From assembly GCF_025755255.1 (NCBI RefSeq), contig NZ_JALIEB010000020.1, positions 1-64,000 of the forward strand: a stretch of DNA of 64,000 nt, read 5' to 3'. The notes beneath the pieces are model-generated. The model was not told the origin of the DNA and made no database searches. It saw only the letters and a list, made by a program, of their open reading frames with translations. Source of the stretch: Roseobacter sinensis (GTDB lineage: Bacteria > Pseudomonadota > Alphaproteobacteria > Rhodobacterales > Rhodobacteraceae). Positions 1 to 64,000 of the stretch are shown one piece after another (within the stretch, counting starts at the first letter, position 1; every line of letters begins with the position of its first letter). The translations under genes were made by a program, and so were the position numbers.

Positions 1-1492
1 CGGTGATCTCCGCAATCGTCTTGCCATCGAAGATCATGCGTGCGGTGTCTGGATCGAGGCCAAGCGCCTCCATCCGCATGATGACCGTCAGCGCCGAGAG
101 GCTGTCACCGCCCAGATCGTAGAAGCTCTCGTGGATCGAAACCTCCGGCACGCCCAGCACCTCGGCCCAGAGCGCCTGCAGCTCGGCGGCGCGCGAGGCG
201 GGCTGGGCCAGTGCGTCCGCGGAGGCCTCTGCCGGGGCCGCGGAGAGATCGGGCAGATCCGGCAGTTCGGCCCGTTTGACCTTGCCCGTGGCGGTCTTGG
301 GGATGTCGGCCACCGTCCGGAAACTCAGGGCGCCGCGGGTCAAGCCGTAGCTTTCTGCAATCTCCACCGCCACCTTCTGCAGGCTGTCCGCGTGGGCGGC
401 GCTGTCTTGAGCGACGGCAATCAGAACCTGTTCGCCGCGCAAACTGTCGGCGATCCGGCCAACCGCGATCCCCTCGGACAGCCCAAGCGCCTGCCCAAGC
501 TGCTGCTCGAACCGGGTGGGGTCGATCTTGACGCCACCGCAGTTGATCAGCTCGTCGATGCGCCCCTCGTAATAGAGCAGCCCGTCACGGATCTGACCGC
601 GGTCCGCCGTGGTCAGCCAGCCATCAGCATCCGTGATCGGTTTCACCCCGGCGCCGCCGACCACCCCCATCGCGAGATGCGGCCCGCGCACGCGGATCAG
701 CCCCTCGTCGGAGATCGAAACCGCACAATCACCTGTGGCCGCACCGACGCTTTCCAGGGCGTCGCCCGTGGTGGCGCTGATATCCAGAAGCGTGCTGCGC
801 GAGGCTTCGGTCAGCCCGTAGTGCTGGACGATCTTGGCGTTCGGAAACAGGGCCTTGAGCTCTGCCTTTTCCTGGCCGGACATGTATTGGCTGCCAATCT
901 CGATCCAGCGCAGATCGGCGCCTGCCGTCCCGATCACCGATGGGTTGGCCAGAAGCACGCGCCACAGGGTCGGCACCGCGGAAATCGCGTTGATCTCTCC
1001 GGCGGACAGCATGCGCCCGATCTCGGCCGGGTCAAAGCCGTTGGGCGGCAGATAGGCTTTCCCGCCGGCCGCAGCCACCGCGCGGGCCCGGCCGAACCCG
1101 AAGGAAAAGGTGACCGGCACCCCGATATATTCACGAATGCTGTCGTCGACCTGCATCGCCTCATTGATGCGGGCCACGACGTCCGACAATGCGCGATGGC
1201 TCAGCAGGAGCGCCTTCGGCCGGCCCGTGGTGCCGGAGGAGAAGGCGATCTGCGCGGCCGCATCCGTGTGGATCAGATCCAGCCTGTCCTCGAACCAGCC
1301 GGGATCCTCCTCGAAACTCTGCCGGTCCAGCACTTTCGTGCCCGGGACGGTCTGCCGCCCCGCCCCGGGGGGCAGGGCCAGAACCACCCGGCCTGTGCGG
1401 TACGCCTCGAAGACCGCGCGCAGGTAGCTGCGCGCGTTGGCCCCTTCGAAGGCGGTGACCTCTATCGGCTTGGGCATGCTTGAGAGATCCAT
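1..1492 (-). CDS. Adenylation (AMP-binding) enzyme fused to a carrier-protein domain, 3' end cut by window edge
   Basis: The 497 readable residues form an ANL-superfamily adenylation domain followed by an acyl/peptidyl carrier domain. The phosphate-binding loop SSGTTGRPK is at about residues 85-93, then QHYGLTEAS, the hinge GRIDELINCGGVKID and the C-terminal lysine motif KTATGKVKR. The carrier motif DLGGDSL has its phosphopantetheine serine near residue 464. The protein continues past the left edge, so a further domain is possible. The N-terminal subdomain is short: the P-loop lies at residue 85, whereas full A domains place it near 150-170. ATG at 1492 follows an AAGGGG site and sits 12 bp after the upstream hydroxylase gene, so the two are probably co-transcribed. 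It would activate an acid as an adenylate and load it on its own carrier; the substrate is not readable. In an EPS cluster this suggests an aminoacyl or acyl decoration (inference). Confidence 0.85.
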   Translation of the reverse strand, partial: MDLSSMPKPIEVTAFEGANARSYLRAVFEAYRTGRVVLALPPGAGRQTVPGTKVLDRQSFEEDPGWFEDRLDLIHTDAAAQIAFSSGTTGRPKALLLSHRALSDVVARINEAMQVDDSIREYIGVPVTFSFGFGRARAVAAAGGKAYLPPNGFDPAEIGRMLSAGEINAISAVPTLWRVLLANPSVIGTAGADLRWIEIGSQYMSGQEKAELKALFPNAKIVQHYGLTEASRSTLLDISATTGDALESVGAATGDCAVSISDEGLIRVRGPHLAMGVVGGAGVKPITDADGWLTTADRGQIRDGLLYYEGRIDELINCGGVKIDPTRFEQQLGQALGLSEGIAVGRIADSLRGEQVLIAVAQDSAAHADSLQKVAVEIAESYGLTRGALSFRTVADIPKTATGKVKRAELPDLPDLSAAPAEASADALAQPASRAAELQALWAEVLGVPEVSIHESFYDLGGDSLSALTVIMRMEALGLDPDTARMIFDGKTIAEIT

Positions 1493-1504
1493 CGAAGACG
1501 CCCC

Positions 1505-2440
1505 TTATGCGAAGATTGGAGTGACGGCCGCCGTATCCTGTGGTTGTCCCATCGCGGCAAGCACCTTGCGCGTCCCGGTGAAGGGCGCCCGCCCGTGCAT
1601 CCAGCGCATGTTGTCGATGATCGCCAGATCGCCATCCTGCCAGTCGATGTTTTCCGTGTGCTGGGTCAGCACCTGCAGGATCCGCTCGATGGTTGCATCG
1701 GGGATGGGCTCCCCGTCTCCGAAGACCGCGTTGCGCGGCAGACCATCCGCCCCCAGGGCCGCGACCAGCGCCTTGCGCGTGGCCTCGGGCAGTTGGCAGG
1801 GGTGGAACAGATGCGCCTGGTTGAACCAGAGCACGGTGCCATCCGGGCCCTGAACCGCGCCCTGGGCCTGCTGCGCCGTGCGCAGGGTCCCGTCCGGGCG
1901 CCACTCGATCTCGAGCCCGTTGCGCGTGCCGATCTCCAGCACCTCATCGGCATCTTCGGTGCCGAAGGCGGTTTGCCACGGGATGTCGAGACCCTTGCGG
2001 AAGTTGCGCTGATAGATGACTTCGCGTTCGTGGAATTCATCGAGGATCTCGCCCAGCGACGCGCTGACCGCGGCCAGATCGGCAATGGTCGTCGCCCCTC
2101 CGGTGGCGGCCGCGGTCTTGCACTGGAACATCAGCAGCCGCGGCCAGCTGCGGGCATAGGACATCTCGGAGTGCAGGACGATCCACTGCTCGGCCGGGTA
2201 TTCGGTCGAGGTGAACGCCCCGTCGCCCACGGAAGAACGCGGTGTCGACCAGCGCGCATCGGTCATCGGATCGGCGCCGAACAGACCCAATGTCTTTTTC
2301 AGCGTGGTCGCGTCTTCGGTATCAAATCCGCGCAGCAGCACGATGCCTTCTGCGCTCAATGTGTCGCGGATGTCGTCCATATGGTCGGACATCCAGGATG
2401 TCAGCTCTGTCTGTGCTGTCGGTGCAAAAAATTTCTTCAT
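1505..2440 (-). CDS. TauD/SyrP-like Fe(II)/2-oxoglutarate-dependent oxygenase
   Basis: A 311-residue member of the TauD/TfdA family. Iron ligands are visible as His90-x-Glu92 (VLHSEMSYA) and the distal His near 282 (MRWMHGRAP), with Arg about nine residues later to bind 2-oxoglutarate. The segment FGDGEPIPD resembles SyrP, the syringomycin-pathway hydroxylase that acts on carrier-bound aspartate. The neighbour 12 bp downstream is an adenylation-carrier protein, which fits hydroxylation of a carrier-tethered amino acid; this is inference and taurine-type chemistry is not excluded. An in-frame codon lies upstream, but ATG 2440 is preferred because GGAGG stands 8 bases before it and the upstream residues are not family-like. 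About 125 bp separate it from the upstream glycosyltransferase gene, so it may have its own promoter. Confidence 0.85.
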   Translation of the reverse strand: MKKFFAPTAQTELTSWMSDHMDDIRDTLSAEGIVLLRGFDTEDATTLKKTLGLFGADPMTDARWSTPRSSVGDGAFTSTEYPAEQWIVLHSEMSYARSWPRLLMFQCKTAAATGGATTIADLAAVSASLGEILDEFHEREVIYQRNFRKGLDIPWQTAFGTEDADEVLEIGTRNGLEIEWRPDGTLRTAQQAQGAVQGPDGTVLWFNQAHLFHPCQLPEATRKALVAALGADGLPRNAVFGDGEPIPDATIERILQVLTQHTENIDWQDGDLAIIDNMRWMHGRAPFTGTRKVLAAMGQPQDTAAVTPIFA

Positions 2441-2564
2441 TCTGAAACCCTCCAGAAAATGCTGGTACAAACTGATAATACTGGAGGAACATTTAACGAT
2501 CTCACAGGACCGGATCAACTGTCGGCCACACCTTTAGGGTCATCTGACACAGGTTTTATGCACG

Positions 2565-3506
2565 TCACACGGCAGCGCCCGGCGCGACCCAGACCTCTGC
2601 CCGCTCCCTCTCTATTTCTTCTGTCGCACGGGCCTTGCCGACCTTCAGGGCCCGGCGCTGATAGCTGCGGATGAAGGCGCGCAACTCGGCGTCGCCATGT
2701 TGCGCCGCCCCGCGCACCCAGGCCCCCAGATACCCCTGCATCATGGCGAGCCCACCCAGCACATAAGGCGGCTCCAGCATGCGAAACAGGCAGGTCGCAG
2801 CGAAAAACAGCAGGTCAGACCCCATGTAATATTGTCCGAAGCCATGCCGCCGCCGCCCGGTATAGATGCTGATCTGGCTCGACCCCATCGGGCGCAGATG
2901 TTCGAACCGCAGCTCAGGCTCGTCCCAGCTGGCCACGCGCCATCCCAACTGGCGTGCCTTGTGGCAATCGATCGCGTCCCACATGACTTCATGCACGTAG
3001 CCACCGATCTGTTCGAAACAGGTGCGGCGGTAGAACTTGGTCATCCCCACGGACATCTCGTCGCCCCGCCGCTCCGAGACCAGCGTGCCGCCGCGGCGCA
3101 CGTAGGGCTTGCCGGAACAGCTGCCCAGCCGCGGATCGGCTTCCATCCGTTCGATCAGCCGCTCGAAGTACCGGGGCGGCAGATCGAGGTCGAGATCCAT
3201 CTTGCAGGAATAGGTGAAGGCGTCCGGCGCGAGCGTGTCGTATCCTGCGTAAAACGCCTCGATCACACCGGGGCCGACAGCGCGGTGGCCGCGATCGGGT
3301 TTTTGCACGATGCGGATCCAGTCGTGCCGGGCGGCATACTCCGCCAGGATGGCGGGCGTGTCATCGGTGGATCCGTCGTCGACGATCACCCAGAGCGTCG
3401 GCGTGACGCTCTGGGCCACAACGCTGTCGAGGGTGCGGCGCATGTAGTCCGCCTCGTTGCGGCAGGGCGAAATCAGGACGTAGGAACGGGGATCAGGGTC
3501 TGGCAT
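2565..3506 (-). CDS. Glycosyltransferase family 2
   Basis: A 313-residue cytosolic or membrane-associated GT-A enzyme. The N-terminus YVLISPCRNEADYMRRTLDS, the IVDDGSTDDT nucleotide-binding motif (about residues 40-49) and an MDLDLDLP metal-binding stretch are classic GT2 features. The C-terminal third carries a hydrophobic stretch (MGSDLLFFAATCLFRM). It would add one sugar to the EPS repeat unit from a nucleotide sugar; donor and acceptor are unknown. ATG 3506 begins where GT2 homology begins and has a GAGG upstream; an earlier in-frame start would add a 27-residue arginine/proline-rich leader overlapping the previous gene. It follows another GT2 gene on the same strand. Confidence 0.85.
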   Translation of the reverse strand: MPDPDPRSYVLISPCRNEADYMRRTLDSVVAQSVTPTLWVIVDDGSTDDTPAILAEYAARHDWIRIVQKPDRGHRAVGPGVIEAFYAGYDTLAPDAFTYSCKMDLDLDLPPRYFERLIERMEADPRLGSCSGKPYVRRGGTLVSERRGDEMSVGMTKFYRRTCFEQIGGYVHEVMWDAIDCHKARQLGWRVASWDEPELRFEHLRPMGSSQISIYTGRRRHGFGQYYMGSDLLFFAATCLFRMLEPPYVLGGLAMMQGYLGAWVRGAAQHGDAELRAFIRSYQRRALKVGKARATEEIERERAEVWVAPGAAV

Positions 3507-3583
3507 GGATCGGGACGACCTCGGGCATGGGAGACGGGAGAGGGGGATCGGACGGGGGCGGCAGGAGGCACAGGCGCATCCCC

Positions 3584-4642
3584 TCACATGCCCTTGACGA
3601 TACGGCGCTGTTCATCGGGGTACCAGCTGTCCAGCCTGTCGGGGGGCATTCTCCAGATGTCCGCCAGATAGCGCCTGGCGCCCAGGGTCCCGCGGGTCTG
3701 GGGAAAATCGAAACGCCGCATGCCGATGTCCTTGATGATGTCGATGACGATCCGGTGAAACATGTGCCGCCGATACCGGCGGCGCGCCCAGGCCTGATCG
3801 GGCGCGTGCCGCCGCAGCAGAACCGCCTGGTTCAGCGACCACAGCAGCGCCACCTGGCGTCGGTTCAGCCGCCCCGAGGCGCTGACGTAATGATGCAGTT
3901 TGGCCGTCCAGCAGGTCAGCAGCAGCCCGTTGCGCGAAATCCGGTAGCTGCCGTCGAGATCCTCTCCAGGGCAGTAATACCGCAGGCTGGCGTCAAAGGG
4001 CGTGTCCAGCACGGCCTGGCGCCGGAAGGTCATGCGAAACCCGCCGAAGAGCGCCACGGGCACCACCTGAAACTGCGCGAGCTCCGCAGGGACGGGGGCC
4101 TCGTGGAATGTGCCGTCATAGGGGATGAACACCTCGGTCTTGTTCATCATGAAGATCTTGCTCAGCACCCAGCTGAGCACGCGGGATTTCTTGCGCGCGG
4201 CACTCACATCCAGGGTCCGGTGCTGTGCGCCGGCGACATCGATGCCGGGCAGGTGCGGGCTTTCGGAAGCCTGGATACCTGCGATTTTTCCCTCCGTATC
4301 CGCAGCATAGACCTTCATGATCTCTTCCGCGCAGGTCGGGTACATGAGGGAATCGTCATCGATCATGAAGAGGATATCGGCTTCGGCGTGCCGCGCGGCC
4401 TGATTGCGCTGCACGGTCAGGGACGGGGCTTCGCCCTGCAGATACACCACCCGGAGATCAGGAGCCAAACGCTGCAGGATTGCCTTGATGATCTCGGCGT
4501 TCTGCGCCCAGTCCGCGCTGGAATCGGCCACCACGACCTCCACCGGAGGCCAGCTTTGCGTCACGGCCAGTTCGACACAGCGTTGCAGCACATCGATCCG
4601 GTCCTTGGTGGCAATCGCGAGCCCCCAGGTCAGCTCAGACAT
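3584..4642 (-). CDS. Glycosyltransferase family 2
   Basis: A 352-residue GT2-like protein. It opens with WGLAIATKDRIDVLQRC, has the VVADSSAD nucleotide-binding segment and the DxD-type motif FMIDDDSLMYP at about residues 90-100, followed by GGFRMTFRR and PGEDLDGSYRI, where the ED pair is the usual catalytic-region acid motif. Its start overlaps the end of the upstream GT4 gene by 8 bases, so the two are translationally coupled. Role: one step in assembling the EPS repeat unit. No transmembrane helices are evident. The donor sugar cannot be read from sequence. Confidence 0.85.
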   Translation of the reverse strand: MSELTWGLAIATKDRIDVLQRCVELAVTQSWPPVEVVVADSSADWAQNAEIIKAILQRLAPDLRVVYLQGEAPSLTVQRNQAARHAEADILFMIDDDSLMYPTCAEEIMKVYAADTEGKIAGIQASESPHLPGIDVAGAQHRTLDVSAARKKSRVLSWVLSKIFMMNKTEVFIPYDGTFHEAPVPAELAQFQVVPVALFGGFRMTFRRQAVLDTPFDASLRYYCPGEDLDGSYRISRNGLLLTCWTAKLHHYVSASGRLNRRQVALLWSLNQAVLLRRHAPDQAWARRRYRRHMFHRIVIDIIKDIGMRRFDFPQTRGTLGARRYLADIWRMPPDRLDSWYPDEQRRIVKGM

Positions 4643-5939
4643 CCGAGACCTCCCGATAGGGGGCCGGGCGCAGGTCCGACCCGGCTGCCCCGGCCATCAG
4701 CGTGGCCATCCGGGCCGCTTCAGTGCGAATGTTGAAGTCAGCCCGGACCGTGTCACGCCCCGCAGCGCCCATCGCGGCGCGCAAGGCCGGGTCCTCTGCC
4801 AGCTGACGAATGCGTGCCATCAGGCTCTCGACATCGCCGGGCGGCACCATGAAGCCGGTCTCGCCGTCGCGGACAAGCTCGCCCACGCCAGCGACCTGCG
4901 TGGCGATGACGGGCCGGCCGCTGGCCAGGGCCTCCATCAGGACGACGGGCACGCCTTCGGCAAAGCTCGGCAGCACGCAGATATCGGCGGATTGCAAGGT
5001 CTCTGCCACCTCGGTCTGCGACATGTATCCGGTGAATTCGACCCGGTCGCCCAGGGGTTTGGCCGCCTCTTCGAGCCCCTCGCGGTCCGGGCCATCCCCC
5101 ACGAGGATCAGCCGCAGCCGGGGCATTTCGGGGGCCAGCCGCTGCATCGCCTCGAAGAGCACGCGAATGCCCTTGACCGGGGCCAACCGCCCCACGAAGA
5201 CCAACCGGATGTCGTCGTCGCTGCGCGCAGGCTGAGGCGGCTGCCCGTAGAGATCGGGGGCAACGCCGCAATGGATGATCCGGATCTTGTGCCAATGCGC
5301 GGGATCGGAAAAGAACATCAGCTGGCTGCGGGCGTAATGGCTGATGGTCGCCACGAAGGCGGCCCGCGCCGTCTTTTCGGCCAGCGCCCAGCGATAGGGT
5401 TCAAACAGATCCGCAGGGCCGTGCAGGGTGAAGCTGTAGGGGATGCCCGTCAGTTCGGACGAGAGCATCGCCACGGTGGCGCTGCCAAAGACGAAATGGT
5501 TGTGGATGTGCCCGACCTTCTGCGCTTCCAGGTGGCGCGCGAGCACGGTGGCTTCCAGGAAGAAGACAAGCTGATAGAGGGCTGCCTTCAGCCCCGGCGA
5601 CCGTGTCTTCCAGGCCAGCGCCAGCGCGCCGAAATAGCGCCGGGGGCGGGTCAGCGCATAGGCCTGCGCCGCGATAAGTTTCAGAGGGTTACGGGCTGCC
5701 TTCAGCACATGAAAGGTGGTGCGCGCAGCCTCTTTCTCGGCCGGGCCGGGGTGCTGTTCGGGCGGGGTCTGGCGGATCGAGCAGGTGATCACATCCGCCC
5801 CCAGAGCGCGCAGCGCTTCCACCTCGCGCAGAATGAACGTCAGCGACACTTCCGGGTATTGCCCCGTCAGATAGGCGATCTTTGGCAAGGTGGCGGCGGT
5901 GGTTGCGTCCCGCGCGCGGGACAGGGTGTGCCCATCCAT
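4635..5939 (-). CDS. Glycosyltransferase family 4 (GT-B fold)
   Basis: A 434-residue GT-B glycosyltransferase. The N-terminal acceptor domain contains IAYLTGQYPEVSLTFILREV and HIHNHFVFGSATVA. The C-terminal donor domain starts at VFVGRLAPVKGI and ends with the E-x7-E region in FAEGVPVVLMEALASGRPVIAT. The enzyme would transfer a sugar with retention of configuration. The start has a GGAGG 7 bases upstream, lying inside the end of the previous gene; only 3 bp separate them. It overlaps the next GT2 gene by 8 bp, so this is a tightly packed operon. Donor unknown. Confidence 0.88.
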   Translation of the reverse strand: MDGHTLSRARDATTAATLPKIAYLTGQYPEVSLTFILREVEALRALGADVITCSIRQTPPEQHPGPAEKEAARTTFHVLKAARNPLKLIAAQAYALTRPRRYFGALALAWKTRSPGLKAALYQLVFFLEATVLARHLEAQKVGHIHNHFVFGSATVAMLSSELTGIPYSFTLHGPADLFEPYRWALAEKTARAAFVATISHYARSQLMFFSDPAHWHKIRIIHCGVAPDLYGQPPQPARSDDDIRLVFVGRLAPVKGIRVLFEAMQRLAPEMPRLRLILVGDGPDREGLEEAAKPLGDRVEFTGYMSQTEVAETLQSADICVLPSFAEGVPVVLMEALASGRPVIATQVAGVGELVRDGETGFMVPPGDVESLMARIRQLAEDPALRAAMGAAGRDTVRADFNIRTEAARMATLMAGAAGSDLRPAPYREVSDV

Positions 5940-5942
5940 CCG

Positions 5943-7274
5943 TCAGCCTCCCCGCGACAGGAGGTTCTGCAGGCTGCGGGGCAGCAGGGCGGGTGTGGCA
6001 TAGGCGCTGTAGTCAGGCCCGGCCCGGCGCGTGCGCTCGGGCAATTCAAGCGGCTCGAACCGCGTGGTCAGGGCCTGGCTGCGGCCCTCGGGGCCGGCGC
6101 CCTGAATGGCCAGTGTCAGCTCTGTCAGATGCAGGGTGAAATCGGGGGCGGGGAACTGCGGGCGCTGCTCCGTGAGTGCGGCGGCAAGCTCCGCAAGGCC
6201 GATGCATTTGTCCTGCTGACCGCGCTGAGCTGCCCGCACCCGGTTGATCCAGCTGCGCGGTGACAGCGGGGAGCCTTTCGGGCGGTACGTTTCGGTTGAT
6301 CCGGGGGCGGGGCTCCGGGTCAGCGGCACCCTGCGCCCTCCGACCCCGAACAGGGCCTGCAGAATCGAATTTCCTCTCACGCTGCGCAAATTGCGGGCCT
6401 TTAGCGAAAAATTCGTGAAGGGCTCCAGATAAACCGGGCAGGTGTAGTCGCGGTAGGTGTCCGCGCTCAGAACGCCCCGATTGCCGATGATGCGCATCCG
6501 GTGATCGGTGGGGGCGGCGATGGAACAGGTGATGCGCCCCACGACACCGCTCTCGAAATCCAGACAGGCCACCGAGAAATCCGGCGTATCCGCCGGATCG
6601 AGAGGCTGGTCCGTCTTGTCGGGCAGGGTCGCCTTGGAGAAGGAGGTCACATGGCGCACCGGGCCGAAGATCGCGCACATCCATGTCAGGTGATAGCCCA
6701 CATGCTCCCAGGTGCAGCCCATTTCGTATTCGTGCAAGTAAGGCCAGGGCGCGCCGGACCGCGAGACCCAGGTCTCGGGCTGCAACAGATAGACCGGGTT
6801 GTCGTCGAATTCCGCATAGATCATCCGCGGCGTGCCAATGGCGCCATCCGTGACCGCCTTCCACAGGGTCTGCACCGTGGCGCTGAGCGCATTGGACGGG
6901 GCACAGGACAGCCGCAGCCCGTTCTCGGCGGCCAGCGCGGCCAGATCCTGCGCGGCCTCCATCGTGGTGGTGAAGGGCTTTTCGGAATAGACGTGCTTGC
7001 CCGCCTCGAGCGCCGCGCGCGTCACATCATAATGGCTCTCGATCGAGGTGAAATTGGCCACGATGGTGATCCTGGGGTCGGCCAGCAGGGCCGCGGCGTC
7101 TTCATAGACATGCAGCCCGTAATAGCGCCCGACATCCTGCGCACGGGGTCCGTTGCGGTCGGCAACGCCGGCGATCCGGATGCCGGGGTGCCGCTCCAGC
7201 GTGGTCATATAGTGATCGAAGACGTAGCCGCAGCCGATCACGCCAATCTCAACCGGGGCAGCCTGTGCCGTCAT
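5943..7274 (-). CDS. Gfo/Idh/MocA-family sugar oxidoreductase (long form)
   Basis: About 443 residues. The Rossmann fold is at the N-terminus (EIGVIGCGYVFDHY), and the EKP triad of the family is in GKHVYSEKPFTTTM near residue 96. A C-terminal alpha/beta domain contains a histidine-rich stretch (YEMGCTWEHVGYHLTWM). The family oxidises or reduces sugars or nucleotide-linked sugars with NAD(P). The start is placed at ATG 7274, which overlaps the stop of the preceding gene as ATGA; a start 7 codons earlier would lie deeper in that gene. It is a second, divergent member of the family beside 7271-8371. The pair could perform successive steps in making or tailoring a rare sugar (inference). Confidence 0.85.
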   Translation of the reverse strand: MTAQAAPVEIGVIGCGYVFDHYMTTLERHPGIRIAGVADRNGPRAQDVGRYYGLHVYEDAAALLADPRITIVANFTSIESHYDVTRAALEAGKHVYSEKPFTTTMEAAQDLAALAAENGLRLSCAPSNALSATVQTLWKAVTDGAIGTPRMIYAEFDDNPVYLLQPETWVSRSGAPWPYLHEYEMGCTWEHVGYHLTWMCAIFGPVRHVTSFSKATLPDKTDQPLDPADTPDFSVACLDFESGVVGRITCSIAAPTDHRMRIIGNRGVLSADTYRDYTCPVYLEPFTNFSLKARNLRSVRGNSILQALFGVGGRRVPLTRSPAPGSTETYRPKGSPLSPRSWINRVRAAQRGQQDKCIGLAELAAALTEQRPQFPAPDFTLHLTELTLAIQGAGPEGRSQALTTRFEPLELPERTRRAGPDYSAYATPALLPRSLQNLLSRGG

Positions 7275-8371
7275 GCGCGGGGTCCTTTTGTCCAATCGGC
7301 CGCGGCGGCATCGATGATCTCCAGCACCGCGATACTGTCCTGCGGGGTCATCCGTGGCTCGACGGTCTCGCCCGCGGCGACAGCCTGCATCAGCGCCTGC
7401 GCCTCATGGCGATAGCCATTGCCCTCGAAGGGGGCATGAAGCGTTGTCACGGATCGCCCCGCCAGACGTTTGAGCTGGCCCAACGCCCCCGACAGCCGCA
7501 GGCCCATGCGGCTTTCCCGCAAGGCCTCGAGGCGGCGTGGCGCCCCGGGTGCTGCCGATCCGGGCGTTGTCCTGTAAAGGCGCGCGCGGGTCGGGCGCCA
7601 GACCGGCCCTTCCAGTTCCAATGTGCCTGTCGTGCCGTAAATCCGGGTGCCCGGCCGGCCATTGCTGCGCAGGCTGGCGCGCAGGGTGGACAGGGCACCG
7701 GACGCATGACGCAGCAGCACGACGCTGTCTTCGTCAACGCCGGTCTCACCCAGACGCCCGAAGGCCTGCACCTCGGCAACCGGACCCAGGAAAAAATGGG
7801 CCAGCGATACCGGATAGATGCCACGGTGCAGCAGCGCGCCGCCCGCCTGATCGGGATCGAACAGGCTGACACCGGGCTCTGGACGGTTGGCGATCATGAA
7901 CTGCCCGTCGAACCCGCGCAGCTCGCCCAGCAAGCCGGCGGCCAGCTCATCGCGCACCCGCGTCGGCAGAGGCTGAAACCGCGTCCACATCGCTTCCATG
8001 CAAAAGACACCCGCCTCGGCCGCGGCCGCGGCAATCCTGCGCGCGGATGCGGCATCGGGCGCCAGCGGCTTTTCCACGAGCACGGGTTTGCCCGCCGCGA
8101 TGCCGAGACGCGCATGGGGCTCATGAAGGGCTGCAGGGGTTGCAATATAAAGTGCGTCACACTCGGACCGCGCGGCGGTCTCATAGTCGCAGGCGCCCTC
8201 GACCGCGCCGAACTCGGCGGCAAAGCGGCGGGCGTTCTCGAGGCTGCGCGAGGCCACGGTCTGCAGCGTCACCGCAGAGCCCATCGCCTGCAGGTCGCGG
8301 GCGAACTTGCGGGCGACCGATCCGGTGCCGAGAATTGCCCAACGGAATGAGCGGCCCGAGGGATGCGTCAT
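7271..8371 (-). CDS. Gfo/Idh/MocA-family sugar oxidoreductase
   Basis: A 366-residue NAD(P)-binding oxidoreductase. Visible features are the Rossmann motif WAILGTGSVARKFA (residues about 11-24), the EKP motif in GKPVLVEKPLAP, then EAMWTRFQP and the substrate-domain segment GGALLHRGIYPVSLAHFFLG, where this family carries catalytic-region residues. This resembles the D-xylose dehydrogenase / glucose-fructose oxidoreductase branch. It is the first gene of the leftward operon. AAGGA lies about 10 bases before the ATG. Substrate unassigned; the EPS context suggests a sugar-nucleotide tailoring step. Confidence 0.85.
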   Translation of the reverse strand: MTHPSGRSFRWAILGTGSVARKFARDLQAMGSAVTLQTVASRSLENARRFAAEFGAVEGACDYETAARSECDALYIATPAALHEPHARLGIAAGKPVLVEKPLAPDAASARRIAAAAAEAGVFCMEAMWTRFQPLPTRVRDELAAGLLGELRGFDGQFMIANRPEPGVSLFDPDQAGGALLHRGIYPVSLAHFFLGPVAEVQAFGRLGETGVDEDSVVLLRHASGALSTLRASLRSNGRPGTRIYGTTGTLELEGPVWRPTRARLYRTTPGSAAPGAPRRLEALRESRMGLRLSGALGQLKRLAGRSVTTLHAPFEGNGYRHEAQALMQAVAAGETVEPRMTPQDSIAVLEIIDAAAADWTKGPRA

Positions 8372-8816
8372 GGTCCGGTTTCCTTGGCCTGTATCATCAC
8401 GTCACGCGAGCCTGTTAATCCGAAGCCCATGCCGGTTCAACCTTGCTGGTCCGATGAGGGGCCCCGGTCGAAAAAGCGCTTAGAGAACAGGCAGAAAGCA
8501 GCCCTGCGCCCCCGCAGGCGCCCGGCGATTCACCTGATTCTCTTTAAACAACCCTGGCTAGAACTTTTTTGGGTCACTCTCAAAATGAGCGAAGGACCGC
8601 ACAAAAAACCCGCATAAAAACTTAAAACCGCTGAGAATAAATCAGGATTATGTCAAGTTTTTTGGGGAATAGGTATTTTTACCCCCAAAAAAAGCGTGTT
8701 AGCGGCGGACAAACCTTAAGATTTAGTTGAGAGCACACTGAGAAATTGGTAGGGTTTTAATCATCCCGAGGGCGTGCCCTCATCGATCGAAATCAGTTAA
8801 TGGTGAAAGTGAAGTC
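8372..8816. other. Intergenic region, AT-rich, divergent promoters expected
   Basis: A 445-bp gene-free stretch between the leftward oxidoreductase operon and the rightward VPLPA-CTERM gene. It is clearly richer in A/T than its surroundings from about 8530 to 8760 and should hold both promoters. It contains the inverted repeat listed at 8658-8692. No tRNA or open frame worth calling was seen, and I cannot name a confident -35/-10 pair. Confidence 0.5.
8658..8692. repeat. Inverted repeat TTTTTTGGGG / CCCCAAAAAA
   Basis: Perfect 10-base arms (8658-8667 and 8683-8692) separated by 15 bases. The arms end in a T-run and an A-run, so the element could act as a weak bidirectional terminator or as an operator between the two divergent transcription units. 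It lies about 125 bp before the VPLPA-CTERM start. A related half (TTTTTGGGGTATTTT) occurs just before the exosortase gene near 10598-10612. Confidence 0.6.
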
Positions 8817-9380
8817 ATGAAGTTATTTAAAGTCCTTGCAGTGAGTGCCGTTGTGGCGCTGAGCGGCGGTGCCGCATCCGCCGCGGTAATTTTCGCCGAC
8901 ACAGTCATTTCGTCCAGCGGTGGTGGTGTCTCCGACGGCATCGCAACGCCCGGTGATCGTACAGACGTCGACAACGCGTTGGGCGGTGCGGACAACACAT
9001 TCTACTCCCTCGGTCTGGGTGGAGACATCGTTCTCGGCTTCAGCACTCTGGGAACAGGCCCGGTGACCACATGGGAAGTCACATTCGGCGACATCGGCAC
9101 ACACCTTGAATCAGCTAACGTGTTCGCTGTCCTGGGTGGTGTGGAAACACTTATCGGTGAAGTCCAGAACGCAAACGCCCAAGGTGGCCAGTCCCTGAAC
9201 TTCGTCGGCGTGTTTGACTCGATCAAAATCGTCGACACATCGCCCGCAGGCGGTGGTTCGATTGACGGCTTCGACCTTGACGCAGTGTCGGTCAGCGCAG
9301 TTCCGCTGCCAGCATCCGCACTCCTGCTGCTCGGTGGCCTGGCCGGTATGGGCGCAATGCGCCGCCGCAAAAAGGCCTAA
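8817..9380 (+). CDS. VPLPA-CTERM sorting-signal protein (exosortase substrate)
   Basis: A 187-residue secreted protein. The Sec signal peptide is at residues 1-22 (MKLFKVLAVSAVVALSGGAA). The middle is a glycine/threonine-rich, probably beta-rich domain of unknown function. The C-terminal tripartite sorting signal has VPLPASALLLLGG near 162-174, a short hydrophobic helix and the basic end MRRRKKA. Proteins with this tag are cleaved and anchored or released at the outer surface by exosortases; the XrtD-type enzyme at 10661-12259 is the obvious partner. Base composition is a little lower in GC than the flanking genes. It is transcribed alone and closed by a strong terminator at 9409. Confidence 0.88.
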   Translation: MKLFKVLAVSAVVALSGGAASAAVIFADTVISSSGGGVSDGIATPGDRTDVDNALGGADNTFYSLGLGGDIVLGFSTLGTGPVTTWEVTFGDIGTHLESANVFAVLGGVETLIGEVQNANAQGGQSLNFVGVFDSIKIVDTSPAGGGSIDGFDLDAVSVSAVPLPASALLLLGGLAGMGAMRRRKKA

Positions 9381-9408
9381 GACGGGTTTTACAATCCGCT
9401 TGAAATCG

Positions 9409-9440
9409 AAAACCGCCTCTCACGCAGAGGCGGTTTTTTT
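9409..9440 (+). terminator. Rho-independent terminator (bidirectional)
   Basis: Stem AAAACCGCCTCT (9409-9420), loop CACGC, complementary arm AGAGGCGGTTTT and a T-run to about 9440. It ends the VPLPA-CTERM gene. Because of the A-run on the other side it could also stop the converging glycosyltransferase transcript whose gene ends at 9474. Confidence 0.93.
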
Positions 9441-9473
9441 GTGTCTTCAATACCCTCCAACCGGACGGTCACG

Positions 9474-10532
9474 CTACCAAAAGCCGACACCCTGCCCACG
9501 CCACATCCGCAGGCTGGCCCGAATATAGACCAGCAGGTCCATCCCGGATCCGATTGCGGTCATGACGAACCCTTTCGCCGTTCTCTTGTCGCGCCGCAGG
9601 AAAGTCGTCACCCGATTGGTGGCAAAGGAGAAGGGGACATAGCCGAACGGGCGACGCGGCAATTCGGTCGTCACCCGGTGGTTCAACCAGTCCTCCTGCT
9701 GGGCTTCGGTCATCAGGTAGTCGTGCAATGCCGCCCCCCGCAGGCCTTCCCGATTGAAAAACCCGTAAAGGGCGGCGTTGATTGCACTTCCGATCACCAG
9801 CCGGGTTTGGTGATGCAGCAACTCGCCAATGCCCCGGATCGAGGTATAGACGTGGAAAACGGCCGGATCTCCGTCGATCCGCGTGAAATCCTCCGGGGCG
9901 CTGAAGAGATCGGTCAGCACCAATGCACGCACGAACCCGTCTTCGACCGGCAGGCCCGCGGGCAGGGCGATCTGCCGCGCCATGCGGCTGCGCATCATGT
10001 AAAGCTGACCGCAGATCGATTTGCGGTAGTTGGTCAGCCCGTCCCCGCCGGAGGCGATCAGCCGGGTGACCCTGCCCACATCGAGGTCGAAATGCGTGAC
10101 ATCCTTGACCGGCCGGCTCACGAAGACCTGAAGCTCCGGCCGGGTCCGCAAGGCTTCGACCATATGCGACAGGGTCTCCGGCTCCGGCAGCACGATATCG
10201 GCATCCATGAACCCCAGAATCCCGGCTTGGTCGCGCGCCTGCGCGTGGATGAATCGCTGCACCGTGCGCGATTTGCCGCCCTGCGCCAGATCGACGATCC
10301 GGATGCGGTCGCGCAGGGGCTCCGGCAGCGCCGCCCGGGCGGTCTCCGCCGCAGCCACGGTGTCGTCGCTGCATCCGTTTGCCATCACCCAGACCAGCGG
10401 ATCGATATCGGCCCGGTCAAACAGGGTTTGCTCCGCGAGATTCGCCACAAGAGCGCCAATGGTCTCGGCCTCGTTATGGGCAAAGATCCCAATATCGACA
10501 CAGAGCACGGAGGCGTCCGATACCGCTTGCAT
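9474..10532 (-). CDS. Glycosyltransferase family 2
   Basis: About 352 residues. GT2 hallmarks are DIGIFAHNEAETIGALVANL near the N-terminus, a VMANGCSDDT motif and the metal-binding FMDADIVLPEPETL at about residues 110-123. The C-terminal part is helical and partly hydrophobic. ATG 10532 is chosen over a TTG 13 codons upstream. The gene sits between the VPLPA-CTERM protein and the exosortase gene, convergent with the former and divergent from the latter, so it shares a promoter region with xrtD. Probably adds a sugar to the EPS or to the sorted proteins; which one cannot be decided here. Confidence 0.82.
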   Translation of the reverse strand: MQAVSDASVLCVDIGIFAHNEAETIGALVANLAEQTLFDRADIDPLVWVMANGCSDDTVAAAETARAALPEPLRDRIRIVDLAQGGKSRTVQRFIHAQARDQAGILGFMDADIVLPEPETLSHMVEALRTRPELQVFVSRPVKDVTHFDLDVGRVTRLIASGGDGLTNYRKSICGQLYMMRSRMARQIALPAGLPVEDGFVRALVLTDLFSAPEDFTRIDGDPAVFHVYTSIRGIGELLHHQTRLVIGSAINAALYGFFNREGLRGAALHDYLMTEAQQEDWLNHRVTTELPRRPFGYVPFSFATNRVTTFLRRDKRTAKGFVMTAIGSGMDLLVYIRASLRMWRGQGVGFW

Positions 10533-10660
10533 AGTCGTCACCAATCCTTCGTGCTCATCCGTTAAACACAACTATATGTGATGGCCGCTGAGGCTTCATT
10601 TTTGGGGTATTTTCGGGTATCACAACAGCGCATACTCACAATTCGTTTTGAGGATTCATA

Positions 10661-12259
10661 ATGTCAGTAACAAGTGCGATGCGTGCGTCCCGGATACAAC
10701 CGGGTGACTTTGTGTCCTGGGGCGTTTTCTGGTTCGTCCTGGCAACCGTCTGCACCGGGCTCTTCTTCGCCGACGGGCTCGACGCGCTGATCCGCGCCTG
10801 GCAACTGCCGGAATACAGCCACGGGCCCCTGATCCCGGTCCTGTCACTTCTGCTGTTCCTGCGTCAACTCAAGGAATACCCGCCCGAGCCCGGGCCCAAG
10901 CGCGATCGCTGGGTGGGCTTCACCCTCATTCTGGCGGCGATCTGCATGGGCGCCCTGGGCCGTTTGGCCAATATCTCCGACATTGTCGCCTATGCCACGA
11001 TCATCTGGGTCGGTGGGCTCCTGCTGGTCAGCTTCGGCTGGAAAACCGGCAAGCACTTCTGGCCGCCCGTTCTGCACCTGGTGTACATGCTGCCGCTGCC
11101 CGGCGTCTTTTATTACAAACTGTCGACGTCGCTGCAGTATATCTCGTCCGAACTGGGCGTCTGGTTCCTACAGCTGCTGTCCGTACCGGTCTTCCTGGAA
11201 GGCAACATCATCGACCTCGGCGTGCTCAAACTGCATGTGGCCGAGGCCTGCTCCGGGCTGCGGTACCTGTTCCCGATTCTCAGCTTTTCCTACATCTTTG
11301 CCGTGCTCTACCGCGGCCCAACATGGCACAAGGCGGTTCTGCTGCTGTCGGCGGCGCCCATCACCGTCGTGATGAACTCCGTCCGGATCGCCGTCGCCGG
11401 ATTGCTCGCGGACCGGTTCGGGATCGAATGGCTGGAAGGGTTCACGCATTTCTTCGAGGGCTGGGTGATCTTCCTGATCTGCATCATCCTGCTGTTCCTG
11501 CTGGCCTGGATCATGCTCTTCTTCCACCCCCAGAAAATGGGGCTGGCCGAAGCGCTCGATCTGGAGACCGACGGTCTGATGAGACAGGCGGCGCGGGTGC
11601 GTTACATCAGGGCCTCCAACGCGCTGATCGCCAGCACTCTCGCCATGATCCTCGCCATCGGTGCGATGAGCATGGTGCCCGACCGCAACGCCTCTGTCAT
11701 CCAGCGGGACAACTTCGGTCTCTTCCCGCGCTCGCTGGGCGCCTGGGAGCAAACCGGCCCGGCGGAGGTGCTCAGCAAGAGCGTTGCGCGCTCGCTGGGG
11801 GCGGATGACTATCATTCGATCAATCTCGCCAAGCCCGGTGAAGCCGCACAGGTGGGCTTCTTCTCTGCCTGGTACGCCGATCAGAGCAAAGGCGGCGTGC
11901 ATTCTCCGGAGATTTGCCTGCCCGGCGCTGGCTGGGAAATCGCCTGGCTGGAACGCACGGATATCACCGAGAAACTGGGCAGCGACACGCCCTTCAAGAT
12001 CAACCGCGCCATCATCCAGAAGGGTGAGACCCGCATGATGGTGTTTTACTGGTTCGAGCAGAAGGGCCGGAAAATCGCCTGGGACTTTGCTGCGAAATTC
12101 TACCTGATGGTGGATGGGATCGCGACCGGGCGGACAGACGGTGCGCTGGTGCGCCTGACAACGCTGATCGGGCCCAATGAGACCGATGCAGAGGCCGAAG
12201 CCCGGCTGATGGAGGTCTTGTCGGAGGTCAACACGGTGATCCCGCGCTTCATCCCCTGA
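10661..12259 (+). CDS. xrtD: Exosortase (XrtD type, VPLPA-CTERM specific) with C-terminal EpsI domain
   Basis: A 532-residue membrane protease-transpeptidase. Residues about 20-300 hold around eight membrane segments with the exosortase catalytic triad: Cys197 in EACSGLRYLFP, Arg242 in NSVRIAVAG and His263 in THFFEGW. Residues about 320-532 form the EpsI-type periplasmic domain with the conserved HSPEICLPGAGW. Exosortases cut C-terminal tags such as VPLPA-CTERM in the inner membrane. Two tagged proteins lie in this window (8817-9380 and 57446-57985). GAGG precedes the ATG. Exosortase genes are normally found with EPS clusters, as here. The D subtype is inferred from the fused EpsI domain and the VPLPA partners. 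Confidence 0.92.
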   Translation: MSVTSAMRASRIQPGDFVSWGVFWFVLATVCTGLFFADGLDALIRAWQLPEYSHGPLIPVLSLLLFLRQLKEYPPEPGPKRDRWVGFTLILAAICMGALGRLANISDIVAYATIIWVGGLLLVSFGWKTGKHFWPPVLHLVYMLPLPGVFYYKLSTSLQYISSELGVWFLQLLSVPVFLEGNIIDLGVLKLHVAEACSGLRYLFPILSFSYIFAVLYRGPTWHKAVLLLSAAPITVVMNSVRIAVAGLLADRFGIEWLEGFTHFFEGWVIFLICIILLFLLAWIMLFFHPQKMGLAEALDLETDGLMRQAARVRYIRASNALIASTLAMILAIGAMSMVPDRNASVIQRDNFGLFPRSLGAWEQTGPAEVLSKSVARSLGADDYHSINLAKPGEAAQVGFFSAWYADQSKGGVHSPEICLPGAGWEIAWLERTDITEKLGSDTPFKINRAIIQKGETRMMVFYWFEQKGRKIAWDFAAKFYLMVDGIATGRTDGALVRLTTLIGPNETDAEAEARLMEVLSEVNTVIPRFIP

Positions 12260-12280
12260 CCACCAGCTGCAATGACATCC

Positions 12281-12313
12281 GACCGCCCGGGACCGTGGAT
12301 TTTCCGGGCGGTC
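12281..12313 (+). terminator. Hairpin after exosortase gene, likely terminator
   Basis: Perfect 10-bp arms GACCGCCCGG (12281-12290) and CCGGGCGGTC (12304-12313) with a 13-nt loop, about 20 bp after the exosortase stop. The downstream T-tract is weak (GACGTTTT), so termination may be partial. Confidence 0.65.
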
Positions 12314-12415
12314 TGACGTTTTGGCCCGGCAATCCGCCGCAGACACGCAAAGCCTCTTGCCCATGGCGGGACTCTGGCCATAGTGCGCCCAAAGCAATTC
12401 GCCTTGGACTTGAAA

Positions 12416-12458
12416 CACCTATCGCTGCCTGATTTCAATGAAATCAACGCAATAGGTG
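12416..12458 (-). repeat. 43-bp palindromic element, copy A
   Basis: Outer arms CACCTAT/ATAGGTG enclose an inner perfect 17-bp palindrome at 12430-12446 (TGATTTC-AAT-GAAATCA). Its reverse complement matches the element at 41005-41047 in 37 of 43 positions with no gaps. It lies 59 bp before the start of the glycosyltransferase at 12518, in its 5' leader. It may be a dispersed palindromic repeat or a regulatory hairpin. Confidence 0.75.
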
Positions 12459-12517
12459 ATACATCTGGTTTCGGGCCAAAGGCGATACGCTCTAATCCGG
12501 CCCGAAGGAGAGCAAGC

Positions 12518-13513
12518 GTGACTGACACCGTCCAGATATCGGCGGATATCTCTGTGATCATTGTCAATTACGGCACGGCAGATCTGGCGATCAAGGCGGT
12601 GGAGAGCGTGCTCGACCGCACGCATGGGCCCCATACCGTCGATATCCATCTGGTGGACAACGCCTCGCCCGGCGACGATGCCGCCCGGCTGCAGGCGGTC
12701 TTCGGCACGCCGGGTTATGCGGATCGGGTCACGCTCTATCTGGAACGCGAAAACCACGGGTTCGGGCGCGGCAACAATCTGGTCCTGCGGGCTCTGGCCC
12801 GTCGCAGCACGCCGCCGGACTTCGTCTTTCTGCTCAATCCCGATGCACAGCTGGAGAATGAAACCCTCGAGATCCTGGCGCAGACCCTGCAGGACAATCC
12901 GGAGGTGGCCGTTGCGGGGGCGGGGATCGCCTTGCCCTCCGGCCAGCGGGTGACGGCGGCCTTCCGCTTCCCCTCGGCCGCCGCGGAATTTGTCCGCGCG
13001 CTCAATTTCGGGCCCGTCAACCGGCTGATGCCCCGGGCGTCGGTGGCGCTGCCCGAAGATCATCCCATGGGCCCGGTCGATTGGGTGGCCGGTGCCGCGG
13101 TGCTCTTCCGCCGCGATGCGATCGAAGAGGTCGGCGGCTTTGATCCGGCTTTTTTCCTTTATTTCGAAGAGGTTGACCTGATGCGTATGATCCGGAACGC
13201 CGGGCATGAGATCTGGTATGTCCCCACCGCGCGGGTGATCCATGCCGAGGGCGCCGCCACCCAGGTGCGCAGCGGCGCCTCCCAGCGGCGCGCCCGGCCT
13301 GCCTATTGGTACGACTCCTGGCGGCACTATTACATCAAGAACCACGGCAGGGCCGGCGCTCTGGTCGCGGGGATGGCCTGGATGGTGGGAGCGGTGCTGA
13401 ACCATGTGCTGGCGCGGCTCAGGCGGCAGGACCCGCACGCGCCCCTGCACTTCTTCCGCGACATGACCCAGCATGTTCTGCGCCCCTTGCTGGGGCGGAC
13501 GGGAGCGGGCTGA
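12518..13513 (+). CDS. Glycosyltransferase family 2, rhamnosyltransferase (WbbL)-like
   Basis: A 331-residue GT2 enzyme starting at GTG 12518 with AAGGAG seven bases upstream; an upstream in-frame ATG at 12383 would read through the palindromic element and is rejected. Motifs: ISVIIVNYGTADLAIKAVES, HLVDNASPGDD, NHGFGRGNN, FLLNPDAQLE near residue 105, and FFLYFEEVDLMRMIR, the pattern of WbbL/RfbF-type rhamnosyltransferases. With dTDP-rhamnose made by rmlCBDA on the same replicon, transfer of L-rhamnose to a lipid-linked or growing glycan is a reasonable inference. The stop overlaps the next start (TGATG). Confidence 0.85.
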   Translation: MTDTVQISADISVIIVNYGTADLAIKAVESVLDRTHGPHTVDIHLVDNASPGDDAARLQAVFGTPGYADRVTLYLERENHGFGRGNNLVLRALARRSTPPDFVFLLNPDAQLENETLEILAQTLQDNPEVAVAGAGIALPSGQRVTAAFRFPSAAAEFVRALNFGPVNRLMPRASVALPEDHPMGPVDWVAGAAVLFRRDAIEEVGGFDPAFFLYFEEVDLMRMIRNAGHEIWYVPTARVIHAEGAATQVRSGASQRRARPAYWYDSWRHYYIKNHGRAGALVAGMAWMVGAVLNHVLARLRRQDPHAPLHFFRDMTQHVLRPLLGRTGAG

Positions 13514-14112
13514 TGGTTGAAAAACACTGCGCCCGCGGCGAAGAGGATGCGCGGTTCATCCCCGGCACAGGGGCCGAAAACGCCAACCCCTCCGATGTGG
13601 GGTTCTGGCAGCTTGTGGCCGAGGATTTCCGCACCCATGATCGCGACTGGATGGCGCAGGGGTTCTGGGCGCTCTTCTGGCACAGGTTCGGAAACTGGCG
13701 CATGGGGCAGCGCAAGCCGCTGCGGGTCCTGTGCAGCGTGATCTACCGGGTCATGGAAAAACGCTGTCAGATCCGGGGGGGCATCATGCTGCCCTATACG
13801 GTCCGCGTCGGCCGGCGCGTCAAGCTGGAGCATTTCGGCGGTATGGTCCTGGTCGCACAACAGATCGGGGACGATGTGATCCTGCGCCAGAACACCACGC
13901 TCGGTATTGCCCGGACATCGCATCTGCAAGATCGCCCGGTGATCGAGAATGGCGTCGATGTGGGCGCCGGGGCCGTGATCCTGGGGGCGGTCCTGATCGG
14001 GGAGGGGGCGGTGGTCGGCGCCAATGCGGTGGTGCGCCGGGATGTCCCCAAAGGGGCCGTGGTCGGCGGCGTGCCCGCCCGGGTCCTGACGCGCGACGCG
14101 CCGCCCGGCTGA
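13513..14112 (+). CDS. CysE-like left-handed beta-helix acetyltransferase
   Basis: A 199-residue protein. The N-terminal helical part (WQLVAEDFRTHDRDWMAQGFW) resembles serine O-acetyltransferases; the C-terminal two thirds show hexapeptide repeats (IGDDVILRQNTTLG, IENGVDVGAGAVILG, VLIGEGAVVGANAVV) and end GGVPARVL. In EPS clusters such enzymes usually O-acetylate a sugar with acetyl-CoA; true serine acetyltransferase activity is less likely here. The start overlaps the stop of the glycosyltransferase as TGATG, so translation is coupled. It converges with the AlgX-like gene, with only 3 bp between the stops. Confidence 0.85.
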   Translation: MVEKHCARGEEDARFIPGTGAENANPSDVGFWQLVAEDFRTHDRDWMAQGFWALFWHRFGNWRMGQRKPLRVLCSVIYRVMEKRCQIRGGIMLPYTVRVGRRVKLEHFGGMVLVAQQIGDDVILRQNTTLGIARTSHLQDRPVIENGVDVGAGAVILGAVLIGEGAVVGANAVVRRDVPKGAVVGGVPARVLTRDAPPG

Positions 14113-14115
14113 GCT

Positions 14116-15237
14116 CTATTGCGCAGCGCTGCGCGTGGCCATCAGGCGCAGGAACGCCTCTGCAAACAGACGATCGTTGTCATGGGTATAATGGCCATCG
14201 CCCACAAAGGCGGTCGGGTCGCGCGGGTCCACATGCTCGGCCGTGGCCAGGTAAGGGATACCGTGCTCCTGCAGCACCGGACCCAGCACCGCCAGGAGGT
14301 CGGGATCGTTCGGATCGCGGGTCTGGATCAGAAACACGACCGGATAGACCCCTTCGGTCTGCGCCTGCTCGGCAAAGCCCGTGACCATGCGGGAGAGCAC
14401 CTGCGCATAGGGGAAGCCACCCGCCAGGACCGCCGTCTTGCGGTCCGACACATGCGATTTGGCCAGGGCGCGCCGCACCAGACGGGCAAAGGGCGAGACA
14501 TCCAGCGCTGTCGCACCGAAGGTGGGCGCGCCGTAAAAGGCATCCTCCTGCGCCAGCTGCGCTGTCCAGGCGGCCTCTGCGGCAGGATCCTGCGCCAGAG
14601 CGCGCTCCTGTGCCGGGCTGGTGATCAGCGGATCGATGCGGCTCAGCCCGCCGTCCTGTGCCGGGGTGAAAACCGGATAGGTATAAGGTGCGGGCTGCTC
14701 GAACACCCAGGTGCGGTTGCTGAGCGCGGCCAGAGACGGCACGGAGGACGACAGGATGCCCAGAACCGCCACATCGCCGGCCTGGCGGTGCAGGTGATCG
14801 TCCAAAAACACCGCATAGGTATAATTCGGCGGCGCCCCGGGCCCGGCATGCCGGTCCACGGCCAGCGCAGGGTCGGCGGCGACGGCTTGACGCAGGATGT
14901 TGTCGACGAACGACATGCCATAGCTGCGCACCACGCCACCGGGCGCGTCAGGCCCCGTCAGGCTGTCGTTGAGCTGTGCCTCGATCCAGCCCACGTCGAA
15001 AAGATTGCCCTGCGCCTCGGGGGCGGCCTGCCAGGCCTCCAGCTTGCCCGGAACGCTGCGCCCATACTCGAAATACCGCACCAGTGAGCCGGCCACGCCC
15101 CGGCTTTGCGCCAGGCCCAACAGACCCGCCACCATCACATCCAGCACCACCAGAAAGACCAGGGTCAGCCCCAGAACCCCCAGGAACTGGCGCAAGCTGC
15201 CTGGCCGGTCCGGGCGGGAGGGGTCGGGTGCGGTCAT
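14116..15237 (-). CDS. AlgX/AlgJ-like SGNH-type periplasmic acetylation protein
   Basis: A 373-residue protein with one N-terminal membrane anchor (residues about 19-44, LGVLGLTLVFLVVLDVMVAGL) and a periplasmic domain. SGNH-hydrolase-like blocks are seen as RSYGMSFVDN (serine block) and DGHYTHDND near the C-terminus (Asp/His block). It lies 16 bp after the MBOAT gene. This pairing is the usual arrangement for alginate-type O-acetylation, where the MBOAT protein moves acetyl across the membrane and the AlgJ/AlgX partner transfers it to the polymer. Assignment rests on motif and context; overall similarity to AlgX looks low. Confidence 0.72.
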   Translation of the reverse strand: MTAPDPSRPDRPGSLRQFLGVLGLTLVFLVVLDVMVAGLLGLAQSRGVAGSLVRYFEYGRSVPGKLEAWQAAPEAQGNLFDVGWIEAQLNDSLTGPDAPGGVVRSYGMSFVDNILRQAVAADPALAVDRHAGPGAPPNYTYAVFLDDHLHRQAGDVAVLGILSSSVPSLAALSNRTWVFEQPAPYTYPVFTPAQDGGLSRIDPLITSPAQERALAQDPAAEAAWTAQLAQEDAFYGAPTFGATALDVSPFARLVRRALAKSHVSDRKTAVLAGGFPYAQVLSRMVTGFAEQAQTEGVYPVVFLIQTRDPNDPDLLAVLGPVLQEHGIPYLATAEHVDPRDPTAFVGDGHYTHDNDRLFAEAFLRLMATRSAAQ

Positions 15238-15253
15238 CGGCTCTCTCTCCGTT

Positions 15254-16684
15254 TCAGAACTGAAAGTAGATGAAGGCGGCGGTCTGCGTCGTGGCCCCGA
15301 AGGCCAGAAGATAGATCATGCCCGCATAGAGCCCGGCGCGCAGCACGACCGGCCAGCCCCGATAGAACCGCACGTTGCCGCTGTGTTCCACCAGAACATC
15401 CCAGAACAGCAGCCACAGCATCCCCAAGAGGGCCGCAACCGGCGGCGGCGGCAGGCTGAGATCCAGATATCCCGCCTCCGGAGTCAAAAGACGCCCGGTG
15501 AAATCGACGATCTGCCCGAACGAGGTGGCACGGAACAGCAGCCAGCCATAGCACACCACCTGGAAGAAGAGCAGAATCGCCCCGATCCGCAGCACCCAAC
15601 CCGTCAGGCTGCGCCGATCGCCTTCGCCAACGCGCTGGTGACGGCCCGCGAGCGCACGGTGCACCGCCAGAAGCCCACCCTGATAGATCCCCCACAGCAC
15701 GAAATTCCAGGCCGCCCCGTGCCAGATGCCCCCCAGCGTCATCGTCGCCATGAGATTGCGATAGGTGGCCCACCGGCCGCCGCGGTTGCCGCCCAGCGAG
15801 ATGTAGAGATAGTCGCGCAGCCAGGTGGACAGGCTGATGTGCCAGCGGCGCCAGAATTCCTGCGGATCCGCGGCGAAGTAAGGCTGGGCGAAATTGCGCA
15901 TCAGGCCAAAGCCCAGCATCTTGGCCACGCCGCGCGCGATGTCGGTATAGCCGGAGAAATCGCAATAGATCTGGATCGCGAAGAGCCAGGTGGCCACGGC
16001 GATATCGGCCCCTGACGGTGCTGCGCTGGCGTAGACCGCATCGACCGACGGGGCGACGCCATCGGCGATCACGATCTTCTTGATCAGGCCGACCAGACAC
16101 AGCACCGACCCGCGGGCCAGCGCCTCCCAGCTGAGCTGGCGCGGCATCGAAATATTGGGCAGCAGGTTCGAGGCCCGTTCGATCGGGCCGGCAACGAGCT
16201 GCGGAAAAAATGCGACAAACAGCGCGAAGTCGAGGAAATCCCGGGTCGGCTCCAGATCGCGCCGGTAAATGTCGATCGTGTAGCTGAGCGTCTGGAAAGT
16301 GTAGAACGAGATGCCGACCGGCAGGACGATGCCCAGGACAACCGGGTCGGCGGGGATGCCTAAACTATTGGAAAGGTTTATGAAACTATCGACGAAGAAG
16401 CCGAGATACTTGAAAATCCCGAGCATCCCGAGATTGACCGCCAGGGAGATGCCCAGCAGGTGCCTGCGCCGCTGGTCCCGGGGTTCGCGCGCCATCGCCA
16501 AGCCGACCAGGTAATCGACCACCGTGCTCAACAGGATCAGGCTGAGAAAGCGCCAATCCCACGCGCCGTAGAACACATAGCTGGCCACCAGCAGCATGCG
16601 ATTCTGCCCGCGATGCGGCAGCATGATGTATAGGGCGGCAACAACGGCAAAAAAGACCCAGAAATTCAGCTCAGTGAACAGCAT
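15254..16684 (-). CDS. MBOAT-family O-acyltransferase (AlgI/PatA-like)
   Basis: A 476-residue polytopic membrane protein beginning LFTELNFWVFFAVVAALY, the typical AlgI start. Conserved MBOAT segments are FFPQLVAGPIERASNLLP, QIYCDFSGYTDIARG, EFWRRWHISLSTWLRDYLY and GGIWHGAAWNFVLWG, the last with the invariant histidine. It is predicted to pass acetyl groups from the cytoplasm to the periplasm for polysaccharide O-acetylation with the AlgX-like protein at 14116-15237. First gene of a two-gene leftward operon. No strong ribosome binding site is seen before ATG 16684. Confidence 0.92.
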   Translation of the reverse strand: MLFTELNFWVFFAVVAALYIMLPHRGQNRMLLVASYVFYGAWDWRFLSLILLSTVVDYLVGLAMAREPRDQRRRHLLGISLAVNLGMLGIFKYLGFFVDSFINLSNSLGIPADPVVLGIVLPVGISFYTFQTLSYTIDIYRRDLEPTRDFLDFALFVAFFPQLVAGPIERASNLLPNISMPRQLSWEALARGSVLCLVGLIKKIVIADGVAPSVDAVYASAAPSGADIAVATWLFAIQIYCDFSGYTDIARGVAKMLGFGLMRNFAQPYFAADPQEFWRRWHISLSTWLRDYLYISLGGNRGGRWATYRNLMATMTLGGIWHGAAWNFVLWGIYQGGLLAVHRALAGRHQRVGEGDRRSLTGWVLRIGAILLFFQVVCYGWLLFRATSFGQIVDFTGRLLTPEAGYLDLSLPPPPVAALLGMLWLLFWDVLVEHSGNVRFYRGWPVVLRAGLYAGMIYLLAFGATTQTAAFIYFQF

Positions 16685-16949
16685 TCAACAGATCGGCCCA
16701 CGCCCGCGGCGGTATAGTCCTGCATATCGCCGCATTTTACCGGTACTTTCCGCCTATGTTTTTTGCGATCATAAGACCAATGAGAGGTCTCCCTCCCGGA
16801 GTAAAACCACAGATATGTAAAAGATCACCCTTAAGCAGCGGTCCATCCTTAAGGTGAAGACAATAGTGCCCAAAAGAGGTGATACGGCAGGTCGCTGACG
16901 AAAAACAAGGCATCTTGCTCGTGGAGCCCTCCGTGCGAAAGGTCCAGCC

Positions 16950-17771
16950 ATGCCCCAGCTGAAACATATTCCGGCGATCTTGAACAAGCAGCTGCGGCAC
17001 ATGACAAAGCCGCGGCGGCAGGGCGTGCGAATCTTCGGGCTGGGTGCATCGAAAACCGGCACGCATACCCTGTCGGACATGTTCGAAGCCCATGTGCGCT
17101 GCGGTCACGAGGCCGATGCCAATCGCCTGATCGGCCATATCCTGCACAAGGCCGAGACCCAGGATGCAGGCCCTTTGCACCGATGTCTCCAGTGGCGCGA
17201 CCGGATCCGCAACCTCAAGATCGACAGCTCTTCGGTCAACGCCTATCTGATCGACGATCTGCTGACGCTGTTCCCCGACAGCCGCTTTATCCTCACCGTG
17301 CGGTCGCCGGGGGTCTGGCTGCGGTCGATGCTCGATCACAGCGCCCTGCGCGACCCCACCGACGCCTGGAAACGGTTCCGCGCCTACCGGTTCGGGCCGC
17401 GCTCGGGCCACCCGCCCCAGGAGGCGCATCTGAATGAGGCGGGGTTCTATCCCATCGCCGCCTATCTGGGGTATTGGCACCAATCGGTCAGCGCAGCGCT
17501 GGACAGGGTGTCGGACGGGCAGCTGCTGGTGCTGCGCACCGAAGAGATCGGGCCACGAGCGCAGGAGATTGCCGAATTCTGCGGCCTGGGCGCGCTGCCC
17601 ACGCCGGACCGCACACATTCCTATGCAAACCGGTTCCGATCCGGCGCGCTCGACGGCATCGAGGATGCCTATCTGATCGACATGTTAGAGACACATCTGG
17701 GCCCGCTCGCCCGCCGGGTTCTGCCCGACTGGACCCCGCAGGCCGATGTCATGAAGCTGCGCAAAAGCTGA
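16950..17771 (+). CDS. Sulfotransferase family protein
   Basis: A 273-residue PAPS-dependent sulfotransferase-like protein. The 5'-phosphosulfate-binding loop is IFGLGASKTGTHTL near residues 28-41 and the 3'-phosphate-binding region is FILTVRSPGVWLRSML at about residues 114-129, with a basic stretch after it. It probably sulfates a sugar of the EPS, as in other marine bacterial glycans; a lipid or small acceptor is possible. Transcribed toward the rml operon, 200 bp before rmlC. No gene for PAPS synthesis is in the window, so PAPS would have to come from the chromosome. Confidence 0.8.
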   Translation: MPQLKHIPAILNKQLRHMTKPRRQGVRIFGLGASKTGTHTLSDMFEAHVRCGHEADANRLIGHILHKAETQDAGPLHRCLQWRDRIRNLKIDSSSVNAYLIDDLLTLFPDSRFILTVRSPGVWLRSMLDHSALRDPTDAWKRFRAYRFGPRSGHPPQEAHLNEAGFYPIAAYLGYWHQSVSAALDRVSDGQLLVLRTEEIGPRAQEIAEFCGLGALPTPDRTHSYANRFRSGALDGIEDAYLIDMLETHLGPLARRVLPDWTPQADVMKLRKS

Positions 17772-17971
17772 CGCGGTCCGTTGAAGCGCGCACGGGCGCC
17801 TGTCACCTGGTGCGGCGCGGTGCCGGATTTTTGCACACCGCGGACCACCGATAGGGGGTTCTTTGCCATGTCCGGGCGCGACAGGCTGTTCGATCGGTTT
17901 TCGGGTGACAGTCCGGAGGTGTGTTGGTAACTGAAACCTGATTTTCAAGCGTGTCGCGGGTGTTGATTTTG

Positions 17972-18532
17972 GTGATCGAGAAAACAAGGCTTGAAGGGGT
18001 ATTCATCCTCACACCCAAACGCTTTGGCGACGCCCGCGGATTTTTCAGCGAAAGCTGGAACAGGCAGCGCATGGCCGAGGCCGGCCTCGACTATGACTGG
18101 GTGCAGGACAACCACTCGCTCTCGATGCAGGTGGGCACCGTGCGCGGGCTGCACTTTCAGGCACCGCCCCATGCGCAGGACAAGCTGGTGCGCTGCGGGC
18201 GCGGGGTGCTCTACGACGTGGCCGTCGACATCCGCCGCGGCTCGCCCACCTATGGGCAGTGGGTCGGCGCCGAGCTCAGCTTCGAGAACGGCAAGCAGCT
18301 GCTGGTGCCCGCCGGCTTCCTGCATGGGTTCGTCACCCGCGCGCCCGAGACCGAGATCCTCTACAAATGCTCCGACTACTACGCACCGGAGTGTGACGGG
18401 GCCGTGCGCTTCGACTGCCCGCAGATCGGGATCGAGTGGGGGTTGGGCGACATAGAGCCTGTTTTGTCCGAAAAAGACGCCGCCGCCCCGGGGCTTGCCG
18501 CGTTCGACAGCCCCTTTGTCTATGAAGGATAA
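17972..18532 (+). CDS. rmlC: dTDP-4-dehydrorhamnose 3,5-epimerase
   Basis: About 186 residues, the normal RmlC length. Family signatures: GVFILTPKRFGDARGFFSES, the catalytic histidine in VRGLHFQAPPHAQDKLVRC, PAGFLHGFVT, and the tyrosine in YKCSDYYAPECDG. It converts dTDP-4-keto-6-deoxyglucose to the L-lyxo form. The start is uncertain: GTG 17972 (VIEKTRLEGV) best fits the family, but GTG codons at 17951 and 17960 are in frame and no site has a good ribosome binding sequence. First gene of a four-gene rhamnose operon; 3 bp before rmlB. Confidence 0.95.
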   Translation: MIEKTRLEGVFILTPKRFGDARGFFSESWNRQRMAEAGLDYDWVQDNHSLSMQVGTVRGLHFQAPPHAQDKLVRCGRGVLYDVAVDIRRGSPTYGQWVGAELSFENGKQLLVPAGFLHGFVTRAPETEILYKCSDYYAPECDGAVRFDCPQIGIEWGLGDIEPVLSEKDAAAPGLAAFDSPFVYEG

Positions 18533-18535
18533 CGC

Positions 18536-19576
18536 ATGAAACTGCTCGTGACCGGAGGTGCGGGGTTCATCGGCTCGGCCGTGGTGCGGCTGGCCGTGGC
18601 GCGGGGGTATGAGGTGGTGAACCTCGACGCGCTGACCTATGCCGCCTGCCTGGAGAATGTGGCCGAGGTGGCGGACAGCCCCGCCTATACCTTCGAGCAG
18701 GCCGACATCCGCGACCGGGCCGCACTCGACCGCATCTTTGCCGCACACGCGCCGGACGCGGTGATGCACCTGGCCGCCGAATCCCATGTGGACCGCTCCA
18801 TCGACGGGCCCGGCACCTTCATCGAGACCAACATCACCGGCACCTATCATCTGCTGGAGGCGGCGCGCAGCTTCTGGACGCAGGCGGGCAAGCCCGCAGG
18901 CTTTCGCTTCCACCATATCTCCACCGATGAGGTCTTCGGATCGCTCGGCGAGACCGGGCAGTTCACGGAAACCACACCTTACGATCCGCGCTCGCCCTAT
19001 TCGGCCTCCAAGGCGGCCAGCGACCACCTTGTGCGCGCCTGGCACGAGACCTACGGTCTTCCGATCGTGATGACCAATTGCTCGAACAACTACGGGCCCT
19101 ATCACTTCCCGGAAAAACTGATCCCCGTGGTGATCCTGAACGCGCTCGCCGGGCAGCCGATCCCGGTCTACGGCAAGGGCGAGAACGTGCGCGACTGGCT
19201 TTACGTCGAGGATCACGCCGATGCGCTGCTCTGCGTGCTGGAAAAGGGCACGGTGGGGCGCAGCTACAACATCGGTGGCGAGAACGAGGCCCGCAACATC
19301 GACCTCGTGCGTACGATCTGCCGCATCCTCGAAGAGAAGCGCCCCAAGAACAGCCCCTACGAGGATCAGATCACCTTTGTGACCGACCGTCCGGGCCATG
19401 ATCTGCGCTATGCGATCGACCCAAGCCGCATCGCGACAGAACTGGGCTGGCGCCCGTCGGTGACGCTGGAGGAGGGGCTGGAAAAGACCGTGCAGTGGTA
19501 TCTCGACAATGAGGACTGGTGGCGCGCCCTGCAGGACCGCGACGGGGTGGGCCGGCGGCTCGGGGCCCGCGCATGA
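18536..19576 (+). CDS. rmlB: dTDP-glucose 4,6-dehydratase
   Basis: A 346-residue extended SDR. NAD-binding [11 protein letters not shown] at residues 7-17, STDEVFGS with active-site Asp/Glu, and the catalytic [12 protein letters not shown] (Tyr-x3-Lys). [17 protein letters not shown] is diagnostic of RmlB. It makes dTDP-4-keto-6-deoxy-D-glucose from dTDP-glucose. It starts 3 bp after rmlC and overlaps rmlD by the ATGA stop/start. Confidence 0.97.
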
Positions 19577-20421
19577 AGGTGCTCGTCTTCGGCAAGACCG
19601 GGCAGGTGGCCACGGAGCTTGCGCGCCTCGAGGGGGTGACCTGTCTGGGCCGCGAAGAGGCGGACCTGACCGACCCGGGCACCTGCGAGCGCGTGATTGC
19701 CGATTGTGACGCGGATGCCGTGATCAATGCCGCTGCCTATACGGGCGTGGACAAGGCCGAGGACGACCGCGACACCGCGGTGATCGTGAACGCGATGGCC
19801 CCCACCGCGATGGCCGCCGCGGCCGCTGCCCGCGATCTGCCGTTTGTACAGATCTCCACCGACTACGTCTTCGACGGCAGCGGCACGGCCCCGTGGCAGC
19901 CCGGGGATGCCACCGGCCCTCTGGGCGTCTATGGGCACAGCAAGCTCGGGGGCGAGCGGGGCGTGGCCGGGGCAGGGGGGCGCTACGCGATCCTGCGCAC
20001 CTCCTGGGTGTTCTCGGCCCATGGGGCGAATTTCGTGAAAACCATGCTGCGCCTCGGGGCCGAGCGCGACACACTCACCATCGTGGCCGACCAGATCGGC
20101 GGGCCCACGCCCGCGCGCGCCATTGCCGCTGCCTGCAGGACGATCGCACAGGCTCTGAAAGAGGATCCCGGCAAGGCCGGTACCTATCATTTCAGCGGCA
20201 CGCCGGACGTCAGCTGGGCCGATTTTGCACGCGACATCTTTGCCCAGGCCGGTCTTGCCGTCGATGTGACCGACATCCCGACATCAGAGTATCCCACCCC
20301 TGCCGCACGGCCCCTGAACTCGCGGCTGGACTGCAGCAGCACCGAGGCGACCTTCGGGATCGCCCGGCCCGACTGGCGCAGAGGTGTTGCCGACGTTCTG
20401 ACGGATCTCAACAGAGCCTAA
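19573..20421 (+). CDS. rmlD: dTDP-4-dehydrorhamnose reductase
   Basis: A 282-residue [14 protein letters not shown] is the nucleotide-binding loop, [14 protein letters not shown] and [10 protein letters not shown] are RmlD signatures, and YGHSKLGGE holds the catalytic Tyr and Lys. It performs the last step to dTDP-L-rhamnose. The start codon at 19573 overlaps the rmlB stop (ATGA); a longer reading upstream would lie wholly within rmlB and is not family-like. Confidence 0.96.
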
Positions 20422-20435
20422 CAAGGGACAGTCTC

Positions 20436-21302
20436 ATGACCAAACGCAAAGGCATCATTCTGGCGGGCGGCTCGGGCACACGGCTCTACCCGATCACGCT
20501 GGGGGTCTCCAAACAGCTCCTGCCGATCTACGACAAGCCGATGATCTATTATCCGCTGTCGGTGCTGATGCTGGCCGATATTCGCGAGATTGCCGTGATC
20601 ACCACGCCTCAGGACCAGGCGCAGTTCCAGCGCATGCTGGGGGACGGCTCGCAATGGGGGATCTCGCTCACCTATATCGAACAGCCCTCGCCCGACGGGC
20701 TGGCACAGGCCTTCATTCTCGCCGAAGACTTCCTGGAGGGCGCCCCCTCGGCGCTGGTGCTGGGCGACAACATCTTCTTCGGCCACGGGCTGCCCGAACT
20801 GATGGCCAGCGCCGATCGCCAAGACACGGGTGCGACGGTCTTCGGCTACCAGGTGGCCGACCCGGAGCGTTACGGCGTGGTGGATTTCGACGCGGGCGGC
20901 ACGGTGCGCGGCCTTATCGAAAAGCCCAAGGTGCCGCCCTCGAACTTCGCCGTCACCGGGCTCTATTTCGTCGATGGCACGGCGCCGGCCAAGGCGCGCA
21001 GGGTGAAACCCTCGGCGCGCGGCGAGGTGGAGATCACCACGCTCCTGGAGATGTATCTGGCTGAAGAGAGCCTCACCGTGCAGCGCATGGGCCGCGGCTA
21101 TGCCTGGCTGGATACAGGCACCCATGGCAGCCTGCTTGATGCGGGCAACTTCGTGCGCACCATCGAACAGCGCCAGGGCCAGCAGATCGGCTGCCCGGAA
21201 GAGATTGCCTTCCAGCTTGGCTGGATCAGCCGCGCCGATCTTCAGCGCGAGGCGGAGAAATATGCCAAGAATGACTATGGCACCTATCTGGATCGTCTCT
21301 AA
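20436..21302 (+). CDS. rmlA: Glucose-1-phosphate thymidylyltransferase
   Basis: A 288-residue enzyme with [13 protein letters not shown] at residues 9-21, [29 protein letters not shown] and [17 protein letters not shown], all typical of RmlA. It activates glucose-1-phosphate with dTTP and is usually feedback-inhibited by dTDP-rhamnose. AAGGGA stands before ATG 20436. It is last of the rmlCBDA set and is followed 33 bp later by the phosphohexomutase gene. Confidence 0.97.
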
Positions 21303-21335
21303 ACAAAGGCTTCTTGCACAAACGGAGGGCAAGAC

Positions 21336-22703
21336 ATGTCCGTGAAATTCGGGACAAGCGGGCTGCGCGGGCTGGTTACGGCGATGACGCCGGATCTGAT
21401 CACGGCGCATGTGCAGGCGTTTCTGGCCGCCTGCGACACCGGCGATGTGCTCTGCATCGGGCGCGATCTGCGCCCCTCCTCGCCGCGCATCGCGCGCGAC
21501 GTGATCCGTGCGGCCCGTGCAGCCGGCGCCCATGTGATCGACTGCGGCGCGCTGCCCACGCCGGCGCTGGCGTTGGCTGCGCGGGCAGCAGGCGGCGGCG
21601 CGGTGATGGTCACCGGCAGCCACATCCCGGCCGATCGCAACGGGCTGAAGTTCTACGTGCGCAGCGGCGAGATCAGCAAGGCGGACGAGGCCGCGATCCT
21701 GGCGCATCTGACCGACAGCCCCGAGACCGGCGGGCCCGGCCCGCTGGCGCAGGACAGCGAGGCCAACGACCGCTATGTCGCGCGCTATGTCGACGCCTTC
21801 GGGCCGCAGGCGCTGACCGGTCAGCGGATCGGGCTTTATACGCACAGCGCCGTGGGCCGTGATGCGCTGGCCGCGATCCTGAGCGGTCTCGCTGCCGAGG
21901 TGATCGAACTGGGCCGGTCCGAAACCTTCATCCCTGTCGATACCGAAGCGGTGGACCCCGAGGTGCGTGCCCAGATCGCGGCCTGGGTGGGTGAGCACCG
22001 CCTGCACGCGCTGGTCTCGACCGATGGCGATTCCGACCGCCCGCTGCTGGCCGATGAGACCGGCCGCGTGATCCCGGGCGACATCCTCGGCCAGATCACC
22101 GCCGAGACGCTGGGCGCCGAAGTGATCGCCACGCCGATTTCCTCCAACAGCGGGGTGACGCTGAAAGGCTTCAAGGAGGTGCGGCTGACGCGGATCGGCT
22201 CGCCTTATGTGATCGCCGCGATGGAAGAGGGCGGCAAGGTCGTGGGCTATGAGGCCAATGGCGGCTTTCTGCTGGGGTTCGCGGCGCAGGGGCCTGCCGG
22301 GGTGCTTGCCCCGCTCGTCACCCGCGACTGCACCCTGCCGCTTTTGACCGTGCTCTATGCCAGCCGCGACGGCGGGATCGCCGCGCGGGTGGCGCAGGAG
22401 CCGCCGGTGGTGACCGTCGCGGACCGGTTGCAGGAGGTCGAACAGAGCAAGAGCCGCCCGCTGCTGGAGGCCTGGCAGGCCGACCCTGCCGCCCGCGCCG
22501 CCTTCCTGGCCCCTCTGGGCAAGGAAGAGGCGCGGCTCGATCTGACAGACGGGCTGCGCATGGTGCTGACGGACGGCGATGTGATCCATGTGCGCCCCTC
22601 GGGCAATGCACCCGAATTGCGGCTCTATATCGAGACAAAAGACCCTGTTTCGGCGGAGGCGCTGCTAACGCAGGCATTGGCTCAGGTGAAGGGCGCGCTT
22701 TGA
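21336..22703 (+). CDS. Phosphohexomutase (phosphomannomutase/phosphoglucosamine mutase family)
   Basis: A 455-residue alpha-D-phosphohexomutase. It opens KFGTSGLRGLVTAM. The phosphoserine loop is TGSHIPADRNGLKF near residue 92, the Mg site STDGDSDRPLL at about residue 226, the sugar-binding loop GYEANGGFLLG, and the phosphate-binding loop RPSGNAPELRLY at the C-terminus. It would interconvert hexose-6- and hexose-1-phosphates, feeding GDP-mannose (with manC at 58218) or dTDP-glucose. ManB/phosphomannomutase is the most likely role. Same transcription unit as rmlCBDA. Confidence 0.88.
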   Translation: MSVKFGTSGLRGLVTAMTPDLITAHVQAFLAACDTGDVLCIGRDLRPSSPRIARDVIRAARAAGAHVIDCGALPTPALALAARAAGGGAVMVTGSHIPADRNGLKFYVRSGEISKADEAAILAHLTDSPETGGPGPLAQDSEANDRYVARYVDAFGPQALTGQRIGLYTHSAVGRDALAAILSGLAAEVIELGRSETFIPVDTEAVDPEVRAQIAAWVGEHRLHALVSTDGDSDRPLLADETGRVIPGDILGQITAETLGAEVIATPISSNSGVTLKGFKEVRLTRIGSPYVIAAMEEGGKVVGYEANGGFLLGFAAQGPAGVLAPLVTRDCTLPLLTVLYASRDGGIAARVAQEPPVVTVADRLQEVEQSKSRPLLEAWQADPAARAAFLAPLGKEEARLDLTDGLRMVLTDGDVIHVRPSGNAPELRLYIETKDPVSAEALLTQALAQVKGAL

Positions 22704-22722
22704 CATCTACATGTCGAATTGA

Positions 22723-22786
22723 GGGCAGCGCCCGACCCTGGGGTGGGCGTGAAGCGCCCTCCCTGGGAGAGGGTCGGGCGCTGCCC
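22723..22786. terminator. Long perfect hairpin between convergent genes
   Basis: Arms of 17 bp (22723-22739 and 22770-22786, GGGCAGCGCCCGACCCT and its complement) are perfectly matched across a 30-nt loop that itself contains a small GGGCG/CGCCC hairpin. A further palindrome CGGCGGTACCGCCG follows immediately. There is no T-run. Its place between two convergent genes suggests a bidirectional terminator or a REP-like palindromic repeat. Confidence 0.75.
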
Positions 22787-22838
22787 GGCGGTACCGCCGG
22801 GCGATCCAGTTGAACCGATCAGGTCTGAGTTCGTCACC

Positions 22839-24602
22839 CTACTCCGCCGCGTTGAACTGCCGGTCGTAGAGCGATTTGAAGAGCCCGCCCTGCGACAGAA
22901 GCTCGGCCTGCGAGCCTTCCTCGACCACCTGACCGTCCTTGATCACCACGATCCGATCCGCACTGAGGATGGTCGAGAGCCGATGCGCGATCACGATCGC
23001 CGTGCGCCCGGCCGAGAGCTTCTGCAGCGCCTCGTTCACCAGGTATTCGGATTCGGAATCGAGCGCGCTGGTGGCCTCATCCATGATCAGGATCGGGCTG
23101 TCGCGCAGGATCGCACGGGCAATGGCGATGCGCTGACGCTGCCCGCCTGAAAGGTTGGCGCCGTTCTCGCCCACATCCGTGTCATATCCCTGCGGCATGG
23201 CCGAAATGAAGTCATGGGCGTTCGCGGCCTTCGCGGCGGCGATGATCTCCTTATCGCTGGCATTCTCGCGCCCCATGGCGATGTTCTCTTTCAGCGTGCC
23301 GTCGAAGAGAAACGTCTCTTGGCCCACAAAGGCAATCTTGTCGCGCAGCGAGGCGAATGTGGCGTTGCGCAGATCGAACCCGTCGATCTCGACCCGGCCC
23401 TCCCCGGGATCGTAGAGCCGCAGAATGAGGTTGATTATGGTGGACTTGCCACCCCCCGACGGCCCCACCAGCGCCGTGGTCTGACCGGCGGCGAATGTCA
23501 CATCGAGGCTGCGCAGCAGCGGCGGCTTGTCCTCATAGCCAAAGACCACCTCGCGAAAGCGCACCGCGCCCGGCCCGTCGGGCAGGGGGGTCGCATCGGG
23601 CGCCTCGCTGACCGCAATCGGCGTGTCGAGGATCTGGTACATCAACCCCACGCCCACCAGCCCTTCCTCGATCACCACGCGCATCCGCGCCAGCCGCTTG
23701 GCCGGGTCATAGGCCATCAGAAGCGCCGTCACGAAGGACATCAGCTCCCCCGGCGAAGTCGCGTCATCGCCGAAGATGCTGACCGTGCTCAGCGCCACAA
23801 CGGAAGCAATGGCAAAGCCCGAAAGCGTCTCCATCAGCGGGCTGGTCGCACCCTGCAGCCGCGCCATGGCGTTGGAGCGGTTTTCCACCGTGCTGACAGC
23901 GGTGTTCATGCGCGCGGCCATCAGTTTCTCCAGCGCAAAGGCCTTGACCACGCGGATGCCGGTGGAGGTCTCCTGAACCACCTTGATGATCTCGGCAGTC
24001 GAGGCCATGTTCGCCTCGACGATGCTTTGCACCCGTTTGAGGATCTGGCGCACGCCCAGCACCGCCAGCGGCCCGAAGACCAGCGAGAAGAACGACAGGG
24101 TGGGCTGCTGGTAGATCATCACGATGATGAGGCCGATGAGGGTCAAAAGGTCCCGCACGAAGCCCATGATCAGCGTGTCGATCACCACGCGTGCCGCCTG
24201 CGCCGAGGTGGTGACCCGCATCAGGATGTTGGAGCTTTCCAGCGTGTTGAAAAACGCCACCCCATGTCTCAAGAGCCGGTCATAGAGCTTGCGCTGCTGA
24301 TCGGCGACGATCCGGTTGCCCGCGCGGCTGAGGGCGATGACCTGGATGTAGGAGGCGATGCCCTTCACGGTGAAGATCGCCGCCACCGCGGCGGCCACCG
24401 AAAAGACCGCCGCGCGATTGCCGGAGCCGACCATGGAATCGATGATGTCCTTCATGATCCAGGCGGTGAGCGCCGTCATCACCGCGATCACCACCATGGC
24501 CACGATGGCGATACCGTAGTTGGTGGCCTGGAGGCGCAGGTTTTCCCGCAAAAGCCGCCCGAGCATGTCACTTTGGATATTGGCTTGAACGCGCTTGATC
24601 AT
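22839..24602 (-). CDS. ABC transporter, fused permease and ATPase (MsbA/exporter type)
   Basis: A 587-residue half-transporter. Residues about 20-310 form six membrane helices of the ABC exporter type; the ATPase follows with Walker A GPSGGGKST, Q-loop, signature LSGGQRQRIAIARA, Walker B ILIMDEATSALD and the H-loop IVIAHRLST. It would work as a homodimer in the inner membrane, moving a lipid-linked glycan or lipid. Embedded between rml/phosphohexomutase genes and galE, it probably serves EPS export, possibly alongside the separate Wzx-like flippase at 33773. Divergent from galE. Confidence 0.92.
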   Translation of the reverse strand: MIKRVQANIQSDMLGRLLRENLRLQATNYGIAIVAMVVIAVMTALTAWIMKDIIDSMVGSGNRAAVFSVAAAVAAIFTVKGIASYIQVIALSRAGNRIVADQQRKLYDRLLRHGVAFFNTLESSNILMRVTTSAQAARVVIDTLIMGFVRDLLTLIGLIIVMIYQQPTLSFFSLVFGPLAVLGVRQILKRVQSIVEANMASTAEIIKVVQETSTGIRVVKAFALEKLMAARMNTAVSTVENRSNAMARLQGATSPLMETLSGFAIASVVALSTVSIFGDDATSPGELMSFVTALLMAYDPAKRLARMRVVIEEGLVGVGLMYQILDTPIAVSEAPDATPLPDGPGAVRFREVVFGYEDKPPLLRSLDVTFAAGQTTALVGPSGGGKSTIINLILRLYDPGEGRVEIDGFDLRNATFASLRDKIAFVGQETFLFDGTLKENIAMGRENASDKEIIAAAKAANAHDFISAMPQGYDTDVGENGANLSGGQRQRIAIARAILRDSPILIMDEATSALDSESEYLVNEALQKLSAGRTAIVIAHRLSTILSADRIVVIKDGQVVEEGSQAELLSQGGLFKSLYDRQFNAAE

Positions 24603-24726
24603 CGCTGCACTGCCTGACCCCGATAAGGGCCTCTACCTAGGTGGGTTCGCCTGACCTGTAAAGGACCGCGCTTTTGGGCTGGATGCAACCGGACCGGGTT
24701 GTCATAAGACCCCAGCAGAAACCGCG

Positions 24727-25734
24727 ATGAGTAGGGTGATGAACAAGAATGTCCTGGTGATAGGCGGCGCGGGCTACATCGGCTCTCACACGGTGCTGGC
24801 GCTGCAGGAGGCGGGGTTTTCCCCCGTCGTCTATGACAATTTCTCCTCCGGGCACCGCGATGCGGTTTTCTCCGAGTACGTGGTCGAGGGCGAGCTCGCC
24901 GATCGCGCACGGCTGGCGCAGGCGATGCGCGATCACCGGATCGGCAGCGTGGTGCATTTCGCGGCGCTGATCGAAGCCGGCCAGTCGGTGATCGAACCCC
25001 TGCTCTTTTATCGCAACAACGTGGCCTCCACCGTCTCGCTGCTGGAGGCGATGCAGGACGCGGGCGTCACCCGGCTGGTGTTTTCCTCGACCGCCGCGGT
25101 CTACGGCAACCAGACGGAGGCCGAACTGCTGCACGAGGATCTGCCGGTGCAGCCGATCAACCCCTATGGCCAGACCAAGGCCGCGGTCGAGGCGATGCTG
25201 CGCGACACTGCCGCCGCCTCGGGGCTGAAGTCCATCGCACTACGTTATTTCAACGCTTCAGGTGCGGATGCGCGCGCCCGCACGGGCGAACGGCATGACC
25301 CTGAGACCCATCTTATCCCGCTTGTGCTGCAGACCGCCGCCGGGGAGCGTGAGCAGATCACTGTCTTCGGCACCGATTATCCCACCGAGGACGGCAGCTG
25401 CATCCGCGACTACATCCATGTGAGCGATCTGGCCCGGGGCCATGTGGCAGCACTTGAGAAGCTGCTGGCGACGAATGAGGACGCCGGGTCCTTCACCCCG
25501 ATCAACCTCGGCACCGGGCAGGGCTATTCGGTGCGTGCGGTGATCGAGACCGCCAAACGGGTCACCAACCGCTCCTTCACCGTGGTCGAAAGCGACCGCC
25601 GACCCGGCGACCCGGCCACGCTGGTCTCCGATCCGTCGCGCGCGCATGCGCTGCTGGGCTGGCGCGCAGAACACTCCGCGCTGGACACCATCATCACCGA
25701 TGCCTGGAATTTCATGAACCGGGGGATGTCCTAG
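24727..25734 (+). CDS. galE: UDP-glucose 4-epimerase
   Basis: A 335-residue extended SDR with VIGGAGYIGSHTVLALQ, YDNFSSGHRDAV, FAALIEAGQSV, FSSTAAVYG, the catalytic NPYGQTKAAVE and RYFNASGAD, all matching GalE. It interconverts UDP-glucose and UDP-galactose. An in-frame ATG at 24739 is an alternative start; neither has a strong ribosome binding site. Divergent from the ABC transporter, with 124 bp between. Confidence 0.94.
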   Translation: MSRVMNKNVLVIGGAGYIGSHTVLALQEAGFSPVVYDNFSSGHRDAVFSEYVVEGELADRARLAQAMRDHRIGSVVHFAALIEAGQSVIEPLLFYRNNVASTVSLLEAMQDAGVTRLVFSSTAAVYGNQTEAELLHEDLPVQPINPYGQTKAAVEAMLRDTAAASGLKSIALRYFNASGADARARTGERHDPETHLIPLVLQTAAGEREQITVFGTDYPTEDGSCIRDYIHVSDLARGHVAALEKLLATNEDAGSFTPINLGTGQGYSVRAVIETAKRVTNRSFTVVESDRRPGDPATLVSDPSRAHALLGWRAEHSALDTIITDAWNFMNRGMS

Positions 25735-25930
25735 GGGCGGTCCTTGAGGGCGCGCGCCTTCGATATCACTGCAGATATGTAATGTGAATTATGTAAATTT
25801 ATTCACCGGAAAGTGTCGGGACACCGCGCCCCCGGCCATGAGGTGAGATCACGGTGTCGGCGACCGCAAGGAGCGCCTATGGTCCGCACAGGCCTGATGG
25901 GCGGGCCGCCGATCACATGACAGGACCCAT

Positions 25931-26944
25931 ATGACCAAGGTATTGATCACCGGCTCCGCGGGCTTCATCGGGTTTCATCTGGCTCAGCTGCTGCTGGCAG
26001 AGGGCTTTCACGTGCACGGCTATGACGGCATGACCGACTACTACGATGTCGCCCTCAAGCGCCGGCGCCATCAGATCCTGTTGCAGACTGCCCATTTCGG
26101 GGCCACGGAAGCGCTGCTGGAAGACCCCGGCTGCTTCGATGCCGCCGCGGACGCCTTCGAGCCCGATGTCATCGTGCATCTCGCGGCCCAGGCCGGGGTA
26201 CGTTACAGCCTCGACAACCCGCGGGCCTATGTCGATACGAATGTCACGGGCACCTTCACGGTGATGGAAGCGGCACGGCGCCATCAGGTCCGGCATCTGC
26301 TGATGGCCTCGACCTCTTCGGTCTACGGGGCCAACACTGCCCTGCCTTATGCGGAAACACATAAGGCCGACCTGCCCATGACGATCTATGCCGCCACCAA
26401 GAAGGCCGGCGAGGCGATGGGACATGCCTATGCGCATCTGCACGACCTGCCCACCACGATGTTCCGCTTCTTTACGGTCTACGGGCCATGGGGGCGGCCC
26501 GATATGGCCTATTTCAAGTTTGTCTCGGCCATTCTGGAAAACCGGCCCATCGATATCTACAACCACGGCGACATGTATCGCGATTTCACCTATGTCACCG
26601 ATCTGGTGCGCGGTATTCGCCTGCTCATCGATGTGCCCCCTGCCCGGCCCGCCAGCCCGGATGACATTGCCGCGGGCGACAGCCTGAGCCCCGTGGCGCC
26701 CTGGCGCGTCGTCAATATCGGCAACTCCGACAAGGTGCGGCTGCTGGATTTCGTCGACGCGATCGAGGAAGCTCTGGGCCGGACGGCGATCCGCAACATG
26801 ATGCCCATGCAGCCGGGCGATGTGCCCGCAACCTGGGCCGATGCCACGCTGCTGCACAGTCTGACGGGATACCGCCCGCAGACCGATCTGCGCAGCGGGA
26901 TCGCCGCTTTCGTGTCCTGGTACCGGGCGTATTACGCGCTGTGA
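25931..26944 (+). CDS. NAD-dependent epimerase, UDP-glucuronate 4-epimerase-like
   Basis: A 337-residue SDR. Features: LITGSAGFIGFHLAQLLL, GYDGMTDYYDVALKRRRH, AAQAGVRYSLDNPRAYVDTN, STSSVYGAN, the catalytic YAATKKAGEAM, and FRFFTVYGPWGRPDMAYFKF, the usual pattern of UDP-glucuronate 4-epimerases (LspL/Cap1J type). It would make UDP-galacturonate from the UDP-glucuronate produced by ugd at 59656. AGGA precedes the ATG. It stands alone behind a 196-bp gap after galE and converges with the methyltransferase. Confidence 0.88.
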   Translation: MTKVLITGSAGFIGFHLAQLLLAEGFHVHGYDGMTDYYDVALKRRRHQILLQTAHFGATEALLEDPGCFDAAADAFEPDVIVHLAAQAGVRYSLDNPRAYVDTNVTGTFTVMEAARRHQVRHLLMASTSSVYGANTALPYAETHKADLPMTIYAATKKAGEAMGHAYAHLHDLPTTMFRFFTVYGPWGRPDMAYFKFVSAILENRPIDIYNHGDMYRDFTYVTDLVRGIRLLIDVPPARPASPDDIAAGDSLSPVAPWRVVNIGNSDKVRLLDFVDAIEEALGRTAIRNMMPMQPGDVPATWADATLLHSLTGYRPQTDLRSGIAAFVSWYRAYYAL

Positions 26945-26965
26945 TGCGGCCCCGCCCGGCCCGCG

Positions 26966-27670
26966 TCAGCCCGGCTTGCGAAACGCGATGGCAAGGTTGA
27001 AGGCGCGATCGCCATACGCACGGTCGTATTCCGCCGCACAGGCCCGGGCGATCCGCGCATGCCCGAGGGAAAGACCCAGCTTGCGCCGGAGCGCATCGCT
27101 CCAGCTGTAGAGCGGATCGTAGAAATAACCCCACTGGCGCATCTCCACGGGCTCCAGCGGGGCGAAGGCCTGCACGCAGTCTGCCGTGCTGTAGTGCTTG
27201 TGCCCCTTGCGGATATCGCAAAAGCCGTTGTGAAGCGCAGGGTGCATCCCCAGACGGTGCTGTATGCGGTTCACCAGCGGCTTGACCTCGAACGGGTCGA
27301 GCCAGGCATAGGTGCCTGCGTGCGGGACGCTGACCACCATGGTCCCGCCGGGTTTCAGATAGCGGATGCATCCTGCGACAAAACCGGCTTCCTGTTCGAG
27401 GGCCACATGTTCGAAGACATCGGCACAGAGGATAGTGTCGAAGCTTTCGGGCGCGAAGTCCATCTCCAGAAAGTCCCCTGCCCGCACGTCGATCTTGTCC
27501 GGCGTCGGCGCGATGATCCGCGGGTTCCAGTCGACGCAGGTGATCTGCTCTGCATGATCGAGATAGGGGTAGTCCGGTGCCACCCGGCCGCAGCCGACAT
27601 CCAGGAGCGTGGCACTCTGGGCCGGAAGCAGCGTCTTGATGACAGAAATTCTTTTCTCGTTGGGTGTCAT
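26966..27670 (-). CDS. Class I SAM-dependent methyltransferase
   Basis: A 234-residue protein with the SAM-binding motif LLDVGCGRVAPDYPYL near residue 25, the acidic residue in ITCVDWNP, and DTILCADVFEHV (post-motif I to motif II), followed by YLKPGGTMVVSVPH. ATG 27670 is chosen because GGAGGAG lies 8 bases upstream; a longer reading would add 51 residues without family character. It may methylate a sugar or a lipid carrier in the EPS pathway; the substrate is unknown. It lies between the SDR gene and repA, convergent with the former and in the same direction as repA. Confidence 0.8.
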   Translation of the reverse strand: MTPNEKRISVIKTLLPAQSATLLDVGCGRVAPDYPYLDHAEQITCVDWNPRIIAPTPDKIDVRAGDFLEMDFAPESFDTILCADVFEHVALEQEAGFVAGCIRYLKPGGTMVVSVPHAGTYAWLDPFEVKPLVNRIQHRLGMHPALHNGFCDIRKGHKHYSTADCVQAFAPLEPVEMRQWGYFYDPLYSWSDALRRKLGLSLGHARIARACAAEYDRAYGDRAFNLAIAFRKPG

Positions 27671-27828
27671 CCGACGGTCTCCTCCCCCTGAAAACCCCAG
27701 CATCCATTCCGCGCCGACGATATCGCAACGCCCCGGCACGACAACTGCACATTGTCGCGAAACACCGGAATTTTCCCTGGCTATCGGGCAAATCCTAAAA
27801 TTCGGAATACCGCGGGAAAGCAAGACGC

Positions 27829-28845
27829 TCAGGTCTGCCGGTCCAGCCAGCCGAGAAAGGCCTTGTCGGGCGCGCGCAGCGGCCTCCGACCGGTTTGTGC
27901 CCAGAACGCCCGCCAGCGCGCCTCGAGCGCGTAGACATCCTGTCCGGGGCAGCGCTGGCGCGCCTCCTCCAGCGTCTCCGGCCTCAGGACAGGCGCTTCC
28001 CCTGGGTCGATCACCGCCGCACGCGGCGTGACGGCGATCAGATCTCCGGGCCGTTCCTCCAGCACATAGTCCGGCAGATTGTCCGCGCGGATAATCTCGC
28101 GCACCATGGCCCGAAAGACCCGGCGCGGGCTGGTCGAGCCCGATTTCTTCAAGAGCACCTCGACCGAGACCACCCAGTCCGGCTGGCGCCCGCAGTGTTT
28201 GCGGGCGAGCTCGTAGAGCCGCCGTTCAAGCGGCTTGCGCAGGCTGAAATACTCCCGGCTCAGCGTCAGAACCGATTTCGACACCACCGCCCGATAGAGC
28301 CACTCCGAGAGAGTAACCGACACGCTGACCATGCGCCCTGCCCGGGTGCGGCGCACGATCTCCCAGCTTTCGATCAGACCGAACCCGGTGGTGGTCTCGA
28401 CCGGATCCTCCTTGGGACCGGTCCTGATATTGGTGGTGATCCGTGTGCCCGCCAGCCGCTCGAAGGCATCGCGGAGCCGCCGGTAGCTGTCGCCGGAGGT
28501 TTCCCGTTGGGTGGCCTGCAACAGATCATGTGCCGTCAGCGTCAGACGGCGCGACACCGTCTTGCCGGCGTTCAGCGCCGCCATGAGCTGCGAGATACAG
28601 AAGATCAGAATATCCGCGTCGAAGATCGTCGCCCGACCCTTCACGCTGGGCGTGATCGTCATCTCGATGTCGTTGTGGGTGTAGGACAGGATGCGGCGAT
28701 CGGGCCGGGTCGAGAGCGAGAAGATCGGATGCTCCATGCTGGCCAGATCGTGCTTGGGGCTGACACCGAAGAAATCGCAGACAAAGAAGTCGCCTGTACC
28801 GCCCTGCACGGGGCGCGCGGCCCCCTGCCCTGTCCTGCTCACCAT
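27829..28845 (-). CDS. repA: Plasmid replication initiator, RepA (RPA family)
   Basis: A 338-residue initiator. The N-terminus carries KHDLASMEHPIFSLSTRPDRR and a THNDIEMTITPSVKGRATIFDADILIF segment; the middle SYRRLRDAFERLAGTRITTNI and LRKPLERRLYELARKHCG are typical of the alphaproteobacterial RepA/RPA initiators with paired winged-helix domains. AGGA lies 7 bases before ATG 28845. It would bind the iterons at 28963-29022 directly upstream and recruit the replisome. Divergent arrangement with parAB across the origin matches RepA-I plasmids of the Roseobacter group (from memory). This gene identifies the window as extrachromosomal. Confidence 0.93.
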   Translation of the reverse strand: MVSRTGQGAARPVQGGTGDFFVCDFFGVSPKHDLASMEHPIFSLSTRPDRRILSYTHNDIEMTITPSVKGRATIFDADILIFCISQLMAALNAGKTVSRRLTLTAHDLLQATQRETSGDSYRRLRDAFERLAGTRITTNIRTGPKEDPVETTTGFGLIESWEIVRRTRAGRMVSVSVTLSEWLYRAVVSKSVLTLSREYFSLRKPLERRLYELARKHCGRQPDWVVSVEVLLKKSGSTSPRRVFRAMVREIIRADNLPDYVLEERPGDLIAVTPRAAVIDPGEAPVLRPETLEEARQRCPGQDVYALEARWRAFWAQTGRRPLRAPDKAFLGWLDRQT

Positions 28846-28962
28846 ATGCCTGTCCTGACGCTGCCGTCACTGTGCCTACTGCGCGCGATCCCTCTGTGGG
28901 GATTCGTCGTTTCATTGACGCTCACCGTAGTTGTCCACAGGGGGGCCGTCTACCCGGGCCAT

Positions 28963-29022
28963 CGGGGGATCGGAGTCGCTTGAACGGGGGATCGGAGTCG
29001 TCGGATCGGGGGATCAGAGTCA
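28963..29022 (+). repeat. Iterons: three direct repeats with 22-bp spacing
   Basis: CGGGGGATCGGAGTCG begins at 28963 and 28985, and a variant CGGGGGATCAGAGTCA begins at 29007. The exact 22-bp period (about two helical turns) puts the copies on the same DNA face, as expected for RepA-binding iterons. They sit about 120-180 bp before the repA start codon, so they may also autoregulate repA. Confidence 0.9.
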
Positions 29023-29207
29023 CCCTGCCCCGATGTGAGACGCTTAAATATCTCTGATACAAGCATTTTTCACAGATGCCATGATCCGTAACATATTATA
29101 ACCGATCTTTAACTGAAAATAAGATGCGGGGTGGCTTTGAAGCCCCGTCATTTCAGCGGCAAATGGTCTATTCTGCTTAGAAAATATCAGGAAGTGACGG
29201 AAAGATT

Positions 29208-29251
29208 TGCATGTAACAACTTTCGTGGTACTTTGCGAAAAACATGTAACA
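29208..29251 (+). promoter_or_regulatory. Putative parA promoter with repeated operator CATGTAACA
   Basis: CATGTAACA occurs at 29210-29218 and 29243-29251, 33 bp apart (about three helical turns). Between them a TTGCAT (29208) and a TACTTT, 16 bp apart, could be the -35 and -10 elements. Flanking repeats around a parA promoter suit autorepression by ParA, whose N-terminal region could bind DNA. The promoter call is weak; the repeat is plainly visible. Confidence 0.55.
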
Positions 29252-29263
29252 TAAGGGGCCGTC

Positions 29264-30646
29264 ATGAGCAGTGGCACCGCACCTCCCTATTTCAACATCT
29301 CGCCTGATGCGGCCCTTCGACAGCTGGACGCGCCCACTGATACGGATGGCTTTTCCGAAATCGCGCGCGCCTGCCTCCAGGGCCGGGACGACCTGGCCCG
29401 CCGCGGTATGAACGAGGCCGGTCAGAAGCGGCTGCGCCTGTTCTCGACCTGGGAAATCACAAAGTACCTCATTCCCGTGGCCCCGGCCCATTTTCGCCGC
29501 GTGCTGCGTCAGAACCCCAACCTTCCGCAGGGCCGCAGCGAGACCGAAGGCGGCTCGAAATGGTTCAGTCTGGACGAGGTTCTGACCCTGCGGGCGCATT
29601 TCGGTGCGGAAGGATCGAAGGCTAAGGACTACATCCCCTATCGCCCTGCGGATGCGCCGGCAAAAATCGTGGCCGTTGCCAATTTCAAGGGCGGCGTCGG
29701 CAAGACCTCGACCTGCGCGCATCTGGCCATGTCCGCCGCCCTCGACGGCTACAAGGTGCTGATCCTGGATCTCGACAGCCAGGGGTCCATGACCTCGATC
29801 TTCGGGGGCACGGTGAGCGATGAGTGGCAGACAGTGTTCCCGCTGATCGCGCGGCACTATGCGCAGCGGCTACAGGCCGACAACCAGCGCCGCGCGGATA
29901 TGGGCGAGGCGCCTGTCGGGCTCGATGAGACGCTCTCCGAAGCCTTGCGCGTGCAGAGCAAGGATCTGATCCAGACCACCCATTGGCCGAACATCGATCT
30001 GATCGGCGCCCAGCTGAACCTCTATTGGTCGGAGTTCCAGATCCCCGTCTGGCGGATGCAGAGCCGGGGCTGGAAGCTTTGGGATGCCTTGTCCGAGACG
30101 CTGGCGGAGGACGGTGTGCTGGAACAGTACGATCTGGTCTTCATCGACACCCCCCCTGCCCTGGGCTATCTGACGATCAACGGGCTGTCGGCCGCGGATA
30201 TCCTGCTGGTGCCTCTGGGCGCCAGTTTTCTGGAGTTCGATTCCACCGGGCGCTTCTTCGACATGCTGCATGCGACCTTCAGCTCGATCGAACAGGGCGA
30301 GAATACCGCCGCCCGCGCCCTGGGGCGGCCCGAAATGGCCTTTGAGTGGGATGCGGTGCGCGCCATCATCACGCGATACGACGGCAGCCAGCAGGCGGAA
30401 ATGGCCGGGCTGATCCAATCCTATCTCGGGCGCGCCCTATCCCCCTACCGGCAGGATTTCACCGCACTCATCGGCCAGGCCGGAGAAAGCGTGAACGGGA
30501 TCTACGAAGCGGATTACCGCGATTTCAATCGCGAAACCTACGCCCGCGGCCGCGCCACCTTCGACGACACCTATGCGGCGTTCAAGACCCTGTTGCTGGG
30601 GATCTGGCGCCGGGACGAACTGGCCGCGCAAGCGGCTGCGGAATGA
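29264..30646 (+). CDS. parA: Partition ATPase ParA
   Basis: A 460-residue ParA-type ATPase. The N-terminal 120 residues form a DNA-binding-like region (STWEITKYLIPVAPAHFRRVL), then the deviant Walker A in VANFKGGVGKTSTCAHL near residue 145, the A' motif ILDLDSQGSMT, and Walker B in FIDTPPALGYL. With the N-terminal extension this is the type Ia class, which also represses its own operon. ATG 29264 has AAGGGG seven bases upstream. ParB follows 13 bp after the stop. It ensures segregation of this replicon. Confidence 0.95.
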   Translation: MSSGTAPPYFNISPDAALRQLDAPTDTDGFSEIARACLQGRDDLARRGMNEAGQKRLRLFSTWEITKYLIPVAPAHFRRVLRQNPNLPQGRSETEGGSKWFSLDEVLTLRAHFGAEGSKAKDYIPYRPADAPAKIVAVANFKGGVGKTSTCAHLAMSAALDGYKVLILDLDSQGSMTSIFGGTVSDEWQTVFPLIARHYAQRLQADNQRRADMGEAPVGLDETLSEALRVQSKDLIQTTHWPNIDLIGAQLNLYWSEFQIPVWRMQSRGWKLWDALSETLAEDGVLEQYDLVFIDTPPALGYLTINGLSAADILLVPLGASFLEFDSTGRFFDMLHATFSSIEQGENTAARALGRPEMAFEWDAVRAIITRYDGSQQAEMAGLIQSYLGRALSPYRQDFTALIGQAGESVNGIYEADYRDFNRETYARGRATFDDTYAAFKTLLLGIWRRDELAAQAAAE

Positions 30647-30659
30647 GAAAGGGCGCGGC

Positions 30660-31679
30660 ATGGCGAAACGCAAACGGCTGATCGTACCGGAGCGCAGCGG
30701 AGCGCAGGAGCCGCCAGTTGCGCGCCTGGGGTCCGAGACCCGGCCATGGCCCGGTGCGGATCCGGCCGAGGCCGCGCCTGGGCGTGCCCCGATTGCGCAG
30801 GTGGCCGGCGATGCTGCGGCGCAATCCGCGCTTGAAGATCTTGCCGCAGAGATGCACCGGGCGCGCCGCGACGGCCGTCTGGTTCAGGCCCTGCCCCTCG
30901 ACCGCGTCTGCGAAGATCACATGGTGCGTGACCGGATTGAGGTCGCCGCGGATGATATGGCGGCCCTGAAAGCCTCGATCCAGGCGCGCGGCCAGCAAAC
31001 CCCCATCGAGGTGATCGCCCTTAACGACGGGACATACGGGCTGATCTCGGGCTGGCGGCGGTTGCAGGCGCTGCGGGCGCTGCATGCCGAGACCGGGCTG
31101 CCGGAATTCGCCACGATTTCTGCTCTGATCAAGACATTAGAGACTGTATCGGACAGTTATGTCGCCATGGTCGAGGAGAACGAGATCCGTGTCGGCCTGT
31201 CGTACTATGAACGCGCGCATCTGGTCTGTGCGGCGGTGAAGCTCGGTGTCTACGCCACTGCCTCCGAGGCGATCCAGACACTGTTCGCCAATGGCAGCGC
31301 TGCGAAACGATCGAAGATCGGCGTCTTTGTGCGCCTGCATGACGCTTTCGGCACCGCCCTGCGGTTCCCGACGGCCATTCCCGAGCGCCTCGGCCTGGCG
31401 CTGGCCGCGGCGCTGGAGGCGGATGCCGCCTTCGGGCCCCGTGTGCGGGACATGTTACGCAAGACCCCGGCGGCGGATGCGGCTGCGGAGCGGTCCGCCC
31501 TGGAGCGGCAGCTCAAGAAGCGTACGCCTACGAAAAAGACCTCTGGCGTGGAGGTGGCGCCGGGGATCACGGCGCAGCTCAACAACGGACGGGCGGTGCT
31601 GGCCGGGACGGGTGTGGATGCACGTTTCCTCGACGATCTGCGCACCTGGGTCGCGCAGCGTCAGGCACCGGATGCCTGA
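30660..31679 (+). CDS. parB: Partition protein ParB
   Basis: A 339-residue ParB/RepB-type protein. A basic N-terminus (MAKRKRLIVPERSG) is followed by the ParB-like nuclease/CTPase domain: IEVAADDMAALKASIQARGQQTPIEV and YGLISGWRRLQALRAL (the GWRR motif). The helix-turn-helix region follows VEENEIRVGLSYYERAHLV. It binds the centromere and loads ParA. The start has a purine-rich AGAAAGGG upstream. The candidate centromere lies 60 bp downstream. Confidence 0.94.
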   Translation: MAKRKRLIVPERSGAQEPPVARLGSETRPWPGADPAEAAPGRAPIAQVAGDAAAQSALEDLAAEMHRARRDGRLVQALPLDRVCEDHMVRDRIEVAADDMAALKASIQARGQQTPIEVIALNDGTYGLISGWRRLQALRALHAETGLPEFATISALIKTLETVSDSYVAMVEENEIRVGLSYYERAHLVCAAVKLGVYATASEAIQTLFANGSAAKRSKIGVFVRLHDAFGTALRFPTAIPERLGLALAAALEADAAFGPRVRDMLRKTPAADAAAERSALERQLKKRTPTKKTSGVEVAPGITAQLNNGRAVLAGTGVDARFLDDLRTWVAQRQAPDA

Positions 31680-31722
31680 AAACAGGAGTTTTCCGGCCTG
31701 TAGCCCGAAAATCGCATATGAA

Positions 31723-31757
31723 TCAATGTATTGATACGTCTCTTTTCGCATGCGAAA
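31723..31757. promoter_or_regulatory. Candidate centromere (parS-like palindromes) after parB
   Basis: A perfect 14-bp palindrome TTTCGCATGCGAAA lies at 31744-31757 and a second, imperfect one (ATCAAT-GT-ATTGAT) at 31723-31736. Palindromes of about this size next to parB are the usual form of parS on alphaproteobacterial replicons. No second exact copy was noticed in the window. Function is inferred from position and symmetry only. Confidence 0.5.
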
Positions 31758-31840
31758 CGCAGCGGAGGTATGATTTGCAGCCGGGATCGATGGATGGATG
31801 AAGACACCGGGTGCCTTGCGCGCGGCATTCGGCAGGCTGA

Positions 31841-33700
31841 GTGCTCTGCTGGCGCGCGCTGGCCCCGGAGCTGCGCAGATACGCCCCTAGCGACACCCGG
31901 TCGGTCTGGCTGCATGCTCTGGCGCTGGCGGCCTCGGGCGAACTGCCTGGCGCCCGTGCGGCCCAGGCCGAAGGCGAGGAAGGGGAGGCGCTGGCCGGCC
32001 CGCTGCCGCATCTTGCAAACGCCATGCTGGCCTTCCGGAGCGGAGATCTGCGCGCGGCACAGCGCTTCGTTCAGAATGCGGTGCGGGCAAACCCCGACTA
32101 TGCCTACAGCCATAACCTCAAGGGCATGATCGAAGCCGATCTGGGTGATCGTGCCGCCGCGGAAAGAAGCTTTGTCAGAGCCGCAGATCTGTCGCGCACC
32201 TCAGCGCTCTTTCACCGCAATCTCGGCGTGGTGCGGTTTCAGTCGGAGCGGTTCCAGGGCGCGGCTGATGCGCTCGATACCGCCTTGCAGATCGCTCCTG
32301 ACGACTGCCTTGCGCTGACTGTGCGGGCCCAGGTTTTCGCAGCGACCGAGCGGCCCGACCAGGCCGAAGCCATGGTGCGCCGATGTGTCGATTCAGGTGC
32401 CGATGCCCCGATTGCCGTGAGCTACCTGCTTGAGCTGCTGGTCGGTCAGGACCGGTTCGACGAGGCCCTGTCCGTGATCGATCAGACAGCGGAGACCCTG
32501 CCAACGGCCACCGCCCTGAAAGGGGAGCTTCTGCTGACCCTCAACAGAGCCGACGAGGCCGTGGCCGCGCTGGCGCAGGACACCGCCCGGACCCCCGAGA
32601 CAGCGCTGCGCCGGGCCATGGCGCTGGCGATGGCCGGAGACGCGGCGCAGGGGCTCGAGGCGCTGACCGAAGGGCAGGGGACTGCCAGCCCCTCTTACGC
32701 GCTGGTCCAGGCGGCGCTGTCCGTTGCGACAGGCGCCCCCGTTCCGGAGGCGGCCCGTGCGGCGGTCTCGGCGGATGCGGGCCTTGTGGCCCCTTTGATG
32801 TGGTTCGAGACGCTGCATATGGCGTCTGAGGATGCGGCCGCCGCCGCAGAGGCGGCGCGGCGGGCGGACGGGCTGCTGCCCGGCGTGCTCTTTGCCGGTG
32901 TGTCTGCGGACGACTGGCAGGCGCTGAGCGCCCCGGACATCCGGCCGCACGCCGCCCTGGGGATGCTCTGGCTGCTGCGCGAATACGATCGCGCGGCCCA
33001 GGCGGAGTTCGACCGGATCCTGGCGCAGGCGCCGAGCCTTCAGGCCCGCTATTTCGGGGCGCTTGCAGATATCCGTCTGGGCGACATTGCGCAGGCCTCG
33101 ACACGGCTGGCGCCGCTGTCGGCCGCAGCCCCCGCGTTTTACTCCGCTCAGATGCTGTTGGGCGAATTGAACCTCAATCTCGGCGCGACCGCGGTCGCGC
33201 TTGAAAACTACCGGGCGGCGGTGCGTGTGGTCGAGGACGGCGGGGCCCTGATGAAGATCGGTCTCATCGCGGATGCGCTGAACGAGGTGGACGTGGCCGA
33301 GGATGCCCTGCGGCGGTTCATCGATCTCTATCCGGATGTCTTCATCGGGTACAATCAGCTGGCCTGGCTCTTCGTGCAGCGCGAGGTCCGGTTGGACGAG
33401 GCGCTGCGCCTCACGGAGAGGGCCAACGAGCTGAAACCGGGCAACGGCAGCGTGCTCGACAACCTGGGCTGGATCCTGCACCTGCAAGGCGACACCGAAG
33501 CCGCGGTGGAGTATCTGCGGGAGGCGAACCGCCTCACGAACAGTGCCAATCCCGATATCCTCTATCACCTGGCGGTGGTCGAAGCCGCCCTTGGCCAGAC
33601 CGAGCGCAGCCTTGCCTTGCTCGATACGTTCGATCGGGTGGTGCCCGACGGTCACAACGCAATTCAGGCCGCGCTGGCCCTGCGGTCGGACATACAGTAG
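31841..33700 (+). CDS. Tetratricopeptide-repeat protein, N-terminus probably frameshifted
   Basis: A 619-residue all-helical TPR protein with repeats throughout (for example AHNLKGMIEADLGDRAAAERSF-like units near residues 90-115 and VLDNLGWILHLQGDTEAAVEYL near 545-566). It is probably a periplasmic or envelope scaffold for EPS assembly or the sorted proteins. The open frame begins only at GTG 31841, after a TGA. In another frame ATG 31798 starts MKTPGALRAAFGRLSALLARA, and inserting two bases into the GCGCGCGC tract at about 31851-31858 would join it smoothly to LAPELRRYAPSDTRSV. So the real gene may begin at 31798, broken by a 2-base contraction or a sequence error. No signal peptide is seen in the present frame. 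Confidence 0.75.
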   Translation: MLCWRALAPELRRYAPSDTRSVWLHALALAASGELPGARAAQAEGEEGEALAGPLPHLANAMLAFRSGDLRAAQRFVQNAVRANPDYAYSHNLKGMIEADLGDRAAAERSFVRAADLSRTSALFHRNLGVVRFQSERFQGAADALDTALQIAPDDCLALTVRAQVFAATERPDQAEAMVRRCVDSGADAPIAVSYLLELLVGQDRFDEALSVIDQTAETLPTATALKGELLLTLNRADEAVAALAQDTARTPETALRRAMALAMAGDAAQGLEALTEGQGTASPSYALVQAALSVATGAPVPEAARAAVSADAGLVAPLMWFETLHMASEDAAAAAEAARRADGLLPGVLFAGVSADDWQALSAPDIRPHAALGMLWLLREYDRAAQAEFDRILAQAPSLQARYFGALADIRLGDIAQASTRLAPLSAAAPAFYSAQMLLGELNLNLGATAVALENYRAAVRVVEDGGALMKIGLIADALNEVDVAEDALRRFIDLYPDVFIGYNQLAWLFVQREVRLDEALRLTERANELKPGNGSVLDNLGWILHLQGDTEAAVEYLREANRLTNSANPDILYHLAVVEAALGQTERSLALLDTFDRVVPDGHNAIQAALALRSDIQ

Positions 33701-33772
33701 CGCCGCAGGGGCGACACGGTTTCTGAAGAAGAATAGTTTTTATTATCAGTATGTTGATGGTGCCCTAGGGCG

Positions 33773-35131
33773 CTATATCAGAAGCTGCCCAAGCGCGTCG
33801 CGATACATCCAGCAGATGGAAGCGACCACGGTCATGGCGGCCGCGAAAAACCCGATATCGGCCCAGGCGTCGAGCATGCGATAGGGCCGCATGAACCGGA
33901 CCAGCAGCGGGTAGGTGGCCAGGGCCGCCGCACCCGGAGCAAGCGGCGCCGCGGCGATGCCCAGTATCCCGATGGTTCCCAGCAGGAAGCTGATCTGGAC
34001 GATGGCCGTTGCGGCCTGATGCAGGAACATGCGCCGCGAATCCCCCACGGACATCAGGGCGCTGCTGTAGCTTTCCAGGATGATCTGCGGCACCGCCGAG
34101 ACACAGATCAGCAGGATGACCGGGCCCGCCAGAGCGTAGCGGTCATCATAGAGCAGATCGACCAGCGGCAGGGACAGGGCCGCCAGCAGGACCGCGCTCA
34201 GCAGCAGGGCGGTGATCAGCAGCCGCCGGGCCCGCAGCATCTGGCGCTGATTTGCGACGCTCTCGGTCGGCGGGCGCTTGCGGTAGAGCGGAAAGATGAC
34301 GGCGCGCGAGACGGTGCGCATCAGCGTCAGGGGCAGGAGGCCCAGCATGGAGCCGATGTTGTAGATCCCCAGCAGCGCCGTGGAGATATAGATCCCCAGA
34401 ACGGCCTTGTCGCTCTGCGTGATGATGAAGGTCGCGGCGGTGCTGAGGAAGATGTATTTGCCGAAGCCGAAAATCTCGCGCACGGCCGCCGGTTCCCACC
34501 GCAGCCGGTTGCGCAGGCCCGGCAGGAAAATCTGGTAGAGCGCCACGCGCAGGACAACCGAGAAGATACTGCCCCAGACCAGAGCCCAGACCGTCTGATA
34601 GATCCAGGCCAGCAGGATCATCAGCAGGATGCCGGCGGCCTGCGAGACCAGTTGCACGACGGTCTGGCGCATCAGGTGCAGATTGCGCCGGGCCGTGGCC
34701 AGGTTGGTGGTGACGAAGCCCGAGACCAGCGGGCTCAGGCCCATGGTGATCAGGATCGGCAGCAGCAGCGGTTCTGCGTAGATGACCGACACAGGATAAG
34801 CCAGCGCGGCGCAGCCCAGGCACAGCACGATGCCGCGCAGGATCTGCATCGTCCAGGCGGTGTTGAGAAAATCGGGATCGTCGCCGCGCTTGCTCTGGAT
34901 GATCGAGGCTTTAAGGCCCAGATCGGAGAACATCTGCAGCCCGGTGGTGAAGACCCCCACGATGGCCATCAGACCGAAGGCCTCGGGGAACAGCAGCCGG
35001 GTCAGCACCAGCGTGGACAGCAGCCGCAGCAGGTTCTGCCCGCCAAAGTTCAGAACCGAGATCAGCGTGCCGCGAACGGCCAGGGCCTTGAGGCCGCCAT
35101 CCTTCAGAAAGACCGACAGTGTCGACATCAT
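33773..35131 (-). CDS. Wzx-like polysaccharide flippase (MOP superfamily)
   Basis: A 452-residue polytopic protein with about 12-14 membrane segments. The N-terminal LKALAVRGTLISVLNFGGQNLLRLLSTLVLTRLLFPEAFGLMA is typical of polysaccharide-transport flippases (oligosaccharide flippase, MVIN-like). It would flip the undecaprenyl-linked repeat unit to the periplasmic face for polymerisation by the Wzy-like protein at 37265. It follows the pyruvyltransferase gene by 16 bp on the same strand. Start at ATG 35131 or 35128 (tandem ATG codons). Confidence 0.9.
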   Translation of the reverse strand: MMSTLSVFLKDGGLKALAVRGTLISVLNFGGQNLLRLLSTLVLTRLLFPEAFGLMAIVGVFTTGLQMFSDLGLKASIIQSKRGDDPDFLNTAWTMQILRGIVLCLGCAALAYPVSVIYAEPLLLPILITMGLSPLVSGFVTTNLATARRNLHLMRQTVVQLVSQAAGILLMILLAWIYQTVWALVWGSIFSVVLRVALYQIFLPGLRNRLRWEPAAVREIFGFGKYIFLSTAATFIITQSDKAVLGIYISTALLGIYNIGSMLGLLPLTLMRTVSRAVIFPLYRKRPPTESVANQRQMLRARRLLITALLLSAVLLAALSLPLVDLLYDDRYALAGPVILLICVSAVPQIILESYSSALMSVGDSRRMFLHQAATAIVQISFLLGTIGILGIAAAPLAPGAAALATYPLLVRFMRPYRMLDAWADIGFFAAAMTVVASICWMYRDALGQLLI

Positions 35132-35147
35132 CTGGCAGCGCCCGGCA

Positions 35148-36161
35148 TCATTGCGCGCCCGTGTGCTCTGCCAGAGCCGCCTTGAGCGCCTCCAGGTCGC
35201 TGACCTGCGTGACGAGGCCGTCAGGCCCCCAGGCGTCGATATAGCGCCTGATCTTGCCGTACATATTGTCGAGCGAGATATGCTCTTTGCGCATCAGGCC
35301 GGTCAGGATGTGGGCGTGCAGCCGGTCACTGACGATCAACGCCCCGCCGGACAGGAGCCGGATGCCATAGTGGACCCGATACCAGGCCTGGCGCCGGTAC
35401 ATGGCTTCGCGGCGGCGCATGAGAGCCGCATTCCGCGGCAGGGCAGGGGCCAGCAGTTTTTCGACGATCCGGTCTGTCGGGGTGCGCGCCTTGAATTGCG
35501 GCTCCCAGTCGGCCACCGGGCCCACTGTCTCCAGATAGGGCCGGATGTCGGGGTTTGTCTTCTCCTTATCCGCCCGCAGCAGCGACAGCACGGTGTGGTC
35601 GGGGGCGGCGGAGGGCGGCAGATGCCACATGTAGTGGGCTGCATCCGGGCACATCTGCACCGGGCAGTCGAAATGGGTCTGTACGAAGTCATAGCTGGGG
35701 GTGTCGCGCACCAGCATGGTGAAATCGGGGTGCTGGCCGATCAGGCGTTTGGTCTCTTCGAGGGTGTCGCCGTCGTGGCCGGCGTAATGGACCGATTGCG
35801 CCAGCTGCACCACCTTGCGGTCGCGGTAGTGTTCCATGATGGCGTGCCGAAACAGCTGGTGCTTGCGCCAGACGCTGCCGAAGTTCCCGCCCCCGTGGAT
35901 GAAAAGCGGCCCCTCGGGGCAGAAGGCCCCGACGTCGCGCCGGTAGGTGGTCAGCGAGCAGACATAGGCCGCCGGGCGCCCCACATGGGCGTCGAAAAAC
36001 TCCAGCTCGCCGGTATAGATGGCGCTGTCGCCCACGTTCGGGTGGTCGGGAAAGTCCAGCAGCGCATAGCTTTCGCCAGGGGCGACAAGCGGGCCGACAA
36101 CAGATGCAAAGCTGTCCATCAGCGCTCTTGTATGCGCATCGGCCTGCGTGTGACTCTGCAT
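35148..36161 (-). CDS. Polysaccharide pyruvyltransferase family protein (ExoV-like)
   Basis: A 337-residue protein with the pyruvyl-transferase fold signatures LLDFPDHPNVGDSAIYTGE, GPLFIHGGGNFGSVWRKHQ and IVSDRLHAHILTGLM, the last carrying the conserved Arg/His. Family members add a pyruvate ketal from phosphoenolpyruvate to EPS sugars. ATG 36161 is chosen (GGAG nine bases upstream) over a longer reading with an arginine-rich leader. First gene of a two-gene leftward unit with the flippase. Another family member lies at 48327-49139. Confidence 0.88.
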   Translation of the reverse strand: MQSHTQADAHTRALMDSFASVVGPLVAPGESYALLDFPDHPNVGDSAIYTGELEFFDAHVGRPAAYVCSLTTYRRDVGAFCPEGPLFIHGGGNFGSVWRKHQLFRHAIMEHYRDRKVVQLAQSVHYAGHDGDTLEETKRLIGQHPDFTMLVRDTPSYDFVQTHFDCPVQMCPDAAHYMWHLPPSAAPDHTVLSLLRADKEKTNPDIRPYLETVGPVADWEPQFKARTPTDRIVEKLLAPALPRNAALMRRREAMYRRQAWYRVHYGIRLLSGGALIVSDRLHAHILTGLMRKEHISLDNMYGKIRRYIDAWGPDGLVTQVSDLEALKAALAEHTGAQ

Positions 36162-36467
36162 ATGTCGGCTCCGGTCAATGGTCTGGACATTCAGGGCGCG
36201 GGGCCGTCGGAAACGCCCCGGCAAAAGCGCCGCCATCTACATACCCAGATTGCGTGAACGTCAACTGACCAGGATGATAAAAAACCGGCATGAAACCGCT
36301 TTTGCCGGTGGCGCCACATCGGCTTGCAGGGCCGCGTATTCCCGCGGCGGTTGTGACAAAAGAGCGGGCTTTTGCTGCCGCTTTAATCATATTTCAGGTG
36401 GCGGCCGATAGTGACCTTCCGGGTGTGCGGGAGGTATGTTATCGCACATCAGCACAAGAGATAGCGC
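36162..36467. other. Intergenic region, divergent promoters expected
   Basis: A 306-bp gene-free stretch between the pyruvyltransferase and WecG-like genes, which point away from each other. It contains a small hairpin CCGGCA / TGCCGG (about 36286-36309) and a CCGCG / CGCGG pair near 36331-36347. I see no open frame or RNA gene. Confidence 0.5.
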
Positions 36468-37268
36468 ATGATTGACTGGTCAAACCTACATGACAGCGGC
36501 CGCGATATGTCTGCGGATGGTGTGTATGTGAACGCGCTGTCCAGGTCCGGGCTGTTGCAGGACGTCGAACGCCGCTTCGAGCAGCAGAGGGGATTTTGCA
36601 TTGCCACGCTCAATCTGGACCATGTGGTCAAGCTCCAGCAGGATCCCGCCTTCCGGGCGGCGTACAAGCGACACAGCCATGTCACTGCGGACGGCAATCC
36701 GATCATCTGGCTGTCGTGGCTGGCGGGCACGCAGATGGAGCTTTTGCCCGGCTCCGATCTGATCGCGCCCGTTGTCGCGCTGGCGGCGGCGCAGAATGTG
36801 CCCCTGGCGCTTCTGGGGGCCACGCAATCCTCTCTCGACCGGGCGGCGGAGGCGCTCAAGGCCGCGCATCCGGGCCTGCGGGTGGTTGCCTCTGTGTCGC
36901 CTGCCATGGGGTTCGATCCGACCGGTGCGGAAGCGGACCGCTGCATTGCGCAATTGCGCGAGAGCGGGGCACGGTTGTGTCTGCTGGCCCTCGGGGCGCC
37001 GAAACAGGAAATCTTCGCGGCGCGCGCCGCCGACCAGCTGCCCGAAACCGGCTTCATGTCGATCGGAGCGGGGCTGGACTTCATTTCGGGAGATCAGGTC
37101 CGGGCCCCGAAATGGGTGCGCCGGATTGCGGCGGAGTGGTTGTGGCGGCTGCTGCAGAACCCCCGCAGGCTGACCGCCCGCTATGGCGCCTGCCTGGCCC
37201 TGCTGCCACGTCTGGTCAGAATGGCGCTGCAGAACCGGCGGCACACGATGAAACGGTCCGGCATATGA
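36468..37268 (+). CDS. WecG/TagA/CpsF-family glycosyltransferase (GT26)
   Basis: A 266-residue protein with the GT26 landmarks: CIATLNLDHVVKLQQDPAF, VTADGNPIIWLSWLAG, LCLLALGAPKQEIFAA and MSIGAGLDFISGDQVRAPKWVRR. It would add the second sugar (such as ManNAc or glucose-type) onto an undecaprenyl-diphosphate sugar, the step after the priming transferase at 43707. The product of its last codons overlaps the next gene by ATGA. Start at ATG 36468 with AAGAG upstream. Confidence 0.9.
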   Translation: MIDWSNLHDSGRDMSADGVYVNALSRSGLLQDVERRFEQQRGFCIATLNLDHVVKLQQDPAFRAAYKRHSHVTADGNPIIWLSWLAGTQMELLPGSDLIAPVVALAAAQNVPLALLGATQSSLDRAAEALKAAHPGLRVVASVSPAMGFDPTGAEADRCIAQLRESGARLCLLALGAPKQEIFAARAADQLPETGFMSIGAGLDFISGDQVRAPKWVRRIAAEWLWRLLQNPRRLTARYGACLALLPRLVRMALQNRRHTMKRSGI

Positions 37269-38797
37269 TCCCGCCGCTGCTGGCCATCTGCGTCTGGCCC
37301 ATTGCGGTCATGATCTTCTTCCGCCGCTACGATCTGGTGCGCGCCACCGTTCTGGCGCTTCTGCTGGGCTTTTTGTTTCTGCCGGAGCGGACCGGGATCA
37401 ATCTGCCGGCCTTTCCGACGCTGAACAAGAACTCCGTGCCTGCGTTGGCCGCGCTGGCCATGGGCTTCGTGATCCTGCGCCAGATGCCGCGGGCGCGCAG
37501 TGCAGAGCTGCTTGCGTCCGGGAAGATCCTGCCGGGGGTGCTGCCGAGTAGCAAGCTGATCCTGGGTCTGCTGGCGCTCCTTGTGGGAGGGGCGCTCCTG
37601 ACGGCGCTCGTCAATGACGATCCTCTGCCCTTTGCAACGCGCAGCCTGCCGGGGCTCAGCACCTATGACGGGCTGTCCTTCGCCTTGACCGCTGTGATGG
37701 GTGTGCTGCCGCTGCTGCTGGCGCGCAAGTATCTCGCGCATCCCGATGCGCATCGCACCTTTCTCGTCATCCTGACCCTTGCCGCGGCGGGGTACGCGCT
37801 GCTGGCGCTGTACGAGGTGCGGATGTCCCCTCAGCTCAGCAATCAGATCTATGGCATATCGGTGCGCAGCTGGCTGCAACAGGTCCGCAATGACGGGTTC
37901 CGCCCCGTTGTTTTCCTCGACCATGGTCTGCGACTCGCGGTTGTCTTTGCAAGTGCGGCCATGGCCGCCTTCGCCCTCTGGCGGCTCAGCAAGCCGCCCG
38001 AGAGCATCCGCTACCTCCTGGCGGCGCTGCTGATCCTGGTCACCATCACGCTGTCCAAGTCTCTGGGGGCGCTGATGATCGTGGTGGCCCTGCTGCCCGT
38101 CGTGCTTTTCACAGGCGTACGGGTGCAGATCCTTGTGGCGGCTGCTGTCAGCATGATCGTCCTGCTCTATCCGCTGTTGCGATCCGCGGATCTTGTGCCG
38201 GTGGACCGGGTTGTGGAATTCGCGCGCGGCATTTCACCCGAGCGGGCAGGCTCGTTGCAGTTCCGCCTGAAGAACGAGGATATCCTGCTCGAAAAAGCCA
38301 TGCAGCGGCCCGTTCTGGGCTGGGGCGGATGGGGGCGGGCGCGGGTCTTCGATGAAGATGGAAATGACATCAGCGTGACCGACGGGTCCTGGGTGATCAG
38401 CATCGGTCTTGGTGGCTTCGTGCGGTATTTCGGTGAATTCGGCCTGCTGACCATCGGCCCGCTGCTTCTGGCGTTCCGACGGCGCCAGCTTGGCCTGACG
38501 TTGGCAACCTCGGGGCTGTGTCTGGCGCTTGCGGCCAACCTGATCGATCTCATTCCGAACTCCGGCCTGTCGCCCCTGACCATGATGCTGGCGGGCGCGC
38601 TGATCGGGCGGCTCGAACTCGGCCGCCTCCCGTCACAGGACCAGGAGCAGGCGGTTCTATCGCCTCAACCGAAAAGGGCAGGGCGGAGCCGCGCCGATCC
38701 GGAGGCCATACCGCCGCCTGCCGGCTCAGACGGGCTTGCACGCCCCGGCCCCAGGTACACGCGATTTGCGCCCAAAACCTCGAAGGGCAAACCCTGA
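37265..38797 (+). CDS. Wzy/O-antigen-ligase-like polysaccharide polymerase
   Basis: A 510-residue integral membrane protein with roughly 11 hydrophobic helices and one larger periplasmic loop (about residues 310-370, SLQFRLKNEDILLEKAMQRPVLGWGGWGR), the pattern of Wzy polymerases and WaaL-type ligases. A proline/arginine-rich cytosolic tail of about 60 residues ends the protein. With Wzx, Wzz-like and Wza-like proteins in the window, a polymerase role is favoured over ligation. It starts at ATG 37265, overlapping the previous stop, and ends overlapping the next start (TGATG), so three genes are coupled. Confidence 0.85.
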   Translation: MIPPLLAICVWPIAVMIFFRRYDLVRATVLALLLGFLFLPERTGINLPAFPTLNKNSVPALAALAMGFVILRQMPRARSAELLASGKILPGVLPSSKLILGLLALLVGGALLTALVNDDPLPFATRSLPGLSTYDGLSFALTAVMGVLPLLLARKYLAHPDAHRTFLVILTLAAAGYALLALYEVRMSPQLSNQIYGISVRSWLQQVRNDGFRPVVFLDHGLRLAVVFASAAMAAFALWRLSKPPESIRYLLAALLILVTITLSKSLGALMIVVALLPVVLFTGVRVQILVAAAVSMIVLLYPLLRSADLVPVDRVVEFARGISPERAGSLQFRLKNEDILLEKAMQRPVLGWGGWGRARVFDEDGNDISVTDGSWVISIGLGGFVRYFGEFGLLTIGPLLLAFRRRQLGLTLATSGLCLALAANLIDLIPNSGLSPLTMMLAGALIGRLELGRLPSQDQEQAVLSPQPKRAGRSRADPEAIPPPAGSDGLARPGPRYTRFAPKTSKGKP

Positions 38798-39756
38798 TGC
38801 CTGCTCCGCAAGCGGTCGGGGCGGTGGTGATTGGACGTAACGAGGGGGAACGGCTGCTGCGCTGCCTGCACGCGCTGCTGGGCTCGGGGCCGATCGTCTA
38901 TGTCGATTCCGGCTCGACGGATGACAGCGTGTCCGCCGCGCAGGCTCTGGGCGTCGCGGTCGTGCAACTGGAGACCGATGTTCCCTTTACCGCGGCGCGG
39001 GCGCGCAATGCCGGGCTGGCGCGGCTGACACGGGATCACGACGTCGATCTGGTGCAATTCGTCGATGGCGATTGCGAGGTGCAGGCCGGTTGGCTGCCGG
39101 AAGCCACGGCCTTTCTGGCCGCCCACCCGGATGTCGCCGTTGTGGCCGGGCGCCGGCGCGAGCGCTTTCCCCAGGCGACCCTGTACAACCGGCTGATCGA
39201 TCTGGAGTGGGACACCCCTGTGGGCGAGGCCAAGGCCTGTGGCGGCGATGCGCTGATGCGGGTGGAGGCTGTGCAGCAGGTGGGCGGCTACAACGGGGCG
39301 CTGATCGCGGGGGAAGAGCCCGAACTCTGCGTCCGGCTGCGGCTGGCAGGCTGGACGATCTGGCGGCTGGAGGCCGAGATGACCCTGCATGATGCCAATA
39401 TCACCCGCTTTGGCCAGTGGTGGAAGCGGACGCGGCGCGCAGGACACGCCTATGCCCAGGGGCGCGCGCTGCACGGGCGACCGCCCGTCTGTCACAATGC
39501 CGCGCAAACCCGCCGCGCCCTGCTGTGGGGGCTGGGCGTGCCGCTTCTGGCGCTGGCGCTGGCGCTGATCTCGCCCTGGGGGCTGGTGGTCCTGGGCTTG
39601 TGGCCGGTGCAGGTGCTCCGTCTCATCCTGCGCGGTGAAGCGCCGTTGCAGGCGGTTTTCCTGACACTGGCCAAAATCCCCGAGGCGTTCGGGATCCTCG
39701 GGTTTCATCTGGACCGCGCCCTGGGGCGTCAGGCGCATCTGATCGAGTACAAGTAA
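38797..39756 (+). CDS. Glycosyltransferase family 2, membrane-associated
   Basis: A 319-residue GT2 enzyme with AVVIGRNEGERLLRCL at the N-terminus, IVYVDSGSTDDSV near residue 34 and the metal-binding QFVDGDCEVQAGWL near residue 90. GEEPELCVRLRLAGW supplies the catalytic acid region. A hydrophobic C-terminal segment (LLWGLGVPLLALALALISPWGLVVLG) is probably membrane-embedded. The start overlaps the polymerase stop. Sugar donor unknown. Confidence 0.85.
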   Translation: MPAPQAVGAVVIGRNEGERLLRCLHALLGSGPIVYVDSGSTDDSVSAAQALGVAVVQLETDVPFTAARARNAGLARLTRDHDVDLVQFVDGDCEVQAGWLPEATAFLAAHPDVAVVAGRRRERFPQATLYNRLIDLEWDTPVGEAKACGGDALMRVEAVQQVGGYNGALIAGEEPELCVRLRLAGWTIWRLEAEMTLHDANITRFGQWWKRTRRAGHAYAQGRALHGRPPVCHNAAQTRRALLWGLGVPLLALALALISPWGLVVLGLWPVQVLRLILRGEAPLQAVFLTLAKIPEAFGILGFHLDRALGRQAHLIEYK

Positions 39757-39765
39757 GGAGCCCGC

Positions 39766-39810
39766 ATGCCACATGACAGCCTGCCGTTGTTCCGGGCGCG
39801 GCCCGTCTGA
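39766..39810 (+). CDS. 14-codon mini-ORF before a glycosyltransferase gene
   Basis: MPHDSLPLFRARPV is encoded between a perfect AAGGAG (5 bases upstream) and a TGA that overlaps the ATG of the following gene (TGATG). The following gene has no Shine-Dalgarno of its own, so ribosomes may reach it by termination-reinitiation from this short reading. It could instead be the remnant of a frameshifted N-terminus. No function for the peptide is implied. Confidence 0.4.
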   Translation: MPHDSLPLFRARPV

Positions 39811-40937
39811 TGGCGCCGTGGTCCGCAGCGGACCGCCGGGCGGGGCGCGCCATGTCCGGCGGGGCGGCCAAGCCCCTGGCGGCCCGCTGGTTGAACCGCG
39901 GGTTTCCACGCAATGCCGCATGCCGGGTGCTGATCTATTACACGGACAGCGCGATCTGCTGGTCACAGATCTACCCGTTCGTGCATCACGCCGCAGCACT
40001 GCAGGCGCGCTACGGGGCCACCATCCGCTGTGCGCCCGTGCAGGCGTTTCTGGAAGGCCGGGCAGGGCCCGAGGCCGATATCGTCCTGATCCAGCCCTGG
40101 TTTACGACGCCCGCCGAGGATCTGGCCCGCGCGCTTGAGAGGCTCTGCACCCGTCTGCCGCAGGCCCGGGTCTCGTTTCTCGATTCCTTCGCCCATAACG
40201 ATCTGCGCCTGGGTCAGGCGGTCGAGCCCTATATCCGCTACTATCTGAAAAAATCCCTGTTTCGGGACCGCGAGCAGTATCTGCGGGCCTTCCGCGGCGA
40301 CACCAACCTGACGGAATACTACAGCGATCTTTACGGCGTCGAGACCGGGGAGCCGGTGGATTGGACCGTGCCGGCCGCCTTGCTGGACCGGTTGCGCTTC
40401 AGCCCCAATTTCTTCACCGCCCCCCGCTTTGTCTCGGGCTTTCTGGAGCATCCCCTGCCGCCGGCGTCCGGGCGCAGCATCGATGTGCAGTCGCGGCTCG
40501 GCGTGACAGGCTCACCATGGTACACGGCCATGCGCCGGGACGCCCAGGCGCGCATCGAACGCATCCCGGATCTGACCCTCTCACCCCCGGGCAAGCTGTC
40601 GCTGGCGGAGTTCATGGCAGAGCTCTCTGATGCACGGCTGTGTTTCAGCCCCTTCGGCTATGGCGAGCTGTGCTGGCGTGACATCGAGGCGTTTCAGGCC
40701 GGGGCGGTGCTGATCAAGCCGGACATGAGCCATCTCGAGACCGCGCCCGAGCTTTACGAGGCCGGGGTGACCTACCTGCCGGTGCGCTGGGATTTCGCAG
40801 ACCTCGAAGAGGTCATCCGGACAGCTCTCTCCGATGAGGAGCGATGTGCGCAGATCGCCCGGACAGCCCACCAGCGGGTGCGCACCTATCTCGATCGCGG
40901 CGGATTTGTGCAGGATATGGCCTTTCTCTTCGCGTGA
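39810..40937 (+). CDS. Probable glycosyltransferase (GT-B-like, spore-maturation CgeB/GT1 type C-terminus)
   Basis: A 375-residue protein. The C-terminal part LCFSPFGYGELCWRDIEAFQAGAVLIKPDMSHLET resembles the donor-binding region of GT1_2/exostosin-like glycosyltransferases. The N-terminal half (RVLIYYTDSAICWSQIYPFVHHAAAL) could be the acceptor domain but is not recognised. The start may be ATG 39810, coupled to the mini-ORF, or ATG 39852 (MSGGAAKPLAARW). Last gene of the rightward glycosyltransferase operon; followed by a strong palindrome. Confidence 0.68.
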   Translation: MAPWSAADRRAGRAMSGGAAKPLAARWLNRGFPRNAACRVLIYYTDSAICWSQIYPFVHHAAALQARYGATIRCAPVQAFLEGRAGPEADIVLIQPWFTTPAEDLARALERLCTRLPQARVSFLDSFAHNDLRLGQAVEPYIRYYLKKSLFRDREQYLRAFRGDTNLTEYYSDLYGVETGEPVDWTVPAALLDRLRFSPNFFTAPRFVSGFLEHPLPPASGRSIDVQSRLGVTGSPWYTAMRRDAQARIERIPDLTLSPPGKLSLAEFMAELSDARLCFSPFGYGELCWRDIEAFQAGAVLIKPDMSHLETAPELYEAGVTYLPVRWDFADLEEVIRTALSDEERCAQIARTAHQRVRTYLDRGGFVQDMAFLFA

Positions 40938-40997
40938 GGGCAGAGCGGTTCGCGCACGACTGGCCGCCGAGAGCGTTTCGCCTTTGACCTGAGACAG

Positions 40998-41054
40998 TGT
41001 GCATCACCTGTTGCGTTGGTGTCGTTGAAATCAAGCAGCGACAGGTGATGCACA
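40998..41054. repeat. 57-bp stem-loop containing 43-bp palindromic element, copy B
   Basis: Perfect 14-bp arms TGTGCATCACCTGT (40998-41011) and ACAGGTGATGCACA (41041-41054) flank a 29-nt loop. The core 41005-41047 is 86% identical (37/43, no gaps) to the reverse complement of 12416-12458. It lies between two convergent genes and could end transcription from both sides, although no T-run follows. The presence of a second copy upstream of an unrelated gene favours a dispersed palindromic repeat. Confidence 0.82.
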
Positions 41055-41070
41055 TTTCAGGTGTATTGCT

Positions 41071-43533
41071 TTAGTTGTCGGCCGGGCCTGCCTGGATCTC
41101 CTGCACCTGTGCCTTGATCTCCTCCAGCAACTCGGAATCGCCAATCGGCCCGATCACGTCGATGGCCTTCTGCATCTGCGCCAGCGCCTCTTCGGTGCGG
41201 CCGACCCCGTGATAGGCCATGCCGAGATGGTATTGCACACGCCCGTCATTGGGCAGCCCTTGGGCGGCTTTCTCGAGGTACGGGACAGAGTCCTCGATGT
41301 TTCCGGTCCTGTAGAGCAACCAGCCGTATGTGTCCTGCAGGGCCGGGATATCCGCATCCTTCAGCCGCTGTGCGATCGCGACGGCCCGTTGCAGGCTGGC
41401 CTCGTCGGTCCGGACTGTGGAGAGCAGGCTGGCGAGGTTGTTGGCAATGATGACGGAGGAGGAATCTCTCTCGTAAAGTGCCTCATAGATAGCGATGGCC
41501 CCTTCGGGATCGCCGCCCCGCTCCAGCACCGAGGCCTTGATCCAGAGCAGGTTGACGTTCTGATCGGTACTGGTCAGGGCCGTATCGATCAGGGAGAGGA
41601 CCTCGGCATCGGACTGGCGATCCTGAAGGCTGAGATTGACCAGCTGGATCCAGGCCTGCGCCATGCCGGGCTGGTCCTCCACAAGGCCGGTGAGCCCGGC
41701 CCGGGCCTCTTCGGTCTGACCCGTCGCCATCTGAATGGACGCCTGGAGATAGCGCATCGAGGCGTTGGACGGGTCGTCTTCGAGAATGCCCGCCACGATC
41801 GCCATGGCCTTGTCCGGTTCGTTCGCCTGCAGATGCGCGCGGATCAGCGGCACCTTGAGCGTTTCGTCCTGCTGCGACAGCTGTTCGAGATATGCCACCG
41901 CTTCGTCGATGCCGTTGTTGCGCACCCGCTGGGAGACATCGAGTGCCGTGGCGGCGCGATCGGCCTCCGCGCTTCCCAGACGGCGCAGCGTTTCGATCAC
42001 CTGCGTGGTCCGGCCGGCGTCATCCTGTTCGAGATAGACCTGACCCAGCGCGATCAGCACATCCATGTTGTTGGGCTGAATCCGCAAGGATTGCAGAAGG
42101 GTCTCTTCGGCCTGGTCCAGATTTCCCCTCTGTGCCAGGGCGGTGGCATAGCGCAGGGACGGCTGGGATGCGTAATTGGACGCCTCTGCCGCCAGTGACA
42201 GGAAATCCATCATCAGCTCGTTGTTGCCCGCGCGCTGATAGGCGCTGGCCATGAGGGTCATGGCCTGCACGTCTTCGGGCTCTTCCGCGAGGGCCGTGCG
42301 CAGGGCGGTGATCGCACCGTCGGTGTCGTCGTCGGCGATCATCCAGGTGGCCTGCATCTTCAGGGCCCCGGCCGCATTGGCATTCCTGGCCAGGATCTCC
42401 TCGACGGTCCGCCGGGCCCCGACTTCGTTGCCATTGGCGATCAGCATCGTGGCCAATGTGGTCTTGATGCGCTCAAGCGCGTCGGCCTCGGCATCGGTCA
42501 TCTCGTCCTGCGGGAAGGTCCCGATGATCCGCTCCATCTGGGCCACCGCTTCGGCGCGCTCGCCCATGTCGAACTGCAAGGACGCCCGCAGGCTTTGCAG
42601 GATCGGATTGTCGGGATTCTGTTCCAGCTGGCTGTCCAGCTCCGCCAGCGCGGCCTCATTGCCCCGGACCTGCAGGATGAACTGCACAAGTGTTGTCACA
42701 TCTGCAGCGTCGTCCTGTGCCGCATTCTCGGCCTGAACGCGCAGGAAGTCCTCGGCGGCATCGGTCTTGCCCTGCGAGACCAGGAACTGCAGGTACTGGG
42801 TGCGCAGCTGCGGATCGTCGGGGAACCGCTCGACCATCGTCGAGAGCGTGCTTTCCAGCGCATCCATGTCGCCCAGACGTCCTTGAACCTGCGCCTGGAC
42901 GGTATAGAACCGCCGGTCATCCGGATCGGCCTCGAGCGCCTGCGCAATCTGGGTCAGCGCAGCCTCCAGCCGGCTTTCGCGGATGTAGCCATCGATCAGG
43001 ATCTGGCGCAGGATCGCGCTGTCCGGGCTGGTGTCCTGCATCGTTTCCGCCGTGGTGATGATCGACCGGATGGCCGGGCCATCCTCTTCCATCGCGGCAT
43101 TCCGATATTGGCCCGCCAGAGCGATGATCTGCACCTCGGGGTTGTCGGGGTCGAGCTCGACGGCCTTGCCGCTGTGGCGGTCGAAAATATCCCAGCGGTT
43201 TTCCAGGAAGGACAGCTGGGCAAGGACGAGCTGGACTTCGGCATCCTCGGGATCCTGCTCAGCGACCCGCAGGAATTCACGGAAGGCGCGGAAGGTGTCA
43301 TCGCTCTTGAGGTAGAGCTTGGCGAGCTCCCGGCGGGCTTCGAGCATGGTCGGGACCAGCTGCAAGGCGTTTCTGAATTCAAGCGTGGCCCGCTGGTCAT
43401 CGCCCTCCGCGATGAGTTCCAGCCCTGTTTCATAGTGGCCCTGCGCTTTCTCCTCGGAGCTTTCGCAAGCGGCCAGAAACAGACAAAACAGCACCATGGC
43501 GGTCGTCTTGGTGAAGACAGACTTAATACTCAT
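41071..43533 (-). CDS. prsT: TPR lipoprotein of exosortase/EPS loci (PrsT-like)
   Basis: An 820-residue lipoprotein. The signal peptide ends in the lipobox LFLAAC (Cys near residue 23), and the mature part consists of about 20 TPR-like units with acidic character (for example ALEADPDDRRFYTVQAQVQGRLGD). Such proteins are found in many PEP-CTERM/exosortase EPS clusters as PrsT and are thought to scaffold EPS or sorted proteins at the envelope. ATG 43533 gives a clean lipoprotein signal with GAGG upstream; an upstream in-frame start would add 15 unrelated residues. Same direction as, but separated from, the sugar transferase by 173 bp. Confidence 0.88.
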   Translation of the reverse strand: MSIKSVFTKTTAMVLFCLFLAACESSEEKAQGHYETGLELIAEGDDQRATLEFRNALQLVPTMLEARRELAKLYLKSDDTFRAFREFLRVAEQDPEDAEVQLVLAQLSFLENRWDIFDRHSGKAVELDPDNPEVQIIALAGQYRNAAMEEDGPAIRSIITTAETMQDTSPDSAILRQILIDGYIRESRLEAALTQIAQALEADPDDRRFYTVQAQVQGRLGDMDALESTLSTMVERFPDDPQLRTQYLQFLVSQGKTDAAEDFLRVQAENAAQDDAADVTTLVQFILQVRGNEAALAELDSQLEQNPDNPILQSLRASLQFDMGERAEAVAQMERIIGTFPQDEMTDAEADALERIKTTLATMLIANGNEVGARRTVEEILARNANAAGALKMQATWMIADDDTDGAITALRTALAEEPEDVQAMTLMASAYQRAGNNELMMDFLSLAAEASNYASQPSLRYATALAQRGNLDQAEETLLQSLRIQPNNMDVLIALGQVYLEQDDAGRTTQVIETLRRLGSAEADRAATALDVSQRVRNNGIDEAVAYLEQLSQQDETLKVPLIRAHLQANEPDKAMAIVAGILEDDPSNASMRYLQASIQMATGQTEEARAGLTGLVEDQPGMAQAWIQLVNLSLQDRQSDAEVLSLIDTALTSTDQNVNLLWIKASVLERGGDPEGAIAIYEALYERDSSSVIIANNLASLLSTVRTDEASLQRAVAIAQRLKDADIPALQDTYGWLLYRTGNIEDSVPYLEKAAQGLPNDGRVQYHLGMAYHGVGRTEEALAQMQKAIDVIGPIGDSELLEEIKAQVQEIQAGPADN

Positions 43534-43706
43534 CGAAAAATAACCTCGTACACAGAAAAGCACCTCGAGCATAATCATGACGCAGCGGTCGTTCCAGTCC
43601 GCAGCCCGTCATGAGAGGTGAACCTAGCTTATAATCCCGTCGAAGAAGATTACAATTTTTTGTGTTTTTTAGTGAAAGGGGCCCAGGCGTCGCGGCCGGG
43701 CGTGTC

Positions 43707-44405
43707 TCAGTAGCCGGTTCCGCGCAGAACCACGAAGACCGTCCGCCACAAAACCGCCACATCGGTCTTGAGGGACATCGCCCGCTCGTAGTTCGCGTCG
43801 TATTTTGCACGGTCGCTGAACTTGCAGTCGTTGCGGTCGGAGATCTGCCAGAAGCCGGTCACGCCGGGGCGCATGCGGTAGTAGCTCTGACCCGGGTAGA
43901 GCTCCTGTTGCGACACCATCATCGGCCGCGGCCCGACCAGGGACATGGAGCCGGTCAGGACATTGATCAGCTGCGGCAGCTCATCCAGGGATGTTTTGCG
44001 CAGGAAGCGTCCGATGCGCGTGATGCGGATGTCGTTCTTCAGTTTCTGCGTGGCGTCCCATTCGGCCCGCAGCTCGGGGTTCTTGCGCAGGTGCTCTTCG
44101 AAAACCTCATCCGCGTTGTGCACCATCGTGCGCATCTTGACGATCCGGAAGGTCTTGCCGTTCCGGCCGACCCGCAACTGCGTGTAAAACGGGGCGTGCC
44201 CGTCCAGAGCCACGAGAAACGCCATCACCAGGATGACGGGGGCGACAATGATGGCGCTCATCAGGACGAGGGTGACATCAAACAGCCGTTTCACGGTGTT
44301 CTTGTAGCAAAACAGAGGATCGGCTGGCGTGCTGGATGGAGCGTAGGTTGTTGCGGAGGGGCCCATCTCGATTTTCAATCGAGCATCATGGGTATCAAAT
44401 GGCAT
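43707..44405 (-). CDS. Undecaprenyl-phosphate sugar phosphotransferase (priming, bacterial sugar transferase family)
   Basis: About 232 residues: one N-terminal hydrophobic hairpin (VTLVLMSAIIVAPVILVMAFLVAL) and the C-terminal catalytic domain with KRLFDVTL, FRIVKMRTM, TRIGRFLRKTSLDELPQLINVL, SLVGPRPMMVSQQ and RPGVTGFWQISDR. These match WcaJ/ExoY-type short enzymes. It starts the lipid-linked repeat unit by moving a hexose-1-phosphate to undecaprenyl phosphate. ATG 44405 is taken because GGGAG lies about nine bases upstream. The YxxxYE-like end is normal. It begins EPS synthesis for the whole cluster. Confidence 0.93.
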   Translation of the reverse strand: MPFDTHDARLKIEMGPSATTYAPSSTPADPLFCYKNTVKRLFDVTLVLMSAIIVAPVILVMAFLVALDGHAPFYTQLRVGRNGKTFRIVKMRTMVHNADEVFEEHLRKNPELRAEWDATQKLKNDIRITRIGRFLRKTSLDELPQLINVLTGSMSLVGPRPMMVSQQELYPGQSYYRMRPGVTGFWQISDRNDCKFSDRAKYDANYERAMSLKTDVAVLWRTVFVVLRGTGY

Positions 44406-44953
44406 CAATAACAACTCCCGATATTGAGGTCGGTCACCTGGTTAAGCACAAACATTTGGCGCAATTGCCGCACAACTTTCACATCACTGGGCACCCGCAT
44501 TTGGACACCTCCCTACACTTAGAAGAAAATTGACTAAAACTCTAGCTGTCTCTTCGGTAGATCGATTTCTTGGTGAATTTTGCTCGAATTTGACGCAAGT
44601 TGTATGATGTTTGCTTGAAGCTTAGGTGAAACATCAACTTATGCGTGTACATCCGTGATCGAAATTCAACGAATGGGTGGCATGGTTGCCTAAAAATCAA
44701 GATGGCGCGCGAATCGGACGCCCATCACCCACGAAAGCAGCCTACAAGCGGTTCCCTATCAGTGCCGCAATTCATATGTATGGCGCGCGATGTGATGGCC
44801 CCGGAGGTGCGGTTTTGGATTCGCGCGTTGTTTCCGGTGCGTGTTAGATGTGCGATGATACGCTGGAAGGTTGAGTTAAGAGTGAGACGGTTTGAGGATA
44901 TGGTCCGTATCGTTGCAGTGATCAAAAGCCTGTAGAAAAGGACATCTTGTTCA
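44406..44953. other. Gene-free 548-bp region with lower GC
   Basis: This stretch separates the divergent priming transferase and ExeA-like ATPase genes and is noticeably lower in GC than either. A 96-codon frame at 44645-44935 exists but has poor codon bias, no ribosome binding site and an unfamily-like product, so I do not call it. It probably holds both promoters and long leaders, or degraded sequence. No tRNA or obvious repeat seen. Confidence 0.5.
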
Positions 44954-45829
44954 ATGGTGGCAGAGCTTTACACATCGTTTTTTGGCTTCTCGGAGCGGCC
45001 TTTCACGCTCCTGCCGGATCCGGACTTCCTGTTCTGGTCGGACAGCCACAAGCGGGCGTATTCGGTGCTTGAGTACGGGCTGGCGACGCGCGCGCCCCTG
45101 ACGGTCGTGACCGGCGAGATCGGCGCGGGCAAAACCACGCTGGTTCAGCACCTGCTGAGCACGCTGGACGATGACGTCACCATTGGCCTGATTTCCAACG
45201 CGCAGGGCGGGCGCGGCGACCTGCTGCGCTGGGTGCTCTATGCCCTGTCGATCGAAGCGATGGCGCAGGACGATTACATCACCCTCTTCCGGCGCTTCCA
45301 GGAATTCGTGCTGGATGAATACGCCAAGGGGCGTCACGTGGTGCTGGTGATCGACGAGGCCCAGAACCTCTCGGTGGAGGCGCTCGAGGAGCTGCGCATG
45401 CTCACCAACATCAACTCCAACAAGGACGAGCTGCTGCAGCTGATCCTGGTGGGGCAGCCGGAGTTGCGGGACATGATCGCGAGCCCCTATCTGGTTCAGT
45501 TCTCGCAGCGGGTGACGGCGACCTACCATCTCCAGCCGCTGGATCTGAAGCAGACGAAGGCCTATATCCAGCACCGCCTGATCCATGTGGGCGGCACGGG
45601 CAACGAGATGTCCTCCTATGCGATCAAGAGCATCTACGAAGAGAGCGGGGGGGTGCCCCGGCTGATCAACAAGTACTGCGATCTGGCGTTCGTCTATGCC
45701 GCGGCGAGCGAAAAGCGGATCGTCGGGATCGATCAGGTGCGCGAGCTGGTCGACGACGGCATCTTCGTGAAGATCCAGCCGGACAGCACGCTTGTGCTTG
45801 AAAACCCAATTTTCAAGGTTGCGGAATGA
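44954..45829 (+). CDS. ExeA/GspA-like ATPase of exosortase EPS loci
   Basis: A 291-residue AAA+ ATPase. It starts with YTSFFGFSERPFTLLPDPDFLFWS, the ExeA-type opening, followed by Walker A TGEIGAGKTTL near residue 52, Walker B VVLVIDEAQNLS and sensor IDQV regions. This subfamily is regularly placed in PEP-CTERM/exosortase EPS clusters, between the chain-length genes and the TPR protein. It probably powers assembly or export of polysaccharide at the inner membrane. The last 4 bases overlap the next start (ATGA). Confidence 0.92.
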   Translation: MVAELYTSFFGFSERPFTLLPDPDFLFWSDSHKRAYSVLEYGLATRAPLTVVTGEIGAGKTTLVQHLLSTLDDDVTIGLISNAQGGRGDLLRWVLYALSIEAMAQDDYITLFRRFQEFVLDEYAKGRHVVLVIDEAQNLSVEALEELRMLTNINSNKDELLQLILVGQPELRDMIASPYLVQFSQRVTATYHLQPLDLKQTKAYIQHRLIHVGGTGNEMSSYAIKSIYEESGGVPRLINKYCDLAFVYAAASEKRIVGIDQVRELVDDGIFVKIQPDSTLVLENPIFKVAE

Positions 45830-47382
45830 TTAACGATCTCAAGTTCTACCTCAGGCTTCTGGTCCGGCGCTCGCCGGCCATGGTTGCGCTCTTCCTTCTG
45901 GCGGCCTGTATCGGCGTGCTGATGGCGCTGCGGTTGCCGCCGACCTTCTCGACCAGCGCGCAGTTGCTGGTCGAGAGCCCGCAGATCCCCGACAGCATGG
46001 TGCGCTCCACGATCGACGTCGATCCGCTGGAGCAGCTCGAGGTCATCCAGCAGCGTCTGCTGACCCGCGCGAATTTGCTGGATGTGGCGCGCAACAACAA
46101 CATCTTCCCCAACCAGTCGGCGATGAACCCGGACGATGTGGTGGCCCAGATGCGGTCGCGGACGTCCATCAAACGCACCAGCGGGCGCAACCGCGCGACG
46201 CTCATGACCGTCGGCTTCAGAGGCGACAATCCGAACAAGGTCACCGGGGTCGTGAATGAATATGTGACCATCATTCTGTCCGCAAACAGCAGCTTCCGGG
46301 CCGAGCGCGCCGAAAACACGCTCGATTTCTTCCAAAAGGAAGTCTCCGACTTCTCGACGGAGCTCAACGAGATCAATGCGCGCATCGTGCAGTTCAAGAA
46401 TGAAAACGCCGACGCTCTGCCGGAGAACCTCAACTTCCGGCTGGAGCGGCAGTCCTTTCTGCAGGAACGGCTGTCGCGGGCCGAGCGGGATCGCGATGCG
46501 CTGGTGGCGCAGCGCGAGAATATCAAACGGATCTTCCAGACAGCGGGCGCCCTGAACCCCGCTGCCGCCCAGCCGGCGCGGTCTCCCGAAGAGGCCGAGT
46601 TGCGCCGGCTGCAAAGCGAGCTGCGGTCGGCCCTTGGCGTCTATTCCGAGCAGAACCCGAAGATCAAACTGCTGCGCAACCGCATCGAGACGCTGACCGC
46701 CCAGATCGGCGTGCAGGCGCTCAATGACACGGCGTCGGATCTCAGCCCCGAGGAGCTGGCCGAGACACAGCGGGTGGAGGCTTTCGAGGTGTCCCTGGCC
46801 GAGATCGACACCCGCATCGAAACGATCGATGAAGAGATCGTGGACATCACCGCCGAGCTGGGGCGCCTTCAGGATACGATCGAGCGGACCCCGGCAAACC
46901 GGATTGCGCTCGACGATATGGAGCGGGACCGGGAAAATACGCGCAGCCTGTACAACAGTGCCGTGCAAGGGCTCTCGCAGGCCCGGACGGGCGAGCGGAT
47001 CGAGCTGTCGGCACGCGGTCAGCGGATCACGGTTCTGGAGCCGGCCTCGGTGCCGCGGCGGCCGTCGGGCCCTAACCGGTCTGCAATCGCAGGCATGGGG
47101 GTCGCGATCGGGCTTGCCCTGGCGGGGGCGTTTTTCTTCCTGCTGGAGTTCATCAACCAGTCCATCCGCCGCCCATCCGAGATTGAAAATGCGCTGCAGA
47201 TCACGCCTCTGATCACGATCCCGAGCTTCGAGCCTCCGGCGCGGCGCCGGTGGCGGCACATCCTGCTGCTGTCATCGACCGGGCTCGTCATCATATCCGT
47301 CCCGATCATCCTCTGGGCGGTCGACACCTATTACATGCCGCTCGATCTGGTCTTCCAGAAACTCAAGGACCTTGTGCTGTAG
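45826..47382 (+). CDS. Wzz/GumC-type polysaccharide co-polymerase (chain length determinant)
   Basis: A 518-residue inner-membrane protein. The N-terminal Wzz domain and membrane helix are at residues about 15-40 (AMVALFLLAACIGVLMAL). A long coiled-coil periplasmic region is at about 150-370, and the second helix is at about 420-445 with the proline-rich segment before it (EPASVPRRPSGPNRSAIAGMGVAIGLALAGAFFFLLEF). A third hydrophobic stretch is near 477-497. It sets EPS chain length and pairs with the BY-kinase that follows 62 bp later. Overlaps the ATPase gene by 4 bp. Confidence 0.9.
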   Translation: MINDLKFYLRLLVRRSPAMVALFLLAACIGVLMALRLPPTFSTSAQLLVESPQIPDSMVRSTIDVDPLEQLEVIQQRLLTRANLLDVARNNNIFPNQSAMNPDDVVAQMRSRTSIKRTSGRNRATLMTVGFRGDNPNKVTGVVNEYVTIILSANSSFRAERAENTLDFFQKEVSDFSTELNEINARIVQFKNENADALPENLNFRLERQSFLQERLSRAERDRDALVAQRENIKRIFQTAGALNPAAAQPARSPEEAELRRLQSELRSALGVYSEQNPKIKLLRNRIETLTAQIGVQALNDTASDLSPEELAETQRVEAFEVSLAEIDTRIETIDEEIVDITAELGRLQDTIERTPANRIALDDMERDRENTRSLYNSAVQGLSQARTGERIELSARGQRITVLEPASVPRRPSGPNRSAIAGMGVAIGLALAGAFFFLLEFINQSIRRPSEIENALQITPLITIPSFEPPARRRWRHILLLSSTGLVIISVPIILWAVDTYYMPLDLVFQKLKDLVL

Positions 47383-47444
47383 GGCCCCTGCTCTTGCGCC
47401 GGATCCTTTGGATGTCATCAATGCTTCACGGGTAGTCAGCTTTT

Positions 47445-48272
47445 ATGGAAAAACTGCAAAAAGCGCTGAGCAAGGCTCGGCAGGAACGCGGCGAGGTGAA
47501 ATCCGGCGTCAAACCCCATGCGCCCCGAACCCGCCTGGCGCGCTCCGAGCCGAGCGCCGTCGATCAGGCCTGGGCCGCGCTCACACCCTTCGAGCCGGAT
47601 CCGCAGCTGCTGGAACGCAACACGATCCTTGCCCATACCGCACAGAAAGAGGCCGCCTCCTTCGATATTCTGCGCACCAAGATCTTCCTGACCATGCGCG
47701 AGAACGGCTGGAAACGGGTCGCCGTCACCTCGCCGGATTCAGGGTCCGGCAAGACGACGATCTCCTGCAACCTGGCAGCGGGGTTCTCGCGGCAGACCGA
47801 AGCGCGGGCCATGCTTCTGGATGCCGACCTGCGGATGCCGAGCATTGCCAGCCGGCTCGGATGCACGCCGGCGCATGATCTGTGCGACGTGTTGACCGGG
47901 CAGGTCCCGCCGCAGGAGCAGCTTCTGAGGTTGCGCGACAATGTGGCGATGTCGCTGTCTTCGAAACCGGTCAAGGACCCGACGAAGCTCTTGCTGTCCG
48001 ACAAGGTGCCCAAGGCGCTCGACGATCTGCAGGCGCAGTTCGAACCGGATATCATGATCTTCGATTTGCCGCCCATGCTGCTGATCGACGACACCCGGGC
48101 CACGCTGGAGAATGTCGATTGCGCTCTGATCGTCGTGCGCTCGGAGCAGACGCATCTGTCGCGCCTCGACGTGTGCGAACGCGAAGTCGCCGAGTGCACC
48201 AATGTTCTGGGCGTCGTTCTGAACGATTGCCGGAACATCACCGAAGACGACAGCGAATACGGCTACGGCTGA
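47445..48272 (+). CDS. Bacterial tyrosine kinase (CpsD/EpsG-like) of EPS locus
   Basis: A 275-residue P-loop protein: Walker A SPDSGSGKTTISCNLA near residue 98, A' motif MLLDADLRMPSIA and Walker B IMIFDLPPMLL. The domain is separate from its membrane co-polymerase (upstream gene), as in CpsC/CpsD systems. Only one short tyrosine-bearing tail (SEYGYG) is present, so autophosphorylation capacity looks small. It regulates polymerisation by the Wzz-like protein. Ends 54 bp before a convergent pyruvyltransferase gene. Confidence 0.88.
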   Translation: MEKLQKALSKARQERGEVKSGVKPHAPRTRLARSEPSAVDQAWAALTPFEPDPQLLERNTILAHTAQKEAASFDILRTKIFLTMRENGWKRVAVTSPDSGSGKTTISCNLAAGFSRQTEARAMLLDADLRMPSIASRLGCTPAHDLCDVLTGQVPPQEQLLRLRDNVAMSLSSKPVKDPTKLLLSDKVPKALDDLQAQFEPDIMIFDLPPMLLIDDTRATLENVDCALIVVRSEQTHLSRLDVCEREVAECTNVLGVVLNDCRNITEDDSEYGYG

Positions 48273-48326
48273 CCGGGTGGGTCATCGGGGCCGGGCCGCT
48301 GCAGCAGGGGGCGCGGGCCTTGGCCG

Positions 48327-49139
48327 TTACTGTTTGAACAGCTCGATGGGGCAGGCCGAGATCATCCGCTCCGGATCAAAGACCGGCGCAGGGTGATCCG
48401 GTGCCGAGAGTGCCTCGACGATCGTGTCATAGAGGGGCAGGTCGCTGCGGCCGGTGCCCTGCAGATAATCTTCGTATTTGAACAGGGGTTCCGCCGTGGA
48501 CCGCAGCAGGCGGGCTTTCACGCCAAAGGCCTCTGCCAGAATGAAACCGTGCAGCGACGACGATACGACGATCTCGCTTTCATAGAGGTCCTTGAGCACG
48601 CGCCAGACCGGCGCGCGGGGGTTCAGCACCCGGCCCTCGCTGTGCCTGGCGGGCGCATCGTTCAGGTTGGGCACGAGGGTCATGCCGCCGCGCCCGGCCT
48701 GCCAGGCGGCCATCTGCTCCGGAAAGAGGGTCGGCACCAGCAGCCCGGGGTCACCATAGAGCTCCGGGACATCGAGGTCGCGCGCCTGGAGGAAGGCGCG
48801 TGTCTTGGGGCCGCGCACCATGCGCACGTCGAGCGTTGTGAACCTGTGCAGGGTGTCGTCGATCTTGCCGTTGCGCCCCGCGCCCCAAACCACATCCCCG
48901 TCGTTGGCGTAATGCAGGACAGAGCCCACGGACAGCAGTTTCCGGTGGCCTTCCGCGGCTTCGAACGACAGGCGTTGAGGCGCTGCAATATTCTGACGTT
49001 CAAGGATTTTTTCGACGACCATGGGCCCCAGAAGATCGCCAAAATTGTTCACCGGCGCATAGAAGGGCAACCGGCGGCCGATCCGCCCGCCGAACCGGCG
49101 CTTGATCGGATTCCAATGTGCAAGGGCGGGGCGGGTCAT
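48327..49139 (-). CDS. Polysaccharide pyruvyltransferase family protein (second copy)
   Basis: About 270 residues. Fold signatures: YAPVNNFGDLLGPMVVEKIL, LLSVGSVLHYANDGDVVWGAG, VRMVRGPKTRAFL and IVVSSSLHGFILAEAFG with the conserved SLHG, typical of the pyruvyl-transferase family. The start is uncertain; ATG 49139 fits the family best but lacks a clear ribosome binding site, and 49193 is an in-frame alternative. It differs in sequence from the member at 35148-36161, so the two probably act on different sugars. Confidence 0.82.
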   Translation of the reverse strand: MTRPALAHWNPIKRRFGGRIGRRLPFYAPVNNFGDLLGPMVVEKILERQNIAAPQRLSFEAAEGHRKLLSVGSVLHYANDGDVVWGAGRNGKIDDTLHRFTTLDVRMVRGPKTRAFLQARDLDVPELYGDPGLLVPTLFPEQMAAWQAGRGGMTLVPNLNDAPARHSEGRVLNPRAPVWRVLKDLYESEIVVSSSLHGFILAEAFGVKARLLRSTAEPLFKYEDYLQGTGRSDLPLYDTIVEALSAPDHPAPVFDPERMISACPIELFKQ

Positions 49140-49341
49140 AGGCGCATATGTGCCGCACCGCCGTGGTGGAGAAAAGCGCTTTCTGTTCCTCATGCGCGGG
49201 TGCTTGCGCGCACCGTCTGGCCAAAGGTTGACGCCACCGGTGGTGCGACGCAAGAAAGGCGGGCCCGCACCCCGGTGAAAGCTGCAAGGAAGACCTCCGT
49301 ATGACGCCAGACACACATGCGTTTGCCAGAGTGCAGCGGCC

Positions 49342-50517
49342 TTGGGGGGCGGGCTCTGCCGGGCAGGTATCCAGTGCGGTTGCGCGGTGCGCCGGGTGAC
49401 GGGTTCCGCTGCCGGTCACATCGGCCCTCTGCATCAGGCGCATGCACGGCGGCAGCAGGGCCAGAAACTGCTGCGCGCGGCAGGCTGGAAGGCTCTGCAC
49501 CCGCGCCGTCGATCAGTCTTGTACGGACCGGCGATCTTTGACAACCCCTATCAGACGCTGCTCTACAGCGCCTTTGCCAGCCGCGTCTCGGCTGCGGCGC
49601 CCGCACGGCTCAAGCTCTATCAGACCCTGGGGCTGGCCCAGGTGTATCATCTGCACTGGGACGAGTTTCACCTGACCCCGGGGCCCGGCGGGCAGGCCCC
49701 CTCTTACTGCGCTCGGCTCGAGGCGTTTCAGGCGCGGGGCGGCACGCTGGTGTGGACGGTGCACAACGCCGATGCCCATACCGAAATGGCCCCACAGACG
49801 CAGGCGCTGTTCGACGCGGGGCGGGCCTTTCTGTGCGCCCGGGCCGACGTGATCCATGTGCACAGCCAGCAGGCGCAGGATCTGATCCAAACGCGCTATG
49901 GGGCGGACCCTGCCAGAATCGTCGTGATCCCGCATCCCAGCTACCTCGGCTGGTATGCCCCGCCGGCGGATCCGGCGCAGCTTGCCGCGACGGGGCGATT
50001 TCTGGCCTTTGGGTTCTTCCGCGAGAACAAGGGGCTGGATCTGATCCTCGAGGGCCTGCGCCGTGCCGCCGAGACGGCGACGCTCGAAGGGGTGCATATT
50101 GCCGGGCGCGGCGCAGAACGGGTGCAGGACGCAGTGCTTCCGGGGGTGCCCATGCAGGTCTCGTCGGGGTTCATCCCGGATGCCCGGGTCGCCGAGATCT
50201 TCGGGGAGGCGGATTTCTGCATCTTCGGGTTTTCCAGCATTCTGACATCGGGCTCTGTGATGCTGGCCCTGACCTTCGGCACGGTGCCGATCCTGCCGGA
50301 TCTGCCGGCGCTGCGCGACGTGCTGCCGGCCTCTCTGCGGCGGTTCTGCTATCGGGCGGGTGATGCCGAGGATCTGGCGCGCACCATCGCGGAGGCGGCG
50401 CAGATGCCGGCGGAGGCGGTGCGCGAGATGCGCCAGGCGGCGCTGGATGCGGCCCGGCGCCACGATCCCGAAACGATATCGGCCCGGCTCGAACGCGCGA
50501 TCGAGGCTGTCTTTTGA
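49342..50517 (+). CDS. Glycosyltransferase family 4-like (GT-B)
   Basis: Up to 391 residues. The N-terminal domain has HLHWDEFHLTPG and LVWTVHNADAHTEMAPQ, and the C-terminal donor domain has AFGFFRENKGLDLILEGL and an E-containing region FGEADFCIFGFSSILTSG. This resembles GT4 enzymes of the GumH/AceA type. The start is uncertain: TTG 49342 is the first possible, GTG 49396 is another, and none has a strong ribosome binding site. The ORF is open upstream only briefly. Divergent from the second pyruvyltransferase gene; followed by the export gene 193 bp later. Confidence 0.75.
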   Translation: MGGGLCRAGIQCGCAVRRVTGSAAGHIGPLHQAHARRQQGQKLLRAAGWKALHPRRRSVLYGPAIFDNPYQTLLYSAFASRVSAAAPARLKLYQTLGLAQVYHLHWDEFHLTPGPGGQAPSYCARLEAFQARGGTLVWTVHNADAHTEMAPQTQALFDAGRAFLCARADVIHVHSQQAQDLIQTRYGADPARIVVIPHPSYLGWYAPPADPAQLAATGRFLAFGFFRENKGLDLILEGLRRAAETATLEGVHIAGRGAERVQDAVLPGVPMQVSSGFIPDARVAEIFGEADFCIFGFSSILTSGSVMLALTFGTVPILPDLPALRDVLPASLRRFCYRAGDAEDLARTIAEAAQMPAEAVREMRQAALDAARRHDPETISARLERAIEAVF

Positions 50518-50710
50518 GCACTGACCGAGAGGCGCGTGCGTCTGTGAATCCGCGCGATTATGGGCGGGATTCGGCCCGTTCTTGCCAAATCCCGTGTTAT
50601 AAGGACAACATACCAGTACGGTGTCACCCGGCGGAGCACATTAACGTTCTACCGGATACGGGAACAGGTTATCGTTCGCGAGAAAAGCCAACACCAAATT
50701 GAGGCCCCAA

Positions 50711-51322
50711 ATGAAAACCCTACTGGCAGCACTTTTCACCTTACTGTTTTCAGTTGTCGCCGTCAGCGCGCAGAGCAACTACCGTCTGCAGCCCGGCGAT
50801 ACGCTGGCCGTTGAGGTGCTGGAGGATTCCCTGCTCAACCGCTCGGTGCTGGTCCTGCCCGACGGGAGCATCAACTTTCCGTTTGCAGGCACCATTACCG
50901 CCGCCGGCCGGACCGTGGCCGACGTGCAAAGGGCCATCGCCGATGGAATCGCGGTGAACTTCGCATCGCCCCCCACGGTTTTTGTCACCGTCAGCTCCGT
51001 GCAGCCGGTTGATCCGGAGGTTGCCGCGGCCGCGACGGAAGAGACCATCAACGTCTACTTTGCCGGCGAGGTCGGCACACCCGGGCTGCGCCAGGTTCTG
51101 GCCGGGAGCACGTTCCTGCAGGCCTTTTCGCAAAGCGGCGGTCTGACGAATTTCGCCGCCTCCAAGCGGATTCAGTTGCGGCGGACCGACCCGCGCACCA
51201 ATGAGCACCAGGTTTTCGAGATCAACTACCGTGCGATCTCGAACGGCGGCTCTTTCGAGCGCGACATCGTCTTGCAGGATGGTGATGTCATCCTCGTTCC
51301 GGAACGTAGGCTCTTTGAATAA
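50711..51322 (+). CDS. Polysaccharide export outer-membrane protein (Wza/Poly_export family)
   Basis: A 203-residue protein with a Sec signal (MKTLLAALFTLLFSVVAVSA), no lipobox, then the Poly_export domain (YRLQPGDTLAVEVLEDSLLNRSVLVLPDGSINFPFAGTI) and a SLBB domain (INVYFAGEVGTPG). This is the short, XrtD/exosortase-locus form of Wza. It forms or helps form the outer-membrane channel. ATG 50711 has GAGG six bases upstream. Same transcription unit as the beta-barrel gene that starts 12 bp after its stop. Confidence 0.92.
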   Translation: MKTLLAALFTLLFSVVAVSAQSNYRLQPGDTLAVEVLEDSLLNRSVLVLPDGSINFPFAGTITAAGRTVADVQRAIADGIAVNFASPPTVFVTVSSVQPVDPEVAAAATEETINVYFAGEVGTPGLRQVLAGSTFLQAFSQSGGLTNFAASKRIQLRRTDPRTNEHQVFEINYRAISNGGSFERDIVLQDGDVILVPERRLFE

Positions 51323-51334
51323 GGGCGCAGGCCG

Positions 51335-52714
51335 TTGCGATACCCGTTGATTTCTTCGAAACACCGCAGGCTGGGCCTTGCGGGGGTTGCGGTCGTCGCC
51401 GTTGGCGCGCCGCTTTTTGGGCCGGTCATCGTGCTGGCGGATCCGGGCCTGCTGATGCGCTTCGATCTGTCACAACGGCTGGAGCACACCAGTGACGATT
51501 CAAACAGTGCGGATGACGGTCTTGAATCGATCACGCGCCTCGGGGTCACGCTGCAAAGCCTGACCAGCGCGCAGCAGCTGACATTCAGCACAAGTGCCGG
51601 CCTGTCCTACAACTTCGACAATTCCGGCGATACGGAGATCGACACGCCCTCGTTGAACCTCGGCTATGTCCGGACCAGCAAGAACGCGGAATTCACCTTC
51701 AACGGCAGTTTCCGGGAAATCGACCTCGAAGACAGCGCCTTTGTCGTCGACCCCACGACCAATGAGGTGGTGATCGATACCGGCGGGACCCGCACGACAA
51801 CCGCCCTGAGCAGCGGGCTGACGCTGGGGCGCAGCGGTCCGGCCAGTCTCGAACTGGGGGTCAGCCACCGCGAGGTGGATTTCTCCGACACCAATGACAC
51901 CAGCCTCAACGACAGCACGACAGACGCGTTCAACGCGACAGCACGGTTCCGGTTTTCGCCGCAGCTGACGGGGCGGTTGTTCGCGACATCTTCGGAGACC
52001 GATGAAGACGGCCCCGGGCAGGAAGACACCGAGCGCCAGACGATCGGGGTTGGCGCCGACTACCAGATCGATCGCCTGACCAACCTGTCGCTTGGCGTCT
52101 CCTACGAGGACAACGAGACCATCGAGGACAGCGGGATCACCCGCAACAGCGGCCTGGGGCTGGATCTCTCGGCCACCCGTGCGGTGACCAATGGCACCTA
52201 TACGCTGGGCGTGTCCCAGTCGCAGACCGACAATGGGGTGCGGCGCCAGGTGCGGCTCGGCCGGACGCTGGAATGGCGTCAGACGGATATCTCCTGGAGC
52301 CTGGGCGCCACAAAGACGGAAGGGTTTTCGACGCAGCCCCTGCTGGGTCTGAACATCGACCAGACCATTGACAAGCTGTCGACGATCAGCGTGAGCCTCA
52401 GCCAGTCGGCCACGACCTCGTCCTCTGACGCTGAATCCGTTGCGACGCGCCTGTCGATCAACTACTTTCGGGAGCTGTCGAAACTGTCCTCGCTGAGCAG
52501 CGGCATCCAGCTGGTCGATGAGAATGTGCTGAACGGCACGTCGAGCGACGAATCCACAGTGCGGTTCAACGTGACCTATAATCATACGCTGGCGCAGGGC
52601 TGGAGCCTGTCCTCGGGGTATGTTTTCACCACGACGCGTCAGGACAATACGCCAGATGAAGACACCAGCGAGCTCTTTGTCAGCATCCAGAAAAGTTTCT
52701 CTTTACGGCCCTGA
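51335..52714 (+). CDS. Outer-membrane beta-barrel protein of exosortase EPS locus
   Basis: A 459-residue protein with an N-terminal signal (GLAGVAVVAVGAPLFGPVIVLA) and alternating polar/hydrophobic strands to the last residue, ending in the aromatic FVSIQKSFSLRP, as outer-membrane barrels do. Proteins of this kind accompany exosortase EPS clusters and may act as the outer-membrane exporter with the Wza-like protein. The start is TTG 51335 with AAGGG nine bases upstream. No Wzi-like or Wza-like sequence motif allows a firmer name. Confidence 0.75.
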   Translation: MRYPLISSKHRRLGLAGVAVVAVGAPLFGPVIVLADPGLLMRFDLSQRLEHTSDDSNSADDGLESITRLGVTLQSLTSAQQLTFSTSAGLSYNFDNSGDTEIDTPSLNLGYVRTSKNAEFTFNGSFREIDLEDSAFVVDPTTNEVVIDTGGTRTTTALSSGLTLGRSGPASLELGVSHREVDFSDTNDTSLNDSTTDAFNATARFRFSPQLTGRLFATSSETDEDGPGQEDTERQTIGVGADYQIDRLTNLSLGVSYEDNETIEDSGITRNSGLGLDLSATRAVTNGTYTLGVSQSQTDNGVRRQVRLGRTLEWRQTDISWSLGATKTEGFSTQPLLGLNIDQTIDKLSTISVSLSQSATTSSSDAESVATRLSINYFRELSKLSSLSSGIQLVDENVLNGTSSDESTVRFNVTYNHTLAQGWSLSSGYVFTTTRQDNTPDEDTSELFVSIQKSFSLRP

Positions 52715-52756
52715 CCGACAGCAGCTGTCGGAGATTGGCCATCTGGCAAGGAGAAG

Positions 52757-53452
52757 ATGACCGCTCAGCATTCACGGTTCCCGCAGCTTCATGTCAAACC
52801 GGGTCGCGGTGTGCTGGTTGGCATCATCGTGCTGTGCTGCCTTGCCGAAGCCGCTCTGGTGCTGGGCGATGCCGGGGTGATCCCCGCGCCCCGGCTGCGC
52901 CAGACCGCCTATGAATATGCCGGGTTCTGGCCGGGTCTTCTGGGCGCCTGGACGGCGAACTACCCGCTCCAACCCTATGCGATGTTCCTCACTTACGCCT
53001 TTCTGCATGCGGGTGTGGTGCACCTGGCCGTAAACATGATGACTCTCTACAGCCTGGGGAACATCGTGGTGCAGCGTGTGGGCGCGAAAGGGTTCACTCT
53101 GCTCTACGTGCTCTCTGTTGTAGGCGGGGGCGCCGGGTTCGGCCTGATGGCGGACACGCTGCGCCCGATGGTAGGGGCCTCGGGTGGGCTGTTCGGTCTG
53201 GCGGGCGGCATTCTGGCCTGGAGCTATGTGGATCGCTTCACCGCGCGCGCGAAGCTTTGGCCGGTGGTCCGCGGGGCAAGCCTGCTGTTGCTGCTGAACG
53301 TGGTGTTGTGGTGGCTGATGGATGGTTTGCTGGCCTGGGAGACCCATCTGGGCGGGTTCGTCGCGGGTTGGATCGCAGCACTGCTGATCGATCCGCGGAG
53401 TGTCATAGAAGAATCGGACACAGGACCGGTTCAGGACGACGGAGACGACTGA
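52757..53452 (+). CDS. Rhomboid-family intramembrane serine protease
   Basis: A 231-residue six-helix membrane protein. The catalytic serine lies in GASGGLFGLAGG (GxSG) near residue 140, and the histidine in THLGGFVAGW near the C-terminus; the loop HAGVVHLAVNMMTLY in helix 2 is the rhomboid HxxxN signature. It would cut single-pass membrane proteins. Location inside an exosortase EPS cluster recalls rhombosortases that process C-terminal tags, but no GlyGly-CTERM protein was seen here. It follows the barrel gene by 42 bp. Confidence 0.87.
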   Translation: MTAQHSRFPQLHVKPGRGVLVGIIVLCCLAEAALVLGDAGVIPAPRLRQTAYEYAGFWPGLLGAWTANYPLQPYAMFLTYAFLHAGVVHLAVNMMTLYSLGNIVVQRVGAKGFTLLYVLSVVGGGAGFGLMADTLRPMVGASGGLFGLAGGILAWSYVDRFTARAKLWPVVRGASLLLLLNVVLWWLMDGLLAWETHLGGFVAGWIAALLIDPRSVIEESDTGPVQDDGDD

Positions 53453-54026
53453 AGATCCGGCGCCTTTGTGCGCAAAGCGGCTGGTCTATGTACGTTCGAG
53501 TATGTTTTTTTGGGCAGCAGAGCATGCGCGGCAGGCCAAGACTGTGCACAGCATCGTGTGAACGGGCAGCAAGAGTATGCCGGCCTTCTCGAAAAACATA
53601 CGGCAGCGACCATTATTTATAAAATAAGATCAATATTTTAGACCTCATCTTGCGGGATTATGCGCGGACCGGCCCGGTCTGGCATAAAATTGCCGGGAAA
53701 AAGCAGCGCGTTTGCGTTTCCGAATGTTTCTTTCTATGCCACCCGTATATCGGGAGATGGATTCGGGTGTGTCTCCCAGAAAGAACGACGCGCTTCGCAG
53801 GGATACATACGTCAGGGCCAACTTAAACTGAGCGATAGGGCGCTCGGCTATCACATACCATCACAAGCGAAATGCCCATTGGGTCTGCACCCGATGTATT
53901 TCCCATGCTTTTGCCCAGCCTGCCTGCGCCGTTCCTCGAAGATAAACTGTCATGGTCTCTCGCTAGAGCGAGGGTCGTGGCGCAGAGAAATAGAAATAGA
54001 GACGTGCAGAGATACTTGAGGTCTTC
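53453..54026. other. Gene-free region upstream of the beta-helix/RTX gene
   Basis: A 574-bp stretch with no convincing open frame. An AT-rich run from about 53608 to 53645 may be part of a promoter. A small GCCTTTG / CAAAGC inverted repeat follows the rhomboid stop. The segment TGGCATAAAATTGC near 53690 looks like a sigma-54 -24/-12 pair but its spacing is one base short. Confidence 0.45.
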
Positions 54027-57000
54027 ATGAGCGATCAAACGCAAAACAGCATTTCCAACACGATCGAAGCGGTGCAGCTGGACGGAACGCTGAAAACGAC
54101 TGTGACCGGAGGGCGCGTCACCACATTGGATTTGCCGGATCAGAACATTGTCGGTGTACGGGTTCTGGAAAATGCGGATTTCGGCAATGTCACGGTCAAT
54201 CCGGACAATTCCCTGGCGCTTGTTCTGACCGGGATCAACAACAGCGAAACCGAGGCGCTGGATTTCGAGGTCGAGGTCGCTTACGCGAATGGCGGCACCT
54301 CCGTGAAGACTGTCAATGTCACCGTCGAGCCGCCGCTGCAGGACTCGGGCTGGGGCACGGGTGACTTCTACATGCTGGAGACCGATGCGCAGGGCGATCT
54401 GGTCATCGAGCACGGCGACAATCACCGCAAGGTCTATATTTCAGGCGATGAAAGCGCCTTGACCCTGGCCGAGATCGCGCAGGAAAACGGCCTCGACGTG
54501 AGCAAGATCACGGGAGAGTGGCTGGCTGACAACCCCGAATACGGCAGCACACCCGGCAAGGCGCTTGCCGCCGATGCCGGCATGGCGCTGTGGTATTCCA
54601 TCAATGGGCTTCGTGAGGATGCGAATTCCAACTGGCTGCTGTTCGAGCGGGGCTATGACTATGGGGATGTGGGCCGGCTGATCCCGCGGGGCGCGCGCGG
54701 GGAATCCGAACTGCACCCGCAGGTCATCACGGCTTATGGTACCGGGGACCGGCCGGTGATCCAGTCCGAAGCCAACATGTTCCAGTCGCGCAACGAGAAC
54801 ATCGTGATCCAGGACCTCGATTTCCAGGAAGGGGTCAAGGCGTTCTGGGGTGAAAACGTCATCTTCGACAATGTCTCGGTCACCGGCGGCATTTTCAGCG
54901 TCAGAAGCATGGATGGGTTCACGCTGCGCAACTCCGAAGTCATCGATGTGGTGCGGGACGAGCCGATCAACAGCGCGGACGGGACCTGGGAGCAGGTGTC
55001 GAACCGCATCTCGGGCCTCTATGTCACGCTGAGCGACGGTGTGCTGGTCGACAACAACCTTCTGGATCACAATGGCTGGGAAGAGGGCTACGATTACAAT
55101 GTCTCGACCGATGCGGGCCAGCCCCCCAGCTTCTACAGCCACAATGTCTATATTCAGTCGGCCAATGACGACGTCACCTTCAGCAACAACATCAATATGC
55201 GCGGCGCCTCCTTCGGGGCGCAGATCCGGTCAGGAGGATTCATCGAGGACAACATCTTCCTCGACAACAATGCGGCGCTGAGCACATTCGGCGGGAACTT
55301 CGACAATCAGGGCTATACCGCAAACTACTCGCTCATTGCCGATAACCTCGTGGTGTCCGCAGGCCACAAGCGGGTTGCCGAAAAGGAAGGGGCCTTGTCC
55401 CTCGGTATCGGGGCCTACGGGCAGACCCCGACGCTGGTCGACAACATCATCACCCACCTGGCCGATCCCAACAACCCGGCGGAGCAGGCGGAAAAGACCG
55501 ACACCAACAGCCCGCTGAAAACCAGCGTCAATGCCGAAGCGCCGGTTTTTGACGATACGATCATCTACAACTGGCTTGGAGATATCGCGCGCAAGAAAAA
55601 CGGGCCCAACAACACCAATGTCGAAGGGCTCGACCCGGCGGTTCTGGATCAGACCACGATCCAGAAATTTGCGGCCCAGGTGCTCAACAAGCCCAATGCG
55701 ACGATCTCCGATCTTGCCGATTATCTGCGGGCGAATGCGGATGGCTCCGGCAGCAATGCGGTCGATGCCGATATGATCCTTGCATACTTCCAGAAGAGTT
55801 TCGGCATTGCCCAAGAGGCCCGGACCGACGATGAGGTCGTGCGGTTCGTGCCCAATGCGATCGGCGACGGTGTGCGCTGGGACAACCGTCTCAACTGGAG
55901 CACGGAGGATCTGCCGGGCAGCGTTGCGGGCGACAGCGTGGCCTTGGCCGGCAACTGGGTGAACTACGCCGGCACCACGACCCTCAAGGGGCTGGACCTG
56001 GGGCAGGGCGGGCGGCTCGCGATCTCGCAGGGTCATCTCGAGGTCACCGGCGGGATCACCGCCGATATGACCGGCCGGATCACCATCGACCGCGCCGGGC
56101 AGCTGTGGGCCGCCTCGTACCGTGACAGCGATCTGCTCGATCTCGATATCGATGGCGGGCGCTTTGCCAATACGGGTGTTTTCGAAGGGCGGGCCGATAT
56201 CGATATTTCGGACAATGCCCAGGCCATTCTCGCAACCGATGGCGCGCGGTTCGTGCTGGGCAGCACAAGCAGCCTGAGCATCGAGGGCAGCGACGCCAAG
56301 GTCGGTTTCGATGGCGACAGCACCCAGCAGGCCAGCCTGAGCTTCGCATCCGGATCGGAACTGCGCTTCGTGGCCGATGCCGACGGGCTGGGCAGCATCA
56401 CCGAATTCCGCAGCGGTCACTTCAGTGCCGGGACCGATGTCCGCTCGGCCGTCGATATCGACGGGGCGCAACTGGAACTCGATCTGTCACAGCTGACCGC
56501 GACCTTGAGCGGGGCAACCACCCTGATCGAGGCGGATGAGCTCACCGGCCGGTTTGCCTCCGTCAATGTGACGGGACTTGCCAACGGGAAGGATGCGTTC
56601 CTGACCTACAACTATGCCGCTGACGAGATCACCCTGCGGCTGGGTGTCAGCCAGGGGGACGGCGGCAAGCTGTTCATCTCCGAGATCCAGGAAGACAACG
56701 GTCCGGTCAATACCGCGCCCGAGGCCGTCAACGACGCCTATTCAACGGCCTTCGACACCAAGCTGGTCGTGGGGGCCCAGCAAGGGGTGCTGTCCAATGA
56801 CAGCGATGTGGACGGCGACACGCTTCTGGGGCAGGTCCTGACAGGACCCAGGCACGGCACGCTCACCCTCTCGGCGGAGGGCGGGTTCGAATATACCCCC
56901 GAGCGCGCATTCAGCGGCACCGATACCTTCACCTACGAGGTCTCCGACGGGTCCGGTGGGGTCGATACGGCGACGGTGGAGATCACGGTGGAGGATCCGG

Positions 57001-57341
57001 TCGATCAGGGGCCGAGCCTCGTGCTCGGCACCGACGGCAACGATTATCTGACCGGCACCGATGCGGATGAGGTTCTGCGCTCCTTCGGGGGTCGTTCGGA
57101 TGTTCTTGCGGGCGGCGCGGGGGCCGATGTCTTCGATTTCTCGAGCTCGGTCGGCAATGGCGTGCGGGAGACGCGCACCATTCGCGACTTCGAGGTTGGA
57201 ATCGATTCTATCGATCTGGGCGATCACGAGGTCGCATCATTTCGCGTTATGGGGCAGAGCCTCTACATCACTCTCGACCCTGAGTTGGATATGCTGATCC
57301 TGAATGGCGTCACGACACTCGACGACAGCTACTTTATCTGA
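54027..57341 (+). CDS. Large secreted beta-helix/VCBS/RTX-type protein, possible polysaccharide lyase or epimerase
   Basis: 1104 residues without a signal peptide. Residues about 240-470 form a right-handed parallel beta-helix (repeats such as IVIQDLDFQEGVKAFW, VIFDNVSVTGGIFSV), a fold of polysaccharide lyases and C5-epimerases. A middle region of repeated strands follows. A cadherin/VCBS-like domain is at about 895-990 (NDAYSTAFDTKLVVG, DVDGDTLLG, GGFEYTPERAFSGTDTFTYEVSDG). A short Ca-binding RTX stretch (GTDGNDYLTGTDADEV, GGAGADVFDF) is near 1000-1045. The C-terminal RTX region points to type I secretion, but no type I transporter is in the window. It probably cuts, binds or remodels the EPS; catalytic residues cannot be named. 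Confidence 0.8.
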   Translation: MSDQTQNSISNTIEAVQLDGTLKTTVTGGRVTTLDLPDQNIVGVRVLENADFGNVTVNPDNSLALVLTGINNSETEALDFEVEVAYANGGTSVKTVNVTVEPPLQDSGWGTGDFYMLETDAQGDLVIEHGDNHRKVYISGDESALTLAEIAQENGLDVSKITGEWLADNPEYGSTPGKALAADAGMALWYSINGLREDANSNWLLFERGYDYGDVGRLIPRGARGESELHPQVITAYGTGDRPVIQSEANMFQSRNENIVIQDLDFQEGVKAFWGENVIFDNVSVTGGIFSVRSMDGFTLRNSEVIDVVRDEPINSADGTWEQVSNRISGLYVTLSDGVLVDNNLLDHNGWEEGYDYNVSTDAGQPPSFYSHNVYIQSANDDVTFSNNINMRGASFGAQIRSGGFIEDNIFLDNNAALSTFGGNFDNQGYTANYSLIADNLVVSAGHKRVAEKEGALSLGIGAYGQTPTLVDNIITHLADPNNPAEQAEKTDTNSPLKTSVNAEAPVFDDTIIYNWLGDIARKKNGPNNTNVEGLDPAVLDQTTIQKFAAQVLNKPNATISDLADYLRANADGSGSNAVDADMILAYFQKSFGIAQEARTDDEVVRFVPNAIGDGVRWDNRLNWSTEDLPGSVAGDSVALAGNWVNYAGTTTLKGLDLGQGGRLAISQGHLEVTGGITADMTGRITIDRAGQLWAASYRDSDLLDLDIDGGRFANTGVFEGRADIDISDNAQAILATDGARFVLGSTSSLSIEGSDAKVGFDGDSTQQASLSFASGSELRFVADADGLGSITEFRSGHFSAGTDVRSAVDIDGAQLELDLSQLTATLSGATTLIEADELTGRFASVNVTGLANGKDAFLTYNYAADEITLRLGVSQGDGGKLFISEIQEDNGPVNTAPEAVNDAYSTAFDTKLVVGAQQGVLSNDSDVDGDTLLGQVLTGPRHGTLTLSAEGGFEYTPERAFSGTDTFTYEVSDGSGGVDTATVEITVEDPVDQGPSLVLGTDGNDYLTGTDADEVLRSFGGRSDVLAGGAGADVFDFSSSVGNGVRETRTIRDFEVGIDSIDLGDHEVASFRVMGQSLYITLDPELDMLILNGVTTLDDSYFI

Positions 57342-57445
57342 AAAGCGCGCCGATCTTTGTTGTCTGGAGGCCGATCTGTAAATATGCTCTGGCCTCATAG
57401 TTAACGTGTGCCGAGTGATCTCGACATAACCAGTTAGGATTTAAA

Positions 57446-57985
57446 ATGCGCTCTTTAGGTTATGCGGTTTTGGCCGCCCTCATGATGTTTGTCCCGGCGA
57501 CAGCCAAGGCAGCTCTGCTCGATCTGAACTCGTTCGGATATGAAAGGGCAGCGGTCGTAACCGAAGCCACTCCGGCGACAATCAGCATTTTCGGAGGCGC
57601 TCTGCTGTTTGCGAATGATCCAGCCTCCATCCTGCAGATCAACAGTTTCGATCTCACCGATCCGGCCCAGGCCGCCTTTGTCCTGTTTGGCGCAGGCGAG
57701 CTGAGCAGCAGTCTTGCGGGTGCCGATGCGCAGGCGGATATGACCGGGACGATCCAGTTCCTGTTCCGGAACGTCACCGGTATCGGTGAGTTCGCTGCCC
57801 TGGACGGCCGCACCATTCTGGCAGAGCTTTTCGGGACCGGCATCTCGCTGACCGGCGATCATTTCGTCACCGACGGCACCTTGCGCCTCACCGCGCTGCG
57901 TCCGGTCGCTGCCGTGCCGCTGCCGGCGGCGGGCCTGATGTTGCTTGTGGGCCTGTTCGGAATGGGCGTGCTGCGGCGCCGATAA
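57446..57985 (+). CDS. VPLPA-CTERM sorting-signal protein (exosortase substrate), second
   Basis: A 179-residue secreted protein: signal peptide (MRSLGYAVLAALMMFVPATAKA), a middle domain without a recognised family, and the C-terminal tag VPLPAAGLMLLVGLFGMGVLRRR. The tag ends in three arginines at the stop codon, the standard form. It is a probable substrate of the exosortase at 10661-12259 although 45 kb away. It lies 104 bp behind the beta-helix protein and before manC. Confidence 0.85.
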   Translation: MRSLGYAVLAALMMFVPATAKAALLDLNSFGYERAAVVTEATPATISIFGGALLFANDPASILQINSFDLTDPAQAAFVLFGAGELSSSLAGADAQADMTGTIQFLFRNVTGIGEFAALDGRTILAELFGTGISLTGDHFVTDGTLRLTALRPVAAVPLPAAGLMLLVGLFGMGVLRRR

Positions 57986-58082
57986 AAGAGGCAGGACCGC
58001 CGATTATCTGACCCGGCCCGGCCGCGGCAGCACTGCTGTGGCCGCACAGTCACCCGCAGTCTTTTACAAGTTTGTGAAACTC

Positions 58083-58118
58083 TTGCCACTCTTCTACTTC
58101 AAGTGGCAAAGCTCTTGC
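58083..58118 (+). promoter_or_regulatory. Inverted repeat with sigma-54-like -24/-12 element upstream of manC
   Basis: TTGCCACT (58083-58090) and AGTGGCAA (58102-58109) are a perfect 8-bp inverted repeat. The right arm leads into TGGCA (58104-58108), six bases, TTGC (58115-58118), which fits the spacing and core of a sigma-54 promoter. A transcript would begin near 58130, about 90 bp before manC. Regulation of exosortase-associated genes by sigma-54 (PrsK/PrsR) is known in other bacteria. No sigma-54 activator gene is in the window. Confidence 0.45.
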
Positions 58119-58217
58119 GGACCTTTGCAGGGATGACGTAAGGGATTTCTGTGTTTTGAGCCTTCTGCCACGCTTGAAGCGCATGTGTTGCGAGGGATTC
58201 CAAGCGAAGGGTAATCA

Positions 58218-59645
58218 ATGTCAGGCGTTTATCCGATCTTGTTGTGCGGTGGCTCAGGAACGCGGCTTTGGCCCTTGTCCCGCAAGTCTTATCCCAAGCA
58301 GTTTTCCAAGCTGACCGGAGGGCAGAGCCTGTTTCAGGCCTCGGCACAGCGCCTGTCCGGCCCGACTTATGAAGCGCCGATCATCGTCACGGCGGATGAT
58401 TTCCGCTTCATCGCCGCCGAGCAGCTGGCCGGTGTCGAACAGGCCGCCAAGGCCATCCTGATCGAGCCCGAAGCGCGCAATACGGCACCTGCCGTCCTGT
58501 CCGCGGCCGTGTGGCTGGCGCAGACGGATCCGGAGGCCGTGATGCTGGTGGCGCCGTCCGATCATGTCATTGCGGATGCAGAGCAGTTCCGCGCCGCCGT
58601 CGACGCGGCCCTGCCCGCCGCCCAAGGGGGTGCGATTGTCACCTTCGGCATCACCCCGACCCGTCCCGAGACCGGATATGGCTATCTGGAGCTGGCCGCC
58701 GGCGCCAGCACGGAAGCCACCGTGCCGCAGGATCTTGCGGGGTTCGTGGAAAAGCCCGATGCCGCGCGGGCCGAAGAGATGTTGGCGCGGGGTGGGTTTC
58801 TGTGGAATGCCGGGATCTTCCTGTTCTCGGTCCGCACCATCCTGGCCGCTTTTGAGACCCATGCGCCCGAGATCCTCGCCGGCGTGCGTGCGGCCGTGGC
58901 CGATGCAAAGAGCGATCTGGGCTTCACCCGGCTGGCCTCGGACGCTTGGGCGCAGCTTGAGGATATCTCGATCGACTACGCCGTCATGGAGCGGGTCGAA
59001 AACCTGATGGTCATGCCCTATCCGGGGGCCTGGTCCGATCTGGGCAGCTGGGAGGCGGTCTGGCTGGAGAGCGATCCTGACACATCGGGCAATGTCTGTT
59101 CGCAGAATGCGACAGCAATTGACTGTCGCGACACCCTGCTGCGCAGCGAGGCGCCATCGCTCGAGCTTGTCGGCATCGGACTGGAGGATATGACAGTCGT
59201 GGCGATGCCGGATGCGGTGCTGGTCGCCCGCAAATCCGACGGCCAGCGCGTCAAGGAAGCCGTGGCGGCCCTCAAGGAAAGACAGGCCAAGCAGGCCGTG
59301 GAGTTCCCCGTGGATCACCGGCCGTGGGGCTGGTTCGAAAGCCTGGTGATTGCCGGCCGGTTCCAGGTGAAACGGATCGTGGTGCACCCGGGCGCATCGC
59401 TGAGCCTGCAAAGCCACCACCACCGGTCCGAACATTGGATCGTCGTGGAGGGCACCGCGAAGGTCACCGTCGATGACGAGGTCAAACTCGTGACCGAGAA
59501 CCAGAGCGTCTACATCCCGCTGGGGGCCGTGCACCGGATGGAAAACCCCGGGAAGGTGCCGATGGTTCTGATCGAAGTGCAAACCGGCAGCTATCTGGGG
59601 GAAGACGATATCGTGCGCTATGAAGATGCCTATGCCCGCAGCTGA
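58218..59645 (+). CDS. manC: Mannose-1-phosphate guanylyltransferase / mannose-6-phosphate isomerase
   Basis: A 475-residue bifunctional enzyme. The N-terminal GMP-transferase domain has [20 protein letters not shown] (residues about 10-29), VAPSDHVI, and a nucleotide-binding EKPDA. The C-terminal cupin domain has [44 protein letters not shown] with the metal-binding histidines. It makes GDP-mannose from mannose-1-phosphate and may isomerise fructose-6-phosphate. The usual partner phosphomannomutase may be the gene at 21336. Followed 10 bp later by ugd. Confidence 0.95.
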
Positions 59646-59655
59646 TGGACACAAC

Positions 59656-60831
59656 ATGACCGGGCAGAAGATCGCGGTCGCCGGCATCGGTTACGTGGGG
59701 CTGTCGATTGCCGTCCTGCTGGCCCAGAAGAACCGGGTCACAGCGGTTGATATCGATCCGGTGCGGGTGCAGCAGCTGAATGCGCGCCAGAGCCCGATCG
59801 TCGACCCCGATGTCGACAGCTACCTCAAGACCAGAGAGCTTGATCTCTCGGCCACGACGGATGGCGCCGCGGCATATCGCGAGGCGGATTTCGTGGTCGT
59901 GGCGACCCCGACGAATTACGACCCGCAAACCAACTTCTTCAATACATCCTCGGTCGAGGCTGTGGTGCGGGAGGTGAAGGCAGTCAACTCCGATGCCACG
60001 ATCGTGCTGAAATCGACGATCCCGGTGGGCTATACGGAGACGCTCAATGGCGACATCGACGGCTCGCGGGTGATCTTCAGCCCCGAGTTCCTGCGCGAAG
60101 GCAAGGCGCTTTACGACAATCTGCATCCGTCGCGCATCGTCGTCGGAGAGGTCTCGGAGCGCGCGAGCCGCTTTGCCGCGCTGTTGCAGGAGGGCGCGAT
60201 CGCGCGCGATATCCCGACGCTCTTTACCTCCTCGTCGGAGGCGGAAGCGATCAAGCTGTTTGCCAACACCTATCTTGCGATGCGCGTGGCCTATTTCAAC
60301 GAACTCGACAGCTATGCGCTGGTCCATGGCATGGACAGCCGCAATATCATCAAGGGGGTCGGGCTGGATCCGCGGATCGGCGAGCATTACAACAACCCCT
60401 CGTTCGGCTATGGCGGCTATTGCCTGCCAAAGGATACCAAGCAGTTGCTGGCCAACTACCAGTCGGTTCCGCAGAACCTCATGCAGGCGATCGTGGATGC
60501 CAACCGGACCCGCAAGGATTTCATCGCCGAGCAGATCCTGGCCCGCAATCCGAAATGCGTGGGCGTGCACCGGCTGGTCATGAAGGCGGGGTCCGACAAT
60601 TTCAGACAAAGCTCCATCCAGGGCATCATGAAGCGGTTGAAGGCCAAAGGGGTCGAGGTCGTCGTCTACGAGCCCGAGCTCGATGCGGTGGATTTCTTCG
60701 GTTCGGAACTGATCCACGATCTTGACCGTCTGAAAGAGGTCTCGGACATCATCCTGACCAACCGTCAGTCGGCGGATCTGGCGGATGTGGCGGAGAAAGT
60801 CTTTACCCGCGATCTGTTCGGGTCCGACTGA
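59656..60831 (+). CDS. ugd: UDP-glucose 6-dehydrogenase
   Basis: A 391-residue enzyme: Rossmann [15 protein letters not shown] at the N-terminus, [25 protein letters not shown], the catalytic cysteine in [15 protein letters not shown] near residue 259, and a C-terminal UDP-binding domain ([19 protein letters not shown]). It oxidises UDP-glucose twice to UDP-glucuronate, which the SDR at 25931 could epimerise to UDP-galacturonate. The start is placed at ATG 59656; upstream codons overlap the manC end. Length is that of the short Gram-negative form. Confidence 0.94.
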
Positions 60832-61151
60832 GCGTCAGGCCAGCCGTGACCGATGCGGTGCGACGGTCAGGCCGCGCACCGGCAAATCCGTTCCTTTCCG
60901 GCCCGGTCATCGTCTGTGCCAGGCGCCGGGTGGGCGGGGCAGCGCGCGCTGCATATCTCTTTTCTTAAACTTGCTGGTGGATAGATAGCGGCGATCGCGA
61001 CGGGGCTCCCGAAACGGAGTGCCACGACAGGAGCATTGAAATTCCATGCACCGGCGCAGTTCCCGCTGCTGCCAAAAGACCCTCACATATCTGGCACTCT
61101 GGTTTTGCGTGTTCGGAACACACACTCGCACCAAACGAGAAGGACGAAGAC
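60832..61151. other. Gene-free region between ugd and spike-like genes
   Basis: 320 bp with no convincing open frame. A small inverted repeat GTGTTCGGAACAC (61109-61121) lies 30 bp before the next gene, close to where a promoter or operator could be. The break in gene density here marks the boundary between EPS-synthesis genes and the spike-like module. Confidence 0.45.
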
Positions 61152-61412
61152 ATGACCGACAAGTTCAACAGTCACACAGCGGGCCTCTCGAGCCCCCCCG
61201 CCAATCTGATCGCCGTCACGCCAAGCGATGACACGGACCTGCCGATGGCAAGCCGGTGCATCAACGTCTCCGGGGGCGGGGCCGTGCGGGTCACCACCAT
61301 TCATGGCGACACGGCCACCCTTTTTGTCGCGGCCGGTGTCGTGTTCCCCATTCGGGCGCAGCGTATCCACGCGACGGACACCACGGCGACAGGCATTGTG
61401 GTGATGTACTGA
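61152..61412 (+). CDS. Spike base protein, RCAP_Rcc01079 (GTA head-spike) family
   Basis: An 86-residue soluble protein. The opening MTDKFNSHTAGLSSPPANL followed by AVTPSDDTDLPMASR, a short beta-rich middle and IRAQRIHATDTTATGIV is the pattern I recognise as the spike base protein family, named after R. capsulatus Rcc01079, part of the gene-transfer-agent head spike that binds the host capsule. AAGGA is 12 bases before the ATG. It overlaps the next gene by TGATG, consistent with a coupled spike operon. Recognition is from memory of family sequences. Confidence 0.72.
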   Translation: MTDKFNSHTAGLSSPPANLIAVTPSDDTDLPMASRCINVSGGGAVRVTTIHGDTATLFVAAGVVFPIRAQRIHATDTTATGIVVMY

Positions 61413-62782
61413 TGAGCGATATTTCGGTTGGGTGCGGCTTCTCGGGGTCGGGCCAATTCCCGGTGCTGCCCGTGCCGGAGCCGCAGGTCGTGTTCCGCGC
61501 CCTGCAGCCTCTGACCAGCACGCGGCTTCACGACAAGCAGGCCGTGCGGGATATGGCCAATTACGCGGATCTGGTTGCGCCCTCGAATTTCACCTCGACA
61601 GCGGGCCCGATCGACAGCGTACAGGTTATCTTCACCGGCGATGCGGTCTCGGCCGACGCACCTCTCTCCGAGGGCGATCAGGCGGGATACTCCGTGATCG
61701 TCACGGACAGCGATGGCAATACGGCGAGTTTTTCCGCGCCCATCATTCCGGTGGAATACGCGGTCCGGTTGATCGTCACCGGAGACGCCGAGATCGAGGT
61801 CGACCGCAACCCGATTGCGGTTTCGGGAATGTTCTCGCTGGATTTCACCGGTTCGGATGCGCCCTGGACCGATGTCTATCAGCTCGATCTGGCCGACTAC
61901 GTCAGCCGCCCCGTCATTCTGGCCACAGCGCCGATTACGGGTGTGCCGGCGATTGGCGAGGTGCTCGACGCCTTGCCCGGGCTGGCCATTTCGGAAGGTG
62001 CGGATGGTGTCGAGAGCCGGAGCTACCAGTGGTACAGCTTTGAGACCGCGACCCAGACGGCAGACGACCGCGCGCCCATATCCGGTGCGACAGCACAAAG
62101 CTATACGGTGCAGCCAGGGGATGCAGGTCGCACGCTGCTGCGCGGTGAACGCGCGATCGACAGCCGAGGGAGCAGCTCCGAGGCCTTCACGGCGAGCGTG
62201 TCGGTCACGGCGGTTCCGGTTGGCGTCACCGATACCTTCACGGACCCCGATGGCACGCTTCTCGACGCACATACACCCGACATCGGCGGCGCATGGAGCG
62301 CGGTCTCTGCCGTTGACACGGTTCCCGTGATCTCCAGCAACCGGCTGCTGGCCAATACCAGCCGGGGCGGCGGCACTTACTACATGCTCGATGCGATCAC
62401 GGCAGCGGATGTGCAGATTTCAGCCGATATGTTTTACGGCCCGACCTCCGGTGCCGGCGGGCTGACGGCCCGGGTCAGCGGCTCCGGATCCACCTTGTCG
62501 GGATATTACGGGCGGCTCAATTTCACGTCGGGTGTGCTGCAACTCTATGTGATCGTGAACAATTCGCTGTCGCTGATCGGAGAGGCAGCCTCATCCGACA
62601 TGACAACCGGCGTGGGCCGTCTGGCCCTGCGCTGTGTCGGACCTGTCATAGAGGTGATCTGGAACGGCACAGTTGTTATCTCCAGAACGAATACTTCCAT
62701 TGTAACACCGGGATATACCGGGATTGGCCATTATCGCGGCAATATGCTGCAGTGGGACAATTTCAACGTAGAGGTCTTGTGA
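61412..62782 (+). CDS. Putative spike/tail-associated protein with lectin-like C-terminal domain
   Basis: A 456-residue protein starting at ATG 61412, overlapping the previous stop. No signal peptide. Residues about 90-310 contain Ig-like strands (for example ITGVPAIGEVLDALPGL and ATAQSYTVQPGDAG), a pattern common in phage tail and GTA-related proteins of Rhodobacterales. Residues about 310-456 (DTFTDPDGTLLDAHTPDIGG to GIGHYRGNMLQWDNFNVEVL) look like a concanavalin-A/LamG-type lectin fold. Its stop overlaps the next start. Likely a carbohydrate-contacting part of the spike. Function inferred. Confidence 0.65.
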   Translation: MSDISVGCGFSGSGQFPVLPVPEPQVVFRALQPLTSTRLHDKQAVRDMANYADLVAPSNFTSTAGPIDSVQVIFTGDAVSADAPLSEGDQAGYSVIVTDSDGNTASFSAPIIPVEYAVRLIVTGDAEIEVDRNPIAVSGMFSLDFTGSDAPWTDVYQLDLADYVSRPVILATAPITGVPAIGEVLDALPGLAISEGADGVESRSYQWYSFETATQTADDRAPISGATAQSYTVQPGDAGRTLLRGERAIDSRGSSSEAFTASVSVTAVPVGVTDTFTDPDGTLLDAHTPDIGGAWSAVSAVDTVPVISSNRLLANTSRGGGTYYMLDAITAADVQISADMFYGPTSGAGGLTARVSGSGSTLSGYYGRLNFTSGVLQLYVIVNNSLSLIGEAASSDMTTGVGRLALRCVGPVIEVIWNGTVVISRTNTSIVTPGYTGIGHYRGNMLQWDNFNVEVL

Positions 62783-64000
62783 TGTCTGGACGGCGCGGAT
62801 TTATCTCTGGTTTGCTCTCGGGCACGGCTGTCACGATCATTCTTGGCAGCTCGACAGCTGCGGTTGCCCAGTATCAGGCTCCTTTCCCGATCCAGGGTCT
62901 TGTGGGTCTGTCGCAGGCTCAGTGGTCTTTGATCCCTGAACCAAGCCTGACGGGGGATACGGCGATTGTGGATATCACGGAGTTGCCCGAATATCCCCTG
63001 GGCTATCAGCCCGAAGCCTTCCGGGTACGTGTGAACGGCGGCGCACCGGTCACGCTGCCCTTTGCCAAGCGCACGAACAAGCCGCGCCACATCCGCATTC
63101 CGTCCAGCGGCACGGCAGCGGTTGAAGTGGCCATCGTCTGGCGCTCGGAAGAGGACAGGGCGACCAATGTCGAAAGTGTCTGGTCGGACGCCAAGACGGT
63201 CGAACCGATGACGACCTCCACGCCCAGCATTATCATCAGCAGCACCCGCACAACCGGCACGGCGCCTGCGGGGTTCATGTTCGTGGCAGAGGTCAATGGC
63301 TTTGGGGTGCTGAATCCGTCGCAGGATCTGCACTGGAAGTGGACCTATGACGACCCCGGTTCCGTCCACAAGCGGATGCGGCCCGAGTATGTGGCTGTGC
63401 ATGGCAACGATGCCAATGTGTCCTACGATCACGTGGGCGCCCATACCTTCGAAAGACCCGGCACCTACAGGGTCCGGCTGACCTGTACGGACCGTGACGG
63501 CAACAGCGTCACCTCCGACCCCTACCTGATCACCGTCGAGGATCCGGATGTCGTGTTTGCCGGTGCGAATACCATCGTGATCGCGCCGAGTGGCATGCAG
63601 AATATCGGACCGAGCGGTGCGCGGTATTTTGTCAGCCCGGCCGATGCCAGAAGCGCCTGGACCCAGTCGACGGGCCGGTACCGGCTGCTTCTGGAGCGGG
63701 GCTACAGCTATGAGCTCTACCAACAGCTCAATCGTCCGGCAGAGCTGCAGATTGGACCGTGCGGCTTCGGCCGGGACCCGCTGATCACCGAACGCATGCC
63801 GCTGACCTATGGCAACGGGGATGAGGCGGGATACTCCGTCTGGGGGCTGCAGTTCGATGACGGGTACGATCCGTCCAATCCCGAAGCCGGCTCCGGCACC
63901 CAGGGCGTCTACAACGCCATCGACATCGGCGTGCAGGATCTGACCATCCACGACTGCGGGTTCAGCGGCTTCAACGTGCCGATCCAGCCGTCCGACAACA
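62782..64000 (+). CDS. Beta-helix/PKD-domain protein with signal peptide, 3' end cut by window edge
   Basis: 406 residues readable from ATG 62782 (overlap TGATG) to the right edge, no stop. The start MSGRRGFISGLLSGTAVTI continues to a cleavage-like AVAQ: a twin-arginine-like signal. Residues about 130-250 contain a PKD-type domain (PGTYRVRLTCTDRDGNSVTS), and the C-terminal readable part repeats strands as in a right-handed beta-helix. This could be the polysaccharide-binding or -degrading fiber of the spike set, or a secreted EPS-active protein. An export signal is unexpected for a phage-type spike. Confidence 0.68.
   Translation, partial: MSGRRGFISGLLSGTAVTIILGSSTAAVAQYQAPFPIQGLVGLSQAQWSLIPEPSLTGDTAIVDITELPEYPLGYQPEAFRVRVNGGAPVTLPFAKRTNKPRHIRIPSSGTAAVEVAIVWRSEEDRATNVESVWSDAKTVEPMTTSTPSIIISSTRTTGTAPAGFMFVAEVNGFGVLNPSQDLHWKWTYDDPGSVHKRMRPEYVAVHGNDANVSYDHVGAHTFERPGTYRVRLTCTDRDGNSVTSDPYLITVEDPDVVFAGANTIVIAPSGMQNIGPSGARYFVSPADARSAWTQSTGRYRLLLERGYSYELYQQLNRPAELQIGPCGFGRDPLITERMPLTYGNGDEAGYSVWGLQFDDGYDPSNPEAGSGTQGVYNAIDIGVQDLTIHDCGFSGFNVPIQPSDN

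Follow-up and report, generated by a model that had tools for sequence, protein, structure and literature searches.

Why should a plasmid that encodes the synthesis of a polysaccharide also carry genes of the kind that form the head spikes of a gene transfer agent (GTA)? The question is raised by a locus of Roseobacter sinensis (GCF_025755255.1, contig NZ_JALIEB010000020.1). The window analysed, the first 64,000 nucleotides of a contig that ends at 66961, closes on three adjacent forward-strand genes, here called genes 1 to 3, with polysaccharide genes to their left. In Rhodobacter capsulatus the capsule genes are adjacent to, and co-regulated with, the head-spike genes, and the head spike is required for capsule binding (PMC10218006). 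Linkage of spike and capsule is therefore already known in this one species, and the remark of the initial annotation that R. capsulatus spikes bind capsular polysaccharide agrees with that paper.

The spike base gene and its neighbourhood

Gene 1 (61152-61412, forward strand) encodes a putative head-spike base protein of 86 aa. It matched the NCBIfam model NF048002 ('spike base protein, RCAP_Rcc01079 family') with 103.6 bits against a cut-off of 28 (5e-30, positions 1-85 of 85), PHROG 12296 ('tail fiber protein') at 5.6e-21 and the solved Rcc01079 chain (PDB 6tb9) at 3e-12, with no match to Pfam up to an E value of 1. By sequence, the product belongs to the RcGTA-type spike-base family, as the initial annotation had supposed, and it is the sole match to the family found in the host genome. 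In the alignment to the solved chain, the position of Glu12 of Rcc01079, described in PMC7296036 as a capsid contact in RcGTA, is occupied by Ser. Glu12 is no rule for the family, because only 11 of the 88 bases (out of 100) in which the equivalent position was readable have Glu, the others having Asp (12), Ser (21), Thr (19) or some other residue (25).

The contig is, by its gene content, of plasmid type. A replication initiator of the RepA type lies at 27829..28845 on the reverse strand (69% identity to replication initiator protein A of Jannaschia CCS1 p1), followed on the forward strand by ParA and ParB (29264..31679; Pfam AAA_31/ParA, and 44% identity to a ParB-domain protein of Jannaschia p1). 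Left of the spike genes, and likewise on the forward strand, Pfam recognised a Wzz-type chain-length protein with a ParA/CpsD-type ATPase (45826..48272), for which position suggests a kinase role, a family 4 glycosyltransferase (49342..50517), a Wza-type export protein (Poly_export, 50699..51322), ManC, a mannose-1-phosphate guanylyltransferase / mannose-6-phosphate isomerase (58218..59645), and a UDP-glucose/GDP-mannose dehydrogenase (59620..60831). Glycosyltransferases and a flippase are also found on the contig by Pfam. The proposal that the spike genes sit on a plasmid encoding the polysaccharide is thus in keeping with both sets of genes. Among these neighbours is a large forward-strand cadherin/Ig protein with a serralysin-C (RTX-type) region (54027..57341; Pfam), which is probably secreted and which has relatives near spike genes on Jannaschia CCS1 p1, where it is annotated as beta-helix, and on R. 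sulfidophilum Plasmid3 (tblastn). A weak terminator-like hairpin (60939..60952, forward strand; 2 sites found against 0.5 expected) marks the boundary between the polysaccharide and the spike genes. Further spike or T1SS genes had been sought to the right of 64000; none was recognised in the open reading frames between gene 3 and the contig end at 66961, where a 592-aa protein with phosphopantetheine (ACP) domains is encoded.

The putative fiber gene and its anchor pattern

The start of gene 2 (61412-62782, forward strand, 456 aa) overlaps the end of gene 1 by 1 nt, and the ATG of gene 3 sits within the stop of gene 2 (TGATG), so genes 1 to 3 are probably translationally coupled. Gene 2 is predicted to encode a head-fiber-like protein with an N-terminal anchor, a possible Ig-like middle and a possible lectin-like C-terminus. 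In the structure passage of PMC7296036, the RcGTA head fiber is held in the base pentamer by an N-terminal peptide of alternating hydrophobic and small residues. The gene 2 protein begins with MSDISVGCGF, has an alternating-anchor score of 4 and carries the putative anchor pattern at 61421..61441 (forward strand).

How specific this pattern is to genes that follow a spike base was judged from counts across spike loci, under a rule (alternating hydrophobic and small residues) drawn up after the N-termini had been listed. In a wide count, which takes any start codon near the stop and some of whose matches are not true fibers, an anchor with at least four hydrophobics was found after the spike base in 22 of 91 loci, compared with 15 of 1281 cases downstream of other genes in those loci; with at least three, the figures were 36/91 and 86/1281. 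A tighter count, in which the next gene starts -20 to +30 bases from the stop and is at least 100 aa long, gave 21/57 after the spike base against 3/432 elsewhere for at least four hydrophobics, and 33/57 against 21/432 for at least three. No anchor of at least three hydrophobics follows the base in 55 of the 91 loci, several of which are without any coupled fiber. The anchor is also present in phages Pben1 and P8625 and on plasmids of R. sulfidophilum, M. algicola and Jannaschia. It is the strongest sign that the product of gene 2 is, as predicted, a base-anchored fiber, and together with the 1-nt overlap it upholds the earlier view of a spike base coupled to a fiber-like protein.

The body of the fiber is less distinctive. 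An Ig domain gave a weak Pfam match (2.6e-4) under the curated cut-off, and the description of the second protein as lectin-like was sustained only as far as a match of residues 333-454 (62408..62773, forward strand) to PF21708, the GH59 C-terminal lectin domain, at 2.8e-4 and likewise under the curated cut-off. The protein had no relative in plasmids (E 1e-5) or in viral contigs, and no convincing match to the solved chains; a looser local comparison gave partial similarity to a Jannaschia p1 protein (29% over about half). No export signal is evident by eye on the products of genes 1 and 2.

The third gene

Gene 3 (62782..64000, forward strand) is cut by the end of the window and continues to 65037 of the contig, giving a product of 751 aa from the ATG described above. 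Its N-terminus, MSGRRGFISGLLSGTAVTIILGSSTAAVAQ, reads by eye as a Tat-type signal, in agreement with the export signal that had been suspected. Of the label 'beta-helix/PKD protein' the second half stands as borderline, with a PKD domain just over the cut-off for the part within the window and just under it for the whole protein; no beta-helix was found by Pfam at E 0.001. Seven relatives were found, at three spike loci (L066, L090 and L112) and on four plasmids. Five of them were viewed, those of Palleronia LCG004 and Ruegeria being left out. Polysaccharide genes are present at the three loci, and the relatives in Tateyamaria and Jannaschia W003, both outside the set of 19 plasmids described below, have genes for glycosyltransferases, sulfotransferases or exosortase around them. 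By eye the relatives have no evident signal, unlike gene 3 itself. The export-type N-terminus and the polysaccharide genes beside all five relatives viewed speak against the third protein as a part of the spike, as it had been grouped; L066, where a relative without evident signal comes directly after base and fiber, points the other way. The product of gene 3 is probably an exported protein of the polysaccharide locus, acting on or with the polysaccharide rather than forming part of a capsid. The GTA tailspike TspA was considered as a parallel, from its description in PMC13420450.

Comparison with known spike loci

The closest model is the GhsA/GhsB pair (Rcc01079/Rcc01080) of RcGTA in R. capsulatus, which shares the base family, the fiber gene in the next position and the alternating N-terminal anchor, and which also has polysaccharide genes at its side (the capsule genes rcc01081-01086). 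The present locus differs in lying on a plasmid, in having a third coupled gene with an export-type N-terminus and in the Ser in place of Glu12; the upstream comparison described below gave no sign of co-regulation, and no likeness of the fiber bodies was established. Closer in setting are R. sulfidophilum Plasmid3, Rhodovulum MB263 pRSMBB, M. algicola pMaD9 and Jannaschia CCS1 p1, on which the base and the next gene lie within or beside polysaccharide genes. On these four plasmids the base is annotated only as a hypothetical protein and the fibers differ in sequence; on pMaD9 the base-fiber pair comes directly after rep-parA-parB. Judged from its genes, the present locus is a variant of the RcGTA receptor-plus-spike locus carried on a plasmid.

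Linkage of spike and polysaccharide genes across the family

Spike loci, taken as the base with at most 9.5 kb of flanking sequence to either side (23 of 91 regions were shorter than 19 kb owing to contig ends), were screened for polysaccharide genes by a six-frame HMM search. The set of 91 was reached by dropping two match rows that were second fragments and keeping one match below the cut-off (G223). At least two polysaccharide genes were found in 55 of the 91 loci, and 36 had fewer. Where the contig was large enough to supply a control region, which left small plasmid contigs without one, 27 of 40 spike loci had at least two polysaccharide genes compared with 1 of 40 control regions from other parts of these contigs, the HMMs having been built from gene clusters of the spike loci themselves and hence favouring those loci. 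A locus-independent Pfam scan of 93 spike-side and 93 control ORFs points the same way, in small numbers: sugar-nucleotide and glycosyltransferase families, with 1-4 members each, were among the first 25 listed of the 94 families on the spike side, and no such family was among the first 25 listed of the 96 in the controls, which also had 1-4 members each. The genetic link between spike and polysaccharide proposed for this one plasmid is therefore common among the spike loci of the family.

A similar picture emerges from annotated plasmids. The base was present on 30 plasmid records, 19 of which were inspected together with 6-12 kb of flanking sequence, and in 15 of the 19 polysaccharide genes were in view. 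One of the others (Tritonibacter) has phage genes, and three are without clear polysaccharide genes, one of these having YjbF/YjbH at the edge of the view. The base adjoins plasmid partition or replication genes on six of these plasmids. A fiber-like gene after the base is not present on all 19; on the R. litoralis plasmid, the base is unannotated and in two pieces, followed by an acyltransferase. In the literature searched, outside which older subscription papers lay, we found no statement of family-wide breadth, plasmid location or fiber exchange. What is new here is the breadth of the linkage among the spike loci of the family.

Constant base and variable fiber

Forty one base-fiber pairs, picked mainly for the anchor or as named phage and plasmid pairs, were compared with one another. 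The bases were similar in 817 of 820 pairings and the fibers in only 73, with similarity extending over 70% of the shorter fiber in 40 of those 73. At least one 'fiber' (L053) is a glycosyltransferase by sequence, and its removal leaves 73/780 for fibers and 777/780 for bases. Bases that are 65-73% identical may have fibers without BLAST similarity. Pfam domains were found in three of eight fibers scanned, a sialate O-acetylesterase in one and a LamG lectin domain in two, and on three plasmids the gene after the base is annotated as a sialate O-acetylesterase.

Gene transfer agents in spike-bearing genomes

The host genome has one cluster of eight RcGTA-type structural genes on another contig (C38), comprising portal, capsid, head-tail connector, major tail, tape, distal tail, hub and NlpC peptidase, in a check that left out terminase, protease and megatron. 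Scores reached 641 bits for the RcGTA portal, 593 bits for the capsid and 351 bits for RcGTA_tape. The regions upstream of the spike genes and of the GTA cluster have no similarity past chance, with 161 of 200 shuffles scoring as high, and no promoter common to the two was found.

Among 248 genomes sampled from the family, 81 had a spike base. The GTA distal tail protein is present in 72 of these 81, compared with 118 of the 167 genomes without the base (Fisher p 0.0013, an optimistic value given that the genomes are related by descent). The GTA capsid protein was found in two of the nine spike-positive genomes that lack the distal tail protein and was absent from seven, one of which is only 64% complete. 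In five of these seven the spike locus has at least two polysaccharide genes. The linkage is therefore not confined to GTA-positive genomes, which counts against a purely GTA role. In such genomes the spikes may have persisted after loss of the GTA, may be mounted on another capsid or may have some other function.

Proposed mechanism and competing explanations

We lean, with some reserve, towards reading genes 1 and 2 as a capsid head spike, likely of an RcGTA-type GTA, that is directed at the polysaccharide encoded beside it. At the capsid vertices the base would be present in five copies, with one fiber plugged into the base pentamer by its alternating N-terminal peptide. The most likely capsid would be that of the RcGTA-type GTA whose genes lie on another contig of the host genome. 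The distal part of the fiber, possibly lectin-like, would bind the exopolysaccharide produced by the neighbouring plasmid genes, and particles from plasmid carriers would adsorb to cells displaying the plasmid's polysaccharide. Assembly on the GTA head, sugar binding and the match of fiber with local polysaccharide are what we infer for this spike.

An origin in phage is unlikely, in our view, to account for the locus; the plasmid would then keep a phage-derived base and fiber for the capsids of resident prophages, or carry the debris of a polysaccharide-using phage. The family does occur in 27 named phage records, though a scan of viral contigs with the base as single protein returned none. 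In RcapMu, Pben1 and P8625 (PHROG 12296) a small base is followed, as here, by a fiber with a 1-nt overlap; the Pben1 and P8625 fibers have the anchor and the RcapMu fiber does not under the rule used, and the P8625 fiber has LamG lectin domains. Unlike the pair described here, these lie inside phage genomes near tail genes, with no polysaccharide genes seen; in RcMrWorf and DSS3P8 the base is without fiber-like neighbour or tail context. The Tritonibacter plasmid with phage genes and the seven genomes without both GTA markers would also suit a phage source. However, the 10 neighbouring ORFs scanned contain no phage genes, the spike genes are coupled and have open reading frames, polysaccharide genes commonly accompany spike loci, and the base co-occurs with the GTA marker.

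The same seven genomes bear on a role at the cell surface, as five of them have polysaccharide-linked spikes, and the Tat-like signal of gene 3 and the RTX-type C-terminus of its neighbour are likewise consistent with the base and fiber, perhaps with gene 3, being released or exported to bind the producer's polysaccharide as adhesins or matrix proteins. Yet inspection by eye gave no export signal on base or fiber, the pattern of the anchor fits the hold of a fiber on a capsid spike as described in PMC7296036, and in phages Pben1 and P8625 the base is likewise followed by a fiber with this anchor; we consider such a role distinctly improbable. Very improbable, finally, is that the spike genes came to lie in polysaccharide islands by chance, with fiber and polysaccharide functionally unlinked. 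In favour of it, contexts switch frequently along the base tree, with 30 Fitch changes among 101 bases (a raw count, with labels unshuffled). Against it stand the excess of linked spike loci over same-contig controls and the case of R. capsulatus, where the linked spike is required to bind the linked capsule (PMC10218006).

Implications

A wider reading of the head-spike proposal is put forward tentatively, and we would sooner doubt than assert it: that polysaccharide loci of Rhodobacterales, often plasmid-borne, carry a swappable spike cassette that re-aims the GTA and acts as a plasmid-borne green-beard. Such a cassette would consist of a constant base and anchor with a variable fiber. If so, a cell gaining the locus would acquire a new coat and at the same time have its own GTA re-aimed at cells with the same coat, and gene transfer would be steered to carriers of the same plasmid. 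This would bear on an open question, that of how GTAs come to pick their recipients and what keeps the system in producers that die by lysis. Were the synthesis of the receptor and the spike that fits it to travel together as one locus, the targeting of particles would be a heritable and exchangeable trait, and functions could be suggested for hypothetical genes on polysaccharide plasmids.

Gene neighbourhoods of the spike base

A protein with cadherin-like and RTX-type domains is encoded at 54027-57341 of the window. Two other plasmids have relatives of this protein downstream of their spike genes; the identity is 45% for Jannaschia CCS1 p1 and 29% for R. sulfidophilum Plasmid3. To the right of the window, at positions 66339-66961 of contig NZ_JALIEB010000020.1 (L002:6339-6961), lies a perfect tandem array (unit 273 bases, 100% match), which gives repeated ACP (phosphopantetheine) domains in the encoded protein. 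The 2.3 copies counted are those up to the end of the contig, which falls within the array. Judged by eye, this protein looks like a membrane acyltransferase.

Spike-base genes were also seen in the phages RcMrWorf (L171:10001-10294) and DSS3P8 (L172:8001-8267), where their neighbours are non-structural or hypothetical genes. None of the flanking genes viewed in either phage is annotated as fiber-like. A second type of spike base, with a motif like NPFxNR...LSGPATDI, occurs at loci L060, L071, L075, L092 and similar ones, and the fibers that follow it begin with MKLTCDLS or a similar N-terminus. Apparently open genes for a spike base and for a fiber that has the anchor, fully or nearly so, are present at L093, L057 and L060 (genomes G141, G139 and G244, respectively); these three genomes were searched for both the GTA distal tail and the GTA capsid protein, and neither was found.

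On six plasmids (stretches L007, L175, L179, L181, L187 and L191) replication or partition genes directly adjoin the spike base. One of these, L179 from S. faviae, is without polysaccharide genes in the stretch viewed. With such neighbours on these six plasmids, the spike base appears as if it were a component of the plasmid backbone.
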